Source: Gordius sp. MW1 | Taxonomy: Eukaryota > Nematomorpha > Gordioida > Gordea > Gordiidae | DNA: 64,000 nt | NCBI GenBank assembly: GCA_964036665.1 | Contig: OZ038533.1 | Location: 18,224,575-18,288,574, forward strand | Direction: 5' to 3' | Shown here: piece after piece, positions 1-64,000 of the stretch | How positions within the stretch are numbered: position 1 is the stretch's first letter | Layout of the letters: every line of letters begins with the position of its first letter | Notes under the pieces: model-generated | Told to the model about the DNA's origin: nothing | The model's database searches: none | The model's input: only the letters and a program-made list of their open reading frames with translations | Translations under genes and position numbers: made by a program

Positions 1-570
1 CGGGATTCGAACCCACATTAGTAAAGGCATAGGCCTTTGTAGGGGCACAGGGACCCACATTAGTAAAGGCATAAGCTTTTGTAGGGGATAGGGACCCATA
101 TTAGTAGAGAACCTAATATACCCAATTCAAAGACAAAAATTATAAATGTTAACCCATTCAAAAACGAAAAACTAAAATTTCGATTTATACTTTGGCCAAT
201 GGTCATTTTTTTCATTGGTCAGTAGCCAGCAGACGACCAAAAAGCCATATTATCAATGGTATTAACAAGAAAATATATTAATTTAATTTAAAAAATAAAT
301 AAAAATTTTGCCCTCTCCGTGATTCGAACCCACATCAGTAGAGGCATAGACCTTAGTAGGGGCACAGAAACCCATATCAGTAGAGGCATAGGCCTTTGTA
401 GTAAAGGGTAATTATTAATGTTAACTTAATATACCCGTCAAAAACGAAAAAAATTTTTTTGATTTATTTGGCCAATGGTCATTTTTTTATTGGTCAGTAG
501 CCAGCGGACGGTCAAAAAGTCATATTATCAATGGTATTAACAAGAACAAAATATTAATTTAATTTAACCA
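1..570. repeat. Two tandem units of a 317-bp repeat with a tRNA-like box B
   Basis: The motif GATTCGAACCCACAT occurs at position 4 and again at 321. The following text (paired GTAAAGGCATAGGCCTTTGTAG-like segments, then a CCAATGG...CATTGG hairpin and an ATCAATGGTATTAACAAG block) is repeated with small changes. On the minus strand the start reads GTGGGTTCGAATCC, which fits an RNA polymerase III box B. I infer a tRNA-derived SINE-like repeat in tandem on the minus strand. No box A or full cloverleaf is visible, so it is not called a tRNA. Confidence 0.6.
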
Positions 571-593
571 GGTCACAAAGCTGGCGCCAATAA

Positions 594-690
594 CTTGGGG
601 TAACGGACGGACGGACGGACGGACGGACGGACAACGGACGGACGGACAACAAAAAACGAGCCCATAAATTGCACAGCAATTTAAAAAAAT
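594..690. repeat. ACGG microsatellite with conserved flank
   Basis: Roughly ten ACGG units, interrupted by two ACAACGG steps, lead into a stretch ending CATAAATTGCACAGCAATTT. A similar cassette (GGACGGACGGCC..., then GAGGTCATAAATTGCATTGCAA) lies at about 11825-11895 inside another element. The microsatellite is therefore probably the tail of a dispersed repeat. Confidence 0.6.
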
Positions 691-1654
691 AAAGGCTATC
701 ATTTTTCATCCTCAAATATGTAAAACCATAAAACTTTTAATAACATAATTGTTTCAACGTAATAAGTATAATCGGTCAAGGGGTGGGAAATAACGAAAAG
801 AAACATAAAAGATCATACGATTTACATACTGGCTTTCGTTTATTAATTAATGTAAATTATTTCTCTTTATATATGCCATCTACCAAAAGTGGCAAAATTA
901 TAAACAAATTTTAACTTATTTCTTTATAAAACCCCTGTTTATAAAGCACATACTTTAATTAAATTGATTAGCATTTTTAATATAAATTTTGAATCAATCA
1001 GCAAACATCATATTATTTTTTAAGGAAGCTGAACTTAATTACAAAAGAGGCTGTGTTACAATGTAATGTGAAATTCAATTAAAATATCAAAGAATAGAAT
1101 TGTGTTTTACGAAATGCTTCAAAATTAAAAAGATCGCCCTACATATAATGTGAGGGATAGTGTAATGGTACACATGATATAATGTATATATTTTAAAAAT
1201 TAGGAGATATAAAAGCATTAATACAAATAAAAATAATAGTCTAATTATCTATTTTTTTGAAATAAATCGCGTTTGTGGCTGATTTTGGTCATAATTCCAA
1301 ACGATTGTCAAAATTTTAATCATTGAACCCAATAAAATTTTTTACAAGAATTCAATAATTCAAACTAAATCATACAAGATAAAAACGCAATGAAAAATCA
1401 TAAAAATCTAATATAATATAAAACCTTCGAAATGGTCTCTAAAAAGTGGCCATGCGCGAATGATATCCATTTAACAATGGTGACAATTTTTTGGTTTAAT
1501 AACATAGAAATAGAATGTTTAAGAATAACTAATTAAACTCTTTAAAAGATGTTAAAGCCCAAAAGGTATTTTGTCGTTTTTCCGCCCCTCGGCAACAAAT
1601 TTAAGATCATTATTGTTAACAGAAACAGCGATACATTTAAAATAAGGTGCAACC
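691..1654. other. AT-rich non-coding sequence
   Basis: There is no open frame with recognisable content, no clear repeat and no terminal inverted repeats. Nothing further can be supported here. Confidence 0.6.
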
Positions 1655-1802
1655 CAGGCGCGTAGCCAGGATTTTCTCCGGGGGGGGGGAAATCCAAAAA
1701 ATTTTGTAACATTATTATTTCAACATCAAAAAAAAATAAACATTAAATATTTTTTTTCGGGGGGGAGAATTTCCCGTCCCCCCCCCGCTGGCTATGCCAC
1801 TG
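1655..1802. mobile_element. 148-bp hAT-type MITE
   Basis: The left end CAGGCGCGTAGCCAGG and the reverse complement of the right end, CAGTGGCATAGCCAGC, form imperfect inverted repeats. The element is flanked by the 8-bp duplication GTGCAACC (1647-1654 and 1803-1810). It holds runs of G and C separated by A/T-rich sequence. An 8-bp duplication is typical of hAT transposition. A longer related copy lies at 57974-58453. Confidence 0.85.
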
Positions 1803-1810
1803 GTGCAACC

Positions 1811-2696
1811 GATTGCTTCAGATAAATAAATAGTACTTGTAAAGTCGCATTAAATGTAATTTTTACCCCTCTAACAGCGATTTGATTAAATCTTAGGTCT
1901 TATTGTGTCACATAAATAAATTTGCTTCCAAAAAATTTAGAATATATCATAGAGGCTTAAAGCCGGCTAAGACTATTAAATTTAATCTAAAAGATTTTAA
2001 AATAGCTTTGATACTTTTTCCTAATGATTTGAGAAGCTTAAACAGTGCTATATTTGATATTTCTAGTACCAAGCCAGGCTTATTAATTTTACGTTTGTAA
2101 GCAAATACATACCCGCCCGTGGTCAAGGCTTGTAGGCTCGTCAGCGGGCCAACCTGCCCGTGCAGATCTCTATTAGACTTTTAGATTATGAAAAGATTAA
2201 AAATTTGTAGATCGAATTGGTATTTATAATTAGGGCCGGGCAGTTAGGCGGGCGGGCTCGGGAGGGAATTATAATTATAAAATCAGATCAGACCGAGTTT
2301 TGACAGAACAATTTAAACCACGACTTTTTGGAGTTTTTTGATAACTGTAACTATGACAGGATTTTCTACGGTGGCGCATCTGCCACAGGTGGGTCTTGTA
2401 TTTTAATTTTAACTTACCGTAAACTTGTATCGTCTAATGATTGTTGTTACATTTCTAATTAGATAGATCACTTTGTGACTCCTGATATTTCCTCGTCTAT
2501 GTGATGTGATGTGAAGTTTATGAAGTTTGTTGGACGATAACCGCCGCGTTGCTAAATTTTGTCATGTCTGAAAACTATAAGCCCCCGTCTCGTTACTGGT
2601 TGCTTACCCCTCTTGCTTTAGTCTTAAATAACACTAATAGCATGTAATATGTCTAAATTATTACAATTTGCACTGTACATACTCTTTAAACTTCAT
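1811..2696. other. Non-coding, with a GC-rich element scrap
   Basis: A short open frame at 1903-2100 has no recognisable content. At 2225-2310 there is a GGGCCGGGC-rich scrap followed by AAATCAGATCAGACCGAG, resembling the GC-rich sequence at 5585-5710 and 57725-57860, so it is a degraded piece of the same repeat group. The rest is unremarkable. Confidence 0.5.
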
Positions 2697-3063
2697 TAAT
2701 CCATACATAAACACCAACCCTTCAAGCTCGATCGTTTACCGACTTTGCAATAGCTTAGGGCTTTTGACACATGTGGACCACTCTTCAAAATTTCTTAGTG
2801 GACGTCGTTGTAAACTTGTACTTTCTATGATGCGTTCCCCTTGGTAGTATAGGAGACGTTGGGCTTTTCTCTCCCCCATTAGTTAAGGTTTTTGATTATC
2901 AAATTTTAAATATCGCACAATCTTGACATAGTTTTTGATAAATAAGTATGAAAACAACCAGAGAAATTCCATAATTGCTTTTTTATTAATAGTTTCCAGG
3001 CAGAATCCTTTTGTTCACTTGATCTTCTTTCCCAATATGACTAGTTTTTTAAATTAGCTGCAG

Positions 3064-3711
3064 CTAAAGCCCTGCAAAATAAATTTCTTTCGCCCGAGCC
3101 CGTCCCGAGCCCGACTTCTCAATTTTTATTTTGCCCGAGCCCGGCCCGAGACCGAAAGATTTTTTTTATTTTGGGCCCGACCCGACCCCGACCCGATTTT
3201 TCAAATAAAATTTTTGAAAAATTTATTTTTGAAAATTATTTCACCATCTAAATATAAAATGCATTATATTGTTAATACTTGTAGTTTACAACTAGGATAA
3301 GTTTGAAATAAAAATTTTTTCACTCGTTACAATTCGATTAATCATTTAGAGCTGAAAATTTAACTTAATAAAAGATATTCTTAACAGTTTAAACAATATA
3401 AAACTCCTTTTGAAATATTTACTTATCTTATTTCTAAAGTTGTAACAGCTACTATAAATCTATTTAAATACTAGAATAAGATTTGCAATTCAGGTCAGTT
3501 ATATTATAATAGACAAAAGGAAAAAGCTGAAGTTTGGAAGCTATATAATGTACGCTGTGCGAAAAATAATTATTTAATATCGAGTATTATTTAAATCCTA
3601 TTTTATAAAAGACGAGGCCGGATTATATTATACACTGCCCGAGCCCGGCCCAATACCCGATCGGGCCGGGCTCGGGCCGGGTCGGGCTTCGGGGGGCCCG
3701 TGCAGGGCTCT
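3064..3711. mobile_element. GC-rich-ended hAT MITE (648 bp)
   Basis: The ends read CTAAAGCCCTGCA and, in reverse complement, AGAGCCCTGCACGGGCCC. They are flanked by an 8-bp duplication AGCTGCAG / AGCTGCGG (3056-3063 and 3712-3719, one mismatch). Subterminal CCCGAGCCCGGCCCG runs surround an AT-rich core. No transposase is encoded. It interrupts the Gypsy C mosaic and is absent from the homologous place near 27470, so it came after the segmental duplication. Confidence 0.85.
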
Positions 3712-4475
3712 AGCTGCGGCACAGTTAAATCAAAAGGGTACGACTATAAATAATTCTTTGTAACTGAAAATCGTAAGACATCGGCTTCTAATTTCGACTA
3801 TCAATAGTTGTATATATTCATTAAACTTTTTTAACCTATAGACCAAACGCTTTCCGTTTAATCGTTCAATATTGGCTCACACTTTTGCTTAACGCTCTTG
3901 AAGCAATGCAACCACCCATTTCTCCACTGGCGCTCGTTGTTGTAGGAAAAGAAAAGCCCCTAGCCCTTTACCGAAAACATCTACGACCAGGCCGGTCTCC
4001 CAATTTCGATTAAAGTAGGCTAGCACGGGAACCTTGGTAAGTTCGGACTTTTGGCGCCACCTGCTTGTTGGACTCTACCCCAATAGAAAGCCACGTTCTT
4101 TTCCATTAGTTTCTGAGCATCCTGATTTGGAGTACATTTTAATGAACTTTGAATAATATAATGTTAACCCACTATGATTCAATTGATTTTTATCTACCTT
4201 TTCCATTCCGTTTCTAGTTAGACTTTATTACTGTTTGAATCCCTTTGTTGATGATTAAATATCTCAAAAATGTGACTTCCTTATCCCACAAGACTTTCTT
4301 GGTTATGTTTGGCACAAACGTCCACCTTTGTAAAGTTTATACACCTTGAGTAGCCGCTCGTTGTGGACTTCTTCGGTTTCACTCTCAATCAGTATATCGT
4401 CTATCTATACTGCCACTCTATCCATCGCTCTTAATATTTGTTCCATTGTTTTTTGAAAAATAACTGCGGCGCAAT

Positions 4476-4739
4476 TTAAGCAGATAGGCACACGGTTAAC
4501 TTCAAACAAACCTTGTGAATGGATATCTTCAATCGTTGGCTTGTCTCTGGTCTAAGCTCAAGCTGCAAGTAAGCTTTGCCCAAGTCCAATTTAAAGAAAA
4601 AACATGGGTTATTCATTTTATTTAACAAATTAACGATTTTGGGCAGAGTATACATCAATCCTTGTGCATATTCATTTATGGTAAGCCGATAATCAATCCA
4701 TAAACATAGTATCCCATCGCTTATCTTTACGGGTACCAC
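4476..4739 (-). pseudogene. Gypsy C reverse transcriptase fragment
   Basis: The minus-strand frame contains VPVKISDG, then DYRLTINEYAQG, then KLDLGKAYLQLEL, and matches the plus-strand RT of Gypsy C at 21600-21830 (DYRFTINKYAQG, KLDLTKAYLQLEL). These are the early RT motifs just before the catalytic YxDD, which is not present in the fragment. The frame is cut at both ends and its neighbours are non-coding, so it is a relic. Confidence 0.85.
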
Positions 4740-5007
4740 CGGGCTGGCCCACCTTGAAAATCGATTGAATTCTCATAGGTTCGACAAGAGTTTGGAGAGA
4801 CGATATATTGGTACGTAAATAGACTCAAGGTCTCAGATTAATTAAATAACCCATAAATGTAATTGCTAATTACATATGTATGACATATATACGTAATCAT
4901 CTTTCGTATACTTTTAAGAATGACTAACAAGATCTAATGACATTTAATACTTGCCAGTGTCCAAAAAAATTAATTTGATAAAATTTTGGGTTAGGCCCCC
5001 CTAATTG

Positions 5008-5248
5008 CAACTTAGGAGGCGAAGAACTGCGAAACAGAATGGCAGACCAATCAGTTATAGGATTAAGCAATAGAGTTTTTACTGGCAAGACTGTTATTCG
5101 AAAACGACATCAAATGGGACCGCTTACGAGAGCTGGCAATAGTGCCCGAGACGATAGATGGCGGACCAAGCTCGTTGCGAGACGTGTTCGAAGAGGCGTT
5201 GAGGGTAGAGTCGAGACAAAAAGCATGGCCTGGGCCGGTGAAGTGTGA
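5008..5248 (+). pseudogene. Gypsy C gag C-terminal fragment
   Basis: The frame (LRNRMADQSVIGLSNR..., ending in an arginine-rich stretch and SMAWAGE) aligns with 20748-20970 of Gypsy C (LQNRIVDQFIIGLRDR..., RSVAWAGP) and with the more decayed copy at 44787-45010. A related stretch, ACGTAAATAGACTCAAGG at about 4815, places the gag start of this piece further left. It is non-functional. Confidence 0.75.
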
Positions 5249-5284
5249 ACAAAATAAGCCAGTAATACATGTATATGAGTTATA

Positions 5285-8200
5285 ATTTGCTTTAAGAGAC
5301 AAGCGCTCTATTTTATTTGCAACAATTTACTAAATCACATGCAATAAAAAGCGTGTTGATTGTCTAAGGTTATTTTTGTAAAAAGCATTCAGGAATACCA
5401 TGAACGTGTTTATTATGGATATTACACACAATCACTATATTTATCTGTGGGCCGGGTTCAATGATATCTTTAAATAATGTAGTATGTGGTTTTCGTGTAT
5501 TGTCACTTTTTTATGTGATTGTATCAGAGTTGTTAATTACAAAAATAACGACATTAATTCTAATAAATTTAAATAAAACATCAGTTTGGGTCGGGATGTT
5601 CGGTCAGCTCTAAAAATTCGGGCATGGTCGGTAAGGCACTGACACGGGTTCGGGCGGGCCCGGAAGGTCAGCTTAGTTAAATCGGACCGAGCCAGGTTGG
5701 GGCAAAACATTTTTACAAATCTGGTTTATTTTCATATATATATTATAAAATACCATGGTATAATGCACTCACTAACACTATACATATATAATCATATTTT
5801 TTAGATGAATGTTGCCTCGTATCTACATATTTCTCCCTAATTATTATTTTTGAATCAAAGGTAATAAAACCATTCTCATAAAACTATATGAACGAGTTGA
5901 AGATTATATTTAAGTTAATTATAAAAATAATTTGTTTCAATTTATTAAGAAGTTTGGATTAAGACAACTAAGCTCGCAATCTATTTTAAAAACTATGTCA
6001 AACTAAATAAGCAGATTTTTGTATAATTTTAGGTATTAAAACTTATATTAGCACTTTACACGATTATTTAACACACGTTACGATGTTGGACCCAATATTA
6101 AAATCTTAAAAGTTTGTATCAGGGATTCATAAATATAAAATATTTTTTTAAATCTTTTGGCAGGGCAATTTGCCTATTTTTTAGCTTTTTTAATGGATAC
6201 TCTCATTCGTTTAAAATATATAACTTTTTTGTCTTTTTATTCAGAAATTCACTCAAATAAAATTGTGGTCTACCAAAACTCACTTACAATTATGTAAAAG
6301 TAATTATTTTTATATATTAAATTATTCCCTGAAATTTCTATCTGCTATATTGGTTGCAAGGCAGATTGGTGCCTAACTTTTTTAATTTGATATTTAACAT
6401 TCCACCTTTTTAAATCTTAAACATTGACATCTGGGAAAATAGTTTTTATAAAATGTATTATTTTACTCTATCTATAACTAAGTTTGAATTCATACAGATT
6501 AAATTTAATTTCATATTGATAAACGGTAGTCTGAGCTATAACCCTTTGATTAAAATTTGAAGTTTTCTGATCGACAATTGCTCTATTTTTTAAAAAGAAA
6601 AGAGTCATTTGAACAATTAAATTTATTGAAAAAATGATAATAAGTTAATTATTTTAATTTTAAGGTAAATGAACATTAACGCACGCATAGTATGATCGCC
6701 TTTATAAAAAAAAATATGCCATTTTATTCACAAATTCTATATAAGTATGATACTTTATAAACATTTTAACACAACTTGCACTTAAATCCATGATAGTGTG
6801 GTTTGTTCTTTAGAACAAATGATTTCCAGTTCATCTATTTTTCTCTTAGGAAAGAACTTAGTTCCAGATTTCTATTTTAGTTTCTTTAAAATAAGTTTTC
6901 AGCATTTATTAAATCAAATTGTTTATTGTCCCAATTTTGTAAAATACATCTCTAAAAAATTACTGTATGACAATATATTATGTATTACACTATTATTTAG
7001 CACTTTAATCTCCAGATTTTTACTTGAACTTTAGCTGGTCATGGGAATAACAACGTTATGTACAATAAAATTTGTATAAAAAATAGAAATAAATGAAAGG
7101 CTTTGTCATAACAATCACAAAGTTGTAGTTTTCTTTTTATTTTCTAACAAAATTTACATTAGTGTTATAAAAAGACTCGAGTTTTGTTTATCCGACCTTT
7201 CACTTTAGTCGACTAAGCATAACAATCAGGTTTTTTGGTCTAATTTTTTTAGTCAACCTCTAGTCTTAGTGGAAATTCGAAAAACAGACCAGAGTTGATC
7301 GTTAGTCTAAGTTCAACAAGGTCGACCAAACAAAAGCTCACAAATTTCTGAAAGAAAGAATAGGAATTTTGATGGACTACTAGGATATAAAAAATATTTC
7401 CAATGTATACCATTTTTTATTTTCCCAGACAACCTGAAGGTTAGATGAAGAGTAACTGCCACAAAAGTCTCCTAGTCATGAAGATCTGCAAATGATAACT
7501 TGTTCAACATAAAACACATATATTTTAGCTTTTTATAAAATTTGTTAATTTTTAGAATTAATACATAAATGTTAAGGCTAAGATATTTGCCCTTTCTTTG
7601 TAGTATATTATTATGAAAATGCTATAGTTCAGTTCCTTTTTCACAATTAGCTATTAGAAATTCCACTTTCGGCAAGGATTGAGAGGTCTGGAGGGACGCG
7701 TCTGTCCCTAATTTTCTTCCAAAAATTATTTTCGGATTCTAAACCAGATTTTTAGATATTAGCATACCTGCTCTCTGAAATTAAGGGTTTTAGTTTTAGA
7801 AAATTTTAAAAATCCTGTTTTAATTGCTCTCGACCTAACATTTATATAATTAAAGGTTTTTATTGATTAATTCATTTATCAATTTATAAAATAATATCAT
7901 ACACGACCATCAATTCATCCCCCAATTATTAAGGGAAAAAACGTTGCCTTGCCTCTATCTCATATTACGTCGTTTTTTTGACGCCTATATAAAATATATA
8001 ATATCCAATCCAATTAATATAAATTACATTTAAAACAGCAAGAAAGTGCAAAAATTAATATTTAAAAGGGATTCGCAATCAAGTATTTAAGAATATTACA
8101 TTAAATACAATAAAGCATCATGAATTTTATCTGTCGTTTTAGTGTGGTTTGATTTCAATGTGTTTATGCTACATTAACAAAAACTTAAAGCAAAGAGATC

Positions 8201-8548
8201 AAATAGAATTAAGAATATTGTTATTAATTAATTATTTGTACAACGTTATGTTTATATCATTTAAATGCGGTTATTAACCTTTCGAAATACGTGCCCAAAT
8301 CCTGTCAAGGATATTTGAAAGTTAAAATAATTTGTTTTCGATTTTGCAAAACTAATTTGGCAAACGTTCAAAGAGCTAATTTACCTTTACACTGCCAAAA
8401 TTCACAAAATATTTTTAATCCTAACAAAATTTATTAATTTTAATTAAACTTTTTGCGAATAATAGCCAAAAATCAGCGGAAATGTACTTTATTTAGAGAG
8501 GCTATGAACTTTTAAATATTTGGGGGATCTTATAAACAAATGATCGCA
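5285..8548. other. Non-coding flank of microexon gene 1
   Basis: No host coding sequence is recognisable. A GC-rich scrap (TCGGGATGTTCGGTCAGCTC) lies at 5589-5710, and a foldback repeat at 7171-7335. The whole stretch is shared with copy 2 (57373-62600), where a MITE and a Helitron interrupt it. Short open frames such as 6798-7034 are AT-rich and unconserved in the second copy. Confidence 0.65.
7171..7335. repeat. Foldback repeat, about 165 bp
   Basis: The left arm (AGTTTTGTTTATCCGACC) and the right arm (AAGGTCGACCAAACAAAA) are imperfect inverted repeats with several GTCGACT-like steps between them. The same structure sits at about 61290-61450 in copy 2, so it predates the duplication. It could be an old MITE; no target duplication is clear. 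Confidence 0.5.
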
Positions 8549-8549
8549 C

Positions 8550-8558
8550 TATAAAAAG
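8550..8558 (+). promoter_or_regulatory. Candidate TATA box of microexon gene 1
   Basis: TATAAAAAG lies 99 bp upstream of the start codon, a plausible distance for a short 5' untranslated region. The homologous stretch of copy 2 (about 62615-62640) has a small deletion that removes it. TATAAAC at about 8531 is present in both copies and is an alternative. Confidence 0.45.
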
Positions 8559-8648
8559 ACAAACTAAGTTATTTATTCTACAATTTAATTCATTCGCAAT
8601 TATAAAACACTTGCTTAAAATACCGAAGGCTCTAATTTAATTTTTACA

Positions 8649-11600
8649 ATGAAGCTTTTCAGCATTATTTTAAGTACCTTGTTCCTAGCAACTGTCCTAT
8701 CTGGTAAATTTTAAGTTTAATATGTACGTATAATATCAATGCAAAACCTTTTAGCTCCCACAGCTGGTAATTTAATAATAAATACATCTTAAAAATTGGG
8801 GCAATATTGTTATTTAACTGTGTTTTTTTTCAAATTTTTATAGATCGTGAGGTTGAAGTAGTTACCCAAGCAGGTAAGCTTTTTTCCATACAATTTAATA
8901 TTTTCACTTTGTGAAATAGAAAATGTGTCTCATATTGTGACAAGTAAAAATTCTTTGTTTTAAGTTTTACTATAGTAAATTGAGCAAATATGAAATCTAT
9001 ATTTTTTTATCAATTAGCGCCCAAATCTGCAGCCGCTGGTGAGCGAATATAAATAGAATTTTTGGCTTAATTGTACCGCATAATATAAGTTTTTCACCTA
9101 TACATTTTTTGTTTTATACAACGCTGTCATTAATATAATTTATCCCCTAAATTGACAACATTCAAAATGATCAACCAGCTCCTGGTAAAAATTTTTTATA
9201 AACATTTCAACTGTTATTTAAATAAAATTGCATTTGATGTGCAAAAAATATGTCTTATTCGTTTATTTTTGAAAGAACATAATGTTTCAGGCAATTTAAA
9301 CTATATATCTATAATTTTTAATATACAATAATATTAATTATTGACGATTTAAAGCAAATTTAGTAAATGTCACTACAGAAGGTAAACTTTTATTAAAATT
9401 GTTTTTAAAAAAGGATACAAAATTATGTTATTTATTTCTAGTTTCAGAAATTCAAAACCAAACTAAATCTATTATATTTTTTCATTATTTTTTTAAAGCT
9501 GACAACGCATCTGGGGGTATAATAATTCTTACCTTCCGATTTGATTGTCAAAATTTTAAAACTTTATTATTTGGAACACTTCAAAATGAATAACATTGTT
9601 TTATAGTCACTCATGAGGAGGGTAAATAATATATAATAAATATTACAGATATTTGTGATTAATTAAATTACATTTGAATAAATAGCTAATGTTATAAGTA
9701 TTATTGACGCTTGAAATTTAAATCCATTTGACAATTAAAAATATTGAATTACAACGTTTTTTTTAATTCTAACTCCAAATACACATCATTAAGGTTTTGG
9801 CTGATTATAATCTTGTTTGAATATATTGAAAATACTAAAAAAAAAATTTATTATTTGTTGTTTCATTAATTAATTTTTATTAGGAGTTGATTGGGAAAAT
9901 ATAATTGCAGTAATACAGGATAATGAGGAATTCACACTTGTAGGTATACTAGGTCACATATATAACCTGTTATTGAATAGAAAAAGATTTAAATAGTTAC
10001 TAATTGTTCGCTTTGTTTTTAAATATCAGTTAATGACACTACCACAAGTATGTTAAAATTTTAAAAACAATTTAATTTTTTAAAAAAAATTTATTCGAAC
10101 ATCAAACAGCTGCATCGGAAGGTATTACATTTAAAAAATAAAATTGATTTATTTAAAAAACCCAATATCTTGTATAGAAGTCTAACACGATGAACCAGCT
10201 ATACCATAATATTTATAATTTTCAGTTAATTCAGCCACAAGTAATTTACATTATGTATTTAAAAATTACTAATAAATGTATTGATCACTCGTTATTTATA
10301 TCGAACGATATCTCCTAGCACCTGCTCCAACCACTTCAGAAGGTAAACATTCTTCCTTACATACCTCGAAAGCCTTATTGTTAAATAATATCTAAAATGC
10401 AAAAAATAATGTAACTTATTATAGAGCTTCAAAATGACGAACCAGCTGCCAATGCCACAGCTCACGCACACTGTATGAGAATTTTGCATTTAGTTGTATT
10501 AATATTTAATAAATATATAAATTTATCACAAATTAGCTTTATATTAATGTTATGTTTAGCTAACGACACTGACGGTATGATGTTCCCTTACAATATATTT
10601 AGAGTTTAATTTATAATTTAAGGCTTAAAATATTGGGATAAACATTCTTTGATTAAATGTTATAAATTTAGAGGACCAAACAATCGCTTTATTGACAGCT
10701 TTATCACCCATCTATAGTAAATTAATAACATTTTTTGTTTCTCTTTAATAATTAAGTCATTGAGACAACTAAACGTTAGTATAAATTTAAATTTATAAAA
10801 ATATGCCTTCCTATATTTTTAAATATATTTAATTATTTTAGTCGTGCCTGAGGAGGAAAGTATAAACATAAATAAGCTTTCAAATATGATCACCTTTACA
10901 TGTTTATTTACAGTTATTTATTCCTAGATACAAAATAAAAGATCATAAAATTATACAAATATAGCTTAATTTAATAATATAAATTAAACTTAACGCATCA
11001 TCTAGGACCACAGAATGATCATGCCAATGATGATACTACTACCAGAGAGCAACGGGCCTGCTTATGTGAGTCGGCCCGCCCGTAATAAAAATTTAAAAGG
11101 CAGGCCCGGGCCCGTCAAAATATTAAATTATAAGCCCGAGCCCGGCCCGCTAATTTTATACAAAGCCCGAGCCCGGCCCGGGCCGTTAAAATATTTTTGT
11201 TTTTTTGTCTAATTTTTTACCGATATGGCATAATATATATGTGTTAAATATGTTAATAAAAATATTGTAGAAATAATAAATTATTAATTCCCGATCAGAC
11301 GAGATCTTCTATCTTTTAAGAGGCGACCTACATGAAAAAAATTCTTTAACAAGTGTTACTTCGGGATATGTTTAAATAAAGTTACATGGCTTCTTTGCTT
11401 TTCCACCATTTTAAATTTTTAGGTTATTGATAAAATAAAATAACAGTGATATTTTACAAAAGTAACTTGAAGAAATAAATCTTAAAATTTGTTTTTAAAT
11501 TTGTTAATGAGTATATATATAAAAAGCAAAGGTTATCATTAATTTGGAGGGAATTATTTAGCCAGTTTCGCAATTATCCGATATATAGCAATAACCTAGA

Positions 11601-13150
11601 CAAGTTGCCCAAAGAAAAACATTAATATAGGTAATAATAAGTCGGACACAAAAACAATAATAAAATTTGGGCTCGGGTTAGGTCGAAAAAAGGAAAGCCA
11701 ATCAGCGGTCATTAGCTAGTGTTTTTGCGAGAGCAAAATAAAGGTCTTTAACAGAAGCATAAGTCCACAGCCATTAAAAACTCATAAAAGTTTCCAGGGC
11801 AATTATTGAAAAATTACAAGTTGGACAGGACGGACGGCCGGACAACAGACGGACGAACAACCAAAAGCGAGGTCATAAATTGCATTGCAACTAATAATCT
11901 TACATAATATTAAAATAATTCACTCAATATTGCTAGAGGGTATAAATGGGAAGGCAAGGATGAGCAGCTGCCCCCCCCCCCAAATCCTAAAATTTTTGAT
12001 CTAAAAAACATTTTTTGCCCTACCTAAACCGCCCCCTCTTAAATTGGCTACGTTCATGCCCGTGTATAAATATTTTTAACATTTATAATGCGGGTTGAAA
12101 TATTGCTGAATTAACGAACTAAGATGGAAATAAAATCTAACTAACCTTGTAAACTTAATATACATAAAATATTATAAATTAATAACAAAAAATTATTTTT
12201 TTTCTTATATATAATTTTCACATTTTTTTGTTTTAATCGACGTATCTATCGTCCCTTCTTTCGATATGGCCATAAACACCTTCTTATATACTAAATCTAA
12301 TTGATTTTATAACAGGCTTTTAACGGGCCTTAAGTATCTTTATGGCCGCCTGAGACCGTTAAGTTATATTACGGGCCCTCCAGGCCCGGCCCGTTGTTTT
12401 ATTTTTAAGCAGAAGCCCGTCCAAGCCCGGCCCGCGGGCCGGGCCGTGCAGGTCTCTAACTACTACGTTAATTACTATAATTAAAATAATTGATTACATT
12501 TTAATTTTATCCTTATTTCAGCAAACGTGACAGCCACAGGTATAACAACGTTTTAATCGACATGGCTCATCAATTGCTGTCATTTTTAGTAGCTCCTCAT
12601 AATGCCGAAGGTGATTTGATAACGAATATATATATTAAAACATGACATGGTCAATAATCGACTAAACAGAGCATTTTTATAAAATGTTGAGTAAAAAGAA
12701 CATTTTAGTATAGCAATTACATTTGGTGACCTTTTTCAGTTCCACTAACATGTAAATCAATCGAACTTTTGTAAGAACGGATAGATCTTAATTAGACAAC
12801 AATATTTATAATTTAAGAAGCAGAGATGTTTATATTATAAATACTAACTTTTTGTCCACTTTAAGTATGTATTTGCTTAGTCTGTGCCTCTATAATATTG
12901 GTTTACATATATAACTTATTAAAATCTTTTTTAGTGCAAAGCGATGGAGTCACCACTAGTGCAGGTTAACAGCCTAATGTAATGCATATGTCTCTGGCTT
13001 AAATTAAATTTCCTCTTCTTCTGTTTTTATGTTTTGCGTTATAAAACCTTTTTCAATATTCTTCATTTAATATTATTAAAAATAAATTTATTTTATTTTG
13101 TTTAACTAGCGCCCACAAACCAAACAGAAGATGCTCTAACGACCGTTTAA
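8649..13150 (+). CDS. Secreted microexon protein, gene 1 (22 exons, 201 aa)
   Basis: I do not recognise a family. Predicted exons: 8649-8703, 8755-8766, 8844-8873, 9018-9038, 9364-9381, 9499-9516, 9607-9621, 9884-9943, 10030-10047, 10110-10121, 10226-10240, 10319-10342, 10425-10472, 10560-10574, 10672-10716, 10842-10859, 11006-11065, 12532-12549, 12600-12620, 12740-12751, 12935-12964, 13110-13150 (TAA). Each internal exon has an AG acceptor and GT donor, a length of 12-60 nt divisible by 3, and phase 1 on both sides; the total is 606 nt. Exon 1 encodes an 18-residue signal peptide (MKLFSIILSTLFLATVLS). The mature chain is acidic and rich in Thr, Ala, Asp, Glu, Asn and Pro, with about seven N-X-S/T sequons (NVT, NAS, NDT, NAT, NDT, NVT, NQT) and one cysteine. 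I infer secretion and glycosylation. Exon symmetry lets any exon be skipped in frame. Weak points: exon 11006-11065 ends inside a hAT insertion, and 9442-9498 is a damaged further exon. The organisation recalls schistosome MEGs and aphid bicycle genes, but the bicycle cysteine motif is absent. Confidence 0.8.
11043..12458. mobile_element. GC-rich-ended hAT element inserted in an exon of gene 1
   Basis: The element starts CAGAGAGCAACGGGCC and ends, in reverse complement, TAGAGACCTGCACGGCCC. It is flanked by the perfect 8-bp duplication ACTACTAC (11035-11042 and 12459-12466). It is 1416 bp, with GGCCCGGCCC subterminal runs, a poly-C tract near 11983 and an ACGG cassette near 11830. No transposase frame remains. 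The same family, truncated, is at about 25700-27056 (shared motif CCCGATCAGA...GAGATCTTCTATC). Confidence 0.9.
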
Positions 13151-13359
13151 GAAGACTAAAAAGAGTGCCTATATTGAATAACTGATTAACCTTTTATAGT
13201 TTCTTTATTATAACAAACTTTTATCACTCTTATTTATTTAAATATAATATAAATCTGAAATGTATATTCTTTAAAAACCTGTTTAGGCGGCTTGGAAGTT
13301 TTCAGAATTCAACCATATAAATTCATTTTTTCCAAACTACTTTTTCTATTAACATTTCA

Positions 13360-13365
13360 AATAAA
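13360..13365 (+). promoter_or_regulatory. Candidate polyadenylation signal of gene 1
   Basis: AATAAA lies about 210 bp after the TAA stop of the microexon gene. Other A/T-rich matches occur nearby (13515), so the choice is tentative. Confidence 0.35.
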
Positions 13366-13923
13366 CACCCCAAGTCAATATATTAGCCAATTCATTAATT
13401 AATAATTTTTTACAATTAACAACATTTACATTTACATTCATGTATATGTCTTTATAATACAAACCTTGTTCTGTCATCATCTCTTTATAAATATATTTCC
13501 GCATATTTTTGATAAATAAATCAATTCTAAAAACTTTGTGTAAGAAAGATTAAACATAAGTGATAATGTAAAAGATTAATATTATTGATTTGGTTATTAT
13601 TATTAGATTTTATGATTTTTCATTATTATTAAATGGGATTTCAATCTTACCTTAAATCTCCGTTTAGTATTCATTTATCCTTTATTTAAATATACGATGC
13701 CCAAGAATTGGCGAATAATATAATACTTGAAAGATCTTATTTATTATAAGAGCAAAGAAAATATATCATGTGATGTATATCTACGCGTAAATAATGATGG
13801 GAATACTCGCTGTGTATCATGTGATGTATTTCTACACGTAAATAAATCGCGTAGAGAACGATGGGGGACGCGTATACGTCAAGATGCGTATGCATTAAAA
13901 TGCGTATACCTTAAGATGCGTAT
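13366..13923. other. Non-coding with short local repeats
   Basis: A block containing ATCATGTGATGTAT and CTAC(G/A)CGTAAATAA occurs twice (about 13768-13800 and 13817-13845). Three near-copies of AAGATGCGTATG / AAAATGCGTATAC follow at 13880-13923. The open frame at 13727-13942 simply reads through these repeats and is not supported as a gene. Confidence 0.55.
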
Positions 13924-14710
13924 CAGAGGTCAGATTTGTTAGGAATTTTCTGCCCGAACCCGGCCCGGTTCAATTCTCTAACCTCATTGCCCGCCCGAGC
14001 CCGATCGAACCCTTCTGGTGTCCGCCCGAGCCCGCCCGAAACATTAATACTGCCCGAAATGCCCGGCCCGAAATATTAAATTTGCCTGTTAGGCCCGAAA
14101 TTTTAAGACCTCAAATTCTTTCAATATTTAAAGGTCGAATGATTTTTTCAAATGAAACTTTTGTACTTTAATTTTAATCCTAATTGGTCAAAAAACGTAG
14201 TATTTGGTCTTTCTAAAATATTTGAGCTTAGCGATAGCGATGAGTGATAAGGGAATAATAAAGGCGAATTAAAGAAGCCTTGTTAAATCATTTGTTAAAA
14301 AATTAAATGATATTAGAATGAAATTTAACACTTTCAGGCGTTGTATCAATTTGGGCGTGACGATTTTGTACTATGTATAGAGCAATGAAAGGGCTGCATA
14401 TATAAATATTTTGATCCTTTACATAACCTAGCTAGGGACTTGATGGAAATAAAGGGGTTCTGGCAAAAATTGTAAAAATAACTTGGGGACGGGTGGCGAT
14501 TTTTTAGCATTTTTATATGCAATTTAATGAAAAGTAACAAAAAAATACACTATCTAAAAAATCTCATTAAGCCCGAATTCCCGAATCTATCTTCTTCGTG
14601 CCCGCCCGAGCCCGCCCGAAAATAAAAATTTAGGATAGTTGTCCGCCCCGGCCCGTGGGCCGGGCCGGGCCTGTTCGGGCAGCGGGCCGGGCCGGGCAAT
14701 CTGATCTCTG
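13924..14710. mobile_element. GC-rich-ended hAT MITE (787 bp)
   Basis: The ends CAGAGGTCAGAT and, in reverse complement, CAGAGATCAGAT are flanked by the perfect 8-bp duplication ATGCGTAT (13916-13923 and 14711-14718). Subterminal CCCGCCCGAGCCCG and GGGCCGGGCC blocks enclose an AT-rich middle. It has no coding capacity; the minus-strand frame at 14346-14540 lies in it without recognisable content. Confidence 0.9.
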
Positions 14711-14718
14711 ATGCGTAT

Positions 14719-15863
14719 ACAGACACTAATAAATAAGCGAAAGAGATGATGGGGGGGGGGGGGGGGAGAAGGATAACACGCACGTAACTAAATCTATATC
14801 GAAATTAGTACACAGATGTTACACGGGGTTTGTGTGTGTGTGAGTTCACAGAATCAATGCCCCGTACGCTCCTTCAAGCATAATTGCCTTGCCAGCGCAG
14901 CTGGTCTTACTATGCGTAATTAACCGTGGAGATAGATGAGGGTGGGGTAAGGAAATACTCGTGTAGTAAGCAACTACAACACTTTGTTAATCATAGAAAG
15001 CCTGAAAACGCGATAAATGCTCTTATTAATTTAATATAGTAAAGGTTGAGGCTTCATGCAAAATAAATTTTCTTAGGCCCAAGCCCTTCATTTCTATATT
15101 TTATTTTTCCGTGCCCGATCCAAGTTTGAATTTTTTTATTTTTGGTCCCAAAGTTATTTCAAACTCTCTTTTTAGTTGATTTGGATTTGCTTCAGACCGG
15201 GGGGGGGGGGGTGGGTGGGTGAGGTCTTAGGCGGCTTCAGTGTATTCAGCACGGGTCACCCCAGGTCGAGTCGGATTATAAGAAATAGATTTGCAGGACT
15301 CTCCATTGCTGTACTTTTGATCTGACTAAAATACCAACAAATTAATTTTATCAACAAGATTTAAAATTTTTTTCCTTATCCAACACAGGCAAAAGAGGGA
15401 TGAAGGATAATAGCTATGAAATTCCCTTTTTAAAAGTCAAAAAAATTTTCAAAAAAATATATTTAAGAATAGCTTTTATTTATTCCTTGTAAAGTATTCA
15501 AGATTTTTATTTAATACGCATATATAGTATTTAATTTATTGTCGGTATATAATAAGCCAAGGACAAGGACCCATATTATACCTTTCAGGGAGTCTATTGC
15601 CTTGCATACTGGTGGTATTACCTCTAAAGATTTTAAATTAAACGTATAGAAGCAATTGAAGTAGTTTAATTAACAGTATTCCCTGTTATAAATTGTGTCA
15701 CATAAGTTTTAATTGAAAATTGCCTCTGATCAAAACCGAGAGTTTTAAACAATAAATTCTAATGTCTGGGCTCACAATTTTATGACGGATGAGTTTTTCA
15801 ACTAGTATTTGGCTAGATAGGAACTTTTTGTCTGCCAGCTTCCTGAAAATTTGAAGTTAAAAA
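14719..15863. other. Non-coding with poly-G tracts and a degenerate hAT MITE
   Basis: Pure G runs occur at about 14751-14766 and 15199-15211. Between about 15048 and 15302 the ends (GAGGCTTCATGCAAAATAAA and GCAGGACTCTCC) resemble the MITE at 3064-3711, so this is probably a diverged copy. Its target duplication is not identifiable. The remainder shows nothing. Confidence 0.45.
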
Positions 15864-16838
15864 CGTATTCTCCAGGAATACGATATTGGCAGATAGGATT
15901 CAACAAAAAGGACACTTTTAAATTACACATACATAAATTATAAAATTAACGAACAAACAAAACACATTTAAATTATACACATATATTAATTATATGAAAA
16001 TTATATTGTTAACCAATGTTTAAACCCCCCCCCCCCGCGTTTCTTTGACTATTATTTGAGAGTCTGAGCGGCGCAAGAAAGAATAATTTTCAAAATGGCA
16101 GTTTACAATCTATATTAATTATAAGTTTTGTTGAGGCTGTTGCTCGATGAGTCACAGAGCTGGAAAAAAAATCCGTTAGCCATGACGTTCCCTTTTTATC
16201 GCTGATTTACATATATCAGTCGTGTGAGCAAAGACCAGAGTTGGTATTCGATGCCAGATGTTTGAAATTTATAATGTTAATAACGCCGCCTTGATTAGAT
16301 AAAAGAAAGTTGCACTCAACAACACTGAACTCTTAGAACTCTATCGGAAGTACATTAAGTCTAAGACTTTTCAACAAAAGGGAAAGGTGTTGTATACTGG
16401 AGTATACACGTCTTTTCATACACGTCTTTTTATTTAATTTTCCTTACGTGTGTGATACTTTACCCCCCCCCCCCCCCACACGCGCTTATATGTATTTGTT
16501 ATTTCTTCCTCATTGATCAACTTGACGCATCATTGAACTTGATAACGCGTTTCGATTCATTATTATAATTAATATAGTTTTTCCGTCTTAGGTTGAATAA
16601 AATATGTACTAAAGTCGATAAAAGTACTTTATATTGAGGCGGTGGAGACGTGTAATCTTGTTGTCCACCGCCGGGGCATCACCCAATTTATTTTGTAAAT
16701 TTTAATTGCCTTATGATCGCCAATAATATTCCCCTATCCCCAATAATATTCCCCTATCCTTCCTCGATAATTACATCTGATGATTCCCCTTCATTCAATC
16801 CTCTTTTTAGTATTTAAATCGTATTCTCCAGGAATACG
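15864..16838. repeat. Segment bounded by two identical palindromes
   Basis: CGTATTCTCCAGGAATACG occurs at 15864-15882 and 16820-16838. A related palindrome, TGTATACTGGAGTATACA, lies between them at 16391-16408 and is followed by two ACACGTCTTTT(C/T) units. Two 20-bp units of CAATAATATTCCCCTATCC lie at about 16721-16760. Runs of C occur at 16025 and 16465. No gene is visible. The segment may be an element, but its ends cannot be fixed. Confidence 0.45.
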
Positions 16839-17506
16839 ATAGTTAATACCTGGCTTATCATTATGTAAGTATCTAGTTCCGTTGCTTGTTTTAATGAGGC
16901 AATTAGTTCCGGCATCAGACTTAAAACTAGTTCTTTTAACAACTAACTATAATTCATGTTTGTAGATAAATTTAAAAATTTACAAATTGCAACTCTTCAA
17001 AATCTTGGACTTAACGATAGTGTATAAACATGTAGATGATCGTTAATCAAGAATAATTTAGATTTGTGTATTTCTATTTATAATTTATATATTTGACGGA
17101 AAGAGATTCAAGAAAGACAAAAATATTAACAAAACGTTTTAAATTTGTGTACATGTTTAAAGGTGTACAATTCCTCCTATTAATTAAAATTATTATTTTT
17201 ATTTATTTCTACAACATATATTATTTTGAATATCGGTGTATCTGCAGGAGAGAGTAGCATCCTACCATGTCAACAAGTGAGAGTAATTCGTATTTAGACA
17301 TTGCAAAAATTTTTGCTTAATTCTGGCAAAAATGAAACGTCTTTGAATTTAATATTGCAGCTTTATATATAAACATTTTTGTATGAGCCAATAACATTTA
17401 TTAAGGTAATTATTTTAAAACTAAAATATTTTATAATAAATTTTACATCCAAAATTATATTTGAAATTTTCAAAACATTTTAATTTATGCTATTTGCTGT
17501 GTTATA
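16839..17506. other. AT-rich non-coding sequence
   Basis: No frame, repeat or motif of note was found in this stretch. Confidence 0.55.
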
Positions 17507-18914
17507 TTGATATGTAGAATCGTAATTGATTTAATTGTAGCCAACGGTGTTTTAGAGCGTAAATCAGGTATCCAAAGATTAGTTGAAAAAATATCGCACG
17601 AATGCGACCTAACACTAAATACTTGGGACTTGGACGATGCCACCCTTTGTGGTCATCCTCGCGAAGTTTTTAAAGCTATCAAAATTATACATTTCGAACC
17701 AATTTTAAAACTAAAACTCAACGAGAGCAAACGTGAGATCTTTCAACCCCCTGACTACTCGTTATATCCCAACAATACCCCTTTTTTAGCAATCCTGAAA
17801 GACGCTATGTGCCATCTTGAATCGCCTATAGGCGGTTGAGTTTTCGTAACTTATTTAAAGAAAAATCTCTCTATTTTAAACTCAAAATTAGATCTCTTAA
17901 AGTGTCTGCCTTCACACCACGCTTTTTATATAATGAAAAACTATTTTAATATTTCAAAAATTCAGCACTGTTTTCGCTTTTCAAGTGCTTTTTTACACTC
18001 GGAAATTTTAAACCTCTTCTAACAGAATATTAAATCTATTTTGCAATTTATTTTAAATATAAAATTCAATACTCATAGCTGGTTACAAGCTTCCCTACCA
18101 ACCAAATCAGGTGGTTTAGGGAATCGCTCACCTGCCTAAATATCTCTAGTCTCATTTATTTCATCTTACAAATCCGTACAAGATACCATTTTTAAGTTGT
18201 ATCCGGTTAAAGAAGACCCGCTTTTACCCATTGATTTAGTTATTTGGGAAAACAATACCAATCCCGGAACACTTTTGCCAAAAACCTCACGACAAAGAGA
18301 TTGGGATGCCGGACTTGTGTTGCGCTCGGTTGATTATCTAATTTCGAGTAGCGATGCAAGTCAGTGTTCTAATTTAAGGTCGTTTTTGTTTGATGGCTTA
18401 GGTCACGAATGGCTAGATGTCTACACAAGCTGTCTCTCGGGGATGATGCTGGAGGACTCGGAACTTTCGTACTCCATAGCCCTCAGGCTATGGGTGAAAT
18501 TTTCGAAGCTATTTATTTGCCGAAACTGCAGCATACTTGTAGACGAACAAGCCAGGCATCCCTTACATTGCCTGGCAACAAAATTCAAAATGTTAGACAT
18601 AATAAAGCCAATGTCCTAATTCAAAGTGCTCTGAAGAAGGCAAAGATCCCATCCATCTTGGAACCATCGGACCCCTCCTTGGAGGGACGTATGCGTCCTG
18701 ATGGATCTTCTTTAGTCCCATGGAGCAATGGTCTTATTTTAAATGGGACTTCACATGTATTGATCTATTTGCCCCCTCTAACAACAACAATGATTCTTTA
18801 GCTGTTGCAGAGGGGCGGAAAACAAATAATACAAAGCCCTATTATCCTCACATTTTTATTCCATTGGTTGCTTCGTGTTCAGGCACATTTAGCAAACAGG
18901 CCTTAGCTTATTAA
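17507..18914 (+). pseudogene. Decayed non-LTR retrotransposon (RT end and nuclease-like C-terminus)
   Basis: The frame at 17507-17839 contains WDLDDATLCGHPREV and later LKLNESKREIF, resembling the W-(Y)-LDDG-T-L-G region and the following LN..KCE.F motif of non-LTR reverse transcriptases, with the key tyrosine and glycine changed. Frames at 18197-18619 and 18409-18914 read RQRDWDAGL, then SIALRLWVKF, then IPSILEPSD, then RPDGSSLVPW, the order found in the C-terminal part of such proteins. There the RPDG...PW...G...D segment looks like a PD-(D/E)XK nuclease core (inference). At least three frame changes separate the parts, so it is inactive. Confidence 0.6.
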
Positions 18915-20411
18915 AGAGGTAGGAAGACGTTCCCCGTCTAAACATTCGGTATCCTTTTTACTGAAACAAAGACTTGGTATTCTTATAACCAAGTACAATT
19001 TTAAATCGTTCGCGGATTCTTTGCCAATTTTGGAAGATCCCCTCTAAGATGCTATATCAGAATAGTTTAGATTTTATTGGCGCTTTGCCTTTTATATTCC
19101 ATGTATTTATATTATATTACTGTCAACGAATTTTTAACAAACAAAAAATTACCTATTTGTAGAATCGCCATTGAATTAATTGTATACAAATAGCCAATGG
19201 TGTTTTAAAGCGTTAATTTAATTACCTTAAATGATTATTTAAATTAACTTTTTTACTTTACTATATAAACTACACCATGCTCTTACAAACCACTAACTCT
19301 TTTCTTTTCCCTCACTTTATTATTTACTTTTATAAAAAGTACCCCTTATATCTAAAAAAAACAAATGTGTTATAATATAAATATCTAAACATAAGCTTGC
19401 CACTTTTCCTATATGTAAAGTAAATATTCTTAATATTTCTTTTATATATCATTAATTATAAGTATTTTAAAAGAGAAAGTTTTACTCGATTGTACAGTCA
19501 AAAGTTTATTCTTTTATACCTAGAGAGTGTAACTTAATGTAGCGCTTCTGCAAATCTTGAATAAATAATATACCAAAAAAAATTTATGTGAATATTCCTC
19601 AACTTCGCTCTTATAAAATTTCCAATAGCTGTTTGTGACACTAACGTGGCTAGCTTCTTTTATTATTTGGAGGAGAGGTGACGGTCGGCTACCCAAGCCT
19701 GATAACCGTGTTGACGATGTGATATAGTATTTTGGAAACAAAGTTCTGAAAGCGGGATTTACACCCCGCGAGCTCTTGTTTAAAGACAAGCTTCTACCAA
19801 CAACGCCGCCACCCCTATTCGCTCTGATAATAAATCAAAGTAACAGAAAATTTTATAGTGGGCGGATGATTTGCAAAAATAAGGCTTGAGCACGGCAATA
19901 AGAAAGAAAAGATGAACTAGCAAATCTATTATCATCGGGATGTCTTGGATAAAATCGTAAGATCATGTAAACGTATAATTTAGCATTTGGATGAAATCTT
20001 AAAATGGTGAGCAAATCATAATTATTAAAATGCCAACATCTTGATAGCTCATGACATCATATTAAGGGTACATTTTAACTACCATATATTATAATCAGGT
20101 ATTTGATAAAATGGGAGGAAATTTGAGGTATGTATAATAACTTTGGCATAAATGTAAATTGTTTAATGGAAGAATCATTAATCAGGCAACATAACTGTAG
20201 AGAGGTAATTGGAGTGCGAAGTGCCTCAGGGGATATGTTATTTACCGATGTGTTGTCAATCAAATTATCGTTAATTGGTTATATGCGGAATGTATTATAT
20301 ACGTTGGATATACACGTTTTTACTCACTTTCTAATTGTATCGCTTCGAAACCTGTCTGTAGTAAATAAAGATCCCCAACTCTAATAGTGGCCACGTAAAG
20401 GATAAGCTTAC
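18915..20411. other. Mostly non-coding; weak tRNA-like repeat
   Basis: At about 19745-19810 the minus strand reads GGTAGAAGC and further on GCGGGGTGTAAATCCCGC, which could be box A and a T-arm of a SINE-like repeat; the fit is poor. The overlapping short frames at 20075-20384 have no recognisable content and may be leader sequence of Gypsy C. No LTR could be identified. Confidence 0.4.
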
Positions 20412-20417
20412 GCGGGT

Positions 20418-21000
20418 ATGCAGAAATATAAAACAACGGCTAACAGCGACGCTTTTATAACACAATTTGAGCTATTCCTAAGGAGCAATAAGACGGAGAC
20501 AGATGAGCAAAAAGCAGCTCTATTATTAACCAGCCTTGATGGGGAGGCATTCCAATTAATACTAGAGGATTATAGACCGCAAGAGTTGACAGGAATTACA
20601 TATGAAGAAGCTAAAAATCGGTTAAAAAAATTATTCCAAAGGAATTCATGCGCGAGGGCAAAGAGGTATGAATTCTCAAAGGTCCGACAAGGCCAGGGGA
20701 CGATAGACACGTACGCTAATAGACTCAAGGCCGGAGCAGCTGCAACTTCGGAAACGAAGAATTGCAGAACAGAATCGTCGACCAATTCATTATAGGATTG
20801 CGCGATAGAAGCTTACAGGCGAGACTGTTGGCAGAAAATGACATCAAATGGGACCGCCTACGCCAGCTGGCGTTAACGGCCGAGACGATACACGGGAGGG
20901 CTAAGCACTTTGCAAGACGGATCCGAAGAGGCGTGAAGCGCAGTGGCGGGACGAGAAGCGTGGCCTGGGCCGGTCCGAATTCCCAGGTTAAAACATGCTT
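20418..21000 (+). pseudogene. Gypsy C gag (broken)
   Basis: The first frame (20418-20795) contains SDAFITQFELFLRSN, KAALLLTSLDGEAFQLI and YEEAKNRLKKLF, typical of the capsid-like region of Ty3/Gypsy Gag. A frameshift near 20750 moves the reading to the frame beginning LQNRIVDQFIIGLRDR (20762 on), which ends in an arginine-rich nucleic-acid-binding stretch. No zinc knuckle is seen. It is non-functional. Confidence 0.75.
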
Positions 21001-21180
21001 TAGATGTGTTAACTGTAGATATATATATTAATAATGAATTATTCCAATGCATCTTCGATACCGGCGCCACGGTATCGATAATACCGGCGCGAAGATGGGC
21101 GAAGGAGATCCCACGCAACAAAGAGCCCGTCCCGACGGTGTACGCGTACGGCCACGAGGAAATAAAGATCGTAGCTTAGG
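20980..21180 (+). pseudogene. Gypsy C aspartic protease (truncated)
   Basis: The frame contains VDIYINNELFQCIFDTGATVSI, with the catalytic D-T-G of a retropepsin. It ends in a TAG at 21177, where the second half of the protease fold should continue. The upstream gag tail is in a different frame. Confidence 0.75.
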
Positions 21181-21390
21181 TGCACGGTGATGTCCGAATG
21201 GGGGACATAAAAAAACAGCTGTCGTTATTGATAGCAGACGTAGTTGGGCCGCCGTTGTGTGGGATCGATTGGATCTAAGAATTTGAGCCCGAAATTTGGC
21301 GACGAATTCGTTGGAACTCCAGAGCTGCGGCGGAACGGTTCGCGATAAATTACGTAAAAAGACCGAAATTCCAAGTCCGCGATACGGCAC

Positions 21391-22656
21391 ATGATGAAGC
21401 AATGGGAGGGCCAGCTAAACGAATTTTCAAAAGCATTCAAGGGAATAACGGTGGAAGTACCGTTAAAAGAGGGAATAGATCCCGTATTTATACCCGCACA
21501 AAGGGTGCCGATGGCGTGGAAGAAAGAAGTAGAAGAAGAGCTGGACAAATGGGTCAGAGACGGGGTGATAGAGCCGATCGATTTCTCAAGATGTGCCAGT
21601 CCAGTGGTACCCGTAAAGAAAAGCAATGGGACTCTTCGATTATGTTTGATTACCGGTTTACTATAAACAAATACGCTCAAGGATTGTTGTACCCCTTACC
21701 AAAAATCGACAATTTGTTAAATAAACTCGATAACGCGTGTTGTTTTACTAAGCTGGACCTAACGAAAGCGTACTTACAACTCGAATTAGGTCCAGAAACG
21801 AGCCAACGATTGACTATGTCCACGCACAAGAGCATTTAAAGTTAACCGAATGCCTTTTGGCTTAAATTGCGCCGCGGCGATTTTCCAAAAAACAATGGAT
21901 CAGATTTTAGGAGGCATGGAGGGGGTAGCGGTATAAGATGATATACTAATCGCGGGGGAAACGGAAGAAATTCACAACAAGCGGTTACTCAAAGTACTAG
22001 AAACGTTACAAAAATGGGGTTTCGTGCCAAACATTTCCAAGAGCATCTTGTGGGCGAAGGAAGTAACATTTTTGGGATACGTGATAAGTAACAAGGGAAT
22101 TCAAATCAACGACAATAAAGCCGAACTGGTCAAGCAGTGGAAAAATTTAACAAATAAAAATGAAATAAAATCGTTCCTGGGGTTAACAGCATATTTTTCA
22201 AAGTTTATTAAGGACTACGCCAAAATCGTGCACCCGATTCAGAAACTCACGAAAAAAAACGTGTTGTACCACTGGGGTGGAGAACAACAAAACGCATTCG
22301 AAGCCATCAAGTCCGCGCTTACTAAAGTTCCCGTACTGACATACTTTAATGGAGATTGGGAGACTGGCCTGGTCGTAGACGCCTCTGGTACAGGGTTAGG
22401 GGCCATCTTACAGCAACGAGCACCAGGGGAGAATTGGAGAGTGGTGGCCTATGCTTCAAGAGCGTTAAACGACAGCGAAAGCCGGTATTCGACGATCGAA
22501 CGAGAGGCCCTTGCGGTGGTTTATGGACAAAAAAAGTTCAATGAATATATACAAAGACGAAGCGTTACAATCATGACGGATCATAGACCCCTAGTATATA
22601 TATTCGATCAGAGCAAAAGGGGCAAGGAACAATGGTCACCACGTCTAACTAGGTGA
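21391..22656 (+). pseudogene. Gypsy C reverse transcriptase and RNase H (broken)
   Basis: RT motifs appear in pieces: RCASPVVPVKKSNGTLRLC (frame 1), then KLDLTKAYLQLEL (frame 3), then a stop at 21837. The catalytic region near 21930 reads V-stop-DDIL, so the YxDD tyrosine codon is now a stop. From 22024 a clean frame carries the RT thumb (FLGYVISNKGI, FLGLTAYFSKFI) and RNase H (VVDASGTGLGAIL, YSTIEREALAVVYG, TDHRPLVYIF) to a TGA at 22654. It is inactive. Confidence 0.85.
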
Positions 22657-23662
22657 GCGCTCATGGTATCAGGCTACACGACCAAGTTGGTGTACAACAA
22701 GGGATCCGAAAACGCGGCAGATTTCTTGTCTAGAAAACCGAACGAAAACGCGTATCAGGTAGCGAGGAAATGCCAGAAGACTCGACGAATCCCTTTTTAT
22801 CATTGGACGTAGTAAGACAACACACCTTGGACGACCCGGGGCTGCGACAATTAAAAGAGTGGATTAGAGGTAAACAAAACACAATCCTCACGTATGGGCT
22901 AAAACGCTCCTACGAAAAACACCTGCCAAAGTTACACGAAGCCAAAAGTATAATATTTTATAAAGGACGACGAATATTAATTCCGGCTAAGTTACTAGGA
23001 GCGGTACTCCAAAGATTACATAGGGGCCACGTGGGTATCAAGCGGATGCAAGAAGTGGCGGGGCAGTATATATGGTGGCCTACTCTCGACGATGACTTAT
23101 TGAGCGTAGCGAAAGTGTGCCGGAATTGCAATTACACTGCCGCGGCGGCGAAGGGCACCGTTGATAGAGTGTCAACCTAGCCATAAACCGTGGGTTCAAG
23201 TACATATCGATATCATGGATCCTCTCAAGGGTAAGTCATACCTGGTGATGGTGGACAATAGCTCGAAATGGGTAGATGTGTTTAAATTAGAAGACACCAC
23301 AGCGACCACCATTATAAAAAAAATTGCCGAAACGTTTGCTAGATTTGGAAATCCGCCATGGTTAATATCAGATAACGGCCCGCAATCCAAAGGGCAGGAA
23401 TTACAGAATTTTTGCAAGTTGAGAGGGATTAATCAGCGATGAACAGCTCCTTACCATCCTGCGTCTAACGGTCTGGCAGAAAGATATGTACGATTAATTA
23501 AAGAAGCCATTATTAGAAACGAGTCGGAAGTAGGGGTAAGTAGATTTTTAGAAAACTACAGATCTACAAAACACCCCACAACCAATAAAAGCCCAGCAGA
23601 GGTGATGCTAAAAATGCGTATGCGAACCGAATGGGAGGTATTGGGAAACCGTAAAGCATTAA
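22657..23662 (+). pseudogene. Gypsy C integrase (broken)
   Basis: The H2C2 region (LHRGHVGIKRM, then CRNC) is in the frame 22770-23180. The catalytic core is in 23161-23442 (HIDIMDPLKGKSYLVMVDNS, LISDNGPQSKG), and the final part, NGLAERYV, follows a TGA near 23440. D, D and E residues are present but in separated frames. Homology stops at about 23660. Confidence 0.8.
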
Positions 23663-24599
23663 TTCTATTTTGTTTAAATTTTTATTTATATCGGCAAAAA
23701 TTTTGAACAAAAAAAAATTATATGTACACAAATTTTAGATATAATATTATTTATTAGCAGGTGAAACTTTGGCGAAGAATTTAATGTAAGGTTTGGTATT
23801 TAGAAATTTGGGCATTTAAAAATAATGTTATGAATAACTATTGATTATTTTCTTTCAATTGTAATCTTTAAATATGTGCAAAAGATATTTTACCACTTGT
23901 AATGTCATATAATTTTTAACCGAACATAAATATCTAAATTTTGGTAATTAAGCCATTTGATAATTTGCTTATAATGTAATACAATATTAATGAATGTTAT
24001 TAAAATAATAATTTTTTTAATTATCTAGCTTGTGTTATTTTATATTGACATGGAATTTTAAGAGAAAACTCCCTGGACCATTTTTGATAATTCTTATTTT
24101 TTTGTAAGGAAAAAACGAACCAAATTTTGCAGCCCTAAAGTAAATTAAATGTAAGCTCCTTTAAATACCATTGCAAATTTATGAAAGCACATAAAAGTAA
24201 CTATTTAAACCTTGGTGATTAATTTTTAGAGAATACATCGTCATAAATATAAGAAATTGAAAGATAATAAGTAAATAGGGAGTCAGCAAACCAAACTGAC
24301 TACTACTTCTACCTAAAAGAAAGTTACGGTGGATAATGCCTTATTATCCTTAATTACAAAATCCAATTTCTAAAGCAAGTTGGCCGTGGATCCGTCTAGA
24401 AAAAGAAGTGAATTAAAGAAGACACTTTAAATTACATTAATTCATTGATCTCTAACCAGGAGGAAAGACAGAAACTAGTTCTACCTAATACGTTGGATTA
24501 TTCGATCTTTTAAAGTCGGAAAGTATTCAAGAGTGCATTCATTTTATTAATTCGAATAATATTGATTTGTTAATATATATTAATTTCCCTAAATTTAAG
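23663..24599. other. AT-rich non-coding sequence
   Basis: No coding frame or repeat could be identified. The right part may belong to the hAT remnant that follows, since its transposase should have extended upstream, but no motif survives. Confidence 0.5.
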
Positions 24600-24978
24600 A
24601 AACTTTTCTTTAAAATTTAATGTACCCCTAACATCTAGCGACCCCGTCGAGCGTCTTTTTAGTCTTGGTAAATTATTTTCAGTAAAAAGCGGACTACTTA
24701 TTAGACGACAATATAGAAAATAACGTATGATTGAAATCGAATCATTTATTACCCTCTAATTTTTATACAAATACTTAAGTAAAAAATATTAAAAAATATC
24801 TTTTTTTCAAATTTACTAGAGTAACTTTAGATGTAACTGGTTCCATCAGGTAAGTAACTGGAACTGTAATCAGGTACATTTGAAAAAACGTAACTGTAAC
24901 TGTAATTAGTTGCTTTTTTTGTGAAAGTAACTGTAACTTAACTAGTTACTGTGGTAAAGTAACTTTAACAGCTCTACT
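24600..24978 (+). pseudogene. 3' end of a hAT transposon with transposase C-terminus
   Basis: The 24625-24723 frame encodes PLTSSDPVERLFSLGKL, which is the hAT dimerisation and C-terminal signature (typically S-A-x-x-E-R-x-F-S). It ends at TAA 24721. After it, 24825-24978 is packed with GTAACTGTAAC-type subterminal repeats and ends TAACAGCTCTAC, as expected of a hAT 3' terminus. The rest of the transposase is gone or unrecognisable. Confidence 0.65.
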
Positions 24979-25699
24979 AATAAGTGAGAAAAACCATAAA
25001 AATTTCGATAAGTGATTTGTTAATAATTAAATTATTTTACAACGATGGAATCATCATAATTTTCAATTTAATATTAAAATTCTGGGCTTTGCAGTTAAAA
25101 AAAAATTATGATATAATTTGAGAAATCTGAGCTTAGTAGAAACCAAGATGCGAAAATCTTCTAAAGCTCATTGGGGCTCAAGATTGTCTCAAAGTTATAT
25201 ATTTTTTTCTAAAAATAAATCTCGAATTGTTTATGGTAATTACTTATTTTTATAAGCGTAACATGAAAGTTTGTAAGCCTCTCTTGAAAAGCGGAAGAGA
25301 CCAAGATTTCATTTAAGGGGGGGGGGGGGGGGTAATCAGTTACATTTTTCCCCCAAAAACAGAAACAATTATCTCCACTTGTTGTAACTCCCAAACATAT
25401 GCCGCGTATAAGCTTAATATCATTTATCTTTGACCAAAGAGCGTCAAAATCTTTGCTGAATTTTCGGGCCACTGAATTTGAGGGTGCCCTATTAACTCGC
25501 CGAAAACCATCTTGCCTTCACCCTAGGACATTACCACCATTCTCCTCATTATCATAAAAAAGGCCCCCAATATAATGCCTATTATAAAAATTAAAAGAAT
25601 AATTTAAAATTATTCTATAAATATAAAATAATAAGAAAACACGTGTATGTATTACTATTTAATTAGCAGAAGGATTAGTTAAGCAATGGGGTAGCTAGG
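24979..25699. other. AT-rich non-coding with a poly-G tract
   Basis: A run of 16 G lies at 25317-25332. The minus-strand frame across it (25209-25472) includes a resulting proline run and has no other support. Nothing else was found. Confidence 0.5.
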
Positions 25700-27056
25700 G
25701 TGGGGCTAAAAGTCCGACCCGGACCCGTCTAAATATTTATAAGTCCGAGCCCTGCCCTCTTATTTTATACAAAGCCTGAGCCCAACCCAGGCCCGTAAAA
25801 ATTTTTTATTTTCAAGTTTTTGTTTAATTTTTGTTGATAAAAATATTGTAAAAATACTAAATTAATAATTCCCGATCAGATGAGATCTTCTATCTATTAA
25901 GAGACGACCTACAGAGAAAAAATTTATTTTACAAGTGGCACTTCGGGATATATGCCAAATACACTTTTAAACCCCTTATTTAAGATTATAATGTTTTTGA
26001 TAAGGTTACTTGGCTTCTTTGCTTTTCCACCATTTTTAATTTTTAGGTTATTGATTAAAAAATGAAAAAACAGTGATATTTTACAAAATAACTTAAAGAA
26101 ATTATTTTAATGTTTCCTAATAATTATTTCACCGACTCTTCTTTTCCAACTTTATTCTTTTTTATATGATATAATCCAAAAAACTATCTTACGACAATTT
26201 TCTTAATGATGATCTTTTTCAATAATCGATAATATATATTTTTTACAAATCCGATAATCATCATGATATAGATATATATTCCAACAACTTTCATTTTCTT
26301 AAACATAAGCGTATTTATAAATAACGTATCTTCTTGGATCGTGATTGAAAATGTAACATATCTTCATCGTGATTAATGGTACACGCTTGTTATCGACATA
26401 AGTAGGAGATGAAGGAATTAACACAAAAATAGAATTTAACATTAACTAGAAGAGGGAGGAGGATGATCAGACAAAGATCAAAGAGGAGAAGGATGATTTA
26501 ACAGAGATAAAAATAAAATATTAAAATGAAGATTCAGCATCTAAATATGCTACAGAAATAAAATAAAATTTGTTTTTAAATTTGTTATTGAGTATATATA
26601 TAAGTAATCTTTACATAATACTAAATTAATTAGCTCAATAAAACTAGAGGGTATAAATGTAGAGGCAAGGATGGGCAGCTGCCTTCCCCCCTCCAAATTC
26701 AAAAACTTTTTACTTAAAAAACATTTTTTGCCCTACCTAGCCCCTCTCTAATTTAAGTTGACTACGCCCATAGGATCATTGTGTATCAAAATAAATATCT
26801 TTTTATAATGCGGGTTGAGATATTGATGAATTAAGGAACTAAGATGGAAATAAAATTTAACTTTCCTTGTTAATTTAATATACATAAAATATATAATTAG
26901 ATAAATATAAAAACACCTTCTTTGATACTAGATCTAATTAATTCTGTAACGGGCCTTACCGGGCCTTAAGTATATATAGGCCCTGCCGAGCCCGTTAAGT
27001 TATATTACGTCCCATCAATGCGGGCTTTAGGCCCATCCACTGGCCGTGCAGGTCTC
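25700..27056. mobile_element. hAT element related to 11043-12458, left end unclear
   Basis: Internal blocks match the element inserted in gene 1: CCCGATCAGATGAGATCTTC near 25871, ATTTTACAAAATAACTT near 26082, the poly-T/CCTACC stretch near 26720 and the 3' end GGCCGTGCAGGTCTCTA at about 27040-27056. The GC-rich left end has decayed (AGTCCGACCCGGACCCG). No matching target duplication could be found, so the left border is approximate. Confidence 0.65.
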
Positions 27057-27181
27057 TAATCCATACATTAACACCACCTCTTAAAGCTCAATCGTTTACC
27101 ACTTTGCAATATGGTACACTCTCCAAACTTCCTTAGTGAACGTTGTTGTAACTTCCCTTTCCATGATGCGTTCCCCATTAG

Positions 27182-27209
27182 GCCTATCTCAATATCCTTT
27201 GAGATAGGC
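27182..27209. repeat. Perfect 11-bp hairpin present only in copy 2
   Basis: The arms GCCTATCTCAA (27182-27192) and TTGAGATAGGC (27199-27209) are separated by six bases. The corresponding place in copy 1 (about 2838) reads straight from CCCCTTGG to TAGTATAGG, so the hairpin is an insertion in copy 2 or a precise loss in copy 1. Confidence 0.7.
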
Positions 27210-27505
27210 TAGTATAGGGGCGTTGGGCTTGTCTCTTCCCCCTGAGGTAGTTTATGTTTTTGGTTATTAAAATTTGGATATCGTCCAATCTTGGCATAGT
27301 TATTGATGAATGATAAGTATGACATCAACCCGATAAATTACAAAAATCGCTTTTTTTATTAATGATTTCCAGGCTGTTAATTCATTTGTGCGCTTATCAA
27401 AAGTACCTTGTGAATTCCCCCAAAAAATGATTGTTTGACGAACGCCCATTTTTGTTTGATACCTTGAGTATCCATTTATTCTAAATTTTTTCCGCTTGCC
27501 CCGCT

Positions 27506-29270
27506 TAGTGTTTCCATCTCGTCTCGTCTGGGTCTCGAAATCAAATCTCGTCTCGTCTCGACGAGAATTCTCGACTCGTCTCGATTTTTTACAAAATTGT
27601 TATACTAAATAATAAGTTCCCTTATTAAAATTATTAAAAACTAAAAAGTAATCAATTTTGATAAATCAAAAACGAGAATATTTGTTATTTATGAAAAACT
27701 CTAATACACAAACTTGATAAAGATTTAATGCGACATGTCATTGACGATATTTTCAAATTCTTTGTCTGTCAAATATACTAAATACACTTAGAAATTTTTA
27801 CCTTTATTTGACTTGGTTACAAATTTGGGCTATAAGACCTTTTATTAACACTGGCTAAAGCTTCAAGCTCAATGTAGACCCTTTTTAAATTAATTTAGAG
27901 CGAACCCTTTAGTCCATCGATACTACCATCATCAAATATAGCCCATAGATTTTATTGGATGTTTACAACGTTATAAACCAAAAAGTTAGATTGCATACCT
28001 TTAAAAACAATAGTATTATTTATAAAATTAATAACTAATTTTTTTTAAATGCTTTTATTCGGTAAAATTGATACATGAAATATACAATAAACGAGCATAA
28101 AATTATAAGTAGAAAATTATTCATCACATTCGTCAATTCAATAGCCAACACGGGCCATGAGTCAGATAAAGATTTGTAATTATATTTAGCTATCAAAATG
28201 CCGATTTTTTGGCGTAAAATAAAGCTGGGTGAGTATTTAGCTTTGGGGGATCTGTTTTTTATCGATTTAAAAAAAGCTAAAACGTTGTAAAAATAGCAAT
28301 TAAAGTATCATTATTATTTTGATCTTAAGGTTTTGCACGTATATTGTTTTATAACATAAATCATAACAATTAATAGTAACTATTAGGATATTATAGTATA
28401 AGGTCCCATTTTAAATTCCAAAAAATTATTTTCCTTTTCTAATTAACTTTGCCTTTAAATAATTAGTTTCTAGTATTATATATTCGCGTATTTATATTGC
28501 AAAATTGCCACATTTTTTAGAAATTATTGGAAACTCGAATGCGTTTGCCAAGCCCACTTTTTACTGTTTAAAGCAATATTTTACAAAACAATGCTAAATA
28601 TAGTGTCTTTTATTATAGAAGGTATATTATAAGTTAAAGCATAAAAACCTCTAGAAAATTAATATTTAATTCCATCATGTCCTAACCGATTACTCGAATA
28701 TACTTTTAAACGCTAGGGTGCTTAAATATCTCAAGTTCAAATTAATTAACCACCAGTTTAATATTACCACATCAGGGAGGAAGAAATAGCGAAATAAAAA
28801 ACGCTTTGGTTATATATACTATCCATCAGATCTCATTCTAAGCCTAAATTTTTGTAATATGTAATACACTATTCATATCAAAATGTGATGAATATATCAT
28901 AATCTACTCACATACTTTAAGGGTCACACATACTTAAGTAAATGAACTGAAATTATCAAAATTTGGGTTTTTGCAAAATATATAATATTTACTACACTTG
29001 GGGTTTTAAAATCAAATATATTCTAATCATATTGATTTACGTTAGTACCTTAAATGTGAATCATACAAAATAAAAATACACAATTAATTTTGCTAAAATT
29101 TTATGAACAATAAAAAAAATTTAAGCCGAGATCTCGCCGAAAAAATCTCCTATCATCTCGTCCCATCCTTAAAATTTTCTTCTCAATCTCGGGTCAGATT
29201 TTCGAAAATCTCTTCTCTGTTTTTCGAGACGAGACCAAAGTTTTTCTCGGTTTTTCCTTATTCTATGAGG
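27506..29270 (-). mobile_element. hAT MITE with CTCGTCTCG subterminal repeats
   Basis: It begins AGTGTTTCCATCTCGTCTCG and ends in CGAGACGAGACC...CTCGGTTTTTCC, the reverse orientation of the element at 40909-42188. A shared internal block (ACCTTAAATGTGAATCAT, 29048 on; the reverse of about 41130) confirms the family. No coding sequence is seen; the frame at 29103-29306 reads through the repeats. A target duplication is not clear. Confidence 0.7.
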
Positions 29271-30263
29271 TTCATCTCTTCCAATTTAAACACATTGTTT
29301 TTTTAGTTAATTTGTGGCACCGTTTAGATCAAAAGGCATAATGACTAATAATTATAATTTGTAAATGGAAATCGTAAGACATTGGCTTCTAATTTAACCT
29401 ATCAATAGTTGTATACATTCATTAAATTTTTTAACCTATAGACCACCGCTAGCGCTTCCCGTTGAATACTGTCTTTCATTATCGCTTAACGCTCTTGATG
29501 CATATGCCACCACTCTCCAATTCCCCCCTTGGAGCTCGTTGTAAGATAGTCCCTAGCCCTCTATATGATGCATTTGCAACCAGGCCTGTCTCCTAACCTC
29601 CATTAAATTAAGCTAGCATAGGAACCTTAGTAGGTGCGGAGTCACATGCTTGTTATTCTCGATCCCATTGGAAGCCACGTTCTTTTCCATAAGTTTCTGA
29701 AAAGATTCGCGAATTGGTGTAGTTTTTAATGAACTTTGAAAATATCATGTTAACCCAAGACGATTTAATTTCATTTTTATTTGCCTTTTCCAGCGCGATT
29801 CTTGTTTGGCTTAATTACTGTTGCTTTAAGTCCCTTAGTTGTTGATTAAGTATCCCAAGAATGTGACTTCCTTAGCCCACAAGACGCTCTTGTTTATGTT
29901 TGGCACAAACCCTCAGTTTTGTAAAGTTTCTAGTACCTTGAGTCTGCGCTCGTTGTGGACTTCTTCGGTTTCATCCACAATTAGTATATCGTCTATGTAT
30001 GCTGCTACTCTATCCATCCCTCCTTAGATTTATAGTTTTTTGAAAATAACTGTGGCGCAATTTAAGCAGACAGGCATAACGATTAACTTTAAACAAATCT
30101 TTGTGAGTGGAGATCGTCAATCCTTGACTTATCTCTGGACCTAGCTCAAGCTGCAAGTAATATTTGCTCAAGTCCAATCAAAAGGAAAAACACGCGTTAT
30201 CCACTTTATTCAACAAATCGCATAAAGGATACATCAATCCTTGTGCTATATTATTTATTTATG

Positions 30264-30545
30264 TGTCATGAATGATACTTTTTGGTATACGGGCGCCTGC
30301 TGCAAGATCTCAAAATATTCCCCCTTCCCCTTTGCGTCGCACAAAACTTTATAATTTACTGGCGCCTGCTGCAAGATTCCCCCCCCCCTTTTATACATAC
30401 GATTTTTATGATTTATAAATAATATAACTGATCTTGAGAGCGTTCACTTTTCAATATATTTATTTTTCCAAATTCATATATATTATATAAATATCCACTA
30501 TTTCAGAAACCAAAAAATAATATCATTGCAATCATGATATTGCGA
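30264..30545 (+). repeat. Composite B first LTR, second half inverted
   Basis: Positions 30264-30429 match the start of the other B LTRs (TGTCATGAATGATAC...). From 30430 the text GATCTTGAGAGCGTTCAC onwards is the reverse complement of the LTR second half (as at 38470-38586). At 30545 it runs directly into internal sequence. A local inversion, or synthesis with a strand switch, is implied. Confidence 0.85.
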
Positions 30546-31169
30546 ATTACTTCCTGGTGTAGAATAAGGATTACAGTGGAGCGGATAGCAGAGCTGGTGA
30601 GACCGGGTCCGGTACTCATTAGCGTTCTCATCGGAGCCGATGAGCTGCCACGGCTACGCTCCTTATATGAACCAAACCTAACCCCTGTGAGGCCGGTAGC
30701 TGAGGGAAGAAGGGAGAATGCAATAAGACATGCTAATACGAGGGGAGGACGGCGGGCTCGAAGAGCGCTTCGAAGAAGGTGCGGAGGTTGTGGAAGATGG
30801 CACCTATCCCCAATGTGCGAAACTGAGCGAGGCGCAGTTGCACATCAGGGTATGGCAGAGAGGGCGCCATTGAACAATTCAGGAGTGCCGCTTGTTGAGT
30901 TTGAGCGGGTTAGAGCTACAACGGAAGCGTTGAACGTTCTCCCGCAAGGGGCAAACGTTTTGTCTTATGCGACACGCCGTGTAGCTCCTATTGCGCGTAT
31001 CAGCTCGGGCACGGTTGTATCCACTCCTGACGGCCTAACTCCTGCTAGAGGTAGTGCTCCTAACTATACGACGCCTGATAACATAACAGCCACGGAAGAA
31101 CACATCTTAATGGAGGAAGATGTGTTTTCGGTGGGTGCTGATGAAGAGGCGGACGGCAATTTTTAAAAA
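30546..31169 (+). CDS. Gypsy B 3' ORF: arginine-rich zinc-knuckle-like protein
   Basis: An open frame, called from an ATG at 30534 inside the inverted LTR and reading through to TAA at 31167, lies where an envelope gene would be in some Gypsy elements. About 80 residues in there is an RRARRALRRR basic stretch followed by CGGCGRWHLSPMC, a C-x2-C-x3-H-x4-C variant of the retroviral zinc knuckle. The C-terminus is acidic (EEHILMEEDVF...). No transmembrane segment is seen, so it is not an envelope. The native start is unknown because the upstream part is missing. A frameshifted copy is at 43514-44127. Confidence 0.6.
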
Positions 31170-31184
31170 AAAGGAAGATGTCAT

Positions 31185-32118
31185 TGCCGTATCTCTATCC
31201 ACGTGAAATTGCACCTGCCTTACGAGGAAAAGTTAATTATTGATTGATGTGGGTATTTAAAGTTGGGGAATAGGTAGGATCGAATAAGGCCAACCAATTT
31301 AGCTAAAGAGAGAAATGCTCTAGGTGGAGTAGCTGTTTAAATTAAAAGAAGGGAATGTTTTAGCGGGGGCAAATGGTAAGATTAATGGGCCTAGTTAAGG
31401 ATGGGAATGTTTCATTTGGGTTGAAGGCATAGTTAAGGATGGGAATGTTTCATTTGGGTTGACCATTAAGATCAACGTACTGAGAAATGGGTTGGATGGA
31501 TAGTTTAATATAGGGGTATGGAAAGTAGGAATGCGTAGGTGTATTAGGTAGGTGTATTAGCATTAAGATTAATGGGCTAGGAAATGAGTTCGGATAAGTT
31601 TAAAATAAGGTCGGGGTTGATTTAATGTTATTCCTTTTCTTGTAAGTTAGAAAATAAACAAATGGGACAACGAACCCAGAAGGTTGAGGAACCCTATAGA
31701 TATAAAAGCCCAAGTATACAGTGAAAATTTAATTATAATTCTTTTCTTTTTCTCCTGAGTAACTCTCCCACTTGAAGATACGTAAATATTTTTCCCCTTA
31801 ACGTTGTTAACCTATACCCCGACATTGTCTGAATTCTACCCCTAAAACTATATATACGGATATTCCCCGAAAACCTGTTCCGGCTAAAACGTTCCGTGAC
31901 CTGTATTGATCATAGATTCAATAAAATTCTCATATATTGTCAAGCGTGATATCAATAAAATAAAATCCTCTTTTACGCCTTGTATCAACCTAACCGCAGT
32001 ATAAATAACCATATAAACCCGGACTACCGACGTAACAATTGACCAACGACCTTTCATCGTTTCCCTCAAAACTCCTCAGTTGACGACACATCTTTCTCTT
32101 CCTTTACCGGACTTAACA
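31185..32118 (+). repeat. Gypsy A 5' LTR
   Basis: It begins TGCCGTATCTC and ends ACTTAACA (TG...CA). Near-identical text fills 37359-38293. A TATA-like TATAAAAGCCC lies at about 31698 and could be the promoter. Confidence 0.9.
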
Positions 32119-32119
32119 G

Positions 32120-32135
32120 TGGTGCCCCGGAAGCG
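32120..32135 (+). promoter_or_regulatory. Gypsy A primer-binding site
   Basis: TGGTGCCCCGGAAGCG begins one base after the LTR and has the TGG start expected of a site complementary to the CCA end of a tRNA. The tRNA identity was not determined. Confidence 0.75.
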
Positions 32136-32286
32136 AAAAAACCAACGACCTTACGAACAAAAGACTTATCGCAAGCGAATGCAGTACAAAGGTAAAAAAT
32201 GATTATGATATGTTTAAAATTATTATTATTTTAATAATTTTAATAATACTAAATATAACTCTTCTAACAAAAAAGTTTTTATTAAA

Positions 32287-32622
32287 ATGTTTAATCAAGT
32301 ACCTATTAAGTTATATTTAGAAAAAGTCGGGTTAAGAATTTATGATTATTTGGATATTGTCATAGTCTTTTTAGTAGGAGTTTTCTTTGAGAAATTACGA
32401 CGTAAATTTAGTTTAAATAGACCTCTGATTAACAATAATATTATTAGAAAAAATGTATATAATCCAGTGATACCCAACTCACAATCCCACAAAAATAACT
32501 TTAACAATTATAGAGGTCCCACTCCCAGATGTATAAAATGTGGGGTATTAGGGCATAGGGCAGAATTTTGCAAGAATAATTTTGAGTTCCCAAAATATCA
32601 AAAACAAGGAATACCAATGTAA
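32287..32622 (+). CDS. Gypsy A ORF1: small membrane-anchored zinc-knuckle protein
   Basis: The 111-residue frame has a hydrophobic stretch near residues 21-36 (YLDIVIVFLVGVFF) followed by basic residues and, near the C-terminus, CIKCGVLGHRAEFC, a canonical C-x2-C-x4-H-x4-C knuckle. It occupies the Gag position but is far shorter than Ty3/Gypsy Gag, and I see no capsid-like region. The decayed Gypsy B has the same arrangement (38836 on: hydrophobic segment, then CFVCKRP-stop-HLMKNC), so the design is conserved between two elements. Role inferred: RNA binding at a membrane. Confidence 0.6.
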   Translation: MFNQVPIKLYLEKVGLRIYDYLDIVIVFLVGVFFEKLRRKFSLNRPLINNNIIRKNVYNPVIPNSQSHKNNFNNYRGPTPRCIKCGVLGHRAEFCKNNFEFPKYQKQGIPM

Positions 32623-33048
32623 TTACTTATTTAACACCATAATTAATGTAAAAACGTATACATTTATTTATTTATGCTCTTATAAAATAAAACAAATTAA
32701 TACATTATATATTATTAATCCTAAACCCCCAAATTCATATGTAATTACTTATTTAACACCATAATAAGTGTAAAAAGGTATACAGTTATTTATTTATACT
32801 CTTATAAAATAAAAACAAATTAGTACAGTATATAATATTAATTCTAACCCCCAAAAATTCAAACATATTTCTCCAAACATATATACCCATATTTAATAAT
32901 CCGATTGCAAGAGGCGGCGTTAGATCAATACTCGTGAGCTATAAAAAAAAATGTAATAATAAAGATATTATAATATAATTATAAAGAATTAATTACACTT
33001 GAAAAATTAAGGGAGTATAACGTCTTTGGGAATTAAAATATCATCAAA
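32623..33048 (+). other. Spacer between ORF1 and pol in Gypsy A
   Basis: A block of about 115 bp (AATTACTTATTTAACACCATAAT..., ending AACCCCCAAA) is repeated, at 32620-32735 and 32742-32855. No coding sequence is evident. Confidence 0.6.
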
Positions 33049-36000
33049 ATGTTGAATATATTTTTGATTTGGATTTTTGGGATTATTGTTAAAATAATAA
33101 CCAATTTTATACGATTCATTACTGTTACAGTAAATTTAGTACGTAAAGGACGAAAATACAAATTATGTGATCACATTGAAAACCTCAAGCTACATGATAG
33201 CTTAATTATTAAAAATACTCTAAAAATGGGGTATGTCATATATAGGGAGGACAAGTACCATATGATTTATCCAATGATTATAAAACGCGGAAGTGGGGCT
33301 AGTAGGCGTAAGGCGCGAGGAATCGATGTCAAGTCCTGGCAAACTACCTGTACTGGTCCTTCATTATATAATATAAAATCGATCCCACTTATGTTGGGGC
33401 GATTACGAATTAATTGGTGTAATATTACCAATTTTATTGTTTCGGAATTTAGTGATCATAATTATTTGCATCCTTATGCGTATGTTGAATCGTTAACTAC
33501 TCCTAGTGACGTTAATGAAAGCCTTTTTAAAACGGGAAGGTTTGAAATGTTAATAGAAATTAAAGGGTTAAAATGGGAAATAATTTTAGACACCTTAAAA
33601 TTAGCTCGTCGAGTGAAAAATGAGAACGCTTACGCCAAAGTTAATAATTGGATTAGTAAGTACAGGTACGGTGGTATGGGGAGAATATGGATGAATTGTA
33701 ATAATTTGTTAAATAACGAGATTAATAGTAAATTAAGAAAGATAAGGGACAAAAGGATGGGTAGATATAAATGGAAGGAAAAATTCTTAAATTGTGATAA
33801 AAAATATATGGTACAAAATAATCCCAACCGCGAACCTGAATTAAACGTTGTCAATGTTATTTTAGGTAAAGTCCCGACCATTGAAATACAGTTAAAAAAT
33901 GGCCCTGTAACCTTTATTTTTGATACGGGTTCTTCCGTAACGGTCATAAGCAAAAATGATTATTTTGCGAGTGGTATCGAAGGATTGTATACAGTTTCTA
34001 ACTTAGAAATTAAGGTTTTCAATAATGAAAAGGTGCGTTTAGTAGGGCAATGTGAGGCACGCGTAACTATAAATAACATTAGTAGAAATTTGATGTTATA
34101 CGTGTCGGAGACGGGGACGAGTAATATTTTCGGGTGGGACTGGATTCAGAGTTTTGACTTAGAGTGGCTTAAAATCATTAGAGGTATCCCTGGAGAATTT
34201 CGTAATTTTATTAAGGTAGAGGTGGTTTCTGAAAGGGGAGTTGAGGACCAAGCCCAAGACATATGGGACAAATTTCCGCTTATGTTTAAGGGGGGATTAG
34301 GATGTCTGAAACGCTTTGAGGCTACCATGAAATTTAAGGAAGGTGTCAAACCCAAATTTTGTCCGGCCAGAAGAGTGCCGTACGAGTGGAGATCGGAGAT
34401 TGAGGAAGAACTAAAAAAGTGGGTTAAGGAGGGGATAACAAAGCCTGTGGTATTTAGTTATTGGGCAACCCCACTGGTCCCCGTTAGGAAGGCGGACGGA
34501 AAATTGCGGCTCTGTGCTGATTTCCGCATTACCTTAAATCCTAATATTGAACTGGTCAGATTCCCGCTGCCAAGACTGGAAGAGATATTGGTTAAACTGA
34601 GTGGGTGTAAGGTGTTCTCCAAAATCGACTTCGCTACTGCCTACCTGCAATTAAAAGTGTCTGAAGAAATGAGTCAGAGTTTAACCATTAACACCCATTT
34701 AGGTCTCTTCACTTTTCTTAGGTTGCCTTTCGGCTTGAGCATATCGGCTCCCATTTTCCAAATGGCTATGAATTCCCTATTTCAGGGCTTAGAAGGTGTT
34801 TTCTACTATATGGATGATCTATTAATAGCGGGGCGAAGTGAAGCTGAACATAATTTCCGATTAATGGAGGTTTTAAGAATAATTGAAAATAATGGGTTAA
34901 GGGTGTCTAAAGAAAAATGTATATTTAGAGTAAACAAAATATCCTATCTGGGACATATTATTGAAAATGGAACAATCCGACCTCTTGAAAACAAGGTAGC
35001 CGCGTTAAGGGACATTCGAGCCCCCAAATCTAAAAAAGAATTGCAATCTTTTCTGGGATTAATAAATTACTACCATAAATATATTCCAAGGTTTGCGGCC
35101 CGAGCAAGGACATTATATGATCTCATAAAAATCAATACCATCTTTAAGTGGGGCGAAGAGGCAGAAGCCATATTTCAAGGTCTTAAAGAGTGCGTCGTAA
35201 AAGCTCCAGTCTTAATTGGCTTTAACCGAGATAAGGAAATACATATCGTAGTAGATGCGTCGCAAGAGGCGGTCGGGGGGGCATTGCTACAAGTTATAGA
35301 GGGTATGGAACGACCCGTAAGCTACTTTTCACGCAAATTCCGGGATCCCGAACTACGGTACTCCGTAATCGAAAAGGAAGCGTTGGCTGTGGTCTATGGC
35401 CTAGTTAAATGTCGGGAATATATCGTAGGTAAACACTTTACCTTGTACACTGATCACAAGCCCTTGGTATCGCTATTTCGGAAGGACAATCACGATCTGA
35501 TGTTATCTTCGCGACTGCAGAGATGGTTGGTGGTGGTCGGAGCTTTTGATATGGACATAGCGTATCGTAAGGGAAATCGCAACTATCTGGCGGACACATT
35601 ATCCCGCATGTATGGGGAAGGTAAAACTGCGGATCCTGAAACGAATGAAATTGACAATTCGGTGGAGGGAATATATAATCAAGACGATACTCCCTGCGTA
35701 TTGCATATATCCGAAGGAGGTCCCATCTCCTGGAACGATGTCAAAGAGGCGTCAACGGAGGACGTTGAAATCCAGAAATTGCGGGAGTGCCTTCAAGGAC
35801 AGGCAGAATGGCCATTGGCGCTTATCGCTTACCAGAGGGTTAAAAAACAATTAAATTTAGTAGGGGGTGTAAATAAAGGTTTGCGATTAGTAATCCCCAA
35901 AGGTCTTCGTCAAGAAGTGCTAAAAGAGCTCCATCTCGGACATCAAGGAATTGTGAAAATGAAGAGATGGGCCCGAGAATATGTTTGGTGGCCCCAAATA

Positions 36001-36765
36001 ACTAAAGACATAATGGAGGTATGTCAGAGTTGCGAGGCGTGTAATAGAATCGCGGCTATGCCTCCAAAAGTAAAGTGTACGCGTTGGGTCATAACACGTC
36101 ATCCGTGGGACAGGATACATGTCGATTTCTTTGAATGTCTAGGGAAGGTCTACTTTCTTGTTGTCGATGCGTGCACGAAATGGGTAGAATATGAAAGGGT
36201 AAACGGTAGTTCTACGCGAATAGTAATAAGGGTCTTAAAAGGTTTAATAGCGAAGTATGGTTTGCCAAAAACCATAGTTTCGGATGGAGGGCCGGCTTTT
36301 ACCAGTCGACCATTTGGGGAATTTTGCAAAAGTCATGGGATGGAGCACATCATAACGGTGCCGTATCACCCTAAATCCAATGGCCAAGCTGAACGTATGG
36401 TAGGGGTGGTTAAGGGGTGGCTATTAAAAGAAAAAGGTGGAGGGGGTGAACAATGGCTCATGAAGTTGATGTATCACAACGCGGTCGGCCAAGATGGGAA
36501 GTCACCATCATCCAAATTTTTGGGACGTACAGGTCGTTTGCGATTAGATCACCTGATGCCCGAAGAGGGTAGGAGGAGGGAAGGAATGCCATTACGTTTT
36601 AAATTGGGGGACATGGTTTGGATGAGAATGTATCAGGGGCCCAATAAATGGGTAAAGGGGATAATTATAGCCGTAGAAGGGGGGTACCGGTTAAGAGTGG
36701 CCATGGAAACGGGCGTCGAGGTTTGGCGACATGTGGATCAGTTGAAGAAAAGGGGAGGGGTGTAG
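33049..36765 (+). CDS. pol: Gypsy A Pol polyprotein (1238 aa)
   Basis: A single frame runs from an ATG at 33049 to TAG at 36763. Residues 3-30 are hydrophobic, unusual for Pol. Residues 50-280 are unassigned. The protease motif FDTGSSVTVIS is near residue 290; RT has LRLCADFRI (485) and the catalytic YYMDD (585). RNase H has VVDASQEAVGGAL (about 733) and YTDHKPL (800). The integrase H2C2 finger (HLGHQG...CQSCEAC) is near 960-1000, then core residues in HVDFF (1025), VSDGGPAF (1077) and NGQAERM (about 1113). All catalytic motifs are intact and no stop interrupts the frame. Pol copies the element RNA to DNA and integrates it. The N-terminal 280 residues may replace a Gag region (inference). Confidence 0.95.
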   Translation: MLNIFLIWIFGIIVKIITNFIRFITVTVNLVRKGRKYKLCDHIENLKLHDSLIIKNTLKMGYVIYREDKYHMIYPMIIKRGSGASRRKARGIDVKSWQTTCTGPSLYNIKSIPLMLGRLRINWCNITNFIVSEFSDHNYLHPYAYVESLTTPSDVNESLFKTGRFEMLIEIKGLKWEIILDTLKLARRVKNENAYAKVNNWISKYRYGGMGRIWMNCNNLLNNEINSKLRKIRDKRMGRYKWKEKFLNCDKKYMVQNNPNREPELNVVNVILGKVPTIEIQLKNGPVTFIFDTGSSVTVISKNDYFASGIEGLYTVSNLEIKVFNNEKVRLVGQCEARVTINNISRNLMLYVSETGTSNIFGWDWIQSFDLEWLKIIRGIPGEFRNFIKVEVVSERGVEDQAQDIWDKFPLMFKGGLGCLKRFEATMKFKEGVKPKFCPARRVPYEWRSEIEEELKKWVKEGITKPVVFSYWATPLVPVRKADGKLRLCADFRITLNPNIELVRFPLPRLEEILVKLSGCKVFSKIDFATAYLQLKVSEEMSQSLTINTHLGLFTFLRLPFGLSISAPIFQMAMNSLFQGLEGVFYYMDDLLIAGRSEAEHNFRLMEVLRIIENNGLRVSKEKCIFRVNKISYLGHIIENGTIRPLENKVAALRDIRAPKSKKELQSFLGLINYYHKYIPRFAARARTLYDLIKINTIFKWGEEAEAIFQGLKECVVKAPVLIGFNRDKEIHIVVDASQEAVGGALLQVIEGMERPVSYFSRKFRDPELRYSVIEKEALAVVYGLVKCREYIVGKHFTLYTDHKPLVSLFRKDNHDLMLSSRLQRWLVVVGAFDMDIAYRKGNRNYLADTLSRMYGEGKTADPETNEIDNSVEGIYNQDDTPCVLHISEGGPISWNDVKEASTEDVEIQKLRECLQGQAEWPLALIAYQRVKKQLNLVGGVNKGLRLVIPKGLRQEVLKELHLGHQGIVKMKRWAREYVWWPQITKDIMEVCQSCEACNRIAAMPPKVKCTRWVITRHPWDRIHVDFFECLGKVYFLVVDACTKWVEYERVNGSSTRIVIRVLKGLIAKYGLPKTIVSDGGPAFTSRPFGEFCKSHGMEHIITVPYHPKSNGQAERMVGVVKGWLLKEKGGGGEQWLMKLMYHNAVGQDGKSPSSKFLGRTGRLRLDHLMPEEGRRREGMPLRFKLGDMVWMRMYQGPNKWVKGIIIAVEGGYRLRVAMETGVEVWRHVDQLKKRGGV

Positions 36766-36771
36766 GGATAA

Positions 36772-37167
36772 GTATTATACTTTACGCTTTATATTTTTCT
36801 ATCGTATATAGACACCCGATGTCATATATGTGAACGATACAATCATATCACCCCCGAATGCTATTATTACGAGCTGGTGCGGGAAATTGGGAAGGTGTGT
36901 TATATTTGTAACGAAAGGGGGACACACGATTGGAAGTATTGCCAATGGAATTGTAATGAAAATGTCACAGGCCGGCGAATCAAACGAAGATGGATTCGTG
37001 CGCGAGTAGCTGAGGGCGAAAAACGCCGAAAATTTAAAGAGGTCAGTACCCAAACTGATCAATGGCAGGAAAGCTTTCAACAACTTGCCGCCGGGATGCG
37101 AAAAATCCAAATCGTGAAACCCCTAAGAATTGAGCCGGTCTTACAGAGCGCCACCCGTAACCCTTAA
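36772..37167 (+). CDS. Gypsy A 3' ORF: tandem zinc-knuckle protein
   Basis: After the pol TAG and a second in-frame stop (TAA, 36769-36771), the same frame is open to TAA at 37165. It encodes two knuckles: CHICERYNHITPEC (C-x2-C-x4-H-x4-C, from 36820) and CYICNERGTHDWKYC (C-x2-C-x5-H-x4-C, from 36895). A basic stretch follows (GRRIKRRWIRAR). No ATG precedes the first knuckle, so a spliced message, reading through two stops or a non-ATG start would be needed. Zinc knuckles normally belong to Gag, upstream of pol. Gypsy B carries a 3' ORF with a similar motif. Confidence 0.6.
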   Translation, partial: VLYFTLYIFLSYIDTRCHICERYNHITPECYYYELVREIGKVCYICNERGTHDWKYCQWNCNENVTGRRIKRRWIRARVAEGEKRRKFKEVSTQTDQWQESFQQLAAGMRKIQIVKPLRIEPVLQSATRNP

Positions 37168-37358
37168 GTCCATTGCATCGAAACCAATGTCGTGTAATTA
37201 TTCATAATCACATGCCACCGTTTACAAATGTTACGCTTTATATGTCACTATTCATTAATGTCCCCTTTTATATGTTACCCATTATAATATATACCCTTGA
37301 CCCTGGGTTTGTTCACGGTTTGAGGTGGGACTAAAAAAAAAAAAAAAAAAAAAGGAGG

Positions 37359-38293
37359 TGTCGTATCTCTATCCACGTGAAATTGCACCTGCCTTACGAG
37401 GAAAAGTTAATTATTGATTGATGTGGGTATTTAAAGTTGGGGAATAGGTAGGATCGAATAAGGCCAACCAATTTAGCTAAAGAGAGAAATGCTCTAGGTG
37501 GAGTAGCTGTTTAAATTAAAAGAAGGGAATGTTTTAGCGGGGGCAAATGGTAAGATTAATGGGCCTAGTTAAGGATGGGAATGTTTCATTTGGGTTGAAG
37601 GCATAGTTAAGGATGGGAATGTTTCATTTGGGTTGACCATTAAGGTCAACGTACTGAGAAATGGGTTGGATGGATAGTTTAATATAGGGGTATGGAAAGT
37701 AGGAATGCGTAGGTGTATTAGGTAGGTGTATTAGCATTAAGATTAATGGGCTAGGAAATGAGTTCGGATAAGTTTAAAGTAAGGTCGGGGTTGATTTAAT
37801 GTTATTCCTTTTCTTGTAAGTTAGAAAATAAACAAATGGGACAACGAACCCAGAAGGTTGAGGAACCCTATAGATATAAAAGCCCAAGTATACAGTGAAA
37901 ATTTAATTATAATTCTTTTCTTTTTCTCCTGAGTAACTCTCCCACTTGGAAGATACGTAAATATTTTTCCCCTTAACGTTGTTAACCTATACCCCCACAT
38001 TGTCTGAATTCTACCCCTAAAACTATATATACGGATATTCCCCGAAAACCTGTTCCGGCTAAAACGTTCCGTGACCTGTATTGATCATAGATTCAATAAA
38101 ATTCTCATATATTGTCAAGCGTGATATCAATAAAATAAAATCCTCTTTTACGCCTTGTATCAACCTAACCGCAGTATAAATAACCATATAAACCCGGACT
38201 ACCGACGTAACAATTGACCAACGACCTTTCATCGTTTCCCTCAAAACTCCTCAGTTGACGACACATCTTTCTCTTCCTTTACCGGACTTAACA
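37359..38293 (+). repeat. Gypsy A 3' LTR
   Basis: It begins TGTCGTATCTC directly after a run of about 21 A and GGAGG (37333-37358), which serves as the polypurine tract. It ends ACTTAACA, followed by the duplicated GTCAT. Confidence 0.9.
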
Positions 38294-38597
38294 GTCATGA
38301 ATGATACTTTTTGGTATACGGGCGCCTGCTGCAAGATCTCAAAATATTCCCCCTTCCCCTATGCGTCGCACAAAACTTTAAATTTACTGGCGCCTGCTGC
38401 AAGATTCCCCCCCCCCCCTTTATACATACGATTTTTATGATTCATAATATATATAACTGTCAATGTTAAAATCGCAATATCATGATTGCAATGATATTAT
38501 TTTTTGGTTTCTGAAATAGTGGATATGTATAAAATATATATGAATTTGGAGAAATAAATATATTGAAAAGTGAACGCTCTCAAGATCGGTTATATTA
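38294..38597 (+). repeat. Composite B middle LTR (main part)
   Basis: It continues the six bases TGTCAT left at 31179-31184 on the other side of Gypsy A. It ends GTTATATTA, followed by the likely primer-binding site TGGTGTCAGAAG at 38600-38611. It matches the last LTR at 44141-44443. Confidence 0.85.
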
Positions 38598-38835
38598 TTT
38601 GGTGTCAGAAGAAGAAAATAAAGAAGAGAGGAATATCAGAAGAATTAAAATAATAACTATTATTCTACATTAAAGGTAATTATATAATAAATGTATTTTT
38701 TAATATTAGTATTAATAATAATATTAATATTTTTGTTAACCTTTAGAGAAATAAAAATATTTTTAATTAAATTAATTATTTTATACATATAATTTTGGCG
38801 GCGATATTAATAATTAAAAAAAAAAATTTATTATC

Positions 38836-39264
38836 ATGTTTATTACTAAAAAAAGGTCGATATTGATTAATTATTATAATTTTTTATTTGATAAATATAT
38901 TATTTTAATATTTCTTTTAATATTAATGTGTCTGATAATTTATTATAAAGTTAAAAGAGTTGAGAGATTATATAAATTGTCAACAAAAGTTTGTTTTGTT
39001 TGTAAAAGACCGTGACATTTGATGAAAAATTGTAGAAGGAATAGGATGGGTCGCATTAATAGTTTTAACAGAAATTTAAATTATGACAATAATTTTAATG
39101 GTACTTGGTTGAGGGATAGTAAGAGAACTAGAGGTGATAATTACGTTAGCGATAGGCGAGAGTATGAACCCGAGGTAGGTCCGTCATATGTTAGGTGTTG
39201 GTGCGCGTGCACAGGAAATTGTAATAAAAAGGGTAGATTGGATCAGAGAAATGTCAGCGATTGA
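38836..39264 (+). pseudogene. Gypsy B ORF1: hydrophobic segment and zinc knuckle (stop in knuckle)
   Basis: From ATG 38836 the frame encodes a strongly hydrophobic stretch (IILIFLLILMCLIIYY) and then CFVCKRP, a TGA stop (39014-39016) and HLMKNC, so the C-x2-C-x4-H-x4-C knuckle is split by the stop. Reading continues in the same frame to 39262. The layout matches Gypsy A ORF1 and supports a shared, unusual ORF1. Confidence 0.6.
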
Positions 39265-39417
39265 CTAGAAAGTTGTAATTGTAATAAACAGTTTAAAAAT
39301 GTAAATAATTGTTCTTCTCTTCCTTTACCGTCAAATTTAGTTAATAATTATAAAAAATTTAACGCGCGTTCGCACTTTATCAATTTTTTTAATGCACCTA
39401 TTACGCCGCGTCTAACA

Positions 39418-40908
39418 TTGGTAATAAATGGTATTGATGTAAAATTTTTGCTAGATACCGGTTCGTCCATTACTTTGATGGCTGAGTCAGAATTTAAAAA
39501 GTTATGGCCGTCGCACAGTTTGTCGAAGGCCGATGTTTTGGCAAAACAAGTTAATGGCGATTGTATCCAATTAACTAGTTGTACTTGGGTTTGGGTTAGC
39601 GCAGGTGAAGAAATATTGCGTTTAAAGTTATATCTTGTGAAGGAAAGGGTGGAAAGTATTTTAGGATGGTCTTGGATATGCAAATTGGGTCCGTTAAATA
39701 ATTGGTGGGGTGTGTGTGATAGGCTTTGCGATAAACCTGTAATTAGGAAGGTAGGAAATATAATCTACCCCCGTGTTAATTGCCCATTTTTGGTTAGGAG
39801 TCATCTGACTATGAGATGGAACTCCAAAGGAGAGAGTTCGTTGTTGACGGCTAGGTGTAAAAGTCCCTCTGTAAATCCTGGTAGGGCTTGGGGTGCTAAA
39901 TTTAATATTCTTAGTATACAAAAGGGTTTAAGAGATCTAATTCAGGAGAAATATGCACCAATATTTGAAGATAAGCTAGGTTGCTTAAAGGAAGGTATTT
40001 TTTCCATTAGACTTAAAGAGAATGCTCAACCTAGGTTTTGCCCAGCGAGGCGTGTTCCTTTTTTGTGGACAGGTACAACAGACTTTGGATAAGTGGCTAA
40101 CCGACGGTGTAATAGAACCCGTTGAATTTTCCGAGTGGGCTACCCCACTGGTTCCAGTTAAAAAGGCGGATGGGTCAATTAGGGTATGCGCGGATTATAG
40201 AATAACGGTCAATAAATATGTGGTCGACGTCAAATACCCATTACCCAGATTAGAATGTATTTTATCTAATTTGCGTGGTGCGAATTATTTTTCTAAGATC
40301 GATCTTGCAAACGCTTATTTACAATTAAAGGTTGATTGCAAGACGGCGTTAGTTTTAACTATTAACACTAACCAAGGGTTGTTTGCTTTCAAAAGATTAC
40401 CTTTCGGTCTTAGTGTGTCAGCGCCGATTTTTCAAAGAACCATGGCTTCCTTGTTTGCTAAAATGGAGGGTGTAATTTATTATTTAGACGATATCTTGGT
40501 TACTGGATCTAATAAAAACGAGCATGACCAACGTCTAGACATGGTGTTAAACTTAATAAAAATTTAGGGTCTACGGTTATCAGCAAAAAAATGTGTTTTT
40601 TTGTGTGCAGGAGATTACGTATTTGGGACACGTACTAGGTAAAGGTACGATTCGTCCGGTATTAAGTAAAATTAAAGATTTACAGCAGTTGAAAGCGCCG
40701 AGTAATAAAAAGGAATTGAAATCGTTTTTGGGAATGATGGTGCATTATGTCAGCTTGAGGATGAAGTTGAGCATCCGGTAATGTATTTCGCCAAGAAATT
40801 AAATAAGACCGAACTTAACTACTCTGTTATAGAGAAAGAAGCTTTGGCTATGGTGTATGGACTAAAACGGTGTAGGGAATTTTTGATAGGTAAAAAATTC
40901 ATCGTTTA
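39418..40908 (+). pseudogene. Gypsy B protease and reverse transcriptase (broken)
   Basis: The first frame has the protease motif FLLDTGSSITLM near 39450 and runs to the RT entry FCPARRVPF. A frame change at about 40060 leads to 40079-40567 with VRVCADYRITVN-type motifs and the catalytic YYLDDILVTG. A stop at 40565 and another frame change follow, then an internal deletion at about 40745 removes the RT connection up to late RNase H (YSVIEKEALAMVYG). It is interrupted at 40908 by a hAT MITE. Non-functional. Confidence 0.85.
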
Positions 40909-42188
40909 TTAGTGATGCGGTAAAACCGAGAAAAATCTCGGTCTCGTCTCGTCTCGTCTCGAAAAACCGAGACGAGACGAGACGAGAATTTGAAAAATGT
41001 AGTCGAGATCGAGACGAGAATTTTGATGTCGAGACGAGACGATACGAGATTTTCCCGGCGAGATCTCGACTTTTTATTGATCGTTAGATTTTAGTAAATT
41101 ATTGTGTATTTTAATTTGCATGATTTACATTTAAGGTATTAAGTGTAGATCAATATGTATATTTATATAGCATTATTAAATATTACAAAATGTTAGGCTT
41201 AGAATGAGTTCTGATGGAATAGTGAATACTACTAAAGCATATTTGAATTTCGCAATTAATCATCCTGCATGATGCGGTAATTATAAATAGGTCGTCATCA
41301 GTTTAAATAATTAAACAAGTTAAGCTAAGGTGGCTCGAAATTTTTAAGCACCCGCCTAACGATTTGAAAAGTACAATAAAATATTTAATGACACCGTAGT
41401 AAATTAAATCTTAAATTATGAGTTTTCTAGAAGTTTTTATTCTTCAACTAATAGTATACCTGCCAAATTTTTGAACCTTAATAAGACATTATGTGAATAC
41501 GTAGTTTTCTCATATGCATTACTTTTCACATATATGCTGGGTGGGCAGGTGCACATAAACTTACTATAATTTCTATAATTGTGCAATATAAAATAAATAC
41601 ACGAACCTATACTGTACAAGATAAATTACTATTTAATGGCAAAGTTAGTTAGATTGAAAGTAATTAATTAGAATACAAATTTGACTATAATGATTTTTGT
41701 CGTAAAATTAAATATCTTTGATTTAAAGAAGGATCTCTATTTGCTCTTAAGCAATTAAGTCAACTATAAGCGAACTTATAATTTTCTATGTCTATTTTAG
41801 TTAACAAACCTAGTTAATTTGATATAAATGATATAATTTGCTAGAACAATAAAATTTAAATTTCTATACCTTAAATTTTTAGAATTTTTTTAGTCTGCAC
41901 TTTCCATGGAAAATGTTATATATATGAATTAATTCATATAGATAATATTGTTAATGAGATGTCGTATCCCGCTAAATCTTTAAAAAGTTTGTGTATTAAA
42001 GCTTTTCAAAAAATATAAAATGCCATTAGGATTTTTTAACCTATATTTTTAAAAAGTCGAGACGAGACGAGAATTCTCGTCGAGACGAGACGAGATCGAG
42101 ATTTTTCTAGACCGAGACGAGATCGAGATTTTCATAATCGCTCCCGAGACGAGACGAGATTACCGAGACGAGACGAGATCGAAACACT
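40909..42188 (+). mobile_element. hAT MITE with CGAGACGAGA repeats (1280 bp)
   Basis: It is flanked by the perfect 8-bp duplication ATCGTTTA (40901-40908 and 42189-42196) and splits the Gypsy B RNase H codons for the TDHKP motif. Both ends carry many GTCTCGTCTCG / CGAGACGAGA units; the terminal bases are TTAGTGATGC and, in reverse, AGTGTTTCG. No transposase is present. The related inverted copy is at 27506-29270. Confidence 0.9.
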
Positions 42189-42196
42189 ATCGTTTA

Positions 42197-43473
42197 TACA
42201 GATCATAAACCATTGATAGGCTTGTTTCGGAAAGATAACAACGAAGATGTCCCCCAGATTGCAGCGATGGTTATTAGTGTTAGGTAATTTTACACTAACG
42301 TTGATTTATCGTAAGGGAGGGGATAACGAATTGGCCGATGTTTTGTCTAGGTTAGGTCCGGAAAATATTAACTCGGAGGAGTCTCCATTGGCATGCGAAA
42401 CAGTCGGCGGTCACGTAATAAATGCCTTAAAAATCGTAGATATGGAGGATATCTCCGCTGCTTGCAACACTGAGAGGGATATTAGTGTAACCAAGAAGAT
42501 ATTAATTGGAGAGGAAACGCAAGAACAGGTGCCACAGCAATATAAAAATGCGCTGTGTGAGCTGTATATCGAAGGCGGTTGTCTAAAAAGAGCCGATAAG
42601 GTAGTTATACCCGATGTACTTAGGCCGGCAATTTTAGAAATGTTACATAAGGGACATTTCGGTACGGTTAAAATGAAGGCTTTAGCCAGGCAGTATGTCT
42701 GGTGGCCTGGAATATCGAAAAACATTGAAGAGCGGATTAGACAATGTGATTTATGCAAGTCTAATGCTACAATGCCTCGTAGAAATAAAGCTGCGAGATG
42801 GCCTCGACCTAGAGAACCTTGGGAAAGGGTACACATCGATTTTTTGAATGGGAAAAGAAAAACTATATAATCGTAGTCGATGCATATTCCGGTTGGACGG
42901 AATTTCAGAAAATTACTAACACGACTGCTAGAGTGACCATAAGTTTTTTAAAGAGCTTGGTCGGTTCTTATGGTTTTCCTAGTATGCCTGTCACGGACAG
43001 CGGCAAAGCGTTTGTGAGCGTTGAATTAAGACTTTTTGTCAGACGTGGAAAATTAAGCACGTGTTAACACCGCCATAACATCCGAGTTCCAATGGTCAGG
43101 TGGAACTATGTGGGAATAGTAAAGAAGTGGTTAAGACTTGCCAAATCAGAAAGCGATGGTGTTTAGTTAACTAAGTTATATTAATGCAGCACCTCGTGGT
43201 TTGGAACGGCCTCCAGTAGGAATGGAATTTTTAGGTCGAAAACTAAGGTGTCCCGTTGATTTAATTCACGAGCGGAGCCCTGTAGTGAGCAATAATGCTA
43301 TTCCAAAATATAATGTAGATCAACTGGTGTGGTGTAGAAATTACACCGGTGCGCCTAAATTGTTGATATCGCGCGTAGTGGAAGTGATAACTTCCAAGAT
43401 TTATAAAGTGAGCGTGCTGCATACTAACAAAGTTGAAACACGACATTGTGAGCAGCTAATGTTATATTCTTAA
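42197..43473 (+). pseudogene. Gypsy B RNase H end and integrase (broken)
   Basis: After the MITE the frame resumes with TDHKPLIGLFRKDNN. The 42247-42870 frame carries LQRWLLVLG, the H2C2 finger (HKGHFG...CDLC) and ERVHIDFL. Core pieces IIVVDAYSGWTEF and VTDSGKAF follow in 42819-43067, and the C-terminal region in 43201-43473. At least three frameshifts separate them and the catalytic glutamate segment is degraded. Confidence 0.8.
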
Positions 43474-43513
43474 TTATATTCGTTATTTATATCACAGGGA
43501 TGGACATTATTAC

Positions 43514-44127
43514 TTCCTGGTGTAGAATAAGGATTACAGTGGAGCGGATAGCAGAGCTGGTGAGACCGGGTCCGGTACTCATTAGCGTTCTCATCGGAGC
43601 CGATGAGCTGCCACGGCTACGCTCCTAATATGAACCAAACCTAACCCCTGTGAGGCCGATGGCTCAGGGAAGAAGGGAGAATGCAATAAGACATGCTAAT
43701 ACGAGGAGAGGACGGCGGGCTCGAAGAGCGCTTCGAAGAAGGTGCGGAGGTTGTGGAACATGGCACCTACCCCCAATGTGCGAAACTGAGTGAGGCGCAG
43801 TTGCACATCAGGGTACGGCAGAGAGAGCGCCATTGAACAATGCAGGAGTGCCGCTTGTTGAGTTTGAGCGGGTTAGAGCTACAACGGAAGCGTTGAACGT
43901 GCTCCCGCAAGGGGCAAACGTTTTGTTTATGCGACACGCAGTGTAGCTCCCATTGCGCGTATCAGCTCGGGCACGGTGGTATCCACTCCTGACGGCCTAA
44001 CTCCTGCTAGAGGTAGTGCTCCTAACTGTACGACGCCTGATAACATAACAGCCACGGAAGAACACATATTAATGGAGGAAGATGTGTTTTCGGGGGGTGC
44101 TGATGAAGAGGCGGACGGCAATTTTTT
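43514..44127 (+). pseudogene. Gypsy B 3' ORF, frameshifted copy
   Basis: This is about 95% identical by eye to the open copy at 30546-31169, but an early TAA (CTCCTAATATGAACC) and several small changes break it. The knuckle region reads CGGCGTWHLPPMC in the corresponding frame (Arg replaced by a changed codon). Confidence 0.75.
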
Positions 44128-44140
44128 AAAAAAAGGATGA

Positions 44141-44443
44141 TGTCATGAATGATACTTTTTGGTATACGGGCGCCTGCTGCAAGATCTCAAAATATTCCCC
44201 CTTCCCCTTTGCGTCGCACAAAACTTTATAATTTACTGGCGCCTGCTGCAAGACTCCCCCCCCCTTTATACATACGATTTTTATGATTCATAATATAAAT
44301 AACTGTCAATGTTAAAATCGCAATATCATGATTGCAATGATATTATTTTTTGGTTTCTGAAATAGTAGATATGTATAAAATATATATGAATTCGGAGAAA
44401 TAAATATATTGAAAAGTGAACGCTCTCGAGATCAGTTATATTA
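44141..44443 (+). repeat. Composite B last LTR
   Basis: It begins TGTCATGAATG directly after the purine-rich AAAAAAAGGATGA and ends GTTATATTA before the target duplication TTATG. It shows the uninterrupted TGTCATGAATG into which Gypsy A inserted in the middle LTR. Confidence 0.85.
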
Positions 44444-44448
44444 TTATG

Positions 44449-45047
44449 GTAAACCAATAATCAATTCATAAACTTAGTTTCCAATCGCTTATCTTTACGG
44501 GTACCACAGGGCTGGCCCAACTTGAAAATCGATTGAATTCTCATAGGTTCGACAAGAGTTTGGCTAGACAATATATGGGTACGTAAATAGACTCAAGGCC
44601 TCAGATTAATTTAAAAAAACCCTTAAATGTAATTGCTAACTACATACGACCTATATACGTAATAATCTTTCGTATACTTTTAAGAATGACTAACAAGATT
44701 CAATGACATTTAATACTTCCCAGTGTCCAAAAAAATTAATTTGATAAAATGTCGGGTTAGGCCCCCCTAATTTTAACTTAGGAGGCGAAGAACTGCGAAA
44801 CAGAATGGCAGACCAATTTGTTATAAGATTAAGCAAGAGTTTTTACTGGCAAGACTGTAATTCGAAAACGACATCAAATGGGACCGCTTACGAGAGCTGT
44901 TAATAGTGGCTGAGACGATAGATGGCGGACCAAGCTTGTTGCAGGACGTGTTCGAAGAGGCGTTGAGGGTAGAGTCGAGACGAAAAGCATGGCCTGGACC
45001 GGTGTAGGGTGAATAAAATAAGCCAGTAATACGTGTATCTGCTTATA
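44449..45047. mobile_element. Gypsy C mosaic, copy 2, right part
   Basis: It resumes the minus-strand RT remnant (GGTAAACCAATAATCAATTC, compare 4679) and then the plus-strand gag scrap (AACAGAATGGCAGACCAATT near 44800), collinear with 4680-5270. Extra deletions and stops make it more decayed than copy 1. Confidence 0.8.
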
Positions 45048-45052
45048 ACTTG

Positions 45053-45372
45053 TGTTAACACATGTTAACACATAACATGAACAACATATATAGACATTGA
45101 TATCATATTATTTTTCTAGAACACATACACGTCATCAATAGATATTATCATATCATATTGGAAAACACAGTTTCTTCAATTCACATCATTCAACAACACA
45201 AACAACACATCACATATAATTCACACAGCAATTCAATTCATACATATCATTCCCATGCATAAGCATTATCATTTACTTTATTCATATTTCATATATCTTA
45301 CATATTTTACTAGTATATTTCATTATACATATTTTCAATATTTCAATAAAATTTCCATAATTTCCATATATA
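45053..45372 (+). repeat. BEL 5' LTR
   Basis: It runs from TGTTAACACATGTTAAC to CCATATATA and is followed by TTGGTCCTTCGAGCCGG (45377 on), which matches the primer-binding-site region usual in insect BEL elements. The second half recurs at 57190-57367, and the first 45 bp recur inverted at 47504-47548. Confidence 0.85.
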
Positions 45373-45375
45373 TTT

Positions 45376-46062
45376 TTGGTCCTTCGAGCCGGATACCAGA
45401 TAAGACTGCATAATTTGAAAAAAAAGACAGCATTTGTACAAAGCCTTGCTAGATTTATGGACTATGTAGAATCATCTGAAGACATAATTAATATTGAAGA
45501 GATTAAATGGTTACGTTCACGGTATATAGATTTTCAAGAACAAGTTGATGAAAATGATGAAAACTCTCATGAGCAAAAGGAGATTGAAAATAATTACTTT
45601 GAAACAATATCAAAGGCACAGAGTCTCATTAACCAATCTCACACCAACAATCTTTCACACATCATCACATCATATTTCAAGGTCAAACATCATAATTCCC
45701 ACATCTTCACATAATATTTCACAATTCAACAATATGGCTATAATGATTGCCTTAAGTTTTTGCAAAAAAAAACTTTAAATATGGACTAAACGTTAACTGA
45801 TTGTGCAAATAAAAAGAGTGTAGGTATGTTTAACAGTCAGCAGCGCCATGATAAATATTGCCTAGCATACCCCTGGTCTCGAACACTCAATTAAAAGCTC
45901 CACTAATTAAGAGATCACGACCACCGAAAGCTTTAGTGCGTCTTTTGAAAATAGTTAGCAAAAACAGACACCTGCACAAAGCTTGTCCATCATTCAATCT
46001 CACACCCAACAATCTCTCAACCATCATCAACATCTGGGAAACTACAACTTCCACGAATAGAA
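45376..46062 (+). pseudogene. BEL Gag N-terminal fragment, plus copy
   Basis: The frame from 45376 contains ARFMDYVESSEDI, IKWLRSRYIDFQEQ and NYFETISKAQSLI, the helical N-terminal part of BEL/Pao Gag. It shifts frame after 45650. Compared with the minus copy, about 245 bp of extra sequence (about 45735-45990) interrupts it. It is inactive. Confidence 0.75.
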
Positions 46063-46930
46063 ATGCCTCACTTTAACGGGAATTATGAGAATTCTGTAAA
46101 AGCTGCTGCATCAAATCAATTCCAATACATCCCAGGACTTTCCCCGCTACAAAACTCTTTTTCAACGTCCCACTCGAATAACAGCAGTTATACCATGAAC
46201 CATTTGAAAACGTTGAATTTTATGTCTTCCACCTCTTCAAACACCCTCAACTATTCTCCACTCCCACCCATACCCTCCTCTAACCTCAAAGACGTTCCCC
46301 TACCAACACTGCCATTGATGCTCATTACAGGGCTTTGGACCACGATGATAGGCACAAGTCTAGAAAGTCCAACGATGTACCCACTTCAGGCTCTAAGGAT
46401 CACCGTCATACTTCGGTTAGCAGGGATCGCGAGCATCGTGGTGAGAAGCGTGAAAGGGGTCGGGATGGCGATAGGAATCATAGCAAAGGGGACAGAGATT
46501 ATGATTCGGACAAAAGGCCACGACACAAGGATTCTTCCCCCCTCAACAACAGCAGAAGAGGGAGCGAAAGAGAGGACAGAGATCGGAGAGGGAGGAATGA
46601 GGGTAGTGATTCTTACAAAAAAGGGTCACGCGAGACTACCTCCGATAAGAGGGAAAGCATTTCGCAACGGCATAAATCCTCAAGCAACGCTAGCACCTAC
46701 CAGGGTCCTGTAGCCCGCAAAGCCGATTGCATCACCGTTCTCTCAAGAACGTTGTGGATAGGTAGAGTGCCTAAGAATTCCACTTAAGCATTTCTTCTTA
46801 ATGCTTTAAAACGTGTTATATCGAGGAAAGGTAAAATGACCCAACAGGATCAGGTTAAAAAATTGGGAGATTCTTACAAACAAGCTTTCATCCGATTTCT
46901 ATCTCTTAAAAATAAGACAGTATTGAAACA
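46063..46930 (+). pseudogene. SCAF-like host fragment within BEL, plus copy
   Basis: After the Gag motif PHFNGNY the coding sequence switches to NQFQYIPGLSPLQNSF and then, in another frame (46335-46787), a long Arg/Ser/Asp/Glu stretch, ending TVLSRTLWIGRVPKN. A small deletion near 46315 breaks the frame relative to the minus copy. The end resembles the RNP2 strand of the RRM in SCAF4/SCAF8-type CTD-binding factors. Positions 46788-46930 continue as non-open text shared by both copies. Confidence 0.6.
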
Positions 46931-46959
46931 TTTTTGGGTATCCAACCACAAAAAAAAAG

Positions 46960-47503
46960 TTGACACTAGCAGAACAGGGCTTTAATTGGCATTTTATTCC
47001 ACCAAGAGCACCTCATTTTGGTGGTTTATGGGAAGCAGCCGTCAAATCTACCAAACATCATTTGAGAAGAGTATTGAAACAAGCCCTATTAACTTATGAA
47101 GAAATCACCACACTTTTGATTCAAATCGAAGCCATCATTAATTCAAGACCTCCTACACAATTGTCAGATCCAAATGACTTATCATGCCTAACTTTCGCGC
47201 ATTTTTTTATTGGCTCTTCTTTCACTTCTATCTCTGAACCTATTTGGACAACTGCAAAATTGAATACCTTATCTCGATGGCAGCACACAGAATTATTACG
47301 ACAGCAATTTTGGCGCCGATGGTCAAGGGAGTATTTAAATCAATTACAGATGCGTAAAAAATGGTAAAAATCATTTCAGAATGTAAAGGTCGAACAACTT
47401 GTAATAATTTAAGGAGGATAATACGCCACCTCTCAAATGGCCTTTAGCCCGAATTCAAGAAATTCACCCAGGCTCCGATAGAGTAACCAGAGTAGTTACT
47501 TAA
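46960..47503 (+). pseudogene. BEL integrase C-terminal fragment, plus copy
   Basis: The frame contains FIPPRAPHFGGLWEAAVKS and LLIQIEAIINSRP, the conserved end of the BEL/Pao integrase core, then RQQFWRRWSREYLNQLQ. A stop at 47365 is followed by shifted remnants of the C-terminal domain to about 47503. Protease, RT and the first part of the integrase are deleted upstream. Confidence 0.85.
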
Positions 47504-47548
47504 TGTCCGTATATGTTGTTCATGTTATGTGTTAACATGTGTTAAAGT
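47504..47548 (-). repeat. Inverted 45-bp start of BEL LTR at the palindrome centre
   Basis: It is the reverse complement of 45053-45100 with a few differences. It marks the start of the 3' LTR of the minus-strand copy, cut off after 45 bp where it meets the plus copy. Confidence 0.8.
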
Positions 47549-48180
47549 ACTATCATCCAAATTGGTAGATCCGTGAAGAATATCATCCATAGGTAATACA
47601 TGCAGCCTTGTTACTGGCCTTTTGATCAAACCAGCCGATGTTCGTAAAGTAACTACTCTAGTTACTCCATCGATGCCTGGGTGAATTTCTTGAATACGGG
47701 CTAAAGGCCCTTTGAGAGGTGGCGTATTATCCTCCTTAATTATTACAAGTTGTTCGTCCTTTACATTCTGAAATGATTTTTCCATTTTTTACGCATCTGT
47801 AATTGATTTAAATACTCCCTTGACCATCGGCGCCAAAATTGCTGTCGTAATAATTCTGTGTGCTGCCATCGAGATAAGGTATTCAATTTTACAGTTGTCC
47901 AAATAGGTTCAGAGATAGAAGTGAAAGAAGAGCCAATAAAAAAATGCGCGAAAGTTAAGCATGATAAGCATTTAGATCTGACAATTGTGTAAGAGGTCTT
48001 GAATTAATGATGGCTTCGATTTGAATCAAAAGTGTGGAGATTTCTTTATAAGTTAATAGGGCTTGTTTCATACTCTTCTCAAATGATGTTTGGTAGATTT
48101 GACGGCTGCTTCCCATAAACCACCAAAATGAGGTGCTCTTGGTGGAATAAAATGCCAATTAAAGCCCTGATTTGCTAGTG
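47549..48180 (-). pseudogene. BEL integrase C-terminal fragment, minus copy
   Basis: Frames at 47525-47785 (LVIIKEDNTPPLKGPLARI, then KRPVTRLHVLP) and 47955-48158 (LLIQIEAIINSRP) give the integrase tail and part of the core. The C-terminal piece has the typical BEL/Pao order, with KEDN...PL...P...VHPG-like text. Missing upstream domains and frameshifts make it inactive. Confidence 0.85.
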
Positions 48181-48357
48181 TCAACTTTTTTTTTTGTGGT
48201 TGGATACCCAAAAATGTTTCAATACTGTCTTATTTTTAAGAAATAGAAATCGGATGAAAGCTTGTTTGTAAGAATCTCCCAATTTTTTAACCTGATCCGG
48301 TTGGGTCATTTTGCCTTTCCTCGCGATAAAACGTTTTAAAGCATTAAGAAGAAATGC

Positions 48358-49473
48358 CTAAGTGGAATTCTTAGGCACACTACCTATCCACAACGTTCTT
48401 GAGAGAACGGTGATGCAATCGGCTTTGCGGGCTACAGGACCCTGGTAGGTGCTAGCGTTGCTTGAGGATTTATGTTGTTGCGAAATGTTTTCCCTCTTAT
48501 CGGAGGTAGTCTCGCGTGACCTTTTTTTGTAAGAATAACTACCCTCATTTTTCGCTCTCCGATCTCTGTCCTCTCTTTCGCTCCCTCGTCTGCTGTTGTT
48601 GAGGGGGGGGGGGGAAGAATCCTTGTGTCGTGGCCTTTTGTCCGAATCATAATCTCTGTCCCCTTTGCTATGATTCCTATCGCCATCCCGACCCCTTTCA
48701 CGCTTCTCACCACGATGCTCGCGATCCCTGCTAACCGAAGTAAGACGGTGATTCTTAGAGCCTGAAGTGGGTACATCGTTGGACTTTCTAGACTGGTGCC
48801 TATCATCGTGGTCCAAAGCCCTGTAATCAGCATCAACTTGAGCTATGGATGGCAGTGTTGGTAGGGGAACGTCTTTGAGGTTAGAGGAGGGTATGGGTGG
48901 GAGTGGAGAATAGTTGAGGGTGTTTAAAGAGGTGGAAGACATAAAATTCAACGTTTTCAAATGGTTCATGGTATAACTGTTCTTATTCGAGTAGGACGTT
49001 GAAAAAGAGTTTTGTAGCGGGGAAAGTCCTGGGATGTATTGGAATTGATTTGATGCAGCAGCTTTTACAGAATTCTCATAATTCCCGTCAAAGTGAGGCA
49101 ATTCTATTCGTGGAAGTTGTAGTTTCCCAGATGTTGATGATGGTTGAGAGATTGTTGGTGTGTGAGATTGAATGATGATATGATGTTTGAATTGTGAAAT
49201 ATTATGTGATGATGTGGGAATTATGATGTTTGACCTTGAAATATGATGTGATGATGTGTGAAAGATTGTTGGTGTGTGAGATTGGTTGATGAGGCTCTGT
49301 ACCTTTGATATTTTTTCAAAGTAATTATCTTCAATCTCCTTTTGCTCATGAGAGTTTTCATCATTTTTATCAACTTGTTCTTGAAAATCCACATACCGAG
49401 AACGTAATAATTTAATCTCTTCAAGTCTTAATTTTATATTAATTATGTCCTCGGATGATTCTTGTAATATCAT
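48358..49473 (-). CDS. Gag/SCAF-like chimeric ORF (371 aa) in BEL, minus copy
   Basis: This is an uninterrupted minus-strand frame. Residues 1-130 are BEL/Pao Gag (LRLEEIKLLRSRYVDFQEQ, KLQLPRIELPHFDGNY). From about residue 133 it becomes NQFQYIPGLSPLQNSF, a Ser/Thr/Asn/Pro region, and at 225-335 an RS/RD/RE-rich tract (SRDREHRGEKRERGR...). It ends ADCITVLSRTLWIGSVPKN, resembling the opening of an RRM in SCAF4/SCAF8-like factors, which bind RNA polymerase II CTD. The junction is inside a codon-level continuous frame, so host exon sequence was probably captured by the element (inference). The N-terminus is cut by Gypsy D at 49463; the ATG at 49471-49473 is supplied by the Gypsy D LTR. Confidence 0.7.
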   Translation of the reverse strand: MILQESSEDIINIKLRLEEIKLLRSRYVDFQEQVDKNDENSHEQKEIEDNYFEKISKVQSLINQSHTPTIFHTSSHHISRSNIIIPTSSHNISQFKHHIIIQSHTPTISQPSSTSGKLQLPRIELPHFDGNYENSVKAAASNQFQYIPGLSPLQNSFSTSYSNKNSYTMNHLKTLNFMSSTSLNTLNYSPLPPIPSSNLKDVPLPTLPSIAQVDADYRALDHDDRHQSRKSNDVPTSGSKNHRLTSVSRDREHRGEKRERGRDGDRNHSKGDRDYDSDKRPRHKDSSPPPLNNSRRGSEREDRDRRAKNEGSYSYKKRSRETTSDKRENISQQHKSSSNASTYQGPVARKADCITVLSRTLWIGSVPKNST

Positions 49474-49628
49474 AGATTAATACTTTGTATTTATATGTAC
49501 GTTTAAGTTCGTTGTTCCTAGTGTAATATACTGGTGTTTTTATCATCACATGTTTTAGTTGATTTTTGCATATTAATAAAGCGTATTTCTGAGTAGTTGA
49601 TATACTACATTGTAGTTAAGAATACTAA
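49463..49628 (+). repeat. Gypsy D 5' LTR (about 166 bp)
   Basis: It begins TGTAATATCATAG and ends near AAGAATACTA. The internal sequence ATTGGCGCGGTCC follows and may hold the primer-binding site. Apart from the MITE, the 3' LTR is nearly identical. Confidence 0.85.
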
Positions 49629-49633
49629 ATTTA

Positions 49634-50343
49634 TTGGCGCGGTCCTACATATATTCTTTGGCCATGGACATCATTCCTAGTTACAATCCTACAGATAAGA
49701 TTGAATCTTATATTTTTACGCTTGAAAATATTTTTAGGGCCAGGAATATTGAAAATTTGGATAAGAAGGCCACCACGCTGATATTGGCGTATATGGGCCT
49801 ATCTCACATCGAGTAGATAAGAACTTTTGTATACCCAAAGGATATTACTAAACTAAAATACAATGAATTGATTCAAATCATCAGAAAGGTATTTACTGTA
49901 AAAAATACCATTTTTCAAAATAGATTAATGTTTATTCGTTGCCTAAAAAATAATGGAGAGTCAATAAATAATTATGCAACAAAATTGAAACAAATTGCAG
50001 AAGAATGTGACTTTTCTGTACAACTTAATGAACGGTTGAGGGATCAATTTTTGCATGGAATACAGAATAAAACTTTTGAAATTGAAGTTAGAACAAGATG
50101 GCCAGATGCAGTTGATCCTGAAGGAAATGCAATTACGTTTGAAGATTTGTATAAAATTGCTGAAGCAATGGAATTGGCAAGAAATGAAGTAGTAACTCAT
50201 GAAATAGATGTAGTATATCAAAAGTCTAAGCCAAAATTTGTCACCACAAAGAAATTTCTCCACCAAGGATCAACATCTATTTAAAGATGTGAGAGATGTG
50301 GAAAGGTGCATGAAGTTAACAATTGCCCAGCATTTAATAAAGA
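49634..50343 (+). pseudogene. Gypsy D gag (stops present)
   Basis: Frames 49634-49816 (PTDKIESYIFTLENIFRARN) and 49868-50284 (NNYATKLKQIAEECDFS, LNERLRDQFLHGIQN) match the capsid region of Ty3/Gypsy Gag, separated by TAG at 49814. After 50284 a Cys/His-containing stretch (RCERCGKVHEVNNC-like across a frame change) suggests a decayed zinc knuckle. It is not functional as it stands. Confidence 0.75.
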
Positions 50344-50721
50344 ATGCTACAAATGCCACAGAAGGGGACACTTTGCAAGATTTTTCATACAGGATCTGTC
50401 AATATGATAAACACTTTACACGTAAAAAATTATACAAGTTTGGGGATGAAGAAACCCTACATCAAGGTTTGTATCAACCAAAAACTATGCAAGATGCTTT
50501 TCGATACAGGCGCAGCAGTCTCAATTATAAACCAAAAAATTTATAATTTGATTCAGATTCCAACTCTTGAAGAATGCCCAAAATTAAGATCTTTTGGAGA
50601 CGATCTAATACCAATCTTAGGAAAAACTAAAGTTAAAGTTCTACTTGGTCTAAAAGCTTTGATATTACCTGTAGTGGTTACAACAGTAAACGAAGGGCAA
50701 TTTTTGGCCTTGACAGGATAA
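50344..50721 (+). pseudogene. Gypsy D protease
   Basis: The frame contains YIKVCINQKLCKMLFDTGAA with the catalytic D-T-G and then VSIINQKIYNLI. It ends at 50719, with the following linker in another frame. The catalytic motif is intact but the link to RT is broken. Confidence 0.75.
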
Positions 50722-50899
50722 AAGCGTTTGGCCTTGACCTGCCGGGTGAGGTTTCAATAAACAAAATACAACATGAATTAGATTCCCTATTACTTACTCG
50801 TTATCAAACTATATTTAGCGATGGCCCCGGAGTTATTAAGAATTATAAAGTCAAAATATTTTTAAAATATGAAAGCCAGCCAATAGCATTTCACCCGAA

Positions 50900-51163
50900 G
50901 GGTACCGTTTCCGTTAAGACAAAAAGTAGAATCGGAATTAAAAAGGTTGGAGGAGGAAAACATTATTGAACGGGTGGACCCATCTTTAAGTGAAGTTAAT
51001 CACACCAACGGTAAATGTTGTTAAAGGGAATGGTTCTATTCGAATCTGAGGAGATTTCAGCCAATAATCATATGCTGCCAACATTTGATGATCTAATTAC
51101 AAAAATAGCTGGTGGTGAGAAATACACAGTGATAGATCTACGCGACGCGTATTTACAAATGAT
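50900..51163 (+). pseudogene. Gypsy D RT, part before hAT E
   Basis: Shifting frames give ELKRLEEENIIERVD and then KYTVIDLRDAYLQM, the RT entry and the motif before the catalytic loop. hAT E begins at 51164 directly after the codons for LQM-type residues, and RT resumes at 54413. Confidence 0.75.
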
Positions 51164-51970
51164 TAGAGATGGCACAGGGGGGAATATTCCCGGGAATATT
51201 CCCATTAATTCCCGGGAATATTCCCATTAATTCCCGGGAATATTCCCGAGGGAAAATTGAATTTTCCCTATGATAAATTCCCTTAAAAAAATTAATGTTT
51301 TTGACACAAAATTTACGCAATATTTTATTTTTAAATTGATTTTAATTATTTAGAATTTTATATTTTCCTCGTGGAAACTTCCATTAGCATTTTTCCGCCT
51401 ATTTAAAATTAATTGAAACCTTCTAGTCAATCACCTAATTCAAGTAAAATATAAACATCAGAATTTAAATTTTTAGCTTTTATTTTGGAATTTGACTTGC
51501 TTATTGTATATTCAAAAAGTTTACCCTATTTGTTTGACTCATCTAAGTAAATAAAATACATATAAACAATTTTATTTAAAGTAGCTTTTAGCTTGTTTGA
51601 ATTTGAAATATAAGTTGCAAATCAACTATTTAGGTATTGTTACATTACACCTACACCATTAAAATTTAAATTCTGTATTACCCTATATTTAATCTAGCAC
51701 TATTTTTTGTTTCTACTTTACAAACACACCTACAATTTTAATAATATAAACAACTTAATTTAAACCTCAGGTAAGATTATGTATAATTAAATTTGAAATT
51801 TTTTTAGCTAAATCTATTTGACATTCAATTTGATATCCTATTTAATATTTTAAAAAACATTTACACTTAAACTCAAGTAAAATTATACTAGCATTTTATT
51901 TTTAACTAGCTTTTAGCTGTATTGGATTGGCCTATATTTTAAATCATTAAATAAATTTTAATCTGGTAAG

Positions 51971-54158
51971 ATGCCTAGAAAACCATCTGATATCTGGAAA
52001 CATTTTGGTAGACATACATCCTCCAATAAGAAAGGCTTTATTGCCATCTGCAACTATTGCAACCATAAATATGACTTCCCCAACCCAACAAAAATGTCTA
52101 TCCATATACAAAAATGCCCAGAATATGCAAGTGAAACAAAATGCTCAGAACTAGAAGTTTTTTCAATATCCTCAGAATCATCTAAAACTTTTTCTGCGTC
52201 AGAACACCCAACTGTAACAGACCAATGTTACACGATCCAAATTCTTGTACTGTATAAGCGATCTGACATTCCATTTTCTTATTCGATCCAAAAAATAACG
52301 AAGCGCCGATTAGTGTTTTTCGCATTCGGAAAAACACAAATCGTAAGAAATAAACAAAATTTCTTACTCACGTTTTCATATTGTGATTTCGGACTCGCGA
52401 GGGCAGGTTTTGTAGGGTTGGGGTTAGGGTTAAGTTATTTTAGGTTCAAGATACATAATTACTTTTTTTGGATCGAATAAGAAAATGGAATGTCAGATCG
52501 CTTATACAGTCCAAGAATTTGGATCGTGTAACATTGGCCACTGTAACAACACCTGAGTTAACAACAAATTTTAACACTTCAAAACAATCCACATCAAATA
52601 TTAATCAATATTTCGATAGCATGACTCCAGTGCAACAAGAAAGATTAAATGAAAAGCTTGCACTGGCTATCTATATGTCAAATTGTCCGTTTAACATAAC
52701 AGAAAATTATTATTGGAAGGACTTTTTCAAATCTATAAAACCATCCTTCAGAATTCCACCAAGAAAGGCAATAGGAGGTTCTTTGCTAAATGACCAATTT
52801 GACAAGATCAAAGCAGTTATAAATGAAAAACTAGAATCAGGTTCTAATTTTACATTAATTAGTGATGGTTGGACAAACATTAGGGGGGAGTCCATAATCA
52901 ATTTTATAATAATGACACCGAAACCCATATTTTTAAAATCTATAGATACAGGGACGAATGCCCATACTGGGGATTATATAGCTGATCAATTCCTAAAGGT
53001 GATGGAAGAAATTGGCACTCAAAAATTTGTTGCCATAGTTACTGACAACGCTAAAAATATGAAGAAGGCTTGGGAAATAGTTAAGTCTAAACATCCTTCA
53101 ATTGAGTGCTTTGGCTGTGCAGCTCATGGGCTTAATTTATTAATAAAAGCAACAAAATTCCTACCATCCAAAATATTACAGCTAAAGTTAAACAAATTAT
53201 AAAATACATTAAATTTAATACAATATTATCATCAACTTTTAAAGAAAAACAATGTAACAAAAATCGACTCACAACTTTGAAAATACCCTGTCCAACAAGG
53301 TGGGGTGGTATAGTTATAATGCTTAATAGTTTCCTAGTAAACAAAGATACTTTGCAGGAACTAGCTTTAACAGATACATTTGCTGATCGAAGCAAACGTT
53401 TAAATTTGCTTGATAATGATGTTTTTTGGGAGAAAATAAAAAAAAATACATTTTTTTTAGATGTAATTTTGACCAAAATAACTTGCATAGAAAGTGACTC
53501 TGGATTATTGTCTGATGTACCGGAAGCATTTCATACTATTAAAGCCCATTTCAGCGAAATTTCTAGTAAGAAATTTAGCCTAATTGATGCAAGTGTTATT
53601 AAAAAATTCGTGAGCAAAAGGAAATCGTTTTGCTGTAAGGATTTTCATATGGCAGCTAACTTGCTTGATCCACGTTATTGTGGAGTCAACCTTACTACAA
53701 AAGAAATAGCTGAAGCAATTAACGCTATCAAGATTATTTCTCAAGGCTATAATTTCAATATAGGCCAAGTTATTGCCAATTTGGCAGAATTTCGTGCTAA
53801 AGACGGGTTGTTTGCTGAGCGGTCAATATGGGATAGCGCTAGTTACATTTCACCCTTGACGTGGTGGAAAGGCTTGTGCACTAACCAACCCTTATCTGAA
53901 ATTGCCGTGAAACTCTTTTCAATTCCAGCTACCAGTGCTGCCACAGAAAGAATTTGGTCCACATTTGGTTATGTACATTCTAAATCAAGAAATCGAATGA
54001 AAAACGACAAGGTGAAAAAGCTAGTGTCCATAAGGCACAACATGCACTTGAAAAGTAGTATCAATTTTAATGCAAAAGCGCGCTCAATATCTTTATCTGA
54101 TGAATCAATTTCATCGCTAAATGACGATAGTGACAGTTTAGATATTGACAATTTTTAA
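51971..54158 (+). pseudogene. hAT E transposase with BED finger (broken)
   Basis: The first frame (51971 on) is a BED zinc finger: SDIWKHFGRH, CNYCNHKYDF, then IHIQKC. It is broken at 52211 by the MITE and resumes after 52548. The catalytic core shows LISDGWTNIRGES (first D), AIVTDNAKNMKKAW (second D) and CAAHGLNLLIK. A single-base frameshift lies between about 53165 and 53277, after which RWGG and the C-terminal ATSAATERIWSTFG (catalytic E and dimerisation region) follow to TAA 54156. All catalytic motifs are present, so decay is recent. Confidence 0.88.
52220..52539. mobile_element. Long-arm MITE (320 bp) in the hAT transposase
   Basis: The left and right arms (each about 65 bp, starting GACCAATGTTACACGATCC / GGCCAATGTTACACGATCC in reverse) are nearly perfect inverted repeats. 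They are flanked by the 9-bp duplication ACTGTAACA (52211-52219 and 52540-52548). A 9-bp duplication with long arms fits Mutator-like elements (inference). The centre includes two TTAGGG-like steps. Its right arm provides an ATG at 52468 in frame with the downstream transposase. Confidence 0.85.
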
Positions 54159-54420
54159 TGTATATTTTTATGTAAATTTGTAATGAAATATTGTGTATTA
54201 TTGGAGAAATAAACTTTATTAGCATTTCATTTTACACCCTAGCATCTTTTTTTCATCTAAGACTATATATTAACAATCAAAGTATTTATTTTCCCCATGA
54301 ATTCCCCTAAATTCCCGTTATTTCCCAAAAATTCCCGTTATTTCCCCAAAATTCCCTATTTTCCCTGGAAATATTCCCTCGATGAAAATTCCCGGGAAAT
54401 TACCCATCTCTACAAATGAT

Positions 54421-55321
54421 GGTAAATGAAGAGAGTAGACAATTGTTAACAATTGCTAAGCATGTTGGTCATTATAGGTACAAACGTTTGCTATTTAGTT
54501 TAGCGACGGCACCAAATCGTTTTCAACGATATATGGAAAACTTATTAGAAGGAATTCCGCAAACTAGAGTACTATTGGACGACATAATTGTTACAGGTAG
54601 AAACCAAAATGATCACTTAAAAAATTTAAAGGAAGTACTAATGAGGATGCAAAATGCCGGTTTAAAAGCGAAGAAGGAAAAAGTGAAATTTTTCCAAGAT
54701 TCCGTAATTTATTTGGGACACAAAATTGATTCAGCTGGTATTCACCTGACAGACGAACGTGTAGAAGCTATAAGTAAATTTAAAGTACCATCTAACAAGA
54801 AAGAACTACGATCATTTTTGGGATTGGTTAATTATCAAGAACGCTTTATTCCTAGATTACATGGAAAATGTGCACCCTTACATGCACTCACCGGTTCTTC
54901 CGTGATGTGGAAATGGACAGCTACAGAACAAACAATTTTTAATGATGTTAAGAAATTGCTGTCATCTTCTGATACTTTAGTTCCTTATATGCCTACGTTG
55001 CCACTAAACCTTGCAGTAGATGCATCGGAGACGGTGTTAGGCGCCGTCTTATCTCATAAATTTCCGAACGGTTCGGAAAAACCGATCGCTTATGCATCCC
55101 GAACTTTAGGCACTGCCGAAATAAGGTATTCAACCATTGATCGTGAAGCTCGTGCGATCATTTACGGAGTTGAAAAGTTTAATCAATATCTTCGGGGAAG
55201 ACAATTTACTTTAACAACCGATCACAAACCCTTGGAGCGGTTATTCGGATGTAATCGTGATTTCCCAAAAATGGTAAATAATAGGCTCGTACGTTGGGCC
55301 TTATTTTTGAATTCTTATTAA
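54421..55321 (+). pseudogene. Gypsy D RT (second part) and RNase H
   Basis: The frame 54416-55321 opens with RYKRLLFSLATAPNRFQRYM and has the catalytic loop as VLLDDIIVTG, that is LLDD instead of the usual YxDD. The RT thumb (FLGLVNYQERFIPRL) and RNase H (AVDASETVLGAVL, YSTIDREARAIIYG, TTDHKPLERLF) follow. It ends at TAA 55319, where integrase should continue. It is mildly damaged. Confidence 0.88.
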
Positions 55322-55339
55322 TTTGATATCAAATATCGT

Positions 55340-56464
55340 ATGGGTAAGGAGAATCAATGTGCTGATGCTTTATCCCGGTTAAAGATACAAGATAGTGACG
55401 AAGAATCGACGAATTACATCAATAATGTCGGTTTACTAATGTTGGATGATTTGACATTAAATAGAGATATGTTAAAGAATGCAATTAAGACGGATACTGG
55501 GTGTCGAGAACTAATTCGCGCTATTGAAAGGAATTGGCGAATAGATGTCTCGAAATTTCATATAGATTTGAAAGCGTATTATAAAAGAAGAGACGAAATT
55601 TCTTATGAAGATGGCCTTTTATTTTTGGGAAATCGTTTAATAATTCCAGAAAGCCTACAAAGACTTGTGTTACAGATTTTACACCAAGGTCATCCGGGCA
55701 TAACGGGAATGCGGAATATTTCACGGTATTACGTCTACTGGCCTGCGATGGATCGTGACATAGATTGATTTGTTAAAGGCTGTGATGGATGTCAAGAGTT
55801 GAGACAAATCGAAAAGCCGGTACCTTTGCATCCATGGAGTTTGACTGATCGAGTATGGGAGCGCATTCATATCGATATAGCAGGACCCGTTGAAGGCAGA
55901 TGGTGGTTAGTTTTAATTGACTCTCTATCGAAATGGGTTGAATTGGCGACCCTGAAATCAACAACATCATCCGTTATAATAAACCATTTACGAAATTGGT
56001 TTTGTCGTTTTGGGATACCAAATCAGATAGTGTCCGATAACGGACCACAATTCACCGGAATCGAATTCCATAAATTCTGTGTTCAGAACAATATTATACA
56101 TATAAAGTCTACTCCCTATCACCCTAAAACAAACGGACTAGCTGAAAGAATCATACGTACATTAAAAAGTCGATACTGGGCAGGAAGGAAGGAGATGTTA
56201 GACAAAGAATTATGCCTTCAGCAAGTTCTTATGTGTTATCGAAATTCGCCTCAAGCGACTACTGGAAAAGCACTTGCAGAAATGTTTATTGGGAGAAGGT
56301 TACAAACAGCTATCGATTTGATCAAGGTTGACCCAAGAAGGAAAATGAAGGAAAACGTGTGGAAACAAAAACTGTATCACGATCGCAAGACGAATTATAG
56401 AGAATTTACGGTTGAAGATCCAGTGTGGATTCTAAATGAAACAAAATCAGGTTGGCATAAATGA
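55340..56464 (+). pseudogene. Gypsy D integrase (one internal stop)
   Basis: The H2C2 finger (HQGHPG, then GCDGC) spans a TGA at 55766-55768. The core has HIDIAGPVEGRWWLVLIDS, IVSDNGPQFTG and TNGLAERIIRT, containing D, D and E. The frame ends at 56462; a further short tail to about 56690 is non-open. Apart from the TGA stop and the RT/integrase frame break it looks recent. Confidence 0.85.
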
Positions 56465-56708
56465 TCGTTGAGCAGAAAAGCCATTATTCTTATAATGTCC
56501 GCACAAATGAGGGAATACGAAGACAACATGCCGACCAGTTAAAATTTAGACTACGTTCCGAGTTTATGCCAAATGTGAGACAATGAAAGCGAATCTTGAA
56601 CAAAACATTGATATAGCTGAAAATCCAACTATTATAAGACGGTCTACAAGAATTTCGAAGGAACCTGTGCGTTTTCATGATGAGTTCAATTTTTAAAATA
56701 GGGAGAAA

Positions 56709-57129
56709 TGTAATATCATAGATTAATACTTTGTATTTATATATACGTTTAAGTTCGTTGTTCCTAGTGTAATATACTGGTGTTTTTATCATCACATGTT
56801 TCAGTTGATTTTTGCAGTCTTGGGTTCAAAATGTCACAGCCCAAAATGACACACGAATATCACGAAAAATTAAATCTCAAATGGGGAGGGAATTTGATGT
56901 GCATCTAAACCTAACCCTAAAACGACCTAAAACACTACCCAATGGAAATTATGCGCTTGCGCAATGAGTAATTGCAAATCTCACGATCGTGAAATTCGCG
57001 AATCTCACGATGTGGCTTAGTTGCATTTTGGACTGTGACATTTTGAAATGATACCATTTTTGCATATTAATAAAGCTTCAGCGTATTTCTGAGTAGTTGA
57101 TATACTACATTGTAGTTAAGAATACTTCA
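56709..57129 (+). repeat. Gypsy D 3' LTR, lengthened by a MITE
   Basis: It begins TGTAATATCATAG and ends AATACTTCA. It is 166-170 bp of LTR plus 248 bp of MITE and duplicated target (see 56817-57056). Confidence 0.88.
56817..57056. mobile_element. 240-bp MITE in the Gypsy D 3' LTR
   Basis: It is flanked by the perfect 8-bp duplication TTTTTGCA (56809-56816 and 57057-57064). The arms contain TCAAAATGTCACAG and continue for about 23 matched bases. Its absence from the 5' LTR shows that it came after Gypsy D integrated. It includes AACCTAACCCTAA, which is not a telomere array. Confidence 0.85.
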
Positions 57130-57367
57130 ATTCTACATAGTCCATAAATCTAGCAAGGCCTTGTACAAATGCTATCTTTTTCTTTTCAAATTCTGCAAAC
57201 ACAAACAACACATCACATATAATTCAAACAGCAATTCAATTCATACATATCATTCCTACGCATAAGCATTATCATTTACTTTATTCATATTTCATATATC
57301 TTACATAGTATATTTCATTATACATATTTTCAGTATTTCAATAAAACTTCCATAATTTCCATATACA
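57130..57367. repeat. BEL right end: inverted gag start joined to a partial LTR
   Basis: Positions 57130-57187 are the reverse complement of the gag start at 45415-45475. From about 57190 the text is the plus-oriented second part of the BEL LTR (compare 45195-45372), ending CCATATACA. The LTR is therefore truncated on its left by the palindromic rearrangement. Confidence 0.8.
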
Positions 57368-57372
57368 ACTTG

Positions 57373-59485
57373 CTTTAAAAGACAAGCGCTCTATTTTGTT
57401 TGCAACAATATACTATATCACATGCAATAACAAGCGTGTTGATTGGCTAATAAAAGTTTTTGTAAAAAGCATGCAGAAATACCTTGAACGTGTTTATTAG
57501 GGATATTTCACACCACAATCACTATTTTTATCTGCGGGCCGGGCCTCTGTCTAAAATTTTGATTTTCGTGAGGGCTCGGGCGGTCCCTAGCAAGATTCGA
57601 ACTCAATGATATCTTCATAAATAATGTAATATCTGGTTTTCGTGTATTATTTTGTCACTTTTTTATGTGATTTTATCAGAGTTGTTAATTACAAAATATG
57701 ACGATATCCATTTTAATAAATTTAATAAAACATCATTTTGGGTCGGGCAGTTCGGTCAGCTCTAATAATTTGGGCATGGTTGGGAGGCACTTATAAGGGT
57801 TGGGGCGGGCTCGGGAGGGCAGCTTAGTTATATCGGACCCAGCCGCGTTCGGGCAAAACATTTTTAACATATCTTGTTCATTTTCATACTTAAAAAATAT
57901 TATAAAATACCATGGTGAAATGCACTCACTATACATATAATCATATTTTTTAGATTAATGTTGCCTCGTATCTAGGCGCGTAGCCAGGATTTTCACAAGG
58001 GGGGGGGGGGAAATCTGGCAAAAAATTTTTCATTTTATATGTAATTAATAATAAATATTAAATAACCAAAAAGTCGGGCTCGCTGCTGAGCCCACTCGCT
58101 AAGGGGTCGGGCAGGCTACCGTTCTAAATTGAGATTTTTAAGTAGGCCTGGGCGGGCACCATAATGAGATTTTAATTTTTATGTAGTTGACTATTTTTTG
58201 TCACCTTTCTATTTATAAAAATTCTAAAATTAGATCAAAATTTTTTGAAACTAATACAAAATTTGTTCTTGAAATTTAAAATCGTCATTTTGGGCCTGGC
58301 TGTTCGGACAGCATTAGTGAATTTGGCAATTAAAGGGTTATGGCTGGTCTTGGCAGGCAATTTAGTTATCAAACCGTGATGGGTTTTAGCAGAAAATTTT
58401 AGATAACCCATTTAATTTAGTTAATCAAAAAACAAGGGTTATTTAGGCCACTGCTCGTATCTACATAAATCGGGAATCATTGTTTTTGAATTAAAGGTAC
58501 TAAAACCATTCTCATAAAACTATTTGAGCGAGTTGAAGATTATTATAAAGGACAACTAAGCTCGCTATCTATTTTAAAAACTATGTCAAACTAAATAAGC
58601 AAGTTATTGTATAATTTTAGTTACTAAAATTAAATTAGCACTTTACACGAATATTTAACACATGTTAAGATGTAAAACCCCCTATCAAAATTTGGAAACT
58701 CGTAATTAAGGAATATTTTTTAAAATCTTCTAGCACAGCAATTTGCCTATTTTTCTAGCATTTCAAAGGATACTCTCATTCGTTTATAATATAAAACTTT
58801 TTTGCCTTTTAACATAGGGATTTACTCAAATAAAATTGTAGCCTACCAAAACTCACTTACATTTAGAATAAAGCAATTATTTTTATATATAAAATTACTC
58901 CCTGAAATTTCTATCTGCTAAACTGGTTGCAAGCAGATTAGTGCCTAACTTTTTTAATTTGATATTTAACATTCCACCTTTTTAAATCTTAAACATTGAC
59001 ATCAATAGTTTTTATAAAATGTATTATTTTACTCTATCTATAACTAAGTTTGAATTCATACAGATTATATTTAATTTCAAATTGATAAACGGTAGTCTGA
59101 GCTATACCCCTTTGATTAAAATTTGAGGTTTTCTGGTCGACAATTGCTCTATGATAGTTGGTTAATTATTTTAATTTGAAGGTCTATTAACATTAAAACG
59201 CACGCATAGTATGATCGTTTATTAAAAAAAAATATCCCAGTTTATTCACAAATTCTATAAAGCTCTGATATTTTATCACAATTTACACTTTAATATATAA
59301 TAGTGTTGTTTAAGTTCCTTTAAAAATAAATTATTTTCAGTTCGTCTTTACATCTCTCAGATAGAAACTAGTCCAGATTTCTATTTTAGTTCCTTTAAAA
59401 TAAGTTTAGAGCATTTATAGAATTAAATTGTTTATTGACACAATTTTTAAGATACATCGCCAAAAAATTACTGTATGACAATATA
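57373..59485. other. Non-coding flank of gene 2, with a MITE
   Basis: It is collinear with 5290-6978 of copy 1. It carries an extra GC-rich piece at 57540-57600 missing from copy 1, and the MITE at 57974-58453. No gene is recognised. Confidence 0.7.
57974..58453. mobile_element. hAT-type MITE (480 bp), related to 1655-1802
   Basis: It starts AGGCGCGTAGCCAGGATTTT, then a G run, and ends GGCCACTG. The flanking CTCGTATCT is duplicated (57965-57973 and 58454-58462), and copy 1 shows the empty site at about 5815. The ends match the small MITE at 1655-1802, so this is a longer family member. Confidence 0.85.
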
Positions 59486-59842
59486 TCTATATATATAAAG
59501 TAAAGTGTATGTATATATGTATATATGTATATATGTATGTAAGGGCTAATCTCTGAAACTACCGGCCCGATTCGCGCGAAAATTTACCCCTAGGTTTCCA
59601 GGGCGGCCAGGGGTAAAATAGCTTTTTCAGAATTCTAAAATTCCTTTTAATTTTTGAGATATTGGGTTTTATGCGTTTTGACGTTCAATAAAATGTCAAT
59701 CAAACGCACCTCCTCGCGTTCGTCGAAAATTTGAATATACAGACAGTTCTTTAGTAAAGGTGTATCACTTTTAATATTTTTTTAAAAAGTAGCTTTAAAA
59801 ATATCGTACATTTCATGATCCCTACCTATGTGCCATTTTAAT

Positions 59843-60480
59843 TCAAGCGCCTAATTTAAGATTAATTCTGTAATTTTGATCAATATTCCATATTTATTGG
59901 TTATTTAAATTCAACAACCAGATAAGAATTTAGATGTATATTTTTAAAAAATAATTTACTTAATTCTTTCTTATTTATATTGTTATTTTTTTTTAAATTT
60001 ATTAATTTATTTATATTTTACAAATTTTCAGACTACCTTAGTGTTTTAAACGTCAAGCGCCTAATTCAAGATTAATTCTGTAATTTTGATCAATATTCCA
60101 TATTTATTGGTTATTTAAATTCAACAACCAGATAAGAATTTAAATGTATATTTTTAAAAAATAATTTACTTAATTCTTTCTTATTTATATTGTTGTTTTT
60201 TTAAATTAATTAATTTATTTATATTTTACAAATTTTCAGACTACCTTAGTGTTTTAAACGTATATCGTTACACATGTGAATTTTTTTTAAATTAATTAAT
60301 TTATTTATATTTTACAAATTTTCAGACTACCTTAGTGTTTTAAACGTATATCGTTACACATTTGCATCCCTACCTATGTACCATTTTAATTCAAGCGCCT
60401 AATTCAAGATTAATTCTGTAATTTTGATAAATATTCCATATTTATTGGTTATTTAAATTCAACAACCAGATAATAATTTA
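59843..60480. repeat. About 210-bp tandem repeats inside the Helitron
   Basis: The block starting AAGCGCCTAATTCAAGATTA recurs at about 59844, 60054 and 60394, and the segment AATTTTCAGACTACCTTAGTG recurs at three places between 60023 and 60335. The array consists of near-identical copies of about 210 bp with one partial unit. Confidence 0.75.
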
Positions 60481-60540
60481 GATGTATATTTTTAAAAAAG
60501 AATTTACTTATTTCTTCCTTATTTATAGCCGATTCGCGCT

Positions 60541-61040
60541 TTTAGATAAGTCTTATAAATAGGTTATCCTTATTTAATTTGACCACGGGAAAAACTGTCC
60601 CAAACGGTCCTCCAAAAAAACTGTCCCTAGACTATGCCAACTTTTACCTCCTCGCCTTCCCCGCTAACGTGCCGGTAAATTATTTCATATATGACCCCAT
60701 TTTAGATAAGTCTTATAAATAGGTTATCCTTATTTAACCACGGGAAAAACTGTCCCAAACGGTCCTCCAAAAAAACTGTCCCTAGACTATGCCAACTTTT
60801 ACCTCCTCGCCTTTCCCGCTAACGTGCCGGTAAATTATTTCATATATGACCCCATTTTAGATAAGTCTTATAAATAGGTTATCCTTATTTAACCACGGGA
60901 AAAACTGTCCCAAACGGTCCTCCAAAAAAAACTGTCCCTAGACTATGCCAACTTTTACCTCCTCGCCTTTCCCGCTAACGTGCCGGTAAATTATTTCATA
61001 TATGACCCCATTTTAGATAAGTCCTATTAATGGGTTATCC
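60541..61040. repeat. About 156-bp tandem repeats inside the Helitron
   Basis: TTTAGATAAGTC begins units at 60541, 60701, 60856 and 61012. Each full unit contains CCACGGGAAAAACTGTCCC and CTCGCCTTYCCCGCTAACG, and the last unit is partial and diverged. High identity between units implies recent expansion. Confidence 0.85.
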
Positions 61041-61095
61041 TTATTTAACCACTTAAGGCTTGAGCCAAAGCAACGCTTGGCCGGGCACAGCTAGT

Positions 61096-62696
61096 AATAT
61101 ATATAACACTGTTATTTAATAAGCCAGCTCTTCCATCTTCAAATAACGGTTTACTTAAACTTTAGCTGTTGAAGGAATAACAAGGTTATGTTTAATAAAA
61201 TTTGTATAAGAAATAGAAATAACTGAAATGTCATTACATTAACAAAGTTGTAGTTTTCTTTTTATTTTTAATCAAAATTTACATTAGTTTTATAAAAAAA
61301 ACAGGGTTTTGTTTATCCGACCTTTCGTTAAACAAACCAAAGGTGTTTAGTCTGGTTTTCTTAGTCGAACTCTAGGCTAAGTGGGAATTTGAAAAATAAA
61401 TTAGAGTCGACCGTTAGTCCTAGTTAAACCAAAGGTCGACCAAACAAAAACCAAGTCTTTTTACAACTACAAATTTCTATAAATACGAATAGGAATTTTG
61501 ATGGACTATTAGGATATTAAAAAATCGATTTCCTTTTTTAGGTTAAATAAAGTCTGCATGTCATGAAGATTCGCATATTTTGATAACTTGTTTAACATAA
61601 ATATTTTGGCCTTTTAGAAAATTAATTGCTTTCTATATTAAAAAATATTAAAAACATAAATTTTAAAGCAAAGGATTTAGATATTTGCCCTTCCTTTGCC
61701 ATTTTTTATTATGAAAAGGCTATAAATTTTTTTTTTCACAACTAGCTATTAGAAATTCTACTTTCGGCAAGGATTGGGAGGTCTGGAGGGACGCGCCTGC
61801 CCCTGATTGTTGTGCAAAAATCTTTTTCGAATTCTAAACCAAATTTATCGGTTTTAGCAAACCTGTTCTCCAAAATTAAGGATTTAAGTTTTATAAAGTT
61901 TTAAAATTCCTGAATTTCTATAATTGCTCTTGACCTAGCATTTAAGTAAAATTTTTTAGTGTTTTTAATTCACTAATAAATATATGAAAAAAATATCATA
62001 CACAACATCAACTCATCCCAAATATTTAAGAAAAAAACTAAGTCCTTTTATTTCTCACAACTATATAAAATATATTATATCCAATACAAATTACATTTAT
62101 AACAGCAAGGACTGCAAAACTGATATTTAAAAGAGATTTGCAATCAAATACTAAAGAATATTATATTAAATTCAATAAAACATTATGAATTTTACGTGTT
62201 GTTTTAATGTGGTTTGATTTCAATTGTGTTTATGCTTTATTACATTAAAGAAAACTTAAAGCAAAGAGATAAAAATGGTATTAAAGAATATTGTTATTAA
62301 TTAATTATTTGTACAACGTTATGTTTAAATCATTTAAATGCGGTTATTAACCTTTCAAATTACGTGCCTAATTCCTGTCAAGAATATTTGAAAGTGCAAA
62401 ATAATAGTTTTTCGATATTGCAAAACCAATTTGGCAAACGATTAAAGATTTATTTTACCTTTACACTGCCAGAATTCACAAAATATTTTTTATCCTTACT
62501 AATTTTAGTTATTTTATTTAAATTTTTACAAAAAAACAGCTCACATTAGCCAAAAATCGGGGGAAATGCACTTTATTAAGAGAGGCGATGAACTTTTAAA
62601 TATTTGGGAGATCTTATAAACATATCATCAGGCAATCTAAGTTTAACATTTAATTCAATTACAATTATAAAATACTTGCTTAAAATACCAAAAACG
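61096..62696. other. Upstream flank of gene 2
   Basis: It is collinear with 6978-8648 of copy 1 and includes the foldback repeat at about 61290-61450. The TATAAAAAG of copy 1 is deleted here; TATAAAC at about 62610 and ATTATAAAA at about 62665 remain. The frame at 62364-62549 is not conserved as a protein in copy 1. Confidence 0.65.
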
Positions 62697-64000
62697 ATGA
62701 AGCTTTTCAGCATTATACTAAGTACCTTGTTCCTCGCAAATGTCCTATCTGGTAAATTTTAAGTTTAATTTGTACGTATAATATCAATGCAAAAACCTTT
62801 TAGCTCCCACAACTGGTAATTTAATAATAAATATTATCTTAAAAATTGGGGCAATATTGTTATTTAACTGTGTGTTTTTTCAAATTTTTATAGATCGTGA
62901 AGTTGAAGCAGTTACCCAAGCAGGTAAGCTCCTTTTCCATACAATTTAATATTTTCACTTTGTGAAATAGAAAATATCTCTCATGTTGTTACAAGCAAAA
63001 ATTCATTTTTTTTAATTCTGACTACAGTAAATCGAGCAAATATGAAATCTATATTTTTTTTATCATTTAGCGCCCAAATCTGCAGCCGCTGGTGAGCGAA
63101 TATAAATTTTTTGGCTTAATTCTAGCTCATAATTTTAATTTTTCAAATGTATATTTTGTTTTACAACGTTTTAATTAATATATTATCCCCTAAAGTTTTT
63201 AACATTCAAAATGATCAACCAGCTCCTGGTAAAAATATTCTATAAACATATTTATTCAAATAAAAATTCTATTATGGTGTACAAGAATTCTGTCTTATTT
63301 GTTTATTTTTAAAAGAACATAATGTTTAAATATTTTAAACAATATATCTATACTGTATAATAATATCAATTAATGAAGATTTAATCTTAAATGTAATAAA
63401 TGTCACTGCAAAAGGGAAACTTTAATTAAAATTATTTTTAAAAAAGGATATAAAATTATATTATTTATTAATAGTTTCAGAAATTCAAACCGACCAACCT
63501 AGTCTTACAACTACCCCCGTCCCAGGTATGTATATTATTAAGATTAAAGTATAAACAAACAAATCTATTATATTTGTTTTCATAATTTTTTTTTCAAGCT
63601 GTCAACGCATCTGGGGGTATAATAATTCTAACCCTCCGATTTGATTATCAAAATTTTAAAATTGTGTTATTTGGAACACTTGAAAATGAATAACATTGTT
63701 TTATAGTCACTCATGAGGAGGGTAAATAATATATAATAATAATTATTGCAATTTGTGATTGATTAAATTACATAACTCTAATTATATTTAAAATTATATT
63801 TGGTGGTTATTTCAAAATGGTGAACCTGTTACAACTTCAGCCCTTCTTGCTAGTAAAACAGTTATTATTACCAGATAATATTAGAATTTAATATATTTAA
63901 TTAAATAATTTGTCAATGAAATGAATAAAATTTGAATTTGCTCAAAAAATTTAATTTAGCTAATGTTACGAGTATTATTGGCGCTTGAAATTTAAATCCA
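62697..64000 (+). CDS. Secreted microexon protein, gene 2 (5' part, runs off window)
   Basis: This is a paralogue of 8649-13150. Predicted exons: 62697-62751 (signal peptide MKLFSIILSTLFLANVLS), 62804-62815, 62894-62923, 63071-63091, 63196-63228 (33 nt), 63475-63525 (51 nt), 63599-63616, 63707-63721 and possibly 63841-63852. All have AG/GT borders, phase 1 and lengths divisible by 3. The 63196 exon (encoding NIQNDQPAP) lost its acceptor in gene 1. The 63475 exon (Thr/Pro-rich end, SLTTTPVP) is truncated by deletion in gene 1. Conversely, the gene 1 exon at 9364-9381 has lost both splice sites here (63407-63425). The two genes therefore encode different exon combinations. Confidence 0.75.

Follow-up and report, generated by a model that had tools for sequence, protein, structure and literature searches.

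Comparison of nine loci in a hairworm genome revealed a gene family whose members share one anatomy and one exon phase, and in which exons are depleted of indels and have been gained and lost between copies. The gene g1, at positions 8649 to 13150 of the window (the whole stretch of 64,000 nucleotides that was analysed), would be one long-form copy of this small family. On the plan read from the sequences, a signal-peptide exon, with a TATA box upstream in most copies, would be followed by a string of symmetric phase-1 microexons. The loci are located on three chromosomes (on C7 five inside 160 kb and another two at 1.7 Mb, one on C5 and one on C1) and have the upstream region, the signal-peptide exon and the first microexons in common. 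The initial annotation of this DNA had proposed a phase-1 microexon gene behind a signal peptide, with its first exons conserved in a second copy. The plan proved to be common to the paralogs. The second copy, paralog c, begins at 62697, with its first 10 predicted exons in 62697-64000 (82-90% identity in aligned blocks), and runs past the window end; seven further loci are found elsewhere.

Exon chain of the window gene and its paralogs

A chain of 22 exons, all in phase 1 and bordered by AG/GT, could be read by eye in g1 from the ATG at 8649 to the TAA at 13150. Of the 21 introns, 20 measured 50-324 nt. The initial annotation had given 22 such exons with a total of 606 nt ending in TAA, and internal exons of 12-60 nt divisible by 3. 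The chain, the stop codon and the divisibility were recovered, but exons 16 and 18 are not intact and the internal exons range from 6 to 60 nt, the shortest being the doubtful exon 5. The total, which had come without an exon list for exact matching, was 609 nt (202 residues) in our own reading.

All features with coordinates in this text are on the plus strand, except the insert described below, for which no strand was assigned. The upstream region common to the family (8303-8648) was aligned in eight of the nine loci, with e1 omitted, and its TATA box TATAAAAAG at 8550-8558 is intact in six of these, mutated in b and deleted in c. Exon 1 (8649-8703, 55 nt, phase-1 end) has a hydrophobic product, MKLFSIILSTLFLATVLS, judged from sequence to be a signal peptide. 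It is open with a GT donor in 8/9 loci, at a length of 55 or 58 nt, and has a 1-nt deletion in b. Exon 2 (8755-8766, 12 nt) and exon 3 (8844-8873, 30 nt; 27 nt in C1) have AG/GT borders in all eight loci in which a chain was read. Exon 4 (9018-9038, 21 nt) is kept in c and C5, is 15 nt long in C1 and is without an acceptor in d. The very short exon 5 (9179-9184, 6 nt) has AG/GT borders in c and d and is picked by the gene finder. Exon 6 probably spans 9364-9381 (18 nt), a 27-nt version from 9355 being also possible; in d only the inner acceptor survives, and in c the splice sites are gone. Exon 8 (9607-9621, 15 nt) is identical in c and d, and a phase-free gene finder predicted, in g1 as well as in c and d, a further exon of 12 nt (9686-9697) outside the eye-read list.

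AG/GT borders were found in both c and d for exon 7 (9499-9516, 18 nt), exon 11 (10110-10121, 12 nt), exon 13 (10319-10342, 24 nt), exon 14 (10425-10472, 48 nt, ELQNDEPA...), exon 15 (10560-10574, 15 nt) and exon 17 (10842-10859, 18 nt). The same holds for exon 9 (9884-9943, 60 nt), which is 63 nt long and highly changed in d, with 14 nonsynonymous changes and 1 synonymous change between g1 and d. Exon 10 (10030-10047, 18 nt) and exon 12 (10226-10240, 15 nt) have the borders in c; in d the donor of the former is missing and the borders of the latter are lost. The short forms a, e1 and e2 have a 15-nt counterpart of exon 12, all five short forms read have a 24-nt counterpart of exon 13, and in the short forms the terminal exon is read as the counterpart of exon 14. 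Towards the 3' end, AG/GT borders were found in d for exon 19 (12522-12539, 18 nt), exon 20 (12590-12610, 21 nt) and exon 21 (12935-12964, 30 nt), the last of these being 33 nt in d through a 3-nt in-frame difference. Exon 22 (13110-13150, 41 nt, stop TAA) is identical in d and its acceptor AG is intact. The likely poly(A) signal AATAAA at 13515-13520 is present at the aligned place in six of seven loci (g1, c, a, e1, e2, C5) and changed in d.

The long paralogs c and d align with g1 along the gene. Acceptor AGs of exons 2-17 are intact in 15/16 cases in c and 13/16 in d, and donor GTs of exons 1-17 in 16/17 and 15/17, respectively; in the four 3' exons of d all 4 acceptors and all 3 donors are intact, the 3' exons of c lying outside this count. 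The gene finder predicted 22-24 exons in g1, c and d. All internal exons are symmetric (a multiple of 3) in the chains predicted for c and d and in the short forms a, e1 and e2, and 16 of the 21 in the predicted c chain are at most 36 nt long. The short forms a, e1 and e2 have open chains from ATG to stop, with phase 1 and AG/GT in all; short forms have 7-8 exons, and the three complete ones encode 82-86 aa. The family genes would be transcribed and spliced.

Exon 18 had been read by eye as 11006-11065. Comparison with c and d, where an uninterrupted 45-nt exon is found, showed that only its 5' part (11006-11042) remains and that the sequence from 11043 onward belongs to a 1416-bp insert (11043-12458) absent from both paralogs. 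The insert reads as hAT-like from its ends, and the ACTACTAC found at both sides of it may predate the insertion. Exon 16 (10672-10716) has a 35-38-nt deletion relative to d and c, in which the exon is 42 or 39 nt long and ends earlier; the exon read by eye extends into their intron. In addition, c and d have a 51-nt exon and another short exon (predicted 12 nt) that g1 lacks or has in truncated form. By this comparison g1 is a damaged copy; intact copies exist in the family. It is possible, although we lean against it, that g1 itself is a decaying gene, in which the insert and the deletion mean loss of function while the family works through other copies. Neither lesion occurs in c or d, and decay is also seen elsewhere in the family, in exon 1 of b, in the splice sites lost at several exons of d and in an out-of-frame exon of C5. 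However, the remaining exons of the chain are open and without frameshift, the frame survives skipping of symmetric exons, and indels are depleted in exons against c.

Tests of chance and conservation

The initial annotation had considered chance agreement of phase over so many exons very unlikely. This argument did not survive: bare AG/GT chains in phase 1 reached 35 exons in the real region, but 200 shuffles gave a mean of 27.4 (sd 3.3, max 36), and chains in phases 0 and 2 reached 28 and 30 exons in the real region. Phase agreement was dropped as proof of a gene, since shuffled DNA gives such chains on average. With stricter splice patterns, phase 1 gave 24 exons and phases 0/2 gave 19-20, with a shuffle mean of about 13. 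The long shuffled chains would suit the explanation that the microexons are a reading artefact, AT-rich DNA being so full of AG/GT pairs that some chain always turns up. We consider this very improbable, as the paralogs keep the splice sites, the exons are depleted of indels, the scores of the long-form chains far exceed those of shuffles and also exceed those of other starts in 215.8 kb, and complete short forms are built on the same plan. We take g1 to be a real gene, and it is the comparison among copies, not the chance argument, that demonstrates it.

Indels were tested against an exon map put through 2334 circular shifts. Between g1 and c, with exon 16 trimmed to the shared 7 nt, 0 of 38 indels fell inside exons and 0/2334 shifts were as low; with exon 16 whole the numbers were 2/38 and 30/2334. 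Between g1 and d, 2 of 38 indels were inside exons with exon 16 trimmed (34/2334 shifts as low) and 4 of 38 with exon 16 whole, which is a weak depletion (201/2334, 8.6%). The test, run also with other exon maps, scores whole-exon losses in g1 as intron indels. Substitutions in exons numbered 27 against 45 expected for g1-c (2.1% of shifts as low) and 41 against 47 for g1-d (27%). The dN/dS was 0.36 (0.12-1.11) for g1-c and 0.97 (0.49-2.57) for g1-d, both ranges including 1.

The phase-free gene finder with a codon term placed 22/22 junctions of c and 21/21 of d in phase 1; both its splice model and its codon model had been trained on g1, which makes the test on g1 circular and means that c and d do not count as independent. 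When splice scores alone were used, 22 of 23 junctions in c were in phase 1 and the chain scored 239.7, whereas none of 100 shuffles exceeded 118, and g1 scored 275.9 (shuffle max 157). Phase-1 junctions numbered 16/23 in d, 4/7 in C5 and 6/9 in C1. The scores of the short forms overlapped those of shuffles (a, 68.8; shuffle max 72.7). A start scan covered 215.8 kb, all of it family loci or their surroundings, and was restricted to ATGs passing a crude hydrophobicity filter. Scores were 50.5-202.8 for the eight intact family starts and 45.3 for the best start outside the family loci.

Products, source animal and known microexon systems

The family products are acidic, Thr/Ala/Pro-rich and sequon-rich, with 0-1 Cys per product in the three long forms examined. 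They would be secreted and largely disordered and, we infer, probably N- and O-glycosylated. A small acidic, sequon-rich product without a matching family had been described earlier, and our searches agreed with this. Of the 1981 candidates from the protein search with the g1 product, not one reached E <= 1, and the search with one short form gave zero candidates. In Pfam no match was found for the g1 and d products, and the two matches of the short form were both below the cut-off. The one match in PDB was weak (a flagellar protein, E 0.31).

The animal is a hairworm (Nematomorpha), a parasite of arthropods. Its mitogenome contig (14,798 bp, A+T 65.7%), in which gene names were assigned by eye from translations, has perfect inverted repeats inside atp6 (arms of 95 bp), nad1 (108 and 53 bp) and twice in nad5 (60 and 98 bp), and coding palindromes in these three genes are a trait of Nematomorpha (PMC6649704). 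An arbuscular fungus, a bryozoan, a parasitoid wasp, a barnacle and a centipede had also been considered as the source and were dropped, the centipede in view of a gene order unlike that of Strigamia. The salivary-gland setting suggested previously was not supported. With the mitogenome being that of a hairworm, itself an arthropod parasite, any host interaction would be exerted by the worm on the arthropod that carries it.

The resemblance to schistosome MEGs and aphid bicycle genes that had been pointed out earlier lies in organisation, not in sequence. According to the part of the source available, MEGs have longer exons at the ends and a central coding part in which microexons of less than 36 bp predominate, and 79% of the microexons in the set are symmetric (PMC4671649). 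As far as the available parts describe them, MEGs are like the hairworm genes in having a signal peptide in the first exon and mostly symmetric central microexons, and in encoding small proteins for secretion, of which many are disordered and rich in Thr/Ser/Pro (PMC4671649, PMC10526429). MEG-like microexon size, symmetry and a 5'-exon signal peptide were all found in the hairworm family. MEGs are also characterised by alternatively spliced transcripts in secretory glands. However, schistosomes belong to another phylum, no sequence match was found, the hairworm genes are phase 1 throughout, and MEG introns reach 5 kb, far beyond the range of nearly all g1 introns. The motif that follows the signal peptide in MEGs, as given in the available part of PMC10526429, was absent from the hairworm family by inspection. 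Bicycle genes, in the part of the source available, are also rich in small internal exons that almost all share one phase, average about 17 exons and have diverged strongly (PMC9168663). Their exons are in phase 2, whereas those of the hairworm family are in phase 1; many of their proteins have CYC motifs, whereas the hairworm long forms have hardly any Cys; and 476 bicycle genes were first described, compared to the nine hairworm loci found (same part of PMC9168663).

Homology of the hairworm family with MEGs or bicycle genes has the similar architecture in its favour and nothing else. The searches yielded no sequence relative, and for the bicycle genes the different phase and the absent CYC motif also speak against it; we regard such homology as extremely improbable. 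The best reading is that of a MEG-like, convergent family of secreted glycoproteins. Conotoxins are secreted peptides with a conserved signal exon and a variable mature part. The hairworm family is like them in its conserved upstream region, signal exon and first introns and its diverged later exons, and differs in the few Cys of its long forms and in varying by exon cassettes.

Possible growth and use of the family

Every internal exon is made of whole codons in one phase, so the frame is kept when an exon is duplicated, deleted or skipped. The short forms appear to have grown into long forms of more than 20 exons by addition of cassettes, although this direction is conjectural, and the added cassettes would be of two recurring kinds, xQNDxPxxTT and xNxTT. 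As an explanation of the whole, we somewhat favour a hairworm family of secreted proteins built from phase-1 cassettes and used at an interface. By analogy with the systems above, the products may have a role at the host interface, most likely as a variable secreted coat, decoy or lubricant where the worm meets its arthropod host. Alternatively, they could serve in structure or reproduction (as glycoproteins of cuticle, cyst wall, egg or seminal fluid), with a variability unrelated to the host, which we consider rather unlikely. Their composition would equally fit mucin- or coat-like glycoproteins; against this stands the lack of a structural-family domain in Pfam, and nothing specific otherwise. 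Within the favoured interface reading, it is a doubtful further step that hairworms independently evolved a frame-locked microexon system, with proteins varied by addition, loss and skipping of symmetric phase-1 cassettes and released into the arthropod host for survival or steering.

No report of microexon secreted-protein genes in Nematomorpha was found in the literature searched. Such genes are easily missed: sequence searches came up empty here, and most of their exons measure 6-60 nt. To our knowledge, they are known only from blood flukes and from aphids and their kin, all of which depend on hosts. Hairworms, a phylum of behaviour-altering parasites, would be a third and unrelated case, which would suggest that evolution can arrive repeatedly at fast-changing secreted proteins by way of one-phase microexon strings. 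If true, the case would also offer concrete candidate genes for what hairworms release into their hosts.

The window gene, chance and relatives

We read the gene at 8649-13150 of the window (g1) exon by exon and obtained a chain close to the one proposed in the initial annotation (606 nt): 22 exons from ATG to TAA, phase 1 and AG/GT borders at every junction, and a length of 609 nt (202 residues). The accompanying argument, that such phase agreement is very unlikely by chance, failed as stated. With bare AG/GT borders 35 phase-1 exons fitted the real region, and 28 and 30 fitted in phases 0 and 2; 200 shuffles gave a mean of 27.4 exons (sd 3.3, maximum 36). Two stricter splice patterns were also applied to the real region and the shuffles. 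Under these, phase 1 of the real region held 24 exons and each of the other two phases 19-20, in comparison to shuffle averages of 12-13 and phase 1 maxima of 19 and 21, which indicates an excess of good splice sites that is strongest in phase 1 without being confined to it. As the chance argument failed, support for the gene had to be sought in its relatives.

DNA searches of the assembly (211.8 Mb, 12 contigs) identified at least nine family loci, seven on C7, the contig on which the window occupies 18224575-18288574, and one each on C5 and C1; since these searches score best candidates only, nine is a lower bound. The first exons are common to the loci, in agreement with the second copy claimed from the window. 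Loci a, b, g1, c and d lie together inside 160 kb of C7, and e1 and e2 at 1.71-1.72 Mb of the same contig. The paralogs c and d aligned with g1 along the gene, with main blocks of 82-92% identity and, for c, one short block at 76%. The remaining six loci resembled g1 in the upstream region and first exons (about 70-80%), with a further match around exons 12-14 (66%) in e1 and e2. A TATA box about 90 nt upstream of the ATG was intact in six of eight aligned loci, and AATAAA was found 3' of the stop at the same place in six of seven. Queries from later gene parts returned the same loci; the piece taken from e1 also matched a dispersed repeat in the e1 flank. In the stretch corresponding to window 8303-9082, loci on three chromosomes show about the same degree of conservation in the upstream region and first introns as in the exons. 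Upstream of c, at window 59818-61042, are direct repeats 155-162 nt long.

Comparison with these paralogs showed that the claimed chain, although readable through, is not intact in g1. Exon 18, uninterrupted in c and d, holds a 1416-bp element (11043-12458), so that exon 18 of the chain takes in element sequence, and exon 16 has lost 35-38 nt relative to d and c. The ends of the element and an adjoining 8-bp repeat suggest that it is hAT-like.

Exon conservation, phase and cassettes

Over exons 1-17 of g1, the acceptor was kept in c at 15 of 16 exons and the donor at 16 of 17; the figures for d were 13 of 16 and 15 of 17, with 4/4 acceptors and 3/3 donors in its 3' exons. Indel positions were compared with 2334 circular shifts of the exon map, using two maps (exon 16 trimmed or whole) and scoring exons wholly absent from g1 as intron indels. 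When only the 7 nt that exon 16 shares with c were retained, none of the 38 g1-c indels fell inside exons; the shifts averaged 6.5 and none of the 2334 reached zero. The map that kept exon 16 whole, and exons 5 and 6 in their first reading, placed 2 of 38 inside exons, matched by 30 of 2334 shifts. The corresponding g1-d counts were 2/38 (34 of 2334 shifts) and 4/38 (201 of 2334 shifts). Exon substitutions were fewer than expected for g1-c (27 vs 45) and hardly fewer for g1-d (41 vs 47), with dN/dS of 0.36 (bootstrap 0.12-1.11) and 0.97 (0.49-2.57), respectively. Exon 9 of d carries 14 nonsynonymous and one synonymous change and is far more altered than its flanking introns, which may reflect selection or gene conversion. 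Exons 9 and 21 of d are each 3 nt different, and exon 12 is broken. An LTR-type retrotransposon, recognized by eye, lies between two exons in the 3' part of c (positions 3640-8160 of the stretch L012).

A dynamic-programming gene finder that allowed any phase put every junction of both paralogs in phase 1, with 23 exons predicted for c and 22 for d. Its training material was the splice sites and composition of g1, so these results are not independent of g1, and the final predicted exon of c does not mark the real end of the gene, which is located past the stretch used. With splice scores alone, 22 of 23 junctions in c were in phase 1 and the score was 239.7, in comparison to an average of 75 and a maximum of 118 in 100 shuffles. 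Phase 1 was found at 16 of 23 junctions in d, 4 of 7 in the C5 locus and 6 of 9 in the C1 locus, and locus a scored inside the shuffle range (68.8, shuffle maximum 72.7). When 215.8 kb of real sequence was scanned, 94 candidate starts gave chains; scores were 50.5-202.8 for the eight intact family starts and at most 45.3 for starts outside the family loci.

Short forms of the gene, each a complete chain of 7-8 exons that is open to the stop (82-86 aa), with phase 1 and AG/GT borders throughout, were found at a, e1 and e2. The C1 locus is open for 98 codons with a 12-nt exon bearing a GG acceptor and for 94 without it; in the C5 locus a GG acceptor precedes one exon, which as read is out of frame, and exon 1 of b has a 1-nt deletion. 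In d, C5 and C1, individual exons have lost splice sites while the rest stay in frame, as symmetric exons of a single phase would be expected to behave. The exon that ends the short forms (ELQND... in e1 and e2) was read as the counterpart of internal exon 14 in the long forms (g1, c, d); immediately before it lie counterparts of exon 13 and, for three short forms, of exon 12. The long forms have further cassettes with the related motifs QTDQP, QHDEP, QNDEP, QNDQP, QNDHA and xNxTT. As DNA likeness among the cassettes is short and weak, exon duplication is inferred.

The product and known microexon genes

The mature g1 product of the 22-exon chain was acidic and rich in sequons, as initially described (pI 4.05, 7 sequons); Thr accounts for 29 of its 184 residues and Cys for one. 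Values for the d product were pI 4.33, 7 sequons and a single Cys, and for the partial c product pI 4.11, 9 sequons and no Cys. In a charge-hydropathy plot g1 and c lay in the disordered region, and d narrowly crossed the line into the ordered one. In keeping with the initial remark that no known family matched, no relative was found in the protein database, in Pfam above cut-off or among PDB sequences (best E 0.31).

Judging from its sequence, the product would most likely be secreted via the signal peptide, with sequons and Thr probably glycosylated. The most likely outcome would be a disordered, variable chain turned towards the host, its variation presumably generated by the exon cassettes; this host-interface role is suggested by analogy with schistosome micro-exon genes (MEGs) and by the worm's way of life. 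MEGs (PMC4671649, PMC10526429) share their architecture with the hairworm genes but no sequence likeness to them was found, and aphid bicycle genes (PMC9168663) differ from the phase-1 hairworm family in their phase 2 exons and CYC motifs. The likeness in organisation that had been pointed out is one of architecture only, and we therefore call the hairworm family MEG-like through convergence, not a MEG. Among the matches listed, no report of microexon genes in Nematomorpha was found in the literature searched, whose coverage left out most subscription papers. Judged by title and abstract start, none of the listed matches on hairworm secretion or transcriptomes concerned such genes. One publication containing both 'Nematomorpha' and 'microexon' has, by title and abstract, an unrelated demethylase topic.

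The mitogenome and other features

Contig C12 is the mitogenome (14,798 bp, A+T 65.7%), with genes named by eye from translations; the stretch read as nad5 spans three frames. Perfect inverted repeats were found within atp6 and nad1 and, twice, within nad5; nad2 and nad6 contain repeats of 97-100%. PMC6649704 reports such repeats for every one of the four hairworm species it covers and places sites common to the four in atp6, nad1 and, twice, nad5. Short tandem repeats run ahead of cox1. Copies resembling cox1 were detected on five contigs besides C12, one of them near-full on C8, and fit nuclear copies of the mitogenome. PMC11603191 tabulates sizes of 201 and 288 Mb for other hairworm genomes.

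An HSP70 gene at C3:8090756-8092698 has frame jumps suggestive of introns only about 30-40 nt long, which would be shorter than those in the microexon genes. In the window, a large inverted repeat (45494-49424) carries an SR-rich open frame in two copies, with an RRM-like end recognized by eye; the one copy searched had no Pfam match. The window also contains a Ty3/Gypsy-type polyprotein frame (33037-36765) and a DUF659 frame of hAT type (52459-53202).
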